Source: Primulina eburnea (Eukaryota; Streptophyta; Magnoliopsida; Lamiales; Gesneriaceae). From it: a stretch of 64,000 bases of DNA. A program made the translations under genes and the position numbers. Positions 1-64,000 of this stretch are shown in pieces; position 1 is the stretch's first letter; every line of letters begins with the position of its first letter. The notes below the pieces were generated by a model. The model ran no database searches. It worked only from the letters and a program-made list of their open reading frames with translations, and was not told where the DNA came from. The DNA is taken from the NCBI RefSeq assembly GCF_022965805.1, contig NC_133108.1:44338051-44402050 (forward strand), read 5' to 3'.

Positions 1-2488
1 TGAGCTGAGGAGATCCGCCTCCGAATCGAGAGCCTCAAGATATCTGTTTCACTCTCGATTCATCACAGAGCAGCCAAGTGAATCCCTTCTCCACAATGCG
101 CCAATGGCTGCCCATTGTGCAGATCCAAGGGACCATTTATTAAAGAATACTTGCAAGGCCGAACTGTCTAAGGCATCAAACAGGGCCAACTTCAATTCTC
201 CATCTCCATGGAAAGCTCCGCAGCAGCAACGCAGAATCTTCTTTGATTCAGGGGACATTTTCCCAGAACCTAAACAGACTGTATCAGTCTACGGCGAGAT
301 TGAGAAGAGATTGAAGGTGAGGGGTATGGACGAGCCGTCGAAAAATTTAGAGAATTTGAAACAGATCCTCGAAGCTTTGCAACTGAAAGGGCTTCTGCAC
401 TCCAAGAATCCGAATAAAATCAGCCACCGAATCTTTGTTTACGACGAGTCACCAATCGTGGTAATGCAACCTTCGAACAGAAGAAACGTCAGTGACTATG
501 CACGGCCAAACAGTAGAAGTCAAGCCCGTAGCGATCCCCGTAATCACGGTGTCTACGGTGAAAATCCTCAGTCAATAAGCCCTCGCCGGAACCGCAGCGT
601 GTGGAGTCCAACTCGGGCCGGTGAAAGCCCGAGTCCAGCGGCTCGAAATGAATGCAATGCGGGTCCCCGACGGTCAAACTCCATAGTCAAACCGAAACCG
701 TTGAGCGTTGAAACCCATAGGAAACTGAAGAATCCAGCGGACAATCGCAGAGTCTCTCCCCTCAACTCCCCGAAGCTCAACACCAGAAGAACCAGACCAG
801 ATCCAACGGCCAAGATCAACAAGAAAGAGAAGATCACGACCGTTACCACTGACGAAGGCGAATCTTCATCCATCTCTGGAAGCAGCATCACTACATCAAC
901 CGATACCGAGGTAATGTACCATTAAAATCATTAATTACCGCTTGTATTGCTGTAGAATAAATGGTTGATTTAATACAGAGGCCGAAGACTGTGGAATACA
1001 AAGAAGGAAGGAATTTATTGGAGAGATGTGATAAGCTGCTCCAGAGCATTGCGGAGATGAATGGAACTGATGCGCAGCCGAGTCCCGTGTCAGTTCTTGA
1101 CTCGTCTCTCTACAAGGACGAACCATTCACCCCTTCACCTGTTACAGCCAGACGTAATCTTGATTTCAAAGGTTGAATTTTTATTCCCATACATATTTTT
1201 TTATCAAATTTATATGGTCTTACTAGTTGTATCAAGATTTTGCAGAATATTTCTTATCGGAGTAATGATATACAAAAAAATCAGATTTAATTCATGATGC
1301 ACTAAAAAAATCTAAGATGGTTTTGTGCTTCATTAATTTATAGATAGATATATGCAAAATAATTGCTCACGCATTCTTGATTCTTGTAATTGGGAAGAAA
1401 TTAATGAAAGTCGAAGCTCGAGCCAGTGGTACCTAACTGTCTAGTACTTGAATATTATTGCATTACTGGATTGTGCAAGAACTTGGGTAAGTGTTGTGCT
1501 ACATTTTAGCCACACTTGAATCAATTTTTGTGGATGACTTCTAAATGCTGGCTTGAATAATTGAAATATTTCTGTCCTGAACCTTTACAATATCTGATTT
1601 GGATTGTGTTTCTTGGATGTCGTAGCAAATCTGATCTCAATAAATATAATATAGTCCAATTATTTAAGAATGGAGGGACACTGGTGCCCACACTTTCTTC
1701 ATGTGGTCCTTGTATGCTGAGGGTATGTATGTAGTTGGTTTATCATCGAACTTCAAGAGACATATTACAATGTATGAAGGAATGGATCGTCTGAATTGGA
1801 ATTTGCGAACACACTTTCCAGCTATTGGAAATGACAAAGTGCCTCCTAATTTTCGTTTAACCGTCATGTTTTTATTTATGTCAAATTTATGCATGCAGAC
1901 GAATCGGGCGAATTGGAGGAAGAAGTATGGAGCCCATTCGCATCATCAACTAGATTGAAATGGCAAAAAGAAACATGGGGTGACTGCGATTTTATGTACA
2001 TTTCAGATATCTTAAGGGCATCGGATTCCCTCTTAGAAAACTCGGACATCTTTCTGTTACTAGAAAACCAGCAATATCTTAAAGGAAAGGACACATCCAA
2101 GGTCTCCAGGCTCCAGAGAAAGCTAATCTTCGATACTACAAACGAAATTATCGAAAGAAACAGACGACTGCCTCCATGGAAGACTGTTTCTTGGACAAAT
2201 TACCATGTGACAACACCTTTCCTTGACGATGTTTGGTCCGAATTTCAAAGAATTCGCAACCGCAATGCTGCTGATAATGAAGATTTGTCTGAGGTCATCT
2301 GTGGTGTGTTGAGGAAGGACTTAGCCGGGGACGAGTCAACCGGATGGGGGGGAGATCATCCGATGGAGATGTCCGAGGCGGTGTTGGACATCGAACGGCT
2401 GATATTCAAAGATTTGGTCAATGGAATGATCCAAGATCTTGCTGCGTTGGCATCTTACACAAGCTCAAGGAGGAAGTTGATTTTCTGA
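1..2488 (+). CDS. LONGIFOLIA/TRM-like protein, 3' part (5' end outside window)
   Basis: Three exons are visible: 1-910, 979-1171 and 1899-2488 (stop TGA 2486-2488). The frame is already open at base 2, so the gene enters from the left and the ATG at 104 is internal. The joins keep phase: GAG|gtaatg..acag|AGG at phase 0, and AAAG|gttgaa..gcag|AC at phase 1, making an Asp codon. Family hallmarks seen are a RRSASESR stretch before a FHSRFI motif, LKQILEALQLKGLLHSK, SPIVVMQP, a Ser/Arg/Pro-rich basic middle, PSPVSVLDSSLYKDE, and a C-terminal DUF4378-like region ending FKDLVNGMIQDLAAL. LONGIFOLIA/TRM proteins associate with microtubules and promote polar cell elongation; that role is inferred from family membership. 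Which paralogue this is cannot be decided. Confidence 0.88.
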
Positions 2489-5400
2489 AAAAAATCCTTA
2501 AAGAAATAAGTAGGGAAAATGGTATTTGTGGGTCTTTTTGCTTTATATAGTTGTTGTGTACTCGTGTTTACCTTCTTATCAATTATTATTTTTTTATTTT
2601 TTCTTTTTTGTTATTGGGATTCATTACTAGCCGTGGATTCATTTAGGCGAATCAATGCTACACCGAGATATCTACTCTCAAGTTTTGTTTTGTATAACGT
2701 GATCAGCCAATCATCTAACTTTAAAAAAAAAACATTTTCATCCTTATTTTTTATTTTAAAGTAAGATAATAACTTGATCATTTTATATAAACACATCGAA
2801 AATATCATTTCCATTATAGCATAAACTCACTCCTTCACTCTTGCTAGCTGTAAGAAACTAAAAGTTGAAAATAAGTGAAGCTTTTTTCTAGTGAACATCG
2901 TATAGAGTGTCATGTGACTCTCTTTATCAGATACATGCCTACAAACCAACCAAGGTAAAAAGGAAAGTGGGGAAAAGTTACAAAAAAAAAAGGGCATCCA
3001 AAAAAGAATATAGTACTATATATGTTTGGTTATATATTTTGAAATAAATATACTATCCATATTTAATTTCTTAATTCAAAATATACTATCATATTAATTC
3101 TAATTATATAATAATAATATAATACTTACAAAATATTATTTTTTTATTATATGTGATGAGAGAAGTTTTTTTTAGCTATCGTCTGAATGGAGGCAAAATC
3201 TCTTCCAAATGGAGAGAAATTTAAGATAATATATTTATAAGTGAGGAGGTGAAACAAATTTAGTCTTTTAATGGAAGTAGTAAAACTACTAAAAACAAAA
3301 TAATCAAAAGAACGAGTATAGAATAAACACTGATAATGGAATTACCAATGTACTATTAGTTAAATAATTCAAAAATAATTTTTTTTTTCATGTTTTGAAG
3401 AACAATAATATTCCCAATTTTTTTTAAAAAAAAACACATGATTTTTGGACATATCGAACCAACGGACCTTGCCAAGTTTGGAGAAGTGTTCCAAATTCCA
3501 AGTGGCTCAGAAAATTATGAGTGGTCAAACTGTAGTTTTGACCAAACGGTTGTCCGGAATGATGAACCTTATCGAGATTTTTATAATCATTGATTCTCAG
3601 ATAACAAAAGCTTCTGACTACAGTATCCAAAAGAGCATCATCTACCTCAATATTCTATATTTCCACCATATATAATAAAATCACTATTCCTCTCTGGCAC
3701 TAGTAGTGTTCAAGTTGTAAGTGAGATATCGATCCATATTAAAATTTTCTCGGATGAGTGTAGCGTACGGTTTTATACAGTATGATTTACTAGACTAATA
3801 TGATTTACAGACTGCTACATTAATTTGGTAGATTTTATCTATATGACACATCTACGAGTTCCATTCTCATAAAAAAAATATGTTTGAAATAATTGTATAG
3901 CAATTCTTTTTCTCAACTCTTTGAATAAGTATTTGAGTTATAGATGTTAGGATTCAACAAAAATTTCCAGTCGAAAAATATACAAAACTCGATTAACTTT
4001 TATTACTGAATGGTATGTTCGTACAGTTTAAAGAAGATAAAAATAGTTGTATGGAGCAAGACTTAAACTGGTTAATTTGTCGTAGAAACCCACTTAAATT
4101 TTAATTCCTAATTATGATTTTCTCAATTTTTAAAATAATATTGTTTTAAATGATCTAAGATAAAAATAAAAAAATAAAATGATAAAGAAAGAAAGCAGTG
4201 ATCCCAAGTAGCTAGTACAATATATATCACTCATTAGAGCTGTCACAATCTTTTCTTCTGAATGCTTCTGATTTTATTTTATGGATCGCAATTAATTTTG
4301 TTTACAGATTTGTACTCAAATCACTTCGCAGTGTGTTTCTAGCTCTCTATCGTGCATTCCTATGTATATATATATATATCATTCGTACGCTCAACCACTG
4401 CCCTCAGATCGGGGTGAAATTAAATTTTTTTTATGTCCCACATAGGGTTAAATTATGTTTTTTTTTTTAAAAAAAATAATATAACATTTTCATATTTTTA
4501 AGATTTAATAACTTGGTTTAAATAATTCTAAAATTTATTCAGAAAAAAAAGATCACATCTTAAGTAACTATAATTATCCAGGTATAAATGGGCGACCTAT
4601 AACATCAACTAGTGGCACCACAAAAATGGGACTACCATGTGAAGGAAGAAAAATAGTTAGAATGGTGGGGAAGCCATGCACCGGCGCTTTTCAGCTTCAT
4701 TAATAGTGTCTCGAAATGGGACACAAACAAGGGTTACTTACTGTATATCTCATTTATTCACATTATTTCTATTGCAACGATGTCTTTTCTAATATTCATG
4801 TCAGCATATTTAGCCCAGTCGAGTCGAGTCGAGTATGTTTTCAAAACTGATATCTCCACGTTAATTTGGAGTCAGACAATTAATTCGAAATTTATACTAA
4901 ATGTATAAATTCCTAAATTGGATTTCTCCCATGTCAAAAACAAGCACAAAGCACCTTGAGTTTCTGTAACAAGGTGAGGCATGGGGTGCCCTTGTCTTTC
5001 TTTGAGGGCGCAAGCTTATCTGTGTGTTTAGGTACTCTTTGCATTGGCACATGCATGTTTGTGCTTTTGCTTTCATTCAAGGCTTCACGTTTAAAACTCG
5101 AATAATTCAATTATATCTATCTCGTGAAATGATCTTAAAATAATTACTTTAATTTATTAACATATTCATTAGATTTAATTTTTAATAATAAAAATAGTAT
5201 ATGCATGTACTTTGTTATATTTTTCAAAATATAATGATGGCTATTAATGATGGGAGCTAAGTTTGTACTATTTTTTTAATAGAAAATTTATCTGAGGTGA
5301 TTTCAATTTTCACCTATTTGGCGTGAATGCTTTTTATTTGTACATGCACATGGAAGAATCGAATGCCTTGGGAAAGGAAATTTAACATAAGCGCAAAAAT

Positions 5401-6636
5401 TTTCATTTGGGTATTTATTATTACTACTACTACTTTGTCCTTAAAAAGGAAAAAAAAACACCTAGATTTAAAGTCATAATTTTACTCGTGTAGAATTTGT
5501 TAGATTTACAGGTCGCAGGTTTTTTGTTTTTGTTTTTGTTTTTTTTAATGGACGCAAAGGGGAGTGGGGGATTTTACGTAAACTTAATTAACTACACATT
5601 TCACGCAGCCGACGAAATTTAAATGCAAGAATATTAGGATCTTGGACTTTTGTCGCTGGGCCAAAGGATCTGTCAAGTGCCAAGTTTGTTAAATTCGTAA
5701 GCATATGCCTATTTCTTTTAGCTAGTACGAAATGGGCCTGGCTTTAATTGGTCATCAAGCCCAAATTTACTGGGTTGACTAAAATGTCCCTCTTCTCTAA
5801 TCCGACAAAAGTAGTCAAGTCAAATTTCAGAAATAATTAAATTTCATATTATTTGTTCTTTAGTTGATTAAACTCAATCAAAAAGTCCACTAAATTCTGA
5901 ACACTAATTTCCCAATGTGCCTCAATAAGATAGAAGAAATTTTAATTTGGTTACTCGTAGTATATCTATCACTTGAAGTGGGAGACATTACTGTGCGTGT
6001 CCAATCTTGCTGTCCTTAAACACGACAAACTAATCATGAGTCAAACCACCTCAACAGCCAAGGAATATGGCCAATTCTGTTTAAAAACAAAGGATAATGT
6101 CTATTTTGAGTTTTCGGGTCGTGTAAGTATTAAGATTTGGGTTTTGATCTTGGATATGTTTGCATTTTTCGGTGACACATTTATATTTTCTGACACGTTA
6201 GTACTTCGACAAAAAATAGACTAAAAGCAACACACAAAATAAGTAAAATCAGATAACAATTTTGGCTATTTCCCTAAAAATAACGAATGCCAATTGTATT
6301 TGCAATGCTAGCTCATGGCTAATGGAAAATTTCTAACTTAATTTCAAACCCTTCAAATTCTCTCAACAAATGTTTCATTGTATAACATTGTCATATGAAG
6401 AATGAATGATTCAAAAACAATGCGAACAACAAATGTCGATCACCCGAATATTTATGTTTTGTGATGGTTAATTTGGTTTGGATTTCATGGCGATCGCCCC
6501 CACATTTCTAGCTTGTGCAGTTCCTGTGATGTTTTCTCACTTCCTTGCCTGGATGAACACCATCATATTTAAGAACAATGAGCATCACAATCCCATAAAT
6601 TATAAGATATCACGGTTTAGAAACACTACTGCGCTC
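2489..6636. other. AT-rich intergenic region
   Basis: No ORF with recognisable protein features and no clear element ends were seen over about 4.1 kb between the LONGIFOLIA-like gene and the convergent DWARF27-like gene. The region holds poly-A/T runs and a short (GTCGA)n stretch near 4818-4834. Short ORFs at 3445-3675 and 5973-6224 have composition expected by chance. Confidence 0.6.
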
Positions 6637-9060
6637 TTATGGAACATTTTTCGTCATTTTTGATTGGACAAATCTCACATTTTTAGAATAAAAAACATTA
6701 CATTGCTTGAAGCACGGCTGTATGAAAGCTGGATCACTGGACTGTGACGGAGGTTCTTGACCAAATATCATTTCACAGCTCATATCTTCAAAATCTGCCA
6801 AATTTAGTGTTTAAGTGGATATGATTGGAATCACATAAAGAAGATGGATGCAAAATTGAAGATTAAATAACTTTTGCCATAATAACTTCAACTCTCTTGA
6901 TTTCGTTGCCATCGACACCTGTACGTATATATAATACTTATAAGACCGGAAGTTATAAGTCGCATACGTGATATGTTGTTGGTATACATTACATGATGGA
7001 GCTTTCAAATTGGCAATATTGGGTGGGTCTACTTGAAGCCTTGAGTGGCTATAGTAAATGGGGTCCTCCATCGATTTAATTTGCTAGGTCTCTGTTTTTA
7101 GTGACATACACTGTTTATCCTCTATGGGTGTGATTGATCCCCTTTTCTCTGTTGTCCTCTAATGTGCTTACACAAAAAAGCTCCTTTTTCGTCACGGGCT
7201 TCTTGTCCTAGTGGCACCATGTGTCTTAGAAATGAGAGAGGTCTCGACTTCGAGACACTGTAGATCGACCCTAGCTCGTCCCCAACATAAAGAAAAATCT
7301 ATTTTCTTGAGCACAAGCATTAACTACCCCTAGCGAAAAATAAATAAATTTCATGTATTGATATTTTTCTGAAATTTTATGTTTACTGCAACAGATTAAA
7401 ATGATGGGATATGATCAAACACCTATGGGAAACTGATGTGTGCGTGTGTGTGTAACTTGGAAAATAAGCACCACTAGTTATTTTAAACTACTTACTGGGG
7501 ACCATGTTGATGGGCATTCCCAGTGATTCTTTAATGAATGCTTGGGATGGCATCTTGCAAAGGTTGGTGCACATTCCTACACAATTTGTCCCCTCCAAAA
7601 ACCTGAGGAAAAAATGGCATCACAATGAGAGGTTTATTTCAAATAATAATCCATTAGTTACATAACACAAATGATGTAACAAAAGACACCTGCATTTCGG
7701 TATATACACCACATTTCGCTCTTTTTTCCCTTCGAACTCCGACTCTTTGACCTTTCAATTAGCATACAATGAGATTGGGAATATGTTGATTGTTTCAACA
7801 ATCTATATATGATTCAATAGTAATTATTACTTATCATACCTCACAGGGACCAACTAGCCATGAGAAGAAAATCGTTGTGAAGACGGCGAAGTATTCCCTT
7901 GCAAACTTAGACGGTGGCAGAAATGCTTTGATCTTCTCTACATAAAATAAACTATGTTGATGTTTATGCGTATATTAATTACATGTGAAAATTTTAAAAG
8001 TGTCAATGCATCAAATTCAATATTTTCCATTCTGGGGGGTAGAATTTTTAGGAGTTCTTGATATTGGTTTCCTAGTATTGGGTCCTATGGATGGGATTCA
8101 TGATCTCGACACATCCGAAGACAATTGAATTTTAAATATGTTCAAGTTATTATGATTCTTGATTGTCAAATGTAATATAATTAAAAATGAAAGTGACGTG
8201 CAATTATTCTTTAAATAAAATCAAACTTCTAGCTAAGCCCGTCCTGCAGACCTATTTTGGTAAAATTATACATCCAAAACATGTCTAATTATTTGATCTT
8301 GGGTGATAAAACAACAAACTAAGCTCTTGAAATAATATTTTTTGTATATCTTCATTATTTGAAGCATTTTTAGTTGTAAGGCGGACCCATCAGAGTCAAA
8401 TTAATAGCTAGAGACAAAGAACAAATAAGACCGTGGATGATGAGAACTTGCCAAGGACAGTATAGGCTTAGGGAAGGCCGTATCAAGAGTTTGAATCACT
8501 AAGCTTCTTTGTTGGATCGGGGTGAAGCGTCGCGACGCCATTGTTGCCGCTTCAATCAGACCATCGTACCCCGTCCTCTCACTTCGCATCCCTTCTCATA
8601 AAAAAAATGAACTATCATAAGATATACACATGTTATAGGGTGTTTTTTGTTTATGTTAATTCAAACTTAGAAGCTGTGATTAAAAGATGGATCGGAGGTG
8701 AAATAAGCATGCACCTACACGCACGCGTGCATATGTATGTAACATCTAGACACATACATGTATGTACATACATAATGCGTACGTGTGTGTGTGTGTGTTT
8801 GAGAGAGGGTGCTGGCCTGTGTGAATACCTGTGGAAGACTGTAAACTGTGAGAGAGATGGCGAATGGCGAGACGATCTAACCAGTTATCATTGTATACAG
8901 TTTTCGGTTCACGAGTGGATGAAATCGACGAGTCCACGCTGTTGTCTGTGATCTCCGAGAGAATGGAAAGAGAACGTACGTGACTGTGCATGGCGATTCT
9001 CCGGTTGATTCGAGGCGGCCTTAACAGGCTGTTGTGTATTTGAACGAGCGTTACCTCCAT
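6637..9060 (-). CDS. D27: DWARF27-like beta-carotene isomerase, six exons
   Basis: Spliced model on the minus strand: exons 8829-9060, 8452-8591, 7840-7932, 7690-7751, 7496-7602 and 6637-6794. They sum to 792 nt, or 263 residues, close to the roughly 264 of Arabidopsis D27, and every junction keeps phase. Landmarks in order are a basic N-terminal region that could be a plastid transit peptide, [64 protein letters not shown], the Cys-rich [40 protein letters not shown] and IFGQEPP. D27 is an iron-containing plastid enzyme that converts all-trans- to 9-cis-beta-carotene, the first committed step to strigolactones. Intron 2 appears to use a GC donor (TTG|GCAAGT) with acceptor GAAG|ATC, chosen because it alone gives the conserved residue spacing. 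Intron 5 contains a SINE-like sequence. The exact start codon is inferred. Confidence 0.9.
7180..7330 (+). repeat. SINE-like tRNA-derived repeat in a D27 intron
   Basis: The stretch from about 7190 reads like a Pol III type 2 promoter. An A-box-like segment (CTTGTCCTAGTGGCACC) is followed after about 30 bp by a B-box-like GGTCTCGACTTCGAGAC. It does not fold as an intact tRNA and lies inside intron 5 of the D27-like gene on the opposite strand. The ends are approximate; no target-site duplication was identified. Confidence 0.4.
8783..8800. repeat. (GT)n microsatellite in D27 intron 1
   Basis: A run of about eight GT units sits just inside intron 1 of the D27-like gene, close to the donor, after a stretch of overlapping ACATAC/GTATGT palindromes. 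Confidence 0.7.
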
Positions 9061-9176
9061 GACTAGGCGGCGGCACGGGTGGTGAGAGAGGTGGATTTGT
9101 TAGCTCATGAGGTAAAATAAACAAGAGTAAATTGAATGGTTTGTTTGATAGAGAAGAATATGATGGATATTTAGAG

Positions 9177-9182
9177 TATATA
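9177..9182 (-). promoter_or_regulatory. Probable TATA box of the D27-like gene
   Basis: Read on the minus strand, TTTTATATACTC lies about 117 bp upstream of the proposed ATG at 9060, a normal plant TATA-to-ATG distance. No other TATA-like site is better placed. Confidence 0.45.
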
Positions 9183-9266
9183 AAACAACAAAAGTTAACA
9201 AGAGGGAATATTTTGCCGAAGCTCTTCCCTTTTATGCTCTAAGCAACTGGGAATCTTTACGAGGAG

Positions 9267-9296
9267 ACTTATTTATTTATTTATTTATTTATTTAT
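9267..9296. repeat. (TTTA)n microsatellite
   Basis: About seven tandem ATTT/TTTA units occur upstream of the D27-like promoter. Confidence 0.8.
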
Positions 9297-10483
9297 CAAT
9301 ATCATCGACGAAATCAATAATTATCAATGACGAAAACAAGATCAAAATATGATATTTTCGTTGTTATATAATTGAAATATGGTCTCTCATGTCCTTGTCA
9401 TCCATAAGCTTCTCGATTGTTTGCTTGCTTGATGCATAATTTTGACGTGAGAAAATTGTTGTGAACTAATTATTATTTTATTAAAAGAGTAACAAAGATG
9501 CCAAATGATTCGATATCGTGTTTAAACAAAATATCCAACCATACATAATATATAAATCATAGCCCATAGGGCACATATTAAAAGAAAACTACTGCATGAA
9601 GCTGCACAACTAGCTAGTACTTCTAATTTATGTGAAGAATTAATCCATATTAACCAACAACTAGCTAGTACATGATCAAGGCGTGAAGCACTACGATTTA
9701 CTTGAAAGCATTGTTCGACTCGAGGGAGTTCAATGTCCCTTGTGTAGGTAGGTTGGAAGTCGCTTTTCCGGAGATGGCTGATAGCCGGGAATTGAACCTT
9801 ATCATCCACGAGCTTACAGATAAAATTTCCCTCATTTTGAAATCAAGTGAGTCAAGTGACTAAGTAATGACATGCAGCACATGAAGGAAGCTAGTCACGC
9901 TGAGCAAAAAATAACTGAGAATGCATCCCAAGCACTTAACATGAACTTACTGTTTCATAAGTTTCCAATGCTTTGCCGTCCCCATATATTTTCTTTAAAT
10001 CAAATGCACAAATCCTCAATCGGACTGCATATTAGAAGTCATGAACGCTTAAAAACATGATTGCCTGAGAAATTTGATAGCTCTGAAAGCCAAATACAAA
10101 TGTTGTTTTGAGGGTTGGCAACAGTTAAAACAATCATTTTTTGTATTTTTTTTTAACATATTTAATCAAAACAAAAATGCCGTGTTGAAACAATTACAAA
10201 AATAGAAAAACAAAGATAGTTAAATGAGACCGAATTCAATAACACTAAAAATAAAAAAATTCGGATCCATGACAAAATTGCAATTTTTATAATGTGTGAG
10301 ATTAGTCCTCTTAGACGGCGATATTGGTCAAGTTTGAACCAGCTTGATCAACGTTTACTAGCATTGATGGCCGTGTGGAAAACGGAGAGCTGTAAACTTG
10401 CCATTATTTTCCAATTTCTCCACCTTTTATACACCCTTCTTCCTCGGTATCATGTGAGGAAGCTGTACTATTTTCTGTATGCA

Positions 10484-10756
10484 ATGAGATTCTCAGCGAA
10501 ACGGGTATGTTCGTTAGGACTTTTGTTGGTGATAGTACTGAATCTGTGTGCAAACACTGTGGGGAATGAGAATTTTCATGATTGTAGAGTCAACCGGAGA
10601 GTCGGCTTATACAGGGGCGGAGGCGGGCATGGAAGGAGCCTCAAGGGAGGTGTGGGTGGAGCAATTGGACCAAATAGGCATGGTGATGTGGGGAGTCAAG
10701 TAGGTGACAAAACCGGCGATAAAAAGGACAACGGGATCGGGTGCTTCAAGTGTTGA
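10484..10756 (+). CDS. Possible small secreted glycine-rich peptide
   Basis: The 90-codon frame begins MRFSAKRVCSLGLLLVIVL, a basic start followed by a hydrophobic segment that looks like a signal peptide ending near residues 25-28. The rest is Gly/Arg/Asp-rich (RGGGGHGRSLKGG, then GDVGSQVGDKTGDKKD) and ends with a two-cysteine CFKC tail. A TTTTATACA TATA-like motif lies about 55 bp upstream of this ATG. The same frame is open further upstream to an ATG at 10292, but the TATA position and signal peptide favour the internal start. No family was recognised, and the gene call rests on composition alone. Confidence 0.35.
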   Translation: MRFSAKRVCSLGLLLVIVLNLCANTVGNENFHDCRVNRRVGLYRGGGGHGRSLKGGVGGAIGPNRHGDVGSQVGDKTGDKKDNGIGCFKC

Positions 10757-11805
10757 AGGGCGGCGTGGGCTATGATTTCGGGCAGCGCCGATGACTATCG
10801 ATAGCAAAAGTGCTCTCATGACTTTTGGTCTTTCCAGTCTTTTTCTAAGCAACTATATTTCATTGTATTAATCGATATATTTTCATGTGTGAAATTCCGT
10901 AATTATTTTCCCACTTGTATTTATGCCGAACCAACCAACTTGTATCACCACAAGTCGAATAAGAAATCGATGTAAGTTTCGTCAAACACTAGTGAAAATA
11001 CATTCCAAGAATTAATCTATAGAGTATAATATTAAATTTCATAAAATACTTCTTGCTCCAAAATTTTAGGTTTTTAAAAACACCAACTCGGTTCCTGATA
11101 ACTCATCCGACTCGACTCAGCACAACTCAGGATTGGTCTGAGCACAATGTAATTTCAGGAGCCGGGGGCCTAAACAAAAGATAACACACTTTAAATTGCT
11201 GTACGACATCGATTCAAAATAATCATAAATAAACAATGATAATAAAGAATGAAAAAATTGAGAGATTTGACTGATAAGCATGGTAAATTTTTTAAGATAA
11301 ATGAAGGTGCCTGTGTGTGATCTTTACTCACTAATAGGTAAAAAGAAAGACACATAAGGACTGTCGGATAAAATTGAACAAAGGTAGTAACCATCCTTCT
11401 TAAGCATATTGTTGCTTGGTTTAAGATCGAAGACTGCTGAGAATCATAAAAATGAAAATTGACACTTTCAAATCTTGAACAGAGAACTACCTTTTAAAGG
11501 GTTTCTGTGAGGAGGATGCAATTTAGATGCATGAGATTTGCTAAAACAGCATGATGTGGGAAAGAAGAAAGAACCAAGAAATCTGAGAAACGTTGACATT
11601 TAACCACTCCTCTGAGCTCACAATGGTCGTGTCGTGCAAAAGGTCGGCAATCCTAGCACATTTTTTCTGCTTTACACGAAAGTAAAATGAGGAGAAAACA
11701 CAGATAACGGTGGAAGTTGTCATTCTACAACAGTCAGAAGAACACTTGAATATTATATTAGAAATATGAGGGGAAAAGTATATGCTTGTTTTCCCGTTTC
11801 TGTAG
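10757..11805. other. Unassigned intergenic DNA
   Basis: About 1 kb with no convincing exon. ORFs at 11191-11394 (-) and 11541-11723 (-) lack recognisable domains. The first exons of the orphan gene that continues at 11806 could lie here, but no candidate start was found. Confidence 0.4.
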
Positions 11806-14800
11806 ACGAAGCAAGTGCAGTTGAAATGCCTCCAGTGGGTAAATCTTCGGTCTCAATTGGGGTTTCTCACGACACGCCTCTTCCTGTAAGAAACTTAGAA
11901 AGGAATAGGTAAACACAGATTCTTTTGTATACATACATGGATATAAGTTGAAACACGATCAAATGGGATCGTGAAGAACTAATAATGATGATGAACATGA
12001 AGGTATGACGTGACAATTTACCTTTTAACAACACGCTCATGAACTTGAGATTGGAGGACGTATCAGATGTAACTTAATCATGTTTAAGAACATCATACCA
12101 CAGGTTTCTTTGGTATTTTTGCACTCTGGACTTGCTGCTAAACTCCTTTCGCACCTGAATTTCAAATTTATTCCATAAAAGGTAAAAAAGTAAGGTGTAA
12201 TGATTTATAGCTTTAAAAAAGGAACATAATTCATCATAAACTTTGAGGAAGCGGCCAATTGTTACTGGCATCCCAACACAGTCTTTCTTTTGACAGTTGA
12301 CAGTTGAATATGCTCAAAAAATGGTTTGAGAAAGAACAATTTTAAGTAATAAAAAAGAATATTCGTAGTATCATCGCAGGATGAGCAATCACATTTTCTT
12401 TCTTATTAGATATCTTCTGGCTAAAATAGATTTCAATTAGCATCAAAGGACCATAAAAACAAAAAATTGGTAGATAAATTTAGTAAATAGTGTTGATGAA
12501 ACAAATGTAGATGATTGTACTTGACGTAATGTATGAACTAACCGTTGATTAATGAAAAACAAAAAAATTAATATTACGATCAATAAGTAAAGACTAATTT
12601 AATCGATACAGATGGATGATACTCATGGACATTTTTCAAGTTGTTTATACTGACTCTTGACGACCACTTCTGAGTTTCCCAAAGTTGACGAACAACCCAT
12701 CATAAATAAGGCAAGGACTATTGAGATGTTATATAGTAGGGTGCCAAGCAGTTACCATGTATAGCTCATAGAAATAAATTCATTCAAGACAAATACGTGT
12801 ATCACAACGCCTGCATTTCCTTTTTAATTTACTTGTTAGGTAATGTATATATATTTCCTCCCTTGCTTCAATGGTATATTATTTATCTGGAACACATCTT
12901 AGCCGCTAGGAAAGAAACTGCATTAAAAAATTTATCAGAAAACCGTCACGAAAGCAGATTTGCATTTAGATCACATATAAAGGCTATAATCAAAGTCAAT
13001 CTTATGATTCAAATGACTCTGTAGACTTAATTTGTCTGTATAAGTTATATCAACTAAGCATATTTCCCGAATGTGTTAATATCTAATATCTGCAATTCTC
13101 ACTAACAGAAAATCCAGTCCTAACATTGTCAAAATTCTATTAAATCAAATATTCCAAAAATGTCACTTTCATAACTGATAAATATTATACCACCATTCAA
13201 CTCAAAAAATAATAATAATAATTGTACCACCGGGTAGCTTTATAAATTATGCGCTAACTTCGGAATTTTGGCGCATCACACTTTGTGTAGTGCAATTTAG
13301 AAGAATGAAATTTTAATACCCAAGTATAAACATGAGAGAAAGAAGAAACAAATACTAATGCAACTACTTTTGCCAAGTCCCTGTATTTCAAAATGTACTA
13401 CTATTTCGTTTTTTTTTTTTTTGCCGTGAAGCTAATTGAATATTGCTTAGTTTTTCAAATTTAAATTTTCTGTTATTGTAAAAGCATCCAACTCAGACAT
13501 GACAAAAGCAAGGTATCCTTGATTTCAAGCGGAAACAATAAAATGAAGTCGTTGATCATGATTCTTATCGCTCTTTTTACACATCACAACATTTTTCCCA
13601 AATTGAAATTTGATTTTCTTTGACAGGTCAGAATGATGTGCAGTTATAATTGTTACCAAAATGAGAATACAGCCAGAATGATGTGTAGTTATAATTGTTA
13701 CCAAAATGAGAATACATAATCATCCAGGCTTAAATGTAATAAATGCAACAGCTATATACACACACAGACCAATGAATGCAACAGCCGCCATAAGATTTCC
13801 TTCTACTAGGTTTTGCACCCTTTTCAAAAAAAAAATTGCTTGTTTATTGGTTTGTTCTTCTTTTCACATTTGCAGCCGGAAAATGAGTGAAAAAGTGGCA
13901 GAAGGTAAGTATTTCAACTTCTATTGGGGAAATGAATCTGTCATTTTCTTGTTCCTACTTGATTATAATCTCCATGCCCGTAGATGTCTGTGAATTGTTC
14001 TATGATTTTTTGTGTTTTATGCATGCACATTTTGTGCACAACAAAGTCATAATTTATGATTTCGTGACATGGACTGAGCTGCTCATCAATCTTTTGAACT
14101 TTAATAAAGTTGTATTGAACTCGTTATGCTTTTTGTTTGATCTGTTAGAAATACTCAAGTCTAGGTTCATTAGAACACAAATTTGGTGAAGGTGCTTCGA
14201 TAAAAAAAAATTCCATTCATGGTGAAAATAAATAATTACCAAAAAGAGCCTAAGATTTCTTTAATACTTCAATTTTATGTGTGGGGGAATTTTAAGACTT
14301 ACGTGGAAATTTCATGCACTCCAAGCATGAGTTTCAACACGTGTATTTGCATTATTATATTTTTCCCCATATTAAAGAAATTTCTTAAAAGTCTCCATGC
14401 CTCACAGAAGTCTATGAATTTTGTTACGATTTTTGTGTTTTTAGGTATGCATAGACATGCACAAAAAATTCTTAATTCATGGTCCCACAACAAGGACAAA
14501 GAGGCTATCAATCTTTCCAAATTTGTTAAAGTTGTCATGACGTCGTGATGTTTTTGTTTGATACGTTTGAAATACTCAAGATTAGATTAGGTCTAGGCTT
14601 CAAGTCATTTAAGATTTTAATGAAGCATGACTTGCTTAGAAACTAATTAACAGGTACCCTCTTCAGAATCTCATATCTAGTTCCATTAGAACACAAATTT
14701 AACAATAGTTGCATCATGTCGAAGGTGCTTCCAGTAAAACTTTGTACATTTATGGTTAAAAAACTAATTGTTAAAAGCACATGGTCTATACTTAATCCTT

Positions 14801-16060
14801 CAATTTCATATGTCTGGGAAATTAAGACTAGCGTGCAACTTTCATGAAGGTAGATCAAACAAGAAAAATGGCTCTTAAGTTGCAAACTTTCCAACTCAAA
14901 ATAACAGGCATGGGTTGGGGCTCTTAGTACTAACATATTACATCATGCGAGGAAATGATACCTATCATGAAAAGAATTAGTTGACTTTCAATATTTGTAG
15001 GACATGTTCTCTGTTTGTTTTCATCTCTCTATTAATAATATTTGCCTATCATGTTTTGGGTCATATTTGCCAAATATTAACACATATACAGGGACCTCGT
15101 CACCTACCAAACTGAATCAAGTGAGTGCTGATAATCAGGTATTTTCTGACTTTAGTGATAATTTAACTATGAAGTCACAAATGACTTTCAATTAAAAGAT
15201 TTCTTTGTCACAATGCTTCAAGGGAACTGACAAAAAAATTGAATTCTAGGAGGCAAATGAAGATCCTGAGCAAAACAATAATTTGACAGTTCAACATGTC
15301 ATTTTCGACGAGCCAACATCCGCTGATGGTCAACCCCAATGGTAAGAAGCAATATTATTATATTTGAATCACATCAATTACTCGGACTTTATACTTTAAG
15401 AAAAGAACAAAGTTTTTTATTCGTATTTCTTATGTAGCTCATGAATTATATTAGAGAATATACTAGATCCAAGGACTTTGGAGACATGTTTCAGTCGGAA
15501 GGGCCAACATTAGAGCTGAATTTTTCTTCCATGCTCAAGTTAAACATCGCATCAATAAACATGCACAAATATCTATGAGTCTATATCCCAACAACAATAT
15601 CTGTTGCTATAATTTACTAATCCCAAATATAATTGTGCTAGCTACATTCATGTTGGTGTTTCCTACAACACGAGCTGCATTCTTTCAATCATCATTAATG
15701 ATCTCGTGATAATTGCCCTACTTATTTGCATGAATTAACAATGAATTACTCCTTCTAACTTAAGCTTAGTAGATTCAAATCTAAAAATTATATTTCCTAT
15801 CGCTTCTGACATTTAAACATTCAAATAGGCCACATTTCCCAATTGCGATATTTATGCAGTTTACCATAGCTTCCTTAATGTATATGACATTTATTTACCA
15901 TTACACACATTCATTTCACATATTTGTAAATCAAGGATTGATGGGAGAGAAGGCAATAATGTAATAAGAAGACTGCAGATTCTTCAACAAACCCTTCCCT
16001 TCCAGTAAAGGAAGAAACAACAAGCGCAAATCCAGCAAACCAAAGGAGACAAGGATATAG
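11806..16060 (+). CDS. Orphan exons of an unrecognised gene (incomplete model)
   Basis: Five plus-strand blocks have good splice signals: 11806-11885, 13876-13904, 15092-15120, 15250-15341 and 16006-16060. The last four join in one open frame: RKMSEKVAEG, then TSSPTKLNQ, then EANEDPEQNNNLTVQHV and IFDEPTSADGQPQ, then a basic tail KGRNNKRKSSKPKETRI before TAG at 16058-16060. The first block encodes EASAVEMPPVGKSSVSIGV and ends in phase 0, whereas the second needs two leading bases, so at least one exon between them is missing from the model. The N-terminus was not found. The encoded protein is acidic, Ser/Thr-rich and probably disordered, with a nuclear-localisation-like C-terminus. It may be a real gene with tiny exons or a decayed one; no function is proposed. 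Confidence 0.35.
13627..13715. repeat. Direct tandem duplication of about 45 bp
   Basis: Two adjacent copies share CAGAATGATGTG, then AGTTATAATTGTTACC and AAAATGAGAATACA, with one internal C/T difference. They lie in the largest gap of the orphan-exon gene. Confidence 0.75.
13990..14830. repeat. Imperfect direct duplication of several hundred bp
   Basis: Segments near 13985-14260 and 14405-14770 share diverged blocks in the same order: a tct-tgaatt-gtt block, ATGCATGCACA-like, TTTTTGTTTGAT, GAAATACTCAAG, ATTAGAACACAAATTT and GAAGGTGCTTC. The copies differ by many substitutions and indels. Confidence 0.5.
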
Positions 16061-17823
16061 AGCTTTGAGAATGAGGGCGGATAACCACCCAGATGTGGAA
16101 CGTGAAACTAAGAAGGAAACCCAACCAAGCCAACACAAAAAAATGATCTGAAGACCAGCAACAATGGATCGATATGCCATATCTGCTACATTTCATTTCT
16201 TAAACTACATCTTGAAAATATCAAGAGCCATAGATTCTTTATTTAGAATTAAGTATTTCCTTTCTTTGATTTGGTTTTTAGCAATGACCCTTGGTTTTGG
16301 TCTACAAAAACCTGCAGCCTGCAAGACGCAGAAGCACCTCTTTGCTTCACTATTCTATGTTGTTTCAATTTGTTTTGTTAACTAAGATGTTAGACTATAA
16401 ATGACATTAAAATTGGATGCCATTACAGAACAAGCTTCTCAAAAGAAGTCTTGTCTAAGTTTTCAAAAAGTTCATACTTGGGTCTAAAAAAATTATTTTT
16501 CCCTTCACATGAATTATTTTATTTCAAAAGTTGATAGCTAATTTTTTTTCTCATTCTTCCGCGATTTTCTTACTAAAAACCTAGCTTTAACACCCACAAC
16601 CCCTAACACGACCTTCTTTTTCACTCCTATGCTTCTGCAACATCCACTTACCCTCATCTGATGTGTTAATCATTTTGATAAGATCCAAATTCATATGATG
16701 CGACACTTTATCAACCAATTTTGTACTCAAGGAATGAAGAAGAATTAAGGAAGGACACATAGAAGAGAAGGGAGAGCCAAAACATCAATTTCAATCAATT
16801 TATAATGAAGACAATAAAATTGTATTTTACACCAGTCACTAATCTTTCAAACTTAGATGACTAAAGAAATCCTTCCTTTATTTCATTACACTATTTATGT
16901 AGATTGTATAGGATTTTTATTAGATATTTTTTCAAGTTCTTCCAACTCTTACTCATAATGGAAGCTTTGAAATGCCATTGACAGTTTTCTAAACAGTCAA
17001 CATCTAGTAAGTGTAGTTGCACTATGGAAGGCCATTCAGCAACCGGCCAAGCTTTTAGCTATTCCACTGCCATCATTTTTTCATTACAAACCCTTTCCTT
17101 CGAAAAGGTACACAGGCAAAGAAAGCATGTTGAAAAACATTTACACGTTAACTATTTAGATATAAAAGTCATTGTTTTTTCAGAGAATTTCAGAAAGACT
17201 GAAAATGCTTTTCTTTTTCTGATGCACCAATTTTTATCAGAACTCGGGCATTCATAAAGCTTGAATCTTGGCAGCAACAAAATTTACAAAGCTCGTAATA
17301 GTTAAATTGGACAGAGTTAATGTGAAGCTATTATTTCCCACTGGAAAATTGAGGTATTTAGAAGCGTGCTAGCCACCAACAAATGTAAGAATCAACTTCA
17401 ACCATACAGACATTAAACGAGTATTTCAAAACTAACCAATTATCCCCACAAGAAATTTCACCATGGCTAAGCCCTTCTTTCAGGTCCAAGTCTCCATAAA
17501 AAAGTAGCAACATTCAGCAGCCAGTGACATCCAAAGAACAGGCACTTGTCAAGATGACTAACGTTTATTGTTTGCCGATTTACAACGTCATTTTCGCCGA
17601 ATTATCTTCTGGGTAATGGGTACTAAATCGAGATACTGCTGTAACTGTAAGCAATACCTAAAAAAATCGGATATAACAATCATAAGAGGATGGTTTTTCT
17701 AAATCTTTAAAAATTGTGTATATATAAACATAAATATTTGTATATTTTGTCTCGTTGAAAGTCATTGAATCTCTACATTGAATACACCTTAGTTTTTTTC
17801 ACCAATATTATTTGGAGGCAAAA
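16061..17823. other. Intergenic DNA without recognised features
   Basis: No recognisable gene was found. A second frame through the terminal orphan exon stays open to a TGA near 16152 but is out of phase with the spliced model. The ORFs at 16164-16385 and 17024-17257 have no family features. Confidence 0.45.
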
Positions 17824-17998
17824 ACTTGTGTGAGACGATCTCACGGATCGTATTTGTGAGACGGATCTTTTATTTGGGTCACCCATGAAAAAATATTATT
17901 TTTTATGCTAATAGTATTACTTTTTATTGTGAATATGGGTAGGGTTGACCCATCTCACGGATTATGACCCGTGAGACGGTCTCACATGATACTCACTC
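17824..17998 (+). mobile_element. MITE-like element, family M1 copy 1
   Basis: An element of about 175 bp begins TTGTGTGAGACGATCTCACGG and ends with a GTGAGACGGTCTCACATGAT block, so each end carries a GTGAGAC..GTCTCAC palindrome. The middle contains TATTTGGGTCACCCATGAAA and GAATATGGGTAGGGTTGAC. A near-identical copy follows within 65 bp and two more lie elsewhere in the window. Confidence 0.75.
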
Positions 17999-18060
17999 AT
18001 ATTTGGAAATACACTCTAATCCCATTGTCTTAGTCATTATCTCACTGACTAAGGTAAAAA

Positions 18061-18235
18061 ATTTTGTGAGACGATCTCACGGGTCGTATTTTTAAGACGG
18101 ATATTTTATTTGGGTCATCCATGAAAAAATATTACTTTTTATGCTAAGAGTATTATTTTTTATTGTGAATATGGGTAGGGTTGACCCGTCTCACAGAATA
18201 AGATCCGTGAAACGGTCTTACATAAGACTCACTCC
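18061..18235 (+). mobile_element. MITE-like element, family M1 copy 2
   Basis: Second head-to-tail copy of the preceding element, with the same GTGAGACGATCTCACGGGTCG start, TTGGGTCATCCATGAAAAAA middle and a slightly mutated GTGAAACGGTCTTACATAAG end. The tandem arrangement suggests local duplication or repeated insertion upstream of the V-ATPase F gene. Confidence 0.75.
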
Positions 18236-18532
18236 ACGACTAAAGTGCTTATTGCATTTTGTCATCGATCTTTCTGAAAACTTGTTCTTTGATTGTTCCT
18301 TACCACAATGAAAAATACATGGAAATAATTCAAGAAGGCAAAACAAAATTTCGGATTTAAATCATCATGTTATTTGTTTTCTCGTTGACTTTTCAAACTT
18401 TAGTCGGATAATTGTGTATTCGGATTAGTATTAAATTTATTTAATCAAATTGGAAGTCATGACATATGCAATGTGCTCGGCCCGAAGAAATGGGGCCGGG
18501 ACCCAATCATTTGTGTTTAAAAGTCTAATTAC

Positions 18533-18618
18533 GGCCCATTATTATAAATTAATATTCTATTTCGTCTTTTTCTTTCTTCATCCTCAAGAATCCGAACTCG
18601 GTTCCACTGTTTCCAAAG
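18533..18618 (+). promoter_or_regulatory. Core promoter and 5'-UTR exon of the V-ATPase F gene
   Basis: A GGCCCATT site-II-like motif and TTATAAATTA (TATA-like, about 18542) precede a leader exon that ends CCAAAG|gtgagt at 18618. This implies an intron in the 5' UTR before the ATG at 18840; a likely acceptor lies near 18800 (TTTGAAG). Confidence 0.45.
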
Positions 18619-18839
18619 GTGAGTTTCTCAAACTCGGATGTTTTTTTTCTTTCTAATTTTCTTCTGATCGTTTTGGATTTGGACTCCATATCTTCGATTA
18701 ATTGTGTAAAATTTTCAAAAAATCTTTTAGGCCGATTACACTTTCGTTTGTCTGAATGTATTTTGAACTGTTCAATTCACCGGATCTTTTTCATTTGAAG
18801 GCATTGGTGATTGAATTTTGACGAATTTGTCGCGTATAA

Positions 18840-20719
18840 ATGGCTAACAAACCTCAGATCCGCACCAGCAGCTCAGCGCTCATAGCTATGATCGCTGACG
18901 AGGTACTGGTTCCAGTTTGCTTTTCTTGCTGAATGACTTATATTTTGAATTGGACGCAATGTTAACACGTATAATTATCCAACTTGTGAATTTTTCCGGT
19001 CGTTTTGTTCAGTTGTCCTCGTTGGTTAACTAAACTAAATTAGTTGCGTGAATGATAAAAGATGGTTTAGGGTTTCATTTCAAAATTCAACCTTTTTGTT
19101 TTGTCAAACTGAAATGATTGGGTGGTCTTCTGGGCTTCCTGAGCCTAATTGTACCGAAGTTCCCTCTGACAACTGTTAATCGCTCTTCCTTTTTGCCCAA
19201 GGTTTCTTTATACCAGTGATACGGAATACCTTATATAGGGATAGATATAGGTGTTACTTTACTTACTTTGCATGATTGATAAATACTTCTACCCAGGTCA
19301 GTTATATAGCTTGGTCGCAGTGGTGGATATGTCTTGCTGGTCTCTTCGTTAATTTTATAGATATGTACGTGGGTGTAGGACACAATTACTGGATTTTTAC
19401 TGGCTGGAGTTGGCAATGTTGATTTAAGGCGGAAAACAAATTACCTCATTGTGGACTCAAGTAAGCAGCTTCATTCCCATTCTCCTACTTTCTTTATTAT
19501 TAAAATTCTACAATTGATCCCATCAATTTACCCCGAGCCTTTTTCTTATCTTGTGAAATTGTTCATTTTTTATCAATGATTATAACAAAGTTTGGCTCAG
19601 TATTATTATATATATATTTTAAGTAAGGCTGAAATATTTTGTTGACATGTTGAAGATTTAAAGCTTGTGGAACTGAAAGAAGTTCTTAATGGTTAAATGT
19701 CCACAAAGTGCTTTCTCTTTATTTATTTTCATATTTTTAACATTTCGAGCCTTTTTTTATGAAAGTAACTTTCTTGTGTTTCTAGGTACACAGATTAGTC
19801 TTGTCTGGTGTGATTGCTCATCCTTGTATCAAACTTTGTTCTTTTTTCAACATACTAGATAGTGATGGCTAATGATGAAATTAACTTCTTTATTCCCAGC
19901 ATGGATTTTGATTGTTTCCTTACGAGAAGAAAGGGTAAACAAGTTTTACTAAAATTTCTTTGAGAGTAGTACGAACCATCAAGTGTCTTGATGTCTGACA
20001 TCTGAATATACTCATCTCACAAAAAGGAATGGTATTTTTTTTGTCTTTGGGTTAGTCTATGCACATATAAGCTCATTGCTGTTCCACACTACTGGTTGCA
20101 GAGACAACTGTGAAACAAATTGAAGATGCATTCAAGGAATACACGACAAGAGAAGACATTGCAATTGTATTGATCAGCCAATATGTAAGCTTTTTGCTTT
20201 TGTTAGCTATTTGCTATATTTTAGTTTCTGAAGTAAGTTCTACAACGAACGTCTTCTTACATACCGTGGCTGAAAGAAACAGTACATATCATCTGTGTGT
20301 ATCTAGTTATAACACATGACTAATAAATAACCAGACATGGCCAAAATTTTAGAAAGTTTTTGAAGGCTTTAAGGTTTCATTTTTGTACAACTCATGATAA
20401 CATCGCATTTATCCAATATTTGCACACATTTGCAGTTGCACATATATCTGAAATCGTTTTGGGTTTTGGAGAACATTAACCCACTACCATAAAATTCTGC
20501 TTTCAGACAATTTTGCATCTCGACATTCAAAAAATCTTTTGTGCTTGATTTCAGGTTGCAAATATGATAAGGTTTTTGGTAGACAGCTACAACAATCCAA
20601 TTCCAGCAATACTTGAAATCCCTTCCAAGGACCATCCATATGATCCTGCGCACGACTCTGTTCTTTCAAGAGTGAAGTACCTCTTCTCTGCAGAATCAGT
20701 GGCCTCCTCGAGGTACTAA
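18840..20719 (+). CDS. VHA-F: V-type proton ATPase subunit F
   Basis: Coding exons 18840-18902, 19379-19460, 20102-20184 and 20555-20719 total 393 nt, giving 130 residues, the usual length for plant VHA-F. Splice sites are GAG|gtactg, tgtag|GACACA, TCAA|gtaagc, gcag|AGACAA, ATAT|gtaagc and tcag|GTTGCA, with phase kept throughout. The protein reads [16 protein letters not shown], then [50 protein letters not shown] and [17 protein letters not shown]. Subunit F is part of the central rotor stalk of the vacuolar H+-ATPase and couples ATP hydrolysis in V1 to proton pumping across endomembranes. All key parts are intact. Confidence 0.97.
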
Positions 20720-21387
20720 AAGTGTCGTAAAATATACGAGTCTGTGCTACTGCATCAGCCATTGAGATATCCGTATTTAAGCTGTGTACTGCGTTTTCAT
20801 CTAAATCATTCCAGAAACTTTTCCTTTTTTTCTTTCCTCTCTGGTTTTTGCAAAGCGGTTTTTAGCTGGAAATATAATTGGAAGACAAGCCACGGTAAAC
20901 ACATCTCTGTCTGAAATAAGTGTATTTTGGTGCTCTCATTAGAGTCTAGCAATTGAGAGACCGGGGAATATAAATCTTGTACCGAATATCAGCATTCGAT
21001 GAATGTGTTTTCAATAGTTAATCGAAAATGGTGGATATCATGTTGATGGGTAACACTGGAAAGATAAAGAGTGTAAAATGTCTCTGTGATGTGAAATTCA
21101 CGCAAACCTAGCTTCTTGTTGCACCATAATACTGAATTATCATTCAAAAGTCGCACATTCATTACCTGAAGTAAATAAAAAAACTGCTAGCAAACCCTTC
21201 ACCATATATTTGCCTGCACCTCTGAATAAAATAGTCACAGTTTAGATTAGTGATAACATTTAACGTAGTCAGCGCTATAATATGGTTAAGAGATCAATTG
21301 CCTCACTTTTATGAGGCCATCGTAGGAAACTTCGCTTCACCATAGCACTACCAACAAATACGCCATCTGTTGATTATGTCACGGACT
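20720..21387. other. 3' flank of V-ATPase F, nothing recognised
   Basis: The 3' UTR and intergenic DNA contain no further coding or mobile-element signature that could be supported. Confidence 0.5.
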
Positions 21388-21565
21388 AGTTTTTTTTATG
21401 CAATGGGGTGAACCAGAGTCCCTAACTAACTAAAACATCTAAAATATCCCGCAACCGGTGAGATTTGAACTAAAAACCACCAAGGTGTTGGGATCTCGCA
21501 CTTGTTGCTGGGGCAAGAGATCATTGGCCAATGGACAAGGTTTTTAACAAACCGTTTGTTAAATA
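21388..21565 (-). repeat. SINE-like repeat with A-rich end
   Basis: On the minus strand a B-box-like AGTTCAAATCTCACC is preceded by CTTGGTGGTTTTT and followed by GGTTGCGGGATATTTTAGA, and the repeat ends in TTGCATAAAAAAAA. A tRNA-like internal promoter with an A-rich 3' end is typical of plant SINEs. The 5' boundary is approximate and no target-site duplication was established. Confidence 0.4.
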
Positions 21566-22880
21566 TTACCTTTTGTTGAAAGAAAAATGGCTTTGGCTTT
21601 ATAACATGACATCGCACGATTTAATATATTTATTACTTTCTGTAATTATATCTGAAATTTAAATGAGATAATGAAGTCAAGTCATAGTTCCGGTTTTCAC
21701 TTCACGCAGCTTGCTAATCAAGTTTGAATCAAATTATTAGAGCTGTAATTCGAACGCTAAGCCGAAACAAAGTGAAGCCCAAAATAATTTATTTTTGAAG
21801 CTCCAAGTGTGCAAAAAAAATTGAGGAAAACAATCAGATATTCAAGTAGATTTGCACCTAAGTAAACGTCGGTATCAAATATGAAGTAGTGAGTTTAATT
21901 TCCCACATGATGAGGACAAGTATCAAGTAGTGAGTCTAATTTCCCACATAAAGAGGGCGTCGTACTACTTTTGGAAGCATAAAATACCCATTACGAGATT
22001 TTTTTAGTTGTATAATCGCATGTTCTATACATATTAGAAAAACGTATGTAGAGCACAAAAAAATATAACAGATCTTAGAAAAATGTATGTGCATCCTTGT
22101 AATGTTCAAGGATCCCAAATGGGGATTAGGCTTCAAGGATGGTTGGTTTGGGACACCGGGAAGAGTTAAGAACAGGAACAAGGAGAAGTTGTTTCGGTCT
22201 GAGTCCGAACGATTTATGGAAAAAAGAATTCCGAAAAGGATAGGTATCCATCGGGCCATTGGTGGGCCGAATAAATTGGGCTTTCTTTTGTTTCCGAATA
22301 ATCACAATATCGAAAATGTGAACATTGGATTCTTTGAGGCTGAAAATAATAAAAATGGTATGTGTACTGAATCTACATCTTTCAAAATATATAATTACTC
22401 AATTTTATATTTTTTTCCGGTAACTTACATATGTTTTTCAAACAATTCATGATTTTATTCCAGTGATTTGTAATTTATTACAGTTTTAGTTTTCACGCTC
22501 TAATGAGAAAAAAAAAAGAATTAAAGTTATTTTATAAACCATACAATCATGACACTTGAATGCAATTGAACGTAGATTAAGTTCATCGAGGTCCAAAGAA
22601 GTAACAAAGGGGATACAACCTAGATTGCGACTATCAATTATATTGTATCATCTCAAAAAAAAAAAAAAAAAAGTATATATTGTATTGTGTTTCCAGAAGA
22701 CGGTACGGTACACATTGTTTCTTGAAAGAAAACACGAGAAAGAAAAACAGAAAGTTCTCTGTCAATATTTGTACATAAACTTCCCTCATATTGAAACCAA
22801 ACTCAATATTTCTTGAAAAACCCTTAATATCAGCCATGGATTCTTCCCTCTTTTTGGATTTTATTTCTAAAGAAAAAAAT
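21566..22880. other. Intergenic DNA between VHA-F and the Aux/IAA gene
   Basis: No supported gene. A 121-codon plus-strand ORF at 22087-22452 has no recognisable motif and its 3' half is low complexity. A poly-A run is present at about 22656-22671. Confidence 0.5.
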
Positions 22881-23667
22881 CTACATGCAACTCAACCCTT
22901 TAGCTTCAGATCCTCTCATGATCCTCATCCTTTTGCAGGAAGTAACAAACATATCCCATGGAACATCTCCAACTAGCATCCAATCACCATCCTTGTCTTC
23001 ATAAGTTGGTTCATATTCAGATCCATTGTATCCTTCCCTCTCTGAGTACCCACCTGAAAATATTCACCAAAAACCCATCAATATTTTATTTCACGTGTAC
23101 CCAAATTCCCAAGATGATCAAAAATAAAAATTTCTTTTCGAAACATGTATTAATGTTGGGATACATGAACTGATGATGTGTACGCACCTATGGTGCACTT
23201 GAACATGTTCTCTAAAGCCTTTAATAGATCCAAGTAATTCTTGTACAATTTGAGGTCGATTTTCCTTAAATAAGGAGCCCCATCCATGCTAACTTTCACA
23301 AACATCCCGGAAGCCTCGGATTCAAGCTTCTTGAGGACATTTTTCCGGTATGACTGAACCGGCGGCCAGCCGACAACTTGTGCTCTGAAATCGCAAAGTA
23401 CCCACAGATCAGCACAATAGTTACGTAGATGATCAACATCTATATATATGGGTGTAGAACTTACTTATGAGCTGGGGCACGATCAGATTCTTGCTTTGAT
23501 TCACCATTTAGGCGGGGATCCTCCATTTCTGATGAAGATCTTTTGTTGTTATTGTTCTTAACACAAGATGAAGATTGCTTCTCAGATTCATCGCTTCCAG
23601 GAAGACCCAATCTTAGCTCGGTAGCCTTGAGATTCAGATCATGATCATTTTCCAAAAACCCTTCCAT
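22881..23667 (-). CDS. Aux/IAA auxin-response repressor, IAA1-4-like
   Basis: Exons 23465-23667, 23188-23384 and 22881-23053 (573 nt) encode 190 residues. Domain I is [14 protein letters not shown] at residues 11-24, the degron core VGWPPV is at 72-77, and the PB1 (III/IV) domain contains [16 protein letters not shown] and [16 protein letters not shown], ending [10 protein letters not shown]. Aux/IAA proteins are nuclear repressors that bind ARF transcription factors and are degraded through SCF-TIR1/AFB when auxin is present. The start is the ATG at 23667; the frame is open further upstream but no in-frame ATG is there. The usual late intron inside the VPW-MFV region is absent, so the last exon is fused. 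The introns use AA|GTAAGT and ATAG|GTGCGT donors. The short length and N-terminus resemble the IAA1/2/3/4 group. Confidence 0.95.
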
Positions 23668-23870
23668 TTTTACACAAATCCTGGTCACTTTCTTGATCTT
23701 CTTCTTGAATATACGTGTAAATACCAGATTACTGAGGAAAGTACTTGATGATATAGTGGCGGGCACTAATTTCTTTGCAGGATTAGAGCGAATCTTTCCG
23801 TGTTTAATTAATTCTGAGGACTTTTTTTGAAAGTTGTGAATGGGGCATAAACGTGGCAGAAGAACACAAA

Positions 23871-23878
23871 GTTTTATA
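23871..23878 (-). promoter_or_regulatory. TATA box of the minus-strand Aux/IAA gene
   Basis: TATAAAAC on the minus strand, in context CCTATAAAAC, lies about 205 bp upstream of the ATG at 23667. It is a near-consensus plant TATA box. Confidence 0.6.
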
Positions 23879-26800
23879 GGGTGGGAGGCAGTCGCATCTG
23901 GCTGACTTATTCTCCGTGTGCATGAATTTCATGAGGCTAACCTGGTGGCCCGCGCGTTTGTGTGGTCACGAGCCGGTGAAAATGGGCAAGGGCATGTGTT
24001 CGTGAGAGACACTTGCTGAGATAGCGTGTGGTTGTGTGGGTCCTACGTGGGGACATGAATAAATGTGCACATACACATGTTGCTTAAAGGACAGGCAAGT
24101 TTTAGTCCAAGTTTGTGGAAAAGGAGACAATGGTGGGACAGCCCACAACTGCCCTGTGGTCCACGAACCAACGGTCGAGATGGGCTTATGTTTTTTGGGC
24201 TATTACTAACGTTGGATCACATTTACTGGCTGAAATTTTAAATGAGAAGCAATAAATTATGACAAATTACATAGTATTGAATAAAATGTGTAGCATTGGA
24301 TGATTCTGTCAAAAGCTCAAACCGATATTTTTCACTATTTAGTAATCACTCCATCGAAATGATTATTAATTTTATTAACAACAATATTCCATCCAATATT
24401 TACAATAAAAATATAAGTATTTTTTAATGTTTATCCAAACGCAACACAACTTCGGTTTTCTTTTTTCAAATAAAAGCACTTTAAAAAAAAATATTTAAGT
24501 GATTTGTTTAAGCTACAACTTCTGTACTCAAACTCACCCTAAATATCTTATTTTATAATTAAATAAGGCATGACAAAATATAAACTAAAATGTAAAAATT
24601 AAGGAAAAATATTATTTGACTAATTATTACACATTAAAAATGTATCATGAAACGGGAAGAGCATGGCATGTGAGGGTGGGTCCAGGTCTTGTCGGTAGAT
24701 GGGCTTTCGTATGGGCCATTCGAGTATTCATTAGTGGGCCCCAATGTCTAATATTTGATTAAATTAAGTCTGATACAAATCAAATTCCACATCACCCCTG
24801 TTTCCTCCTACCGTCACGGCTCTGTTATCTTCTAATGTCCAATTCCATGATTTTAAATTTCATTGTATATCTTATAATTCAATTTATATCATATTTTAAA
24901 TTTAAGATCAAATTTTTTGATTCGAAATACAATTGTAACAATTTTTTCCTTCAGCTAAAAAAATCCTTTTAAAAAAATTATCTATAATCTCTAAAGTACC
25001 AACGAATTTAAAATTCTTATTACTCCAAGAGCTTAAAACGAAGGTTTTCTGTCGTGATATTTTGATAAATATGTAGTTTTTGGATCAATTTTTTCTTATA
25101 ATTGTCCAGAAATACATGAAATTTACACTAAATAAATAAATATAAATTTATAATATTGTTGGAAATTTTCATTAAAAATTTTAATGAAAATTATTGTTCA
25201 TGAATATGAGATTGTTATTTGGCTCTCTACAATTTAATCGGAGACTTTTGGTTTTTTATATTCTTAAATTAATTACAAGTTTGATTGAGTTAATAAATAA
25301 TAATATTGCTTGACTTTTGGTGTATATTTAGAATTTATAAATAGTGTGTTCATTTCCTAAATATTACAGACACATTCAAGATTTTACTTAAGCATTTTCT
25401 TGCATTTCATATAACTAGTTATTCTTTTGACATCCGTTAAGTTTTGATGATAAAATGAATGTACGATTTGAGTTCGTCAGAGTAGTGAATTTGTGCTTAA
25501 TTTGTTACTGGTTCAACGGTTGTATCGAGAAAAACAAAAGTCCATAAATATTGATCCTCAAGCATCTCGTAGAGGAGACAAATCTATTTTAAATAAATTG
25601 TACTTTTCACATACCTTAGTTCGTTAGTTTTATTATTTCGTTGCAAATTTATTTTGTTATTTTATATTCATGTTGCTATTTGGAATACTAATATATTTTG
25701 CATATGTGTTCTCTTAAAATATTTCCACAAATTACTCAAAAACACTACCAAAGAGCACTCAAGTTTTTCGCATATATTTAAAATTCAATTTTATCAAGAA
25801 TAATTAAGTTGGCTGCATTTACGAAAACGAAATACATCTAAAAAAGGACTGAAATCATCAATCAAATGAAATGCTGGGCTTTAGCGACATTGTTTAAATA
25901 TATGTGTCGAATAATGTAGTTTAAATAGCAAGCACCATTAGAAATTGTGAACGTAAGCTACCTACGAACCATTCACTTGCTTGTCCTATCATAAAAACTC
26001 TGCATTTACTGCTAAACCCAATAATTCATCCATTATCAATATCTTCAAGTGGACCACAAATTAGGTATCTAGCTAGTTGTTTCCTCTCACATTTCATAAA
26101 TAAATCTTAAAAATAAATGCACAAATAAACAACCACGTCTTCTTCATTGGTACCATTTGTGTGTGCACTGCAATTTACTCACAGGCACGCATGTATAGTC
26201 AGTCCTTCATACATAATTCTAGTCGACCTAACTACGAACATGGACAGTCAGGATGTAGTTTTGAAATTGTTTCGGATGTTTACGTTACAACCGCGAACGA
26301 GTTTGCCCCGGAAATGACAGGGGGGGTCGCCTTTCCCGACCATGAAATACTGTTATGTTGATATTTCTACGCAATTAATTGAACCGTAGCTCAGACACAA
26401 AGTCAAAATTACATGTTCAAGGAAGATGAGAAACAAAATATTTGATGTGTAAAAAGAAGGAAGGATACATTGCACGATATTGTGTGTATCTTAGGTTCAA
26501 GGAATTGGAAACATCACAGTTGTTTGCAAAGCTGTACGTACGTGTGAGGAGGTATTAAATGGTTATGACGAGGTATGGGCCTCGCCACACGTGGGTTTAC
26601 GTTGGACTTGGACTTTTGGGGGTTCAAATATGGCCCATCCAACAGCTAGAACGAGGCCCTACCCGGCCACCCTCCACCATAATAAGCAATCCACTCTTCA
26701 GAGAGTGCTGTATATCCTGGCACATTTTTTTAAAATTTTAGTTTATCTAATCCATCTGATCTTATAGTTTATGTATTAAATAAGACCATGTTCGAGTGAT

Positions 26801-27427
26801 ATTTTTGTGTATTAAATATGATCATGTTAGAGCGATATTCTCGGGCACGATAACGTCCTCTGTGACCAAACTAGCATAGCTGATGCGAGGGACTGATCTC
26901 AATTAACTACAGAAACAATTGTTCATGCATTGATGTACTGTAAGGCACGGGGTGATACATTTGCAAGCAAGAACTAAATGCAGTGTTGATATAAAAAAAT
27001 TATATCTATAAATTGGTTTATAAAATACATTTGAAATCACTATTGATATTATAGGCTTAATGAATAAGAAATTAAGCAAGAAAATTAAAGAAATTTGAAA
27101 CGATAGCTCAGAAGGCTAAACTCGAGCTCCAAACACGCGCAAGAGACGTATGGGCACCCCTGCTCCCAAAGTGCAGCCTGAAAGACTCGCTCTGGTAAAT
27201 GGCCACCCTAGCACGCCTAAGGCTACCTGGAGTTCTCCAGTCCGCGCTTGGCCGTCCCAGCTCCCGTTTCGCTGCCTGGAGCCTTCCAAGCAGTAAAGTG
27301 TGCGGTTGGTCGCACCATTGTTCGGAAATTTGTTTCACGAAAAGTTGTGATGTGTTTTCGAGTCATCTGACATTATTTCTTCTAAATGATGATTGTTGGT
27401 GATCCATACAAGTCTCTATTCCCAAGA
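23879..27427. other. Shared upstream region of the Aux/IAA pair, part 1
   Basis: Promoter-proximal DNA followed by AT-rich intergenic sequence. A GC-rich island at 27110-27340 contains a 76-codon minus-strand ORF without recognisable motifs and may be a transposon fragment. No gene is supported. Confidence 0.45.
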
Positions 27428-27934
27428 GACACCCCCCAAATGAAGAATGAACATGTCCTTTGGCTAAGGCATCTTCAAAAGGTTAAGATCCTTTGGCTAA
27501 GGCATCGTCAAAAGGAGCTATTGGGATGAGAAGCCCAAGATCCATAACCCAACTCCAGTTGTGGCTTCGAGTTTTTCCCACGTCAATTTAATGTTATATG
27601 AAAGTTTATCATCCAAATTCATGAACCAAGCTCACCACATGGATTCACCAAATGATCAAAGAAAACCAACACTACAAGAAATTTATTTCAAATCTCTTTT
27701 ATTTGTTTTAAATTTTAGTTATATGAAAGTTAGATATCCCAATTACAATTTTGTAAAGTGGAATTTAACAAAATTTAAATAAAACAAACACAAATTGATT
27801 CATTTTTTAGACCCCTTGCACCAATTTGGCAACACATGCTACAAAAAAACGGATGGATTAGCGACGGATTCTACACCCCCAAATGAAGAATGAACATGTC
27901 CTTTGGCTAAGGCTTCGTCAAAAGGTTAAGATCC
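27428..27934. repeat. Duplicated segment with internal direct repeats
   Basis: AAATGAAGAATGAACATGTC followed by CTTTGGCTAAGGC and TCAAAAGGTTAAGATCC occurs at 27438-27492 and again at 27881-27934. Between them, 27521-27836 (TTGGGATGAGAAGCCCAAGA to CACCAATTTGGCAACACA) is repeated with minor differences at 36331-36611, on the other side of the larger Aux/IAA gene. The left copy carries about 50 extra bp around CACTACAAGAAATTTATTTC (27669-27718). Confidence 0.7.
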
Positions 27935-29613
27935 TTCATGCATGAGTTCCTTTGATTGATGAAAAATAATTCTCCTACACTAGTCATATTGTCTCTATGT
28001 TTTCTTCTATAACTTGATAGCTCTCAACATATATCTTGTTCGTCGATATCTGGAGAATTTGTATGCTGCATTCTCTCTAGATCTTAGTCGTTGTATCTTA
28101 GAGACGGTTGTCTTCAAATCGTAAGCACTTTGATAGGGTGGTTTCTTTTTACGGAAAAGAATACAATTCCTGCTTCAACTACTGTCGCTGCTCATAATTT
28201 TGAATGATCACGAAGAAGGAGAACAAAACGAAAAAATTACAAATGCACCATTGCACTTTCTTTAGAAATTAAAATATTTTCAAAAGTACATTTAAAATAG
28301 TTTTGTAATTTCAAATGCATTTTGTAACATAATGTGTAATTCAATTTGTACACATAGCATAACCCAAAAAAATATGTCAATTGCTTAATGGAGCCCAAAC
28401 ATAAATTGCTCCATATTTTCCGAAATTCCTCTCTTTAACTCAGTCAGAAATGAATTAAAATACATCGTTGCCACGTAAAAGAAAGCAATGCAGAAAATAT
28501 TACCAAAAATTAATGAAAATCTTGTAAATTGTTTAGACAATTGTTGTATTGTTACACGCATTTTTAATGGTTTACCGGTGCAAATAAACTAAATGAACTC
28601 CAGCAGTTGTCTTTTGCAAAAATTAGATGTTTGAATATCCAAATATAAGGAATCCAAATCCAAGTTCAAGAAAAAGCAAAGGTTTGGAGGTATTTGCGAT
28701 AAATACCAATAATGAATCTTTTGAGACCAAGTATCAATTATTACTAGCTTAAACGTAAAAACAGATGATTAATTTTAATATAATTTTACTGATTTTAAGT
28801 TATGAAAAATAAATTGTGGATATCAAATACCAATAATCCTAATCGATTTATTTTGGTAGTATGGACCGTGAACATAACCAAATTTGATCCCTCCATCATA
28901 CATATCAATATCCCATTATGATTTCCAAACGAAACTAAAAGCATGTAACATGCATCTCTGTACTGATTCAATTTAATTACCAATATTCGTTTCTGACCCA
29001 TTAAATCTCCTCCTCTATGTGGCGTACAACCGTGGATCGTTGTGTTAAGGTTCTGAAGAAATAAAGAGCGAAACGGCCTAGTCATGCATGAAAAATACTC
29101 TCCCTATACAGCGTTTAACATTGGGATGTATGGGTTTTACGTGAAATATATGAAGGAGTCGCGCATGTTGTTATTCGTCCAGTAATAATAATAAATGCCA
29201 AGCCTATGTGAAAAGTATTTCTCCGATTCAGCATAAAACAACTTAGAAAAAGGAGGGCAACCAGCAGATTCCAGCAAGTAATCAAGGAAAGTAGGCTACC
29301 GTCGTGCACCATGTCCAATGCCTATTCCAGCAAGACTGAATATCTAGATTACTGACTGATGCACGTGTCATATTCCATGCAATCCAACCCATTCGCCTAT
29401 ATTAATAGCCCATTTTGCCCAGTCACGCTCTTTCCCCCGACTTTTCGACCACCTCCATTATTACTCGTTCTCTTTTAGTGTAAACTTTTTCCGTTAACTT
29501 TCTCGCATCCAATAAAAACTCATCTCAAAAAGCAAAATCAAGAAGAGATTATGGGAAGAAAAGTGGAGTGAAATATAGGAAAAAAATAAAGAAATTGTCG
29601 GTGATTAAAAAAT
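27935..29613. other. Upstream region of the plus-strand Aux/IAA gene
   Basis: Intergenic DNA without a supported gene. A TATATTAATA motif near 29397 followed by a pyrimidine-rich stretch (29425-29470) could be the core promoter of the Aux/IAA gene that starts at 29656, but the distance is rather long. Confidence 0.4.
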
Positions 29614-29655
29614 ATGGTTGACATTATGTTATGTTATGAGGGAAAGAGCAAAATC

Positions 29656-32600
29656 ATGGATTTTAAAGAAACTGAGCTGAGGCTAGGATTGCCTGGTGGA
29701 GAAGAGAAAAATGGTGTTAATTATGGGAAAAGAGGGTATGGAGAAACTGTGGATTTGAAGCTCAATCTCTCGTCCGAGGAGAGTGAATTGTCGCATGGGA
29801 AGGAAAATAATCAGCTACCGAGCTCGTCTGATGATCCAGTGAAGCCTCCTGCTAAGCAAGCTATTCTTAATTCATGTTTTACTTGTGTGTGTGTGAAAGG
29901 GTAATCCTTCTCAAATATATGTACTTTTTCAGAAAATATCAAACCTTTTTCCTCTATTAGTGCATTATACTTGGGATTCTTTCTAAAAATTTGTCGTTTA
30001 CATTTTTGTGGTATGCTCAACCGGGTCTCTTCTTCATTTCTTCGTTTTAGTTCTGTTTGTCTAAAGATTACTCCTTTTCAACAAGAAAGGAAGAAATAAT
30101 AGATATTCAGCGAGAGAAAATAAAAATTCGGAATAAAGAAAAAGCTAAACTGTAACGACCCATTACAGGCCCAGTGGACCGCCCATACGGCCCACTGCCC
30201 CGATCGACCCAAGGCTATCCCGATCTTGGGCTCCCTCTATGGGGCCTTTTCCCTCACGGGCTTTCCATAGGCGTCGTACGGGTTACTCATAGAACTCCTC
30301 CAGCCCAGGAACTGGAGTCTGTGCCTTCCCAGGATCGAACCTAAGACCACATGGATATATAGGTACTTAGCACAATCCTGGTACCAATTGGTACCAGGAT
30401 TGTGCTAAGTACCTATATATCCATGTGGTCTTAGGTTCGATCCTGGGAAGGCACAGACTCCAGTTCCTGGGCTGGAGGAGTTCTATGAGTAATTCGTACG
30501 ACGCCTATAATTGGTACCAGGATTGTGCTAAGTACCTATATATCCATGTGGTCTTAGGTTCGATCCTGGGAAGGCACAGACTCCAGTTCCTGGGCTGGAG
30601 GAGTTCTATGAGTAACCCGTACGACACCTATGGAAAGCCCGTGAGGGAAAAGGCCCCATAGAGGGAGCCCAAGATCGGGATAACCTTGGGTCGATCGGGG
30701 CAGTGGGCCGTATGGGCGGTCCACTGGGCCTGTAATGGGTCGTTACAATAAAAGGCGCCTTTTTTTGTAATGCACATGGGCTGTTCCCGATTGGGCTGTA
30801 TCCCTCTCGGTTGTCCCATTACCCATTACTCATAGAACTTCTCCAGCCCAAGAACTGGAGCTTTTGCCTTCCCCAGGATTAGAACCCAAGACCTCCTGGA
30901 CTTATATAGATCTTGGCAGCAATCCTGGTACCAGTTGAGCTAGCCTTCGCCCAACTTCAACCAAAACCAAAAGTTCAAGAAGCCAGCCTCAAATGGCCAG
31001 TACCAAGGGCAAGCACCACCGCAGTACAAGAAAGAAGTCAAAGACTGCCCGAAGTGCAAGAAGAAGCATGTTGGTGAATGCCGGTTCACTGTGGGGGCGT
31101 GTTTTCGGTGTGGACAGTTTGGGCACCGCATGAACCAATGCACAAAACCAGAAGAAAAAGAAAGTACCCCAGCATCTACTAGCAATAAGGAGAACAAGGT
31201 AGGCACCAACGCACGAGTGTTTGCAATGACAGAGGAGGAAGCTGACGCTTCAAATGACGTGGTGGCAGGTACCATTCTTATTAGCCACTTACCTGCCTAT
31301 GTGCTATTTGATTGTGGTGCTACTCATTCCTTCATATCAAAGCGATTTGCTAGAAAGTTAAGAAAGGATAGTGAGTTACTAACTGAACCATACAAAGTTG
31401 CATCTCCCGGAGGGGATACCTTGGTATCCTACACCATTTATCGAGAATGCGAGATTGACTTGAATGGATGCAAACTCAGCGCCAACCTTATACAACTCAA
31501 CATGTCGGGTTTTGACGCTATATTAGGGATGGATTGGCTATCAAAGAACAATGCCATTGTGGACTGTAATGGTAAGAGTGTGACACTTAAACGGCCAGAT
31601 CGTGCAGAAGTTAAGTATCAAGGAAGCATACGAGAACGAAAATCTAAGGAGAAAGTCATTCTCTCCGCCTCTCGAGCATGGAAGATTATGAAAGAAGGAA
31701 ATGAAGCTTTTATGGCCTTCATCAATGAAGTTAAAGAAAATGAAGAGGTAAAACTCGAAGACATCCCGATAGTACGAGAATTTCCTGACGTTTTTCCTGA
31801 AGAATTGCCAGCTCTAACACCCGATCGAGAGATTGAATTTGAGATAAAGCTTATTCCCGAGGCCGCCCCAATTTCCAAGGCACCTTACCGCATGGCTCCA
31901 GCAGAAATGAAGGAGCTCAAGGAACAACTTCAGGAACTGCTTGACAAGAAACAGGTCCGACCTATTTCATCACCGTGGGGAGCTCCAGTCTTGTTTGTGA
32001 AAAAGAAAGATGGCAGCATGAGATTATGCATAGACTATCGGGAATTGGACAAAATTTTTGGTGGAATGGTATGAAGAAAGATGTGACAGAGTTTGTTGCG
32101 CGGTGTTTGGTATGCCAACAGGTTAAAGCGGAACATCAACGACCAGGGGGACTTCTACAACCCTTGAATATTCCAGAATGGAAGTGGGAACATATATCCA
32201 TGGACTTCGTGGTGGGACTACCGAAGGTCAATCAAGGGCAGGACGCCATTTGGGTGATAGTGGATAGATTGACTAAATCTGCCCACTTCCTACCCGTACG
32301 CATGAACTACAACCTGGACAAGCTAGCAACCCTCTACATGGACAACATAGTAATACTTCACGGCGTCCCAGTCAGCATCTTATCTGACAGAGATCCGAGG
32401 TTCGCAGCAAAATTTTGGAGGAGCTTCCAACAAGCAATGGGCACGAAGGTGACACTTAGCACTGCCTACCATCCTCAGACGGACGGACGGACAGACTGAA
32501 AGAACCATTCAGACATTGGAAGACATGCTGAGAGCATGCGCACTAGATTTCAGTGTCAGCTGGAGCAAGAACCTACCCCTCATTGAATTCGCCTACAACA

Positions 32601-35600
32601 ATAGTTACCACAGTAGCATCGGCATGGCACCGTACGAGGCTCTGTATGGCCGAAAGTGTCGGTCGCCATTATATTGGGACGAAGTTGGAGAAAAAGCAGT
32701 CACAAGACCAGAGTTGATCCAAATCACTATAGAGAAGGTTTCAGTCGTCAAGGAACGCCTCAAAGCAGCCCAAGATCGACAAAAGAGTTGGGCCGACACG
32801 AAGAGACGACCCTTAGATTTTCAAGTTGGCGAAAAAGCATACTTGAAGGTTTCACCAATGCGAGGAGTCTCAAGATTTGACAAAACCGGTAAGCTGAGTC
32901 CAAGATACGTGGGCCCTTTTGAAATTCTAGACAAAGTCGGCACACTTGCATACCGATTAGCTCTACCTCCAAATCTTTCAAGGGTTCACAATGTTTTCCA
33001 TGTGTCACAATTACGAAGATATATATCAGACTCATCCCACATTCTAGAGGCAGAACCCTTAGTGAGTGAAGGGAAACTAAATGAAGATCTAGTGTATGAG
33101 GAAGTCCCAATCCGAATCGTGGACTCGAAAGATCAAGTCCTGAGGCGAAGAACCATCCCTTATGTCAAGGTCCAATGGTCAAATCATACAGCTCGAGAAG
33201 CCACGTGGGAACTTGAGGAGAGGATGCGCCAACTCTACCCATACCTCTTTGCAGATTTCTCGGAACCAAGTTTCGAGGACGAAACTTCTTATAAGGAGGG
33301 AGGGATGTGAGGCCCAAGCCCTGGAGCCCAATTACAACCTTGGCCCAACTTTGCCCTAGGTATATAAAACTTATAACCCTTCACTTTTCACATTCTACAC
33401 TACGTTAAAAAAATATATAATTCTCTCAACTCCCAACTCTCTCAAGTTTTCTTGGAGTCAACTTCGATTTCAAGACTAGCAAAAGATAGTAAGTGGAACG
33501 TATATTTTCCTGATATGTATAATATTTATCTTCATGGTATGTTAAGATTGAATCTATGATGTATTGCATGTTGATCATTTTCAACAAATATTTTTGATAA
33601 TGTCTTGATCTTGTTTGTGACCTTGTCTAGTAGGGTAAACTAGACTCTTACGATCCAGTCTGGGGAGTTAAGCCAGACATTCATGATCCAATCTGGGGAG
33701 TTAAGCCAGATAAATATGATCCGGTCTGGGGAGTTAAGCCAGATATTATGATCCCAACTGGGGAGTTAAACCAGATATTATGATCCAATCTGGGGAGTTA
33801 AGCCAGATATTTGATATTGATTGTTTTATGTTTTAGATCTACTTGTGAATAAGTTTCTAAAGATATGATCTAGTGATAAGACAAATGTTATAATGTTTCT
33901 TTTTAAAACTTGAAGATATGCTCCCTCCAATTACTGAGTGACGACCATATCACTCACCCCTTACATTTTATTTCAGATGAGAATGAGATAGAACAGCAGG
34001 AATCAGCTGAATTTTGGGGATGGTGATTGGGCTAGACAATTTATAATCATTTGTTTTTGAATAAGTTGTGAACATTAGACTTGATCTTCTGTCATTGGTT
34101 TTGTAAGACAATGAATTATTTGAATAAATTCTACTTTGGAATAAGACTGTTGTTTAGGCTTAGTGTTCTTGGTTTATTTAATTATTGAATTTTTAAGAAC
34201 ATTGCCGATGTTCATGCCATGCATCTCGGGGCGTGACATAAACCCAACAAGATTAATTGTGAGAACTCAAGTATATACTCACACGATGCCAATCTTGTAG
34301 GGCCCAGGTCGTGGGATGGCCGCCAGTTCGATCGTTTCGGAAAAATATTATGGTTGTACAGAAGAACTCGGAGGACACTGAGAAGGGAACCACTGTTGCT
34401 GGCGGAGCATCTGTTTTTATCAAAGTAAGCATGGACGGTGCACCGTACCTCCGCAAAGTTGACTTGAAGATGTACAAGGCATATCAAGAGCTATCTGAGG
34501 CATTGTGCAGAATGTTCAGTTCCTTCACCATCGGTAAGTTAATACTTCGTCAAGAAACACAAAATATAACATGGACTCAGGTTTTATTTTTAAGAGTTTA
34601 CAACATTGATTTTCGAAAGTTTTTTGGGATAATAGAACTTTCAAAACTTGGTTATTTAGTCGATAATATTCACACTTACTGATCAATTTAATTATTCAAT
34701 ATCAAACTTCACAAACTAGTGTCGGTCACATTCAAAATATAGCATCGTCTCATTTTGATCTAGAGATGAAATAGCATGATATTGCTCAAGAGGTCCCTTT
34801 TACATGAAAACTTCTGATAGAGTTCAATCTCACGTGAAAAACTTCTAACCCGAACCTTTAAGGGGAAAACTCGAGTAACCTGAAAAAGAACTCATGGTGA
34901 TTTGCTGTAAGTTTTATAACTCCATTTCTATGGCAAATGTGATTCTCAAGGAATGATGGACTTCATGAATGAGAGCAAGCTCGTGGATCTTTTAAATGGT
35001 TCTGATTATGTTCCAACTTATGAAGACAAGGATGGGGACTGGATGCTTGTTGGCGACGTCCCTTGGGAGTAAGTCATCCAAATCTTACTAACTAGTAAAG
35101 AAAACAACGGCTTCATTTCATACTAGTCACAAAATTCTAGACAAAGCCTTATTTGATGCATGTCGACTAGGATGTTCGTTGGATCATGCAAGCGTGTACG
35201 CATTATGAAAGGAACAGAGGCTATAGGACTCGGTTAGTTTCTTCGAAGCTGTGCTGTTATTTTTTATCATGATTTCACCAGTTTTGAATACTTGAGACGC
35301 ACAAAATTTCTAACCTAAATTTCAAAACTAACAATATATTGTGATTCACACATCACCAAGCTATACCATTATCTTAAATGAAAATTACCATCGGGCTCCG
35401 CTGGTCATTAAGTTCCTAACTTTTTATCCAGTACAACATGTACTCTGGTGTATCACCTGTCAAATGATCAGATACAAAAATACTTAAAAACCCATTACCA
35501 CAAAAATTCTTAATTAAAACGCTATTTGTGATCTTGCTATGACTAATGTAAAGATTTGTTCTGTAGACGACTTTCAGACCAAGTGCACATGCAAAACACA

Positions 35601-35845
35601 TCAAAAATTCAAAGCAAAAAGGCGTTAATTCTTTAGTGAAAAATACGTGACAGCAATAGATAGATAAGAACACATCCACTCGAACTACTAGTGATGATTT
35701 TATATCTCCCAATTGGCCATTTCCTGTTGCTGTCACACTCTGTACATTACCATCCAGTACATTTGTACCAAATCAGTAGTTTGACCAAATTGATTTTTGT
35801 GTTTCAGCACCTAGAGCCGTGGAGAAATGCAAGAACAGAAAGTAA
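29656..35845 (+). CDS. Aux/IAA auxin-response repressor, IAA7/14/17-like, with transposon-filled intron 1
   Basis: Exons 29656-29855, 34301-34533, 34951-35068, 35171-35232 and 35808-35845 (651 nt) encode 216 residues; an in-frame ATG at 29614 would add 14. Domain I is [11 protein letters not shown] (residues 5-15), followed by [10 protein letters not shown], the degron core VGWPPV (71-76), PB1 motifs [19 protein letters not shown] and [19 protein letters not shown], and the C-terminus [12 protein letters not shown] typical of the IAA7/14/16/17 group. Intron 1 is 4445 bp, holds a SINE/foldback/gypsy cluster, and has a GC donor (GCTAA|GCAAGC) where the neighbouring paralogue has AA|GTAAGT. The exon 3 start appears shifted: the family's usual G-N-Y-G-S-Q region is only partly recognisable upstream of 34951 and has no AG acceptor, so CTCAAG|GAATG is the only in-phase choice. 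Coding domains are intact, so the gene may still function. Confidence 0.9.
30151..30747. repeat. 597-bp near-perfect inverted repeat (foldback) containing SINE-like sequence
   Basis: The left arm 30151-30387 is the reverse complement of 30509-30747, with outer ends TGTAACGACCCATTACAGGC and its complement. A further partial right-arm copy, 30388-30508, lies between them, so the centre is a palindrome around GGTACCAATTGGTACC. Each arm contains a B-box-like GGTTCGATCC and a CCAGTTCCTGGGCTGGAG hairpin shared with the SINE-like sequence that follows. It looks like SINE-family copies joined in opposite orientation. No target-site duplication was found. Confidence 0.8.
30770..30950 (-). mobile_element. 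tRNA-derived SINE-like element
   Basis: Read on the minus strand it starts GGGCGAAGGCTAGCTCAACT (A box TAGCTCAACTGG), then has a B box GGTTCTAATCC after about 45 bp, then CCAGTTCTTGGGCTGGAG and ends near TGTGCATTACAAAAAAAGG. It is related to the arms of the adjacent foldback. Its 5' end abuts the gag sequence of the gypsy remnant exactly, suggesting insertion into gag or a recombination breakpoint. Confidence 0.6.
30951..33309 (+). pseudogene. Ty3/gypsy chromovirus-type (Tekay/Del-like) gag-pol remnant
   Basis: The order is: end of gag with a CX2CX4HX4C zinc knuckle ([14 protein letters not shown]), aspartic protease ([12 protein letters not shown]), start of reverse transcriptase ([19 protein letters not shown] to CIDYREL), then integrase core segments ([16 protein letters not shown]) and a C-terminal chromodomain-like region with [17 protein letters not shown]. 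Breaks: the left part of gag and the 5' LTR are absent; a deletion near 32050 removes the reverse-transcriptase active site, RNase H and the start of integrase and changes frame; a second frameshift lies in a GGAC short tandem repeat near 32480-32495. The element cannot be autonomous. It sits in intron 1 of the Aux/IAA gene in the same orientation. Confidence 0.9.
33306..34238 (+). mobile_element. 3' LTR of the gypsy remnant
   Basis: The sequence runs from TGTGAGGCCCAAGCCC, overlapping the end of the pol frame by a few bases, to TCTCGGGGCGTGACA, giving TG..CA ends and 933 bp, right after the chromodomain. TATATAAAAC at 33361 is a plausible LTR TATA box. The matching 5' LTR is not in the window, so the boundaries are inferred from the ends and the pol position. 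Confidence 0.65.
33630..33812 (+). repeat. About five 36-bp tandem repeats inside the LTR
   Basis: The unit GATCCARTCTGGGGAGTTAA followed by GCCAGAT and a variable AT-rich spacer recurs about every 36-38 bp, from 33652 to 33812. Confidence 0.85.
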
Positions 35846-36330
35846 GACTCAATAAATTCAACCACAACTTGCTCGTTCGATCTTTGTGTTTGTATGGTCC
35901 AACAAGGAGAAATCAAAGGACAAAACACACGAGATAGATGGAGCAGGATGCTGGATTGTGTCTGTACTACTACATGTTTGGTTGGTTGTAATATTAATAG
36001 TTTGAAGAATTGTGAAGTATTCATTGTTTTGAACATAAACAAGTACTCCGGTCCCCATTAAGTTTTCTTGTGTGGGCTGCTAAAATCTCAATAATGTGCC
36101 CAATAATGTCAACTTCAGATACCTATCTTGTAGTATATTGAAGTGTATGCTTTCCATTCATTCACTAGTCAATTCATTTTTCCATATTAAAGTGTATGTA
36201 TTTATATTACAGACTTCAATTTTTAAGAGGGTGAGAATAGAAGCAACGTCAGGTGCATAATTAACATATCATTTACTCTCTGCTCCGTTTAGTTGGTTGA
36301 TTGGTTTGCTAATTAATTTGCAAGGAGTTA

Positions 36331-36611
36331 TATGGGATGAGAAGCCCAAGATCCATAACCTAACTCCAGTTGTGGCTTCGAGTTTTTCCCACGTCAATTT
36401 AATGTTATCTGAAAGTTTATCTGCATCCAAATTCATGAACCAAGCACCACATGGATTCACCAAATGATCAAAGAAAACCAAGCACGTCATTAGTTATATG
36501 AAAGTTAGATATCCCAATTACAATTTTGTAAAGTGGAATTTAACCAAATTTAAATAAAGCAAACACAAATTGATTCATCTTCTAGACCCCTTGCACCAAT
36601 TTGGCAACACA
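36331..36611. repeat. Second copy of the duplicated segment at 27521-27836
   Basis: TGGGATGAGAAGCCCAAGAT and the following 280 bp match the upstream copy in the same orientation, with one deletion of about 50 bp. The two copies bracket the plus-strand Aux/IAA gene at a spacing of about 8.8 kb. Confidence 0.75.
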
Positions 36612-37188
36612 GTTCATCTTTCACAATGAATATATGGACCAAATTTCAACGAAAACTATACCAACAGGTTAAATTTCAAAAGTCCATGTATCGATTTGGA
36701 CAATCAACATAGTTTAAGAAGCAAAATGGATTCGGTTCCGTTTCCCTCTTATGTCATTTATGAGCACTCAGTTTCTCATCAAACGGACCAAACACCACAT
36801 GCCTTCACATTAGCTTTGCAGGAGACATCCAAAACATTATCAATGGAAAACCTAACTTTTCACATGTTGGAAACTGCTCTATTCAATAATTCAAGAACTA
36901 CCAACTTTCGGTGTATAATTTAACAACGTTAATGTGATTTCTTAAATTCTAAACAGCGATAAGGGTCCTATCGAACCGATTTGGGCAGCACAACTCGATG
37001 AAAAAATCTGCTGAATGCAGAAAGAGTTCTAGTATTAGTCGACACATCTAAGTGCGATTTAGTTCAACCTGAACTCATCACTCATCTCTTATAAGTACAG
37101 AAATACAAACCGAATTCAAAAGTATAAGCATGTGCAGATACATAAATCAATCAATAACACAAAGACAAGCTGGTTGTTGCCAAACGTC
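36612..37188. other. Intergenic DNA, nothing recognised
   Basis: A 75-codon ORF at 36696-36923 has no recognisable motif. No element boundary was found. Confidence 0.5.
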
Positions 37189-37354
37189 TGTTAGAGTAGA
37201 TGCCCTACAGGTTAATAGTTGGCTAGGGACTGTATAATCAAAGACTTTATTGCATCATAAAAAATTATATTATATTAAAATAAAGATTGTTTATTACACT
37301 TTAGTCAATAAATTCCCTAGCCAACCATTTACTTACAGGACATCTACTCTAACA
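37189..37354. mobile_element. 166-bp MITE with 41-bp inverted ends and ACGTC target duplication
   Basis: The left end, TGTTAGAGTAGATGCCCTAC to TTGGCTAGGGA, pairs with the reverse complement of the right end over about 41 bp with a few mismatches. ACGTC flanks it at 37184-37188 and 37355-37359, a perfect 5-bp target-site duplication. The centre is AT-rich and non-coding. The TG..CA ends also resemble a small LTR, but the long inverted repeat favours a MITE. Confidence 0.8.
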
Positions 37355-37675
37355 ACGTCATACATTGGCCGCCGCCACAAGTGAATACAAACAAAACCAT
37401 CACAGATTAACCGGAATTCATATCCTCCGTAAAAACAAATCATTAAATTTGTAAAATAATATCGCCCATGGAAATTTCCTGATCGGAATGTAATTTCCTG
37501 GCATTAAACTCTAGCAGTAATGAGCTTTGTTAGGTTTCAGAAAGAATGGAACCTGATGGAGACTGTTGCCTTGATATGGAGCTGGCTGAAAGCGAAACTT
37601 CTGGCTGAAAGCGAAACTTCTACAAAATTAGTTGGTTATTTCAAAATTTCACGAATTTTTGTTTGTGAAACAGGT

Positions 37676-37795
37676 CATATTGATATTTACAAGTAATACT
37701 CTTAGTATAAAAAATAATATTTTTTCATAGATGATCCAAAAAAGTTATACGTCTCACAAATTACGATCCGTGAGACCATCTCACACAAATTTTGT
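37676..37795 (-). mobile_element. MITE-like element, family M1 copy 3 (partial)
   Basis: On the minus strand it carries TTTGTGTGAGATGGTCTCAC near its start, ATTTGTGAGACGTATAACTT, and an AAAAAATATTATTTTTTATA middle, matching the two copies near 18 kb. The distal half with the second palindrome is missing. Confidence 0.65.
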
Positions 37796-38825
37796 CTTAA
37801 CAAAATAATTTTGAGGTAACGTTTATTTATTCATTTAATGAAAAGAATAAGCATTTTAATCGTGTATATTATTTATCAGATTTATTTTTACAACACTTAC
37901 ATATTAGATATATAATTTTAATAAGCTTCATCAAATCATATCTTATTTGTGGAAATAGAAGTAGGCACATTTGATTAACATAATAACAAAATTGTATTAT
38001 CTATTTACAATTTTGATATTATATATTATCAAATTTGTATCTTAATTTGTTATTTTGGTTTTTATAATTTTAAATTTTTCCTACACGGCAACAATGATGC
38101 TAATATGATACTGGTATGACGTTGACGCTTGTAATAAAATGTCAACATTTTTTATATCAAAAGACTAAAATTGTAAAAAAAAATGAAGATGCATTGACTA
38201 ATATTGATATTTTATAACATAAAATACAAAAAGAATATTGTATTATTTTACCAAATAAAAAAAATATTACATGAATAATTACATATACCACCTTTGAGTT
38301 TTGTCATCTTTACAAAAAAATATAATTATTTTTACATATAAGGTTTGCACCAAGTAACAAATAAATCCGATGATTTTACAATTATATGGCCCCTTTTTAG
38401 TTTGTATTTATCTTACATTGAGCACTCTTAAATTTGTATTTATGTTAAATCTTTAAGAAGTAATTAAAATGAAGATATTAAGTTGTATTAATTAGATCGA
38501 TGAATTCAAATACATAGAGTTGTATTTTTGTAATTTTAGAGGAAAAATATCGTGAATTTCTGATTCACTCTTGCATTTTTATATGATATTCAATGTTAAT
38601 TACAATAAATTTCAAATTCACTCAATAATGATGTCATTTAAAATTCATTCTATTTGTGAAATTAATAAATAAATAAATTATATGAATTTAAAATTTGATA
38701 TATTATTTCATTGTTAATAATAAAATTATAATTAATTTATGCATCCTTGGGTGTTCCATAATAGAGATAATTAATGCTAAATGTTGAGCAGAAGAACCTT
38801 AGGATATATAAATAAATTGAAACGT
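37796..38825. other. Very AT-rich intergenic DNA
   Basis: Long A/T runs, no ORF of note and no recognisable repeat ends. Confidence 0.6.
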
Positions 38826-38829
38826 CCAA

Positions 38830-40480
38830 GCAGCTTGATTCCCAAATGACAAATATTCTACGATCGAGTTTGCAATCACTGTGCATCGGCGTTTCAAGGC
38901 TCTTTGCCATTTTTCCTCAGCATCAGCTGGCTGAAGTGAGTTAAAATGATCAGGATCAGAGGCTGATCATAAATATTCAAGCAAATGATGAGCCAAGCCA
39001 AATGTGCATATAAGCAATATGTTCCTACTTTTCTACTACCGTTCTTTGCGAGACTGTGAGGGGTAGCAGTTTTAACCTGAGGGCTGTGAAAATATGGAAC
39101 TTGAACTCTTTTGGAGCCATCGGTAGGCGTTTCTAAGGATTATGATTTTCTACAGACGAAATTTCTCCATGGGCCTGCATATAGTTCATTCAAGTTACTA
39201 GTGGTGTTTGCCAGCACGGAAAATGAAGGCATCACATCCGAGTTTCAAGAATATGGAATCATTTGTGTTAATTGTCCCATATCGATTGAATAAATAACCT
39301 TTGAGTGATATATATGGGATTGGACAATCCTCCCCCCTTGAGCTAGCTTTTGGGGTTGAGTTAGGTCCAAGTTCCAATCTTAACATGGTATCAGAGCCCG
39401 GGTTTCACCGCCACGCTCCAGATGTTCATTCCTGGGCGTGAGAGGTTGGAATAAATAACCTTTGAGTGATATATATGGGATTGGACAATCCTCCCCCCTT
39501 AAACTAGCTTTTGGGGTTGAGTTAGGTCCAAGTTCCAATCTTAACAATTTGTCAATCAAATTAAAGCTTGTTTCAGAAATTTCACAAACCTTGTACTTTT
39601 GCATGGTCTGACAAGTTAAACATCGGTGTGCAGAATACATCATTGAGAAAGGGGAATTGCGCTAAAACAAAATAAAAAATGTACCAAAAATCTTTTAACG
39701 GACTCATAATGGAGAGACTTGATAAGTTTGGCTTATATACCCGAGTCTCGATGGTTTTAACCAGCTTGCTGGGGTAATCTAATACGTGCACACTTTCTAG
39801 ATCACGGCATTGAAGTAGCAGCCTCTCTGGGATCAAAGACATTAAAGTAGTGAAACTTGTTCAAAGAAACAATTAACTTTCAAAGAGGAGACACCAAGCT
39901 AGCCCTAAAGAATTTAAAAAAATACCCTGGATGTAAAATTCCACAAGAGTTAAGATTCAAGTAACTAAGGTTAGGACAATTCGACCACAAGCCCGCACCA
40001 AAAACCTCTTATTTAGGCCATAAAAAGAAACTCCATGCCAAGAACAAAAATAGAGAAGTTATAGTTGATAGGAACTCAAGTCCAAACCAGAAAAAACCCA
40101 TAATTAAGCTTGGTTTCTTCAACTGGCTTTGCTTGATAATTAGCTTTTGGAGCATAAGGTGATGCTTGCTGTCGTGTGTTCTCTGTAATTCCGTGTCATT
40201 TTCCTCTGTGTTGGTAGATTTTTCAGGATTGGGATCACAGATGGTCATATCGCAGTCCATAAAGATAAGGCAGCTGGGCTGCAGCAAAGTGAATGCCACC
40301 TGTACGTATACAAAAAGCTTGACAATGTACTTAAGAGTCAACCATAAGGGTCTGAAAGAGGGGTATGAGATTACTTGAAAGTGATGATAGGACAAAGAGA
40401 AAGTAGAAGCTTCGACAATGTCTCAGGATAGGCATTGCAGATCATCCCTATCCCAGTATCACTAATGCTAGACCTGCAAA
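38830..40480 (-). pseudogene. Decayed F-box/LRR gene remnant (SLOMO-like)
   Basis: Minus-strand fragments in the expected order resemble the C-terminal leucine-rich repeats of a plant F-box/LRR protein: SSISDTGIGMICNAYPETLS (about 40475-40405), MDCDMTICDPNPEKS and LMLQKLIIKQSQLKKPSL (40395-40110), NCPNLSYLNLNSCGILHP (about 39985-39930), then IPERLLLQCRDLESVHVLDY (39842-39750). The repeat after LKKPSL is out of frame, and only the C-terminal part exists here. A coding-like stretch on the same strand near 38830-38945 (LQPADAEEKWQRALKRR) may or may not belong. F-box/LRR proteins recruit substrates to SCF ubiquitin ligases. The likeness to Arabidopsis SLOW MOTION is from memory and unverified. 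A TRIM element is inserted downstream. Confidence 0.55.
39266..39546 (+). mobile_element. TRIM retroelement with intact 5-bp target duplication
   Basis: LTR1 (39266-39385, TGTTAATTGTCCC to CCAATCTTAACA) is followed at once by TGGTATCAGAGCC, the classic initiator-methionine tRNA primer-binding site. After about 50 bp of internal DNA a 5'-truncated second LTR starts (GAATAAATAACCTTTGAGTG) and ends at 39546 with the same CCAATCTTAACA. ATTTG flanks the element at 39261-39265 and 39547-39551. There is no coding capacity, so it is a terminal-repeat retrotransposon in miniature. The second LTR has lost about 25 bp at its 5' end. Confidence 0.88.
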
Positions 40481-40554
40481 TGAAATCCAGACGGAAAAAC
40501 ACTTTGTGGTCCTCATAATTGTCATTTCATAGTATGTATTTAGTAAATCGCATT

Positions 40555-42078
40555 CACTACAAAAAAACGGATCGCATAGCGACGGTTTTACATAAGCCGT
40601 CGCTAAATGTGCAACGGTTTTCTTTTAACCGTCGCTATATAGCGACGGTTTTAAATAGAACCGTCGCTAAATAAAATAAGCGACGGTTCACTACCACCCG
40701 TCGTTTTTTTAGCGATGGTGTATTGATTACCGTCGCTATTTTTGCAACTGTTTTCTATAAACTGTTGCTAATATTGCGACGGTATCATAAACTGTCGCAA
40801 TTTATTGCGACGATTTTTAATAAAACCGTCGCTATGCAAAACAAGCGACTGTTGACAAAAAACCGTCGTTCGTGTAGCGACGGTTTACGAAATACTGTCG
40901 CTCATTTTGCGACGGTTTACTAAAAACCGTCGCTCATTTAGCGACAGATTCAAAATAACCGTCGCTATTATAGCGACAGTTTAACATAAAATGTCGATAA
41001 TATTGCGATGTTTTAACCGCTAATAAAAATAAGCGACGGTGTTCTAAAAACCGTCGCTTTTTAGCAACGGTTTATAGTCAACCGTCGCTACTGTAACGAC
41101 AGTTTTTTGGACAACTGTCGCTAATATTAGGCGACGGGTTTATACATGTCGCCATGTGCGATGGTATAATGCAACCCGTCGCAATATACGGCAACGAATA
41201 AACATAAACCGTCGCCGATCTCGAACGGCGACGGTTTTGTATGAACCGTCGCCGATCTAGATCGGAGACGGTTTTTGAAGAAGCCGTCGCTATTAGCGAC
41301 GGTTAAAGACCTGTCCGTCGCAACTCGCGACGGTTTTCTCATAGCATGTCGCTATGATTCTATATATACCGAGGTTCGCGAACATTTTACATAAGCGATT
41401 TTCGTCTATCTCTGGTAGTAACGAATCTCTATAAATTTTCCGAAGTTTCGGTTTTTTATTTTGTACTAACTATTTCGTATTTATTTTGTAGATTTGCTAC
41501 TCGATGCGATTTTTCAGCGTTACGTGGAATTGCATGTCTTCGCGCAACATCAGGTTTTAAAGCTTTTTTTTTACAGAAAAATAATACATAATTTTATTTT
41601 TTGCGTAGTAGTTTATTTGTGTCAATTTAATACATTACTTTTTGCGTAAATTTAATATCTTCGCGCACATCAAGTGCGACTTTCATTAAACACCGTCGCT
41701 ATATTAAGCGACGGTTTTTATAAAAAAACCGCCGATTAATATAGCGACGGTTTTTATAAAAAAAACCGCCGATTAATATAGCGACGGTTTTTTAAAAACC
41801 GTCGCTTAATATAGCGACGAAACCGTCGCTTAATATAGCGACGGTGTGTAAAAACCGTCGCTTCATATAGCGACGATGTACTTATAACAGTCGCTTACAT
41901 TAGCGACGGTCGGCATATAAACCGTCGCTAATGAGCGACGGTCTTCTTCAACAAAACCGTCGCTTATAGCGACGGGAGTTGATAAATCGTCGCTTTCAGA
42001 AAGCGACGCTAACTTCTGTTACGGACCGCCAAACCGTCGCTTTTACCTTTTAGCGACGGTTTATTTTTTTTTGTAGTG
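40555..42078. mobile_element. Non-autonomous CACTA-type element with subterminal AGCGACGG repeats
   Basis: The ends are CACTACAAAAAAACGG and its near complement (TTTATTTTTTTTTGTAGTG), as in CACTA (En/Spm) transposons. Flanks are ATT and ATC, a weak 3-bp duplication. Both ends are packed with AGCGACGG and CCGTCGCT motifs in alternating orientation (40575-41355 and 41690-42060), forming dozens of small palindromes like the transposase-binding subterminal repeats of En/Spm. The middle (41360-41690) has a TATATATACCGAGG stretch and a leader-like region with GTAG/AG motifs, possibly the remains of the transposase promoter. No transposase frame exists. Its 40798-41299 segment recurs in the downstream array. 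Confidence 0.75.
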
Positions 42079-42359
42079 ATCGAAATTATTAATGAAGAAT
42101 TTGTGATCAAGTAAACAATCACTTCCACTAGCGACTGAAAAATGCCCACTTAGATCAAGCAAAATGGGAGTACTTGACATACCCAAATTTACCAGTCACG
42201 CGAAATAAAAATGCCAACCTCAAATTAGCAGCTGCAAGAGATAGAACTGAAGCATTTGAAAGCCGAATTGAAGTGAAACAATGTGGATATTTTTAAAGAC
42301 TTATACTTAAATTAAATTTACATATCCACGAGGTTCGAAAGTTTCCATACTTGATTTTA
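42079..42359. other. Spacer between CACTA element and array
   Basis: Unique AT-rich sequence with no gene. It separates the intact mini-transposon from the first promoter copy. Confidence 0.5.
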
Positions 42360-45300
42360 GTTAAATTACGTGGTTGAAAGACTTGTATTTTAAATTAAAT
42401 TTAATATCTTTTCGATGATATTTGTCATTCTCGTTCTAGAACTTTTAAATTGAACACTTTCCCAATTATAATGGATAAATATCATATTTTTGAAAAAGTA
42501 AAATAGTGATTATTTTTGTCTCAATCATCCAAAAACAATATATTTATGCTCTCGTTCCAAATATTTATTTATTATATTTTTCTCGAAAGGATAAAAAAAT
42601 TAGTTACATATTTTAAAAAAATTAATAAAATAAATTAAATAATTTTGCAAAATAAAATAGTGTATTTAATTTAATTTATAGATGATTATTAGATTTAAAT
42701 ATAATTTAAATCATTAATGAAATTGATTTTTTAATTTCATCATATATCGATTTATAATAATTCACATATATATTAAATCATTTTAGTAATTTATGTACAA
42801 GTTATCAATTTATCAAACGTAGTATACCAAAAATAATTTTATTCCTAGATAATATTTTTTTCAAAACAAATTAACAATTTATTTCTTAAGCATCTAAATT
42901 TCGTCCCATCTCTCCCTCACTTCACTACATCTAAACCCTAGCTTGAGAGCCGCCGCTTCTGTTCTTCTCGGCAATTTGACCTACGGTAAGTACTTAGGTT
43001 CGTATTCATCGATGTCAAGTTTACTATTTTGTATCCGTCGTAATCATGTATTTTAATTTGTGAAGTCGGGGCGCTTGATGTTGTAGATGATGATTTTTGA
43101 AATTTTAAATCTGAAAACGGGTTATTAGTACGTACGTGATTGTGTTACCTAGCCTTGTTTCTGTGTTTCCTGGTATTAAATTAGAATTTTAGGTGAAAAA
43201 TGTAATTTTTTCGTTCAATCTGAATCATGAAGGTGCAATTTATTGCGACGATTTTTAATAAAACAGTCGCTATGCAAAACAAGCGATGGTTGACAAAAAA
43301 CTGTCGCTCCTGTAGCGACGGTTTACGAAACATCGTCGTTCATTTTACGACTGTTTACTAAAAACCGTCGCTCATTTAGCGACAGATTCAAAATAATCGT
43401 CGCTATTGTATCGACAGTTTAACATAAATTGTCGTTAATATTGCGATGTTTTAACCGCTAATAAAAATAAGCGACGGTGTTCTAAAAACCGTCGCTTTTT
43501 AGCAACGGTTTATAGTCAACCGTCGCTACTGTAACGACGGTTTTTTGGACAACTGTCGCTAATATTAGGCGACGGGTTTGTACCTGTCGCCATGTGCGAC
43601 GGTATAATACAACCCGTCGCAATATACGGCGACGAATAAACATAAACCGTCGCCAATCGGCGACGGTGTTTGAAGAAGTCGTCGTTATTAGCGAAGTTGT
43701 GTACAACTTATCAATTTATCAAACTTAGTATACCAACAATAATTTTATTCCTAGATAATATTTTTTTTCAAAACAAATTAACAATTTATTTCTTAAGCAT
43801 CTAAATTTCGTCTCATCTCTCCCTCACTTTACTACATTTAAACCCTAGCTTGAGAGCCGCCGCTTCTATTGTTCTCGGCAATTTGACCTACAATTTGACC
43901 TACGGTAAGTACTTAGGTTCGTATTCATCGATGTCAAGTTTACTAATTTGTATCCCTCGTAATCATGTATTTTAATTTGTGAAGTCGTGGCGCTGATTGT
44001 TGTAGATGATGATTTTTGAAATTTTAAAACTCGTGAGCTGAAAACGGGTTATTAGTACGTTTGTGAAGTCGGGGCGCTTGATGTTGTAGATGATGATTTT
44101 TGAAATTTTAAAACTCGTGAGCTGAAAACGGGTTATTAGTACGTACGTGATTGTGTTACCTAGCCTTGTTTCTCTGTTTCCTGGTATTAACTTAGAATTT
44201 TGCGTGAAAAATGTAATTTTTTCGTTCAATCTGAATCATGAAGTTGCAATTGATTGCGACGATTTTTAATAAAAGCGTCGCTATGCAAAACAAGCGACGG
44301 TTGACAAAAAACCGTCGTTCCTGTAGCGACGGTTTACGAAACAGCGATGCGACGGTTTACTAAAAATCGTCGCTCATTTAGCGACAGATTTTGAAATAAG
44401 CGACGGTGTTCTAAAAACCGTCGCTACTGTAACGACGGTTTTTTGGACAATTGTCGCTAGTATTGGGCGACGGGTTTGTACCTGTCGCCATGTGGTCGGT
44501 ATAATACAACCCGACGCAATATACGACGACGAATAAACATAGCTTGATGTTATCGAATAAACATAGCTTCATAAACATATATTAGCGAATTTATGTACAA
44601 GTTATCAATTTATCAAACTTAGTATACCAAAAATAATTTTATTTTTAGATAATATTTTTTTCAAAACAAATTAACAATTTTTCTTAAGCATCTAAATTTC
44701 GTCACATCTCTCCCTCACTTCACTACATCTAAACCCTAGCTTGAGAGCCGTTGCTTCTGTTCTTCTCGGCAATTTGACCTACGGTAAGTACTTAGGTTCG
44801 TATTCATCGGTGCCAAGTTTACTATTTTGTATCCGTCGTAATAATGTATTTTAATTTGTGAAGTCGGGGCGCTTGATGTCGTAGATGATGATTTTTGAAA
44901 TTTTAAAACTCGTGAGCTGAAAACGGGTTATAAATATGTACGTGATTGTGTTATCTAGCCTTGTTTCTGTGTTTCCTGGTATTAACTTAGAATTTTGCGT
45001 GAAAAATGTAATTTTTTCGTTCAATCTGAATCATGAAGGTGCAATTTATTGTGACGCTTTTTAATAAAACCGTCGCTATGCAAAACAAGCGACGGTTGAC
45101 AAAAAACCGTCGCTACTTTAGCGACGGTTTACGAAACACCGTCTCTCATTTTGCAACGGTTTACTAAAAATAGTCGCTCATTTAGCGACAGATTCAAAAT
45201 AACCGTCGCCATTGTAGCGACAATTTAACAAAAATTGTCGCTAATATTGCGACGTTTTAATCGCTAATAAAAATAAGCAACGGTGTTCTAAAAACCGTCG

Positions 45301-48300
45301 CTTTTTAGCAACGGTTTATATTCAACCCTCGCTACTGTAACGACGGTTTTTTTTTACAACTGTCGCTAGTATTAGGCGACGGGTTTGTACCTGTCGCCAT
45401 GTGCGACGGTATAATACAACCCGTCGCAATATACGACGACGATTCGGCGACGGTTTTTATAAACCGTCGCAGATCGGCGACGGTTTTTGAAGAAGCCGTC
45501 GCTATTAGCGAATTTATGTACAAGTTATCCATTTATCAAACTTAGTATACCAAAAATAATTTTATTCCTAGATAATATTTTTTTCAAAACAAATTAACAA
45601 TTTATTTCTGAAGCATCTAAATTTCGTCCCATCTCTCCCTCACTTCACTACATCTAAACCCTAGCTTGAGAGCCGCCGCTTCTGTTCTTCTCGGCAATTT
45701 GACCTACAATTTGACCTACGGTAAGTACTTAGGTTCGTATTCATCGGTGTCAAGTTTACTACTTTGTATCAGTCGTAATCATGTATTTTAATTTGTGAAG
45801 TCGGGGCGCTGATTGTTGTAGATGATGATTTTTGAAATTTTAAAACTCGTGAGCTGAAAACGGGTTATTAGTACGTACGTGATTGTGTTACCAAGCCTTG
45901 TTTCTATGTTTCCTGGTATTAACTTAGAATTTTGCGTGAAAAATGTAATTTTTTCGTTCAATCTGAATCATGAAGGTGCAACGGTTTACGAAACACCGTC
46001 GCTCATTTTGCAACGGTTTACTAAAAACCGTTGCTCATTTATCGACAAATTCCAAATAACGTCGCTATTGTAGCGACAGTTTAACATAAACTGTCGCTAA
46101 TATTGCGACGTTTTAACCGCTATAAAAAATAAGCGACGGTGTTCTAAGAACCGTCGCTTTTTAGCAACGGTTTATAGTCAACCGTCACTACTGTAACGAC
46201 GGTTTTTTGGACAACTGTCGCTAGTATTAGGCGACGGGTTTGTACATGTCGCCATGTGCGACGGTATAATACAACCCGTCGCAATATACGGCGACGAATA
46301 AACATAAACCGTCGCCGTTCGTCGACGGTTTTTGAAGAAACCGTCACTATTAGCGAATTTATTTACAAGTTATCAATTTGTCAACTTATTATACCAAAAA
46401 TAATTTTATTCCTAGATAATATTTTTTTCAAAACAAATTAACAATTTATTTCTTAAGCATCTAAATTTCGTCACATCTCTCCCTCACTTCACTACATCTA
46501 AACCCTAGCTTGAGAGCCGCCGCTTCTGTTCTTCTCGACAATTTGACCTACGGTAAATACTTAGGTTCGTATTCATCGGTGTTAAGTTTACTATTTTGTA
46601 TCCGTCGTAATCAAATATTTTAATTTGTGAAGTCGGGGAGCTTGATGTTGTAGATGATGATTTTTGAAATTTTACAACTCGTGAGCTGAAAACGGGTTAT
46701 TAGTACGTACGTGATTGTGTTACCTAGCCTTGTTTCTGTGTTTCCTGGTATTAAGTTAGAATTTTGCGTGAAAAATGTAATTTTTTCGTTCAATCTGAAT
46801 CATGAAGGTGCAATTTATTGCGACGATTTTTAATAAAATCGTCGCTATGCAAAACAAGCGACGGTTGACAAAAAACCGTCGCTCCTGTAGCGACGGTTTA
46901 CGAAACACCGTCGCTCATTTTGCGACGGTTTACTAAAAACCGTCGCTCATTTAGCGACAGATTCCAAATAACGTCGCTATTGTAGCGACCGTTTAACATA
47001 AACTGTCGCTAATATTGCGACGTTTTAACCGCTATTAAAAATAAGCGACGGTGTTCTAAAAACAGTCGCTTTTTAGCAACAGTTTATAGTCAACCGTCAC
47101 TACTGTAACGACGGTTTTTTGGACAATTGTCGCTAGTATTAGGCGACGGGTTTGTACATGTCGCCATGTGCGACGGTATAATACAACTCGTCGCAATATA
47201 CGGCGACGAATAAACATAAACCGTCGCCGTTCGTCGACGGTTTTTGAAGAAACCGTCGCTATTAGCGAATTTATTTACAAGTTATCAATTTATCAGCTTA
47301 TTATACCAAAAATAATATTATTCCTAGATAATATTTTTTTCAAAACAAATTAACAATTTATTTCTTAAGCATCTAAATTTCGTCACATCTCTCCCTCACT
47401 TCACTACGTCTAAACCCTAGCTTGAGAGCCGCCGCTTCTTTTGTTCTCGACAATTTGACCTACGGTAAGTACTTAGGTTCGTATTCATCGGTGCCAAGTT
47501 TACTATTTTGTATCCGTCGTAATAATGTATTTTAATTTGTGAAGTCGGGGCGCTTGATGTCGTAGATGATGATTTTTGAAATTTTAAAACTCGTGAGCTG
47601 AAAACGGGTTATAAATATGTTCGTGATTGTTTTATCTAGCCTTGTTTCTGTGTTTCCTGGTATTAACTTAGAATTTTGCGTGAAAAATGTAATTTTTTCG
47701 TTCAATCTGAATCATGAAGGTGCAATTTATTGCGACGATTTTTAATAAAACCGTCGCTATGCAAAACAAGCGACGGTTGACAAAAAACCGTCGCTCCTGT
47801 AGCGACGGTTTACGAAACACCATCGCTCATTTTGCGACGGTTTACTAAAAACCGTCACTCATTTAGCGACATATTCCAAATAACGTCGCTATTGTAGCGA
47901 CAGTTTAACATAAAATGTCGCTAATATTGCGACGTTTTAACCGCTAATAAAAATTAGCGACGGTGTTCTAAAAACCGTCGCTTTTTAGCCACGGTTTTTA
48001 GTCAACCGTCACTACTGTAACGACGGTTTTTTGCACAACTGTCGCTAGTATTAGGCGAAGGGTTTGCACATGTTGCCATGTGCGACGGTATAATACAACC
48101 CGTCGCAATATACGGCGACGAATAAACATAAACCGTCGCCGTTCGTCGACGGTTTTTGAAGAAACCTTCGCTATTAGCGAATTTATTTACAAGTTATCAA
48201 TTTATCAACTTAGTATACCAAAAATAATTTTACTCTTAGATAATATTTTTTTCAAAACAAATTAACAATTTATTTCTTAAGCATCTAAATTTCGTCACAT

Positions 48301-50821
48301 CTCTCCCTCACTTCACTACATCTAAACCCTAGCTTGAGAGCCGCCGCTTCTGTTCTTCTCGACAATTTGACATACGGTAAGTACTTAGGTTCGTATTCAT
48401 CAGTGTCAAGTTTACTATTTTGTACCCGTCGTAATCATGTATTTTAATTTGTGAAGTCGGGGCGCTTGATGTTGTAGATGATGATTTTTGAAATTTTAAA
48501 ACTCGTGAGCTGAAAAAGGGTTATTAATATGTAAGTGATTGTGTTATCTAGCCTTGTTTATGTGTTTCCTGGTATTAACTTAGAATTTTGCCTGAAAAAT
48601 GTAATTTTTTTGTTCAATCTGAATCATGAAGGTGCAATTTATTGCGACGATTTTTAATAAAACCGTCGCTATGCAAAACAAGCGATGGTTGACAAAAAAC
48701 CGTTGCTCCTGTAGAGACGATTTACGAAACACCGTCGCTCATTTTGCGACAGTTTACTAAAAACCGTCGCTCATTTTGCGACAGATTCAAAATAACCGTC
48801 GCTATTATAGCGAAAATTTAACATAATTTGTTGCCAATATTGCGACGTTTTAACCGCTAATAAAAATAAGCAACAGTGTTCTAAAAACCGTCGCTTTTTA
48901 GCAACGATTTATAGTCAACCGTCACTACCGTAACGACGGTTTTTTGGACAACTGTCGCTAGTATTCGGCGACGAGTTTGTACCTGTCGCCATGTGCGACG
49001 GTATAATACAACCCGTCGCAATATACGGCGACGAATAAACATAAACCGTCGCCGATCTCGAACGGCAACGGTTTTGTATAAACCCTCGCAAATCGGCGAC
49101 GGTTTTTGAAGAAGCCATCGCTATTAGCGAATTTATGTACAAGTTATCCATTTATCAAACTTAGTATACCAAAAATAATTTTATTCCTAGATAATATTTT
49201 TTTCAAACCAAATTAACAATTTATTTCTTAAGCATCTAAATTTCGTCTCATCTCTCCCTCACTTCACTACATCTAAACCCTAGCTTCAGAGCCGCCGCTT
49301 CTGTTCTTCTCGGCAATTTGACTTACGGTAAGTACTTAGGTTCGTATTCATCGGTGTCAAGTTTACTATTTTGTATCCGTCGTAATCAAATATTTTAATT
49401 TGTAAAGTCGGGGAGCTTGATGTTGTAGATGATGATTTTTGAAATTTTACAACTCGTGAGCTGAAAACGGGTTATTAGTACGTACGTGATTGTGTTACCT
49501 AGCCTTGTTTCTGTGTTTCCTGGTATTAACTTAGAATTTTCGTGAAAAATGTAATTTTTTCGTTCAATCTGAATCATGAAGGTGCAATTTATTGCGACGA
49601 TTTTTAATAAAACCGTCGCTATGCAAAACCAGCGACGGTTGACAAAAAACCGTCGCTCCTGTAGCGACGGTTTACGAAACACCGTCGCTCATTTTGCGAC
49701 GGTTTACCTTTAGCGACAGATTCAAAATAACAGTCGCTATTGTAGCGATGGTTTAATACAAACTGTCGCTAATATTGTGACGTTTTAACCGCTAATAAAA
49801 TTAAGAGACGGTGTTCTAAAAACCGTCGCTTTTTAACAACGGTTTATAGTCAACCGTCGCTACTGTAAGGACGGTTTTTTGGACAAATATCGCAAATATT
49901 AGGCGACGGGATTGTACCGGTCGCAATGTGCGACGGTATAATGGAACCCGTCGCAATATATGGCGACGAATTTATCGCCCGATCTCGAACAGGGCGACGG
50001 TTGTGACAGGCGTCGCTTTTAGCGACGGAACTTACTGTATAAACCGTCGCCGATCTTGGTCGGCGACGGTTTTTGAGATGCGGTCGCTATTCGCGACGGT
50101 TATTGTCCTGTCTGTCGCAACTCGCTACGGTTTTCTCGTAGCCGTCGCTATTATTCTTTATATACCGAGGTTCGCGAACATTTTACATAAGCGATTTTCG
50201 TCTATCTCTGGTGGTAACGAATCTATAAATTTTTCCAAGTTTCGCTTTTTTATGTTATACTAACTATTTCATATTTATTTTGTAGATTTGCTACTCGGTG
50301 TGATTTTTCAGCGTGAAATTGCAAGTCTTCGCGCAACATCAGGTTTTAAATCTTTTTTTACAGAAAATTTAATACATAATTTTAATTTTTGTTAAATTAC
50401 GTGGTTGAAAGACTTGTACTTTAAATTAAATTTAATATCTTTTCGATGATATTTGTCATTCTCGATCTAGAACTTTTAAATTGAACACTTTCCCAATTAT
50501 AATGGATAAATATCATATTTTTGAAAAAGTAAAATAATGATTATGTTTGTCTCAATCATCCAAAAACAATATATTTATGCTCTCGTTACAAATATTTATT
50601 TATTATATTTTTCTCGATAGGATAAAAATAATTAGTTACATATTTTTAAAAAATTAATAAAATAAATTAAATAATTTTGCTAATAAAATAGTGTATTTAA
50701 TTGAATTTATAGATGATTATTAGATTTAAATATAATTTAAATCATTAACGAAATTGATTTTTTAATTTCATCATATATATCGATTTATAAATAATTGATA
50801 TATATATTAAATCATTTTAGT
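42360..50821 (+). repeat. Tandem array of chimeric promoter-leader/CACTA units
   Basis: Head-to-tail units alternate two parts. Part P (about 450 bp, starting AATTTATGTACAAGTTATCA) carries the promoter-proximal region, a leader exon with CTAAACCCTAGCTTGAGAGC and a donor CTACG|GTAAGT, and the start of an intron ending GAATCATGAAGGTGCA. Part T (about 460-500 bp) is the CACTA subterminal segment equal to 40798-41299. P copies start near 42788, 43694, 44588, 45511, 46356, 47268, 48180 and 49130, and the ninth, native one at 50822. Spacings between the AACCCTAG motifs are 907, 891, 925, 844, 912, 912, 951 and 1668 bp. The first and last P copies also have about 430 bp of further upstream promoter (from 42360 and 50391). 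The last T segment runs on to about 50390, equal to 41640 of the intact element. Unit 2 has an internal 80-bp duplication near 44030-44110 and a shortened T; unit 4 has a shortened T. Confidence 0.9.
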
Positions 50822-51298
50822 AATTTATGTACAAGTTATCAATTTATCAAACTTAGTATACCAAAAATAATTTTATTCCTAGATAATATTTTTTTTCAAA
50901 ATAAATTAACAATTTATTTCTTAAGATCACTTCACTACATCTAAACCCTAGCTTGAGAGCCGCCGCTTTTGTTCTTCTCGGCAATTTGACCTACGGTAAG
51001 TATTTAGGTTCGTATTCATCGCTGTCAAGTTTACTATTTTGTATACGTCGTAATCATGTATTTTAATTTGTGAAGTCGGGGTACGTATGTGATTGTGTTA
51101 CCTAGCCTTGTTTCTATGTTTCCTGGTATTAACTTAGAGTTTTGCGTGAAAAAAGTAATTTTTTCGTTCAATCTTAATCATGAAGGTGCACAACATCGAA
51201 TTATATTTATTGGAGTTATTTCTATCTGTTTGCATTAGTATCTTAGTGTTTGACTTTTTTTTTGACTTAGCTGGATTGGATCTGTTGGCGCATTTTTT
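50391..51298 (+). promoter_or_regulatory. Native promoter and 5' leader of the UTP18-like gene
   Basis: This is the ninth copy of the array's P sequence and the only one joined to the coding exon. The leader exon contains a telo-box (AAACCCTA at 50943-50950), an element common upstream of ribosomal-protein and ribosome-biogenesis genes. The leader intron runs from CTACG|GTAAGT (exon end 50995) to a pyrimidine-rich acceptor TTTTTGACTTAG|CTGG (exon start 51271). The ATG is at 51299. Confidence 0.7.
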
Positions 51299-53011
51299 AT
51301 GACGAGTTTGATTTCTCAAAACACTGTTCCCAAGGAGTCAACCAAGAAAAAGAAGAAGAGGGATAAAGATGAGGTTACATTTGCTCAAGCAGAGGAAGAA
51401 AGGTTTGAAGGTGGTCAAGAACTTGATTTGGATGTTACAAAGAATCAGAAGAGAAAACGTGGGAGAAAGGAAAAAGATGGCACAACGGAAATTGAACAGG
51501 AGAAGGAAATGAAGAAGCTGGAGAATTGTTTGTTTGGCTCCTTGTTCTCACCTCTTGAATTTGGGAAGGACGGTGAAGAAGAAGGCGGAGATGGGGTCGA
51601 CAATGGCTCCACATTGTTTTTTACTGACAGGTCTGCGAATTGTGTGTTGTCTGTGTATGAAGAGGATGTGGAGATGAGTAAAAGAGGTGTTGAGGGAGGA
51701 GAGGGAAACAAGCAAAGAAAACCTGTTTGGGTGGATGAAGAGGAGGAGAAAATTACTGTAGATATATCTAAAGTTAACAGATTGCGCAAACTAAGGAAGG
51801 AAGAGAATGAAAGTGTGATTTCTGGATCTGCATACATAGCAAGATTGAGAGCGCAGCATGTTAAAATGAATCCAGGTACTGATTGGGCACGACCCAATGC
51901 ACAGCTGAGAGATTATAGCTCTGATGATGATTCGGGTAAAGAAAGTGGGGTGGTGATGGCAAGTGGTTACGAGGATCCTGAAGATATTGATAATATCCTG
52001 AGAACAAATGGAGATCTTGTTGTAAAGCGGGGTATGAAACTATTACCTGGCCTTCTCGAGTACTCGAAACTGATAGATGCAAATGTGAAGGATCCTTCGA
52101 AAGCTCCAATAAATTCCGTTCAGTTCCACAATAACGCACAGTTGCTGCTTGTTGGTGGATTGGATCGGAAATTAAATTTCTTTCAAATTGATGGAAAGAA
52201 GAATGAAAAGATCCAAAGCATATTCCTTGAAGACTGTCCAATCAGAAATGCCTCTTTTTTACCCGATGGATCTCAGGTTATCATATCGGGAAGAAGAAAG
52301 TTTGCTTATAGCTTTGATTTAATCAAGGCCAGGGTGGATAAAATAGGCCCTCTCACGGGAAGGGAGGAGAAAAGCTTGGAGTCATTTGAAGTTTCCCCTG
52401 ATTCAAATATCATTGCTTTTCTTGGCCATGAAGGGTATATCTTATTAGTTTCATCCAAGACCAAGGAACTCATCGGAACCCTGAAAATGAATGGAACTGT
52501 TCGATCAGTAGCATTCACTAAAGATGGACAGCGATTGCTCAGTTCTGGTGGTGATGGCCGGATTTACCACTGGGATGTAAGAACTATGTCTTGCTTTCAT
52601 ATAGGTATAGATGAAGGTTGCATAAATGGTTCAGCTCTGTGTACTTCCCCAGTTGGAAATTTGTTTGCTGCTGGTTCAGATAGTGGTATCGTTAATGTTT
52701 ATGATAGAAATGAATTCTTGGGTTCGAAGAAGAAACCACTCAAAGCAATAGAGAACTTGACAACTAAGGTTGATTTTGTGAAATTTAACCCCGATGCCCA
52801 AATTCTTGCTATCAGCTCTAGAATGAAGAAGAACAGCTTGAAGCTGATTCATGTTCCATCATTCACTGTTTTCTCAAACTGGCCTCCATCAAACAGGACG
52901 TTGCAGTATCCAACCTGTATGGACTTCAGTCCGCATGGGGGTTTTATGGCAATGGGTAATGCTGCTGGAAAAGTGCTGTTGTACAAGCTGCATCACTACC
53001 ACCAGGCATGA
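51299..53011 (+). CDS. UTP18: U3 snoRNA-associated protein 18 (UTP18-like), WD40 protein
   Basis: A single coding exon of 570 residues. The N-terminal third is highly charged (KKKKKRDKDE, KRKRGRKEKDG) with acidic tracts and an LFGSLFSPLEFG motif. A middle segment (PVWVDEEEEKITVDISKVNR, then YIARLRAQHVKMNPGTDWA) is typical of UTP18. The rest, from about residue 255, is a WD40 propeller with SVQFHNNAQLLLVGGLDRKL, SVAFTKDGQRLLSSGGDGRI and YHWDV. UTP18 belongs to the t-UTP/UtpB part of the small-subunit processome and acts in nucleolar 18S pre-rRNA processing. It is intact. The unusual feature lies upstream: its promoter and leader are amplified nine times with CACTA fragments. Confidence 0.95.
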   Translation: MTSLISQNTVPKESTKKKKKRDKDEVTFAQAEEERFEGGQELDLDVTKNQKRKRGRKEKDGTTEIEQEKEMKKLENCLFGSLFSPLEFGKDGEEEGGDGVDNGSTLFFTDRSANCVLSVYEEDVEMSKRGVEGGEGNKQRKPVWVDEEEEKITVDISKVNRLRKLRKEENESVISGSAYIARLRAQHVKMNPGTDWARPNAQLRDYSSDDDSGKESGVVMASGYEDPEDIDNILRTNGDLVVKRGMKLLPGLLEYSKLIDANVKDPSKAPINSVQFHNNAQLLLVGGLDRKLNFFQIDGKKNEKIQSIFLEDCPIRNASFLPDGSQVIISGRRKFAYSFDLIKARVDKIGPLTGREEKSLESFEVSPDSNIIAFLGHEGYILLVSSKTKELIGTLKMNGTVRSVAFTKDGQRLLSSGGDGRIYHWDVRTMSCFHIGIDEGCINGSALCTSPVGNLFAAGSDSGIVNVYDRNEFLGSKKKPLKAIENLTTKVDFVKFNPDAQILAISSRMKKNSLKLIHVPSFTVFSNWPPSNRTLQYPTCMDFSPHGGFMAMGNAAGKVLLYKLHHYHQA

Positions 53012-54241
53012 TATATTTGGCGGTTGTCGTTCGAACGAGTTTTAATTTTTGTAGGAAGGGTTTTTGCTAGTAATTTATATGGATTCCGAAAATGCTACCT
53101 CTTCGAGGTGGTTATCCTTGAAATGTTTTTATTTCCTTGAGTATTCAGAAAATGCTACGGTTCTTTGAAATGATAGTACTTTTACTGATACTTGCCAGAA
53201 GGGTTGATCTTGAAATCGTGATATGTTTCATCCCATCTCATTACTTTGAATTCAGTTCAAAGTGGATATTTATGTATTCATGGCTTGCCAACTATTCAAA
53301 TTTCAATCGTGTGCATAACCTGAGAACTTTAACTATGTATTTCCACTCTGAAAACTGCTGTGGTCCGAATATATATAAAGTCAAAAACATACAAGCAGCA
53401 ACTTGATTGCTTCTTAACCAGGGACGTGCTCGTCCCTTCCACTCAGACACATTTGATAGGCACGCCATCTCATAACCGCCCGCCCAATGATGGACCGATT
53501 CCCCAACCTTAGACCAGCCGACCTCATATGGGTTATTTGAACAGTTTGCTTTGGGTTTCGAAGTCTCGACTCTTGACCTCCGAATTCTCGATAGCCTGCA
53601 TAGGATAAGCCTGATCCTGTACCCAAGCAAAAAAGTGAGGGCCTAAAACCGATCTGTTGATGAAATCATACTGCCTCAAGAACTTCACATGACATCTCAC
53701 CTCTATCTTTGAACATCCTATATAATCCCTATATATTATAAGTGTTTTAATTATGATAATTATTAAAAAAGAACATTATATTATGAAATCAACACACAAA
53801 TTTTTTCTGACATCTTTTTATATCTAAATTAGTTTCAGAGTTTTTTCAGAAATTTTAAAACTAGTCTGTTTAATAAAGTTTTTAAAATTTTTGAAAAGAA
53901 TAAATAGAAAGGATAATGATAAATATAACATTGTGTATAAATTGTTCGAATCCAAATTAATAAAATTAATTGTAACTAATTATTTACTAATGAATAATTA
54001 ATAGCGCGATGACATATGAGGATCCACATTACACAACATAGAGGAAGGATAGTACCACCAAATTTTGGCATGTTATGGCTAAAATAAATTCAACGTTAAA
54101 AATATGTTACACCCGATTAAAATATATTGTTAAACAAGGAGTGGAAATTTACATTAAAATTGCTTTAAAAAATGAGAAACAAATATGCATAAAAAATGTG
54201 ACGCTTACAAAATTTCATACATGAAACTTCTGATTCCCGAC
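53012..54241. other. Intergenic DNA with a GC-rich repeat-like island
   Basis: The 3' flank of the UTP18-like gene. At 53400-53645 a GC-richer block (minus strand GGTCAAGAGTCGAGACTTCG, AATCGGTCCATCATTGGGCG) is unlike its surroundings and gives overlapping ORFs in two frames. It may be a transposon fragment but was not identified. The rest is AT-rich. Confidence 0.4.
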
Positions 54242-57200
54242 CTAGTTATTTGTGGATATGCAACTTTGAAGGAAAGGATGCTCATACTTGACGTGTTTTT
54301 TCCAGAAGAGCTTGTACTTCTCAAGCCCGATATCTAACCATGGCTTCAAGTTTCCATCATAATGTATGACCGCAGCCTGCTCTATGTCCTCCTGCCTCAC
54401 ATTGGAGTCACAACCCAACCCGAGCAGCTGCCATTTCTTATTTAAAGGAACTGTATGTCCATAGAACGTGATCCATCCAATGGGCAAGCTTCCTGCTTTC
54501 CACAATGGCCGATCATTGCCCTGTGAAACGATGTTAATATGTTAAACTTTGTGAACGCCATTGTATTAAAGATTGAGACAGGAAGCAAGCGACCGGGTGC
54601 AGGTCCAAATTTTCTAAAGATGGGGATGAGGTGGGGTACGTGAAAAGATTTTGGAGGGCTAACAATTGCAGTTTAAGAAAAAGTGCACATAAAATTTCAA
54701 ATTTTCTGTCTGGTCGACTTTCTATGACATCTTCCCCTGGTAGTAAGTATTATCTACTCACCAATCGAAGGTACTTGTGATAAACTTGGGTTAAACTTCG
54801 TTGTCTCCATTGTTGTAGATCGAACAGGTTCATCCCAAAGGCCCACGTGCATGTGTTGGCATCAAATCTGTTTGCTAGTATGGGGTCTGTGAAATTGATG
54901 AACATATCCATACGGCGGAATGAAGGCTCCCCTTCATCGCATGTGCGAACAGCACCGTTTACCCTGCCTCGCATTTTCATGCTCCAGAGTTTTGTTAAAT
55001 CTTTTCTCACCACCACATCGTGATCAAGAAGGACGATCTTATTCAAATGAGGAAAAATATCTGGTAAATAAAATCGAAGGTGGTTCAGCTCAGAAGTGTA
55101 TCGTTGATCAACAGAAGCTTCCTTCTTCGTGGTTACATCGTATTTGGTTGATAACCATTGAAAACTGTCTGCGCTCTCAACATGGACGGTAGCTTTGCCG
55201 GGAGGATTTGATAAGAACCACATTGACAAAGATGGGAAGTTAAGCGAATCTGTCACTATATGAAATACTATTCTTCCGGGTTCCTGTCAAGTAAAGAAAA
55301 TTTGGTTGCATTATAGTATCAGATTCATATGCATGACTGAGAAGCAACATCGAGCCATTACTAATAACCCAAGACACCAATAAGCGCTAAACTACTTTGC
55401 TGTCACCATCACTTGTTTTCGTGACATTAAGGTTTTGCAGAGCATTCAAATAGTATTTAAAGTATAGTGCATAAACAAAATATAAATGCTTTATATATAT
55501 TTTATTTTTGCACAAAATGTATTCTAATCAAAATAGCATCAAACCTTCAATTTTTTGAGAAAAAAAACTATCATCATTTTTCTCAAAAATAAAAATACCT
55601 ATCATCATGGTAGTCAAGTTACTCGGCTCAAGTCTCAACTAATGAATCCCTTTACCAATGAAGTAGTTAAGCGAAGGAATAATATATATAACATGGTTAG
55701 TGGTTATTTTTAAAAAATAAAGAAAATATAAAGACAGAGAAACAATAGAAAAAACCGGATATCCTTCTTAGATTAAAAGTTATATTTCCCTGTATAATTT
55801 TACAATCAACATGCCATTAAAGATTTTAGTCATGTTACACAGAAGAATTTAAAATTAGAAGAGAGAAGCATGCCCAAAACTATTAGATCTTCCAATTAGA
55901 CTCTTCCCTTAATTCCAAATTTTCTCCATAACCAGAACATTCCCAATTTTTTTTCAATTAAATTTGCTCAAAGTTTTGAATGAATAATAGGAAAGAAAAT
56001 GGAAACATGTGTCACCAGGAAGAAAGAGCAGCAAAGCAGACCACTTACCCTAGCCATCGAAACAGTTGAGTTCACAACAACTGAACAAGCCAATATATTG
56101 TCAGAGAAAACAGCGAAGTGATAAAGATCAGGATCTTGTCGTTTACGTTTGTTAGGGAACTCCCTCTCCTCGGGTTCCAAAGCATAATATTCAGCAGTCA
56201 ATCTCATAGAAAGGCAGTGAAGACCTTTAGGGATGGTTCTTCCACCAAGTTCTTTAAGAAAATTTTCTTGAGTCCGGTGTGTCCTGACCTGCTCTTCAGC
56301 ATTATATGTCATAGCACGAAGTTTTTTCACCATAGCAGTGCAATCAGGGTATATACGACTAGCTTTCAACAAAGTAGAATCCATGGCTTTCATTTTCTGT
56401 AAAGCACTGAAGAAGCAGTCTTAATTTATCTTTAACCTTAATGAATTTTCATAGAACAGTAGCTTGTTAGTCCACCAAGTTAAAACCTATTATATATAAT
56501 TCCATGGAGTGAAATATCATAATAAAACTAACATATAATTTGGTTTATTTATCAGTATAGAAGTTGCTGTTTTAGCTTTTCTGCAAGAGCCTCGAGAGAA
56601 AGCACTAACAAGCCAAATATACTATCAATTGACTAAATATTAAAATCTTTTCCAGGATAAATAAGGGAGATCAAAACACCAAGCCAATTTAATGGAGATC
56701 TAGAAAAATAAGGAAATAATAGCAATCGCCTTTAAATATGAGGTTTGAGATCTTGAAACTGGTTTAATACATGACCAACTGACTATAAATGGATTGCCAG
56801 AAAACAACCATTCTAAAACTACAACTAACATCCAATTCTTGGAAAATGAAAGGCAAAATTTTGTTTGGTATATTAGAACTATAAAATGTTTACCAAGCCA
56901 TCCAACATCACTTACAAGTTTTCTGAACGATAGTAGTGGCTATCATACATAACAATGAATGTTGCTTGTCACTATCGCAAATCAAGTTATTTCACTCAAC
57001 TATAAAAAGCTCTTTTGGCATGGATGAAATGTAAAGACTGAGGAAAATGCTATACCTTCGAGACACACGGTAATCTTTAGTGCATTGACTCATGGCTCGC
57101 TGAACATCTTTAATTCGAAGTTTCAATTCTTTCACAAAATGAGAACTGCCATTTGCCGGTGAAAAATTTAAGTATGCTTTGGCCTTAACCACCTGGTCTT

Positions 57201-59085
57201 TCATCTCCTTTAACTTCTCATCTAGTATCCTCCTTGACATGTTAGGTGCATCCGTGTTGTTTGGAACTGTGTCTAAACGGGACATTTCCTTTATCAAGCA
57301 AAAGAAAAATGAAGGATTATTTGGGGAACACAATGGAGCTACAAGGAAATGAGAAAGAGAAGGAAAGGAGACACCCCTCCACCCACCCAAAAAATAAAAT
57401 AAAATAAAATAACAAAATGAAAAGTTATATTACATTTCACAGAGCAACGAGAAGACTTTCTATGAACACGCACCCCCAACGAACAATGGTTAAATAAAGA
57501 AATATGCAATGGCTTTTTATGAACAAGCACCCCAACGAACAATGGTTAAATAAAGAAATATACATTGGGGTGAAGGTATGAAAGAACATGAACAAATAAA
57601 ACAGCATGATCTCATCCTTGAACTCATGGCACCTGAGGCATATAATAAATTTACTACATGGCATGATCCCAGCCATCATAAACGAGACAAAATGGAGCAG
57701 TTCAAAGGAGGATCATCAGTGCTTCTTATATCGTAGTGAAAATGTTAGATTCACTGCCCCTTCATGATCCAACTTAAAACAAAATTCCGGAAACTTAAAG
57801 CATATGTTATGTGAACTGTAACGAGTGATCCTATATGTATGCCAAGGGTATATGAAATTTTTCATGATCCATAAGTTTAAATAGAACAATGAAACAAAAA
57901 ATTATGAATATAAAGGCATTTAGATCAACCAGATTATTGTACCTTAGTTCCACGCAAATCCTCCTGCTGCCTTTTCTGCATACCATCTTTTGAATCAGAT
58001 CTGGCAGCTGAATTTGCAACAAGATCATAGTCAAATGTGATTCAAAATTCTATGAAAAAAACAATATTTAATCTTCAAAAATCACATATGAACAATACCA
58101 ACCATTATTTACTGAAAAGTCAGCACCATCTGCAGAAACTCTAGAATCAACAGATCTTTTTTCCTCATCAGAACTAAAACTAACTCCAGAATTTGAGGTA
58201 TTATCTTTGTATACCACTAGGAGTGGTTCTTTCAAGCCTTCACTATCCTCCTAACAACAAGATCACAATTAGGAATAATTAAAAAAAATAAACTAATACA
58301 TGACATCTGTTAAACGAATTAGGCATACCGCATATAGTTGGTTACCTGCTCTATTAGATTAAGAGTGTGAGCCTCTGCTCGGCGTTTCTGTACAAGAAAA
58401 ATATGCAGCATAAATTACTTCAGCTTTTTATATATAAAAAAAACTCACATTCAGATGCTAAAATCTTCGAAGTTTGAGACTCGTGAGTGAATTGATGCTG
58501 CATACTATTGATGAGGGAAAAAAATAGTGAACCAAATCCAAACACTAAGTCATTTGAAAAAGTGATATCTTGATTCATAATTCTTAAAACTTTCGCAACC
58601 TTCGTCAACTGCTAGAAGAAAGTGGGAGAAGAAAGTCAAAGTCTAGGCAACTACGCTTTCAACAGAAGGAATCAAATAACATAATCCACATCAAAGCAAA
58701 CAAATGCAAGATCAATTCACCAACTGCTACAACAAATATTTTAACACCACAGAGATACATATGCAAAAAAAAAAAAAAAAACCGTCTGCGCATCAGCTAA
58801 ACAATAATATAACTAATCAGTCAAGCTCCAAATAAGAGAAATTCATACAATGATTGACAAATCTTCCACGAATTCTTTGGACACTGCAACAAGAGAAGAA
58901 CAGGGAAAATCACAAACCATAATAAACCCCACCAAAAAAAACACACAACACACGTGCCAAAAAAACCACTCGCCTTCGTAATTAATATGCTTGAGCCTAT
59001 GAGACAGTAGAAAAACATGAACAAAAACAGAAAAACCAAGCAACGAGAGGATCAAAATCCTCGTACATCTACGAAATGCCCTCAT
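54242..59085 (-). CDS. GAUT family GT8 galacturonosyltransferase, nine exons
   Basis: Exons (minus): 58974-59085, 58849-58883, 58346-58387, 58103-58250, 57943-58007, 57056-57288, 56049-56406, 54762-55283 and 54242-54520. They total 1794 nt, giving 597 residues with every phase matching. The N-terminus MRAFRRCTRILILSLLGFSV is a short cytosolic tail and signal anchor (about residues 9-28), as in Golgi type II enzymes. A stem region follows (EDSEGLKEPLLVVYKD), then a helical region (VKAKAYLNFSP) and a motif KLRAMTYNAEEQVR. The GT8 domain has LNHLRFYLPDIFP, the metal-binding D-H-D at 418-420 (LLDHDVVVRKDL), CTWAFGMNLFDL, and HYDGNLKPW at 558-566. GAUTs transfer galacturonic acid in pectin or related polymer synthesis. 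Motifs are nearest to the GAUT5/6/7 type, from memory. Intron 1 appears to have a GC donor (GAAG|GCGAGT). Confidence 0.92.
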
Positions 59086-59446
59086 CAGTTTCCTCCACAC
59101 GATCGGGCTAATCAAAAACCACTTGCATCAGAAACCGAAAAATCATCCTACGCATTTGCTTCTCAGATTCCCAAAAAACAGCAAAAACCAAATATATAAA
59201 AAAATTCCGATGAAATTAGAGTATTTCCTCGTTTATTCGCGAAAAACAACAAGATCCACGGAGAATACTTGTGTATACTGTCAACTCAAATCAAATGGAA
59301 TCGAATTGGAAATAAATTTTTTGTATTAAGCGACGAAGGCGGGTAGGCGTGGAGGTGGCACGTTCATATCAAGAAAAGGAATAAATAAATTGTTAATTAA
59401 CTTTAATTTATTAAATGTATGATTACGTGATATGTCTAAATGTCTA
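59086..59446. other. Upstream region of the GAUT gene
   Basis: Promoter and 5' UTR of the minus-strand GAUT gene. The frame is open upstream to another in-frame ATG at 59115, but the conserved N-terminus starts at 59085. No TATA box could be chosen with confidence. Confidence 0.4.
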
Positions 59447-59482
59447 TATATATATATATATATAATATATATATATATATAT
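59447..59482. repeat. (TA)n microsatellite
   Basis: About 18 TA units with one interruption. Confidence 0.9.
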
Positions 59483-59504
59483 AAATAACATATTAGTTTT
59501 GAGT

Positions 59505-59670
59505 AGGTCTTTTGTGAGACGAAAGATGGGTCAACCCTATCGATATTCACAATAAAAAATAATACTCTTAGAATACAAATTAATATTTTTTCATGAATGA
59601 CTCAAATAAGATATTTGTATCACAAACTACGACTCGTGACATCGTCTCACACAAGTTTTGTCATCAGTTT
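59505..59670 (-). mobile_element. MITE-like element, family M1 copy 4
   Basis: The minus strand reads ACTTGTGTGAGACGATGTCACG at its start, TTTGAGTCATTCATGAAAAAA and ATATCGATAGGGTTGACCCAT, then TCGTCTCACAAAAGACC. It is more diverged than the pair near 18 kb and has lost part of the right palindrome. Confidence 0.7.
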
Positions 59671-61591
59671 TTGTCTACAATAGAATGTTTTCATCAAAAT
59701 AATAAATCAATAATAAAAATATCACGAATATCGAAATATATGTACTATAATAAATGATTGAAAACATTTAATTTTATACAATTTTTATTCATAAAAAAAT
59801 CAAATGTGAATCCGAAAATATTTGAAAACATAAATGTCAATTATTGTTCGTACTGATTATATTAATCTTGTATTAGTTTAAAATTGAATTTAATTAATTC
59901 TTATATCTATTCAAAAATAATTTATGAATTATATGTTTTTATTTTTTTTATACAAATTGAAACTAAACTCCATTAAAAACATAAAAAATTTTAAATTTTT
60001 CCATTAATTTATTTAATTTGTATATGGTTTTGTGTTAATATGATATATTTAGTTTTTATTATAAACTATATAAATAATTCAGTCTGATTTTTACATCACA
60101 TTCAAACAATCAATTTTCAATCAGAATAATAAAAATGGGTGCAATGTTCAGTATCACCCTTAAGTTGAATCATTCAAAAATATATTTAGAAGTTAAACTC
60201 TGATTAGTTCGTTGATATGATCTACCTACATATATAAATAATAGATATTTCACTTTAAAATGTATTTTTCATCATCAAGAAATTATTATTTTTTCTCATA
60301 CATTTTATTTTTTGATATTAGGGGTATTATTTTCTTTATTTTATAGAATTCATAATATTTGAAACAAATAGGAAATAAATAAGTAACTAAATGTGAATTA
60401 TTTTTCAATTTATTTTTAAAAATTCAAATTTAAATATGATGTTCTTTGAAAATATAAACGACATTTGAGTATTCATTTATTATATCATTCTATTTAATTT
60501 TGATTATGATTTCGAGTTGTGTGTTAACTTTATATATTTAATTTCTACTGCTCTCTATTATACTAAATAAAAGATAAAGTTTTTATATAATATTACGTTT
60601 TTCAATTTTTGTAAAGAGTATCGTAGATTTTTATTATACTAACGACTCATAAATTATTATTATTGTTATGTATCTTAATAGAACTTTAATATATGTATCT
60701 TAATAAATTTAATATAAATATTTTTACATATCCATAAATTAATTAAATTTTTAATCAAAATTTATTTATCTAACAAATGACAAAAAATTGATTTTTTGAA
60801 AAATATTTATTTATTGTTTAAATTCTGATAAACAAAATAATATATGAGTTTTTAAATATTTTTTTCTATTCTTTTTACTAATAATAGTTTCACTTAACTA
60901 AGATAAATAAGTCAATTTAACGACATTATATTGTTACCATCATTTGAGTTTTATCTCAAATTACATAAATATGATATAATAATTTTTTATCATATATTTA
61001 AAATTTAAATATAGTCATTATATTATTTTTCTAAATAATTTAAAATAATATTCAAATACTAATGCTTATTAATTTTAATAATAAATTATGTAATTCGTAC
61101 ATCGCACTAATTATATTAAAGTTTCAGATAAAATAGAAACAACGAGGCAAATATATGAATATTAAAATTTCAAATAAAGCGGAAACAACTGGCAAATATA
61201 AGAGAATCGACTCCACAATGCTGGCATGTGATTTGTATGTCCTTTTTTGTTGGCAAATTAGGTTAAAAGTAATATTTTGATTTGATTTAAATAACTTAAT
61301 CATAATTTTAATTCAATTGCTTTTGTATTTTATGCTGCACAAATATGAATGTATGATATAACAATTTCAGTTACGAAAGTAATTGCCGTTAATAGATCTT
61401 TTGTGATACAGTTTCACATATATTAATCATTTAATTTGAAAATGAGACGATAAATGATGTAAAATATCTGGATAACATAATTATTTATAACTTTAATTAA
61501 TTGTAGATGTTGGTTGATTAATAATGTGTAAATAATTAATGACTCATCATTCATACCAAACGGTACTAACTTATGCTAGATGTATGTTATT
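59671..61591. other. Very AT-rich intergenic DNA
   Basis: No ORF of note, no recognisable element ends. Confidence 0.6.
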
Positions 61592-62033
61592 GAGATAATT
61601 GTGTGTCATACCCTCGTGAAAATCTCGTTGAGCTAATACCTCATTGTGTAACGGTTTTGAATATTTCAGTCCATTTGTTAATAAGCAAATTGTGTTAATA
61701 CCTTTGTGAAATTTCGTATTGAGTTAATACCCTTATATAATTTATTTGAAATTTTAGTTCATATGTTATATTTTTTTGAGAATGCATACCTCTGTCTTTA
61801 CTAGAAAATCATGTCAAATAAATACTCATAAACGTTTTTCGCGTATTTCATTTTTTTCACGTTCAATGCATGAGTAATTGACGCCATTAAATCGAAACAA
61901 TTGTGACAAAGCATGAGAAACTTTCAAAGGGGTATTGACACAATTTGAGTATTAACAGAGAGGCTGAAATACTCAAATTAGTAGAGTACTAGCTCAACGA
62001 GAATTTCACGGGAATATTTGACACAATTATCCC
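61592..62033. mobile_element. Foldback/MITE-like element with about 45-bp inverted ends
   Basis: The left end GAGATAATTGTGTGTCATAC followed by CCTCGTGAAAATCTCGTTGAGCTA pairs with the complement of the right end (GGGATAATTGTGTCAAATAT, then TCCCGTGAAATTCTCGTTGAGCTA). Inside, TTGTGTTAATACC-like segments recur in both orientations. It has no coding capacity. A clean target-site duplication was not identified. Confidence 0.65.
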
Positions 62034-63540
62034 GTATTTATTGGTTGTCTTATAATTGTTCGGGTAATATTGCTTGTAATTCATATATATGTTGTGATTA
62101 AATATTTTGTTGATTGTCTGATTTTTTTCATGGAGTATAGCTTTTTATCGTCAATAAATTTTTTATTGTTATATACTTATAGTGTGATACTTAATGATAA
62201 TGTTGCGTAGTGTCACTCTCGGTCGATACAATCTATAGCTCGATCTTTTTTATTGTTTTGTTTAATTATATTTACATTTACGAGTTTACGATCTTTTTTA
62301 AACATAAATCACAAAATTATATGTAATGAATGTCCACCCTCGAACTTCTTTCCATTTTTTAATGCATGCTCAATTGCTTACTAGCTAACATGTAAGGGCG
62401 AAGACAGGATTCAAAAATACTTCTGAACATGTCCTGGGTTAGACACTAATATAGATGAATATTTGATTAAAATTGAAATAATCGGATTTTTTTCGGCAAA
62501 CCGAACCGAACAAACTTTACTACAAAAACCTAATAAACCAAACCGAACTTTTATTTTTTTAAAAAATCAAGTTTTAATGAAAAAATGCATTATAAAATCG
62601 AATTAAATAAAGTTAAATTTTGTTTATTAAAAAAAATATTTTTAAGTCTAGTTCAATTGTCTAGTAAAATTTTATTAGAAATTTATAATATTTATATACT
62701 AATAAATTTATTATAAAATTTAATAATATAATATATATACATATTTTTTTATTATAAAAGTTTAATCTGTTTGATTAACAAAAATTTATATTAAAATCTA
62801 AAACCAAATCGAACCTAACTAACAAATGTTTTAAAAAACTAAATTGGAACTTCCAAATAATCTGAAACCACTTTAAAAATTAATCCACTTTGATCCATTA
62901 TTCTGTTGAAAACTATATTTTGCTTACCTCTTGATCTGAATTGTATCTGTCCTTACTTTGAATCCAAACTTGAATTTTCAAATTTTTTTAATTCTTAAGA
63001 ATCATTCATATCAAAGACAAAACTCAGTTAACATCAGTTTTTAAAACCAATTGTTAAAAAAGTCAAAGTTAATTTTAAATTTCAACTTATATTAAGTCTT
63101 TCAACTCTTTGATCGAAATGCGACAAAAATCACATTTAATTATATGTATTTCTAGAAGACCGTTTTTTAAATTCTTCATAGTTTAAAATTTTTTTCCCAT
63201 ATTTACATCATTACGGTAGGGCTAAAAAATACTAAAAAAATAAAATAAAACTAAAAAAATAACCAAAAATTAAAACTACTAATTTTTTTATTAAAAAATA
63301 ATTGGATGGGGCTCGAGCCCTCAAGGGTGACTCCGCCGTCGCTAACATGTTATTTCTATATATATATTAATAACCATTTTTCAACCATATTTTTTGAAAT
63401 CTTCATAATCTATTCTATCAATAATAATTAAATCTCGTGAACCGTTTGTATCGATCTATAGTTTGTAATTAATAATATTGGTAGAATTCATGCGTCATAC
63501 ATGCTGAATAAGAATTTTATATCTTTTAATTGATTAATTA
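62034..63540. other. AT-rich intergenic DNA
   Basis: Low complexity; a short GC-richer stretch at 63300-63350 (GGGGCTCGAGCCCTCAAGG) is not assigned. Confidence 0.5.
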
Positions 63541-64000
63541 TGTAAGACCTCGAAAATAAAATAGTATTGATGGTATTTTCGTAAATAATTTGAAAAATAT
63601 TCAATTTATTTTGATGGTATTTTTGTAAATAAGTTGAAAAATAATGAATTGATTTAAGGACAAAATGATAATTCATGACATATTTTTGTCTTATGAAGTT
63701 CAAGTGATTTGAAATTTGGATATAACGTAGAAAACTCAAAGATATAGAAGTTTCGTGTTTCGAGTTTTGGAAAATTTGATCGTTTGAATGATCCAAAAGG
63801 ATATATCGATGTTAAAATGTTAAATATTATATATATTATATTATATTATTAATATTAAAATAAATAAATAAATTAAAAAGAAAGATAAGTGAGAAAACTT
63901 AGTGAATGAACTCATTTCATTCACAGTAAGTTTCCATCAAAAGGAAAAGAGAGAAAAGATTTTGATTTTTTTTTTCGATCGTGCGATTTATCAGATTATC
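63541..64000 (+). mobile_element. Possible start of an LTR retrotransposon (runs off the window)
   Basis: TGTAAGACCTCGAAAATAAAATA at 63541 resembles the start of many plant gypsy LTRs. The following DNA has a duplicated GATGGTATTTTYGTAAATAA block (63570-63632), an AT-rich TATA-like stretch near 63815, and a purine-rich leader to the window end. No other end is visible, so this is tentative. Confidence 0.35.

Follow-up and report, generated by a model that had tools for sequence, protein, structure and literature searches.

A nine-copy tandem array of a putative promoter and leader, interspersed with CACTA fragments, upstream of a UTP18 gene

Nine direct, head-to-tail copies of a promoter-side segment, together with a telo-box leader and a 5' splice donor, were found at positions 42351-51190 of the 64-kb stretch of DNA analysed here (hereafter the window). 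Eight fragments of a CACTA element intervene between the nine copies, and a single UTP18 coding exon (51299-53011) lies downstream. We propose that the array probably arose by a local, non-transpositional tandem duplication that was later expanded, and that it now persists as a mild, mostly neutral cis-regulatory passenger of the gene. It offers a natural case, readable in the sequence, of a housekeeping-type promoter region present nine times before one gene with a piece of transposable element in each unit, and it would constitute a stepwise record of how a duplication adjacent to such an element can expand to a small array with no need for transposition. The number of copies may differ between plants; if it does, the locus would provide a natural allele series for amplification, interference or silencing by repeated promoters.

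Consistent with the prediction of the sequence-only reading, comparison of the window with itself displayed a direct-repeat block at 42.35-51.19 kb. Many self-matches in the array had an E-value printed as 0.0, and their length and number indicate that they are not due to chance. The telo-box word AAACCCTAG has nine exact occurrences on the plus strand of the window and none on the minus strand, all of them inside the array (positions 42933, 43840, 44731, 45656, 46500, 47412, 48324, 49275 and 50943), which upholds the nine copies first proposed; the eight CACTA separators that had been claimed were likewise found between them. The successive spacings of this word are 907, 891, 925, 844, 912, 912, 951 and 1668 bp, so that the unit size of 0.84-0.95 kb given initially describes the first seven spacings (844-951 bp) but not the last unit, which measures 1.67 kb. 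Similarly, the promoter-proximal region had been described as repeated throughout: this holds for the nine leader copies, but 0.44 kb of sequence further upstream (42351-42787 in copy 1) is present only in copies 1 and 9, and copies 2-8 begin at the equivalent of about 42788.

Each unit opens with about 0.1 kb of upstream DNA. A pyrimidine-rich tract, the telo box, an ATG-less leader, the donor, the start of the intron and a CACTA piece then follow in this order; the leader-intron piece amounts to about 0.25 kb and the CACTA piece to 0.33-0.49 kb, or 0.79 kb in the last unit. The terms "promoter" and "leader exon", like all the transcript features mentioned below, are deduced from the sequence. 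All copies and fragments are on the plus strand. Copy 1 (42351-43238) encloses the full upstream region, the telo-box leader, a donor at 42986 and the start of the leader intron, and is followed by CACTA fragment 1 (43239-43693). Copy 2 (43694-44249) carries a 12-bp duplication in its leader and an 84-bp duplication in its intron; fragment 2 (44250-44579), which comes next, is rearranged and has internal deletions. After copy 3 (44580-45044) and fragment 3 (45045-45510), copy 4 (45511-45981) has the same 12-bp leader duplication as copy 2, and the left end of fragment 4 (45982-46355) is 80 bp shorter. Copy 5 (46356-46813) and fragment 5 (46814-47267), copy 6 (47268-47725) and fragment 6 (47726-48179), and copy 7 (48180-48637) and fragment 7 (48638-49129) then succeed one another, and copy 8 (49130-49587) precedes fragment 8 (49588-50381), the longest one. 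Finally, the gene-proximal copy 9 (50382-51190) again includes the full upstream region, with a donor at 50996, but 25 bp are missing from its pyrimidine-rich leader region and 65 bp from its intron. The telo box is present in all nine copies and the donor GTAAGT is intact in eight; copy 5 alone reads GTAAAT (within 46500-46560), which makes it a handy marker for transcript tests. No ATG occurs within the last 113-125 nt preceding any of the nine donors. A search for site II motifs (TGGGCY or its complement) gave no occurrence in 42080-51300.

The gene behind the array is UTP18, as had been suggested. Its uninterrupted coding exon (51299-53011, plus strand) encodes a WD40 protein of 570 aa that matches solved UTP18 chains of the PDB (7mq8_LS, E 5.7e-93; 5wlc_LS, E 1.8e-61) as well as named plant UTP18 homologues. 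Among the best 120 of 687 matches, the best named relatives are the proteins of Henckelia pumila (90% identity) and Dorcoceras hygrometricum (87% identity), both Gesneriaceae. The single-copy end of the leader intron (51191-51270, plus strand) finishes with a putative acceptor AG at 51269-51270, following a T tract and just ahead of the ATG; it is the sole acceptor that we identified. The predicted leader intron would measure about 0.27 kb from copy 9 and about 1.9-8.3 kb from copies 8 to 1, these lengths being computed to 51268 and hence 2 nt short. Transcripts of copies 1-8 spliced solely at the last donor would hold 19-93 upstream ATGs. More speculatively, the telo box (CCCTAG) follows a pyrimidine tract, and its AG could serve as a cryptic acceptor that would turn leader copies into small exons.

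The intact CACTA relative that had been noticed upstream corresponds to an element of 1.5 kb, here called E0 (40555-42078, plus strand), which ends 0.27 kb before copy 1 and has the same orientation. We characterised it by reading its ends and flanks and by counting motifs. It has CACTA-type terminal inverted repeats of 13 bp, with CACTACAAAAAAA at either end (40555 and 42078), and its flanking triplets (ATT/ATC), with two of three bases in common, may represent an imperfect 3-bp target duplication. Dense subterminal repeats of ACCGTCGC/GCGACGGT were also found, with 56 sites (at most one mismatch) in E0 versus 14 in the 50 kb of the window outside 40001-54000. As no ORF of at least 150 aa, and in this sense no transposase gene, was detected in 40555-42078, E0 was classified as a non-autonomous derivative. 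It is separated from copy 1 by a single-copy spacer (42079-42350), whose only match within 42080-51400 is to itself. The intron breakpoint is common to all eight intron-to-CACTA junctions, and the CACTA start base is identical in seven of the eight fragments, the exception being fragment 4, which starts 80 bp further in. Fragment 7 retains most of a 43-bp stretch of E0 that is missing from fragments 1 and 3-6, and fragment 8 reaches E0 position about 41603. Fragment 8 also has, at 49960-50035, extra CACTA-like sequence that is not in E0 at that place; either E0 would have lost it or fragment 8 would come from another source.

Other repeats and genes were recorded elsewhere in the window. A pair of 98-bp direct repeats (39288-39546, 98% identical, 161 bp from start to start) lies about 1 kb upstream of E0, and a 0.16-kb repeat pair (27512-27672 and 36322-36485, 94% identity, 8.8 kb apart) is perhaps a small transposon. 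A broken retroelement (30944-33310) is preserved in separate ORFs, one of which (30944-32074) encodes an aspartyl protease and a zinc knuckle (PF08284, PF00098) and another (32453-33310) a Tf2-1-like SH3 domain (PF24626); a further ORF (31945-32499) lies between these two scanned ones. Just upstream of this relic is a near-perfect inverted repeat (30151-30747, with arms of 239 bp at 30151-30389 and 30509-30747, 99%), in the region of which a 123-bp tandem pair (30386-30631, 97%) was observed. A 32-bp minisatellite occupies 33648-33815 (5.2 copies, 86% matches). Downstream of UTP18, a glycosyltransferase family 8 exon (PF01501) is located on the minus strand (54753-55286), and a plus-strand ORF at 1850-2485 has a DUF4378 domain (PF14309). 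The minus-strand ORF at 23461-23928 has no Pfam match at 0.001 and includes an LRLGLPG stretch, which we take to be typical of Aux/IAA proteins. The window contains no Rfam family at the gathering threshold and no tRNA gene.

The left edge of the array suggests how promoter and CACTA sequence came to be paired. There, CACTA, spacer, promoter, leader and intron follow one another in the same order and the same orientation as in the array, so that a plain tandem duplication across both neighbours explains the pairing. The special joint satellite of promoter and CACTA sequence that had been envisaged at first is therefore superfluous. According to the scenario that the junctions suggest to us, the UTP18 promoter region would have had a non-autonomous CACTA element 0.27 kb upstream of it, and a replication or end-joining error at a 3-bp microhomology (GCA) would have linked the intron (43238) to the CACTA interior (about 40800). 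The segment duplicated in this way would have comprised the right part of the CACTA element, the spacer, the promoter and the leader. Deletions would then have trimmed this segment to a unit of 0.9 kb that no longer had the right end of the CACTA element, the spacer or the upstream promoter region. Finally, unequal exchange and conversion between units would have produced the nine copies and spread variants among non-neighbouring units.

Several observations bear on these steps. At the intron-to-CACTA junction, GCA is indeed present in both parent sequences, although 3 bp are weak evidence alone. Two of the three CACTA breakpoints fall in perfect 7-bp palindrome arms, and such arms cover 35% of E0. 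The CACTA-to-promoter junction exists in two forms, a longer one (E0 41603 to 42351) found only before copy 9 and a shorter one (about 41298 to 42788) found before copies 2-8, the rearranged fragment 2 being the one that precedes copy 3. Together with the stretch retained in fragment 7, these two forms make up a series of nested deletions, the pattern that stepwise loss would be expected to leave. A 1-bp deletion is common to copies 5-7 and another to fragments 4-6, each directly left of those copies, which fits a recent joint amplification of three neighbouring units. Other variants are shared across intervening units (copies 2 and 4, 3 and 6, 5 and 8), and this fits exchange or conversion. 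In the trees of the two halves, copies 3 and 6, copies 5 and 8, and fragments 4-6 group together; however, strong support was reached by none of the core tree's six inner branches and by one of five in the CACTA tree (computed without fragment 2), so that the trees settle little.

The divergence values complicate the simplest version of this history. A single duplication should give E0 and fragment 8 the same age as copies 1 and 9, but the former pair is 8.6-9.8% different (12.1% in the multiple alignment) and the latter 3.2-4.1%, which argues against this simplest reading. In the multiple alignment, fragment 8 differs from the other seven fragments by 10.5-18.8%, and the distance from E0 is 6.2-8.8% for fragments 1 and 3-7 and 15.8% for the rearranged fragment 2. 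Fragment 8 may come from a second CACTA source. Considering fragments and left-hand copies 1, 3, 5, 6 and 7 (that is, without fragments 2, 4 and 8 and copies 2, 4, 8 and 9), diversity is 7.4% in the CACTA half versus 4.5% in the promoter half (p=0.0014); when CpG columns are set aside, the respective values are 6.0% and 3.6% (p=0.012), these p values resulting from site permutation, which ignores shared descent. The gap is smaller when the right-hand copies (2, 4, 6, 7 and 8) are used, with 5.3% in the promoter half and, outside CpG, 4.7% against 6.0% for the CACTA half. The CACTA-half excess would fit a higher mutation rate of the transposable element or more frequent conversion in the promoter half, and the lower promoter divergence could also stem from weak constraint over the whole core. 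Within the core, non-CpG diversity among copies 1-8 (copy 9 being left out) amounts to 4.6% for the upstream part, 4.5% for the leader and 3.8% for the intron piece. Neither the leader nor the upstream part was thus better conserved than the intron among these copies, in what is a weak test on short segments, and this argues against selection for nine working promoters.

As for function, UTP18 is most likely driven mainly by the gene-proximal copies, and the upstream copies may start transcription. Since nine similar donors face one acceptor, many RNAs from upstream copies would be unproductive. Three roles had been suggested at first, in which the array may serve as a promoter amplifier, as a transposase-binding platform or as a source of hairpin small RNAs. 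We consider it doubtful that the array works as a promoter amplifier, in which most or all of the nine copies would fire and each donor would join the single acceptor, yielding more UTP18 with an unchanged protein. The telo box in nine of nine copies, the canonical donor in eight, the ATG-free 113-125 nt before every donor and the acceptor-like site just before the ATG are all in keeping with such activity, as is the activation of a minimal promoter by the maize b1 repeats described in the available part of PMC3798267. However, conservation is no higher in the leader and upstream part than in the intron, the introns of copies 8 to 1 would span about 1.9-8.3 kb with donors in competition, and the rice IPA1 repeats had no enhancer activity in the reporter test covered by the available part of PMC5364388.

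It is also rather unlikely, in our opinion, that the array forms an epigenetic switch in which, by analogy with Arabidopsis FWA and maize b1, CACTA pieces and repeats would attract small RNAs and DNA methylation and generate silencing-prone or metastable UTP18 alleles. UTP18 is probably required in every cell, which would lead to selection against silencing. In addition, the CpG observed/expected ratio is still 2.2-2.5 in the CACTA fragments versus 0.96 in the window, indicating no strong loss by deamination. On the side of a switch, fragment 1 (the one of eight fragments folded) folds far better than its shuffles (z -13), whereas promoter unit 6 (the one of nine copies folded) does no better than shuffles (z 0.5); the strong hairpin potential is there because the CACTA subterminal repeats bring it. 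The FWA and b1 precedents, as far as the available parts of their reports go, point the same way, and tandem regulatory elements introduced as transgenes are described as prone to RdDM in the available part of PMC11500991.

We give little credence to a selected promoter array, in which the copy number of the promoter-leader-CACTA unit would set the dose of a ribosome-assembly factor, the CACTA pieces would serve as spacers or protein-binding boundaries, and a damaged proximal promoter would cede control to upstream copies. Production of the tandem copies by the transposase, through alternative (reversed-ends) transposition of CACTA ends, appears very improbable. A CACTA element does stand at the left edge of the array, and Ac/Ds ends yield tandem direct duplications in maize (available part of PMC3744419), but no junction is at an element terminus. 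Indeed, the CACTA breakpoints (about 40800, 41298 and 41603, with 40880 in fragment 4) are all inside 40555-42078, and the array junctions show no element termini with a target duplication, so this explanation was rejected. Misassembly is frequent at tandem arrays, but a simple assembly error seems scarcely believable here, as the eight units differ pairwise by 3.8-12.5% (an array that is not brand new, as had been stated from the outset) and the longest exact direct repeat inside the array is 170 bp, so that ordinary long reads would place the units uniquely.

Repeated promoters are found in the intergenic spacers of rDNA, where spacer promoters stand ahead of the gene promoter as they do in the UTP18 array; unlike the latter, these spacers belong to RNA polymerase I genes, contain no CACTA sequence and form a concerted family. 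Word searches of open-licence papers yielded, by title or start of abstract, no UTP18 array of this kind. The initial statement that no such system had been described was nevertheless too strong, because FWA, maize b1 and rice IPA1 are close precedents, none of which is a CACTA-promoter array in the available parts of the reports cited below. The Arabidopsis FWA gene combines, over its promoter and start site, sequence related to a transposable element with tandem duplications, the number of which varies among species and accessions (available part of PMC3431836). As described there, FWA has its start site within the SINE region and only a few repeats, whereas the UTP18 array involves the gene's own promoter, a neighbouring CACTA element and nine copies. 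At maize b1, too, a single gene has an array in cis. Its seven direct repeats resemble ours in unit size (853 bp) and in number, and they influence expression as well as heritable silencing; according to the available part of PMC3798267, they are located about 100 kb upstream and are termed non-coding tandem repeats, whereas the UTP18 array abuts its gene and has the gene's leader in each copy. In rice, the ipa1-2D allele likewise has a tandem array upstream of a single gene, IPA1, in surroundings rich in transposable elements, but this array consists of three repeats, in an interval about 4 kb upstream and apparently outside the promoter and leader, and is accompanied by lower promoter methylation (available part of PMC5364388). 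The duplications generated by reversed Ac/Ds ends resemble the present case as tandem direct duplications beside a DNA transposon, but differ by having element ends and target duplications at their junctions (available part of PMC3744419), where the UTP18 array has no element end. What sets the UTP18 array apart from these systems is that the leader and donor of the gene itself recur in each copy, and that a CACTA piece separates one copy from the next.
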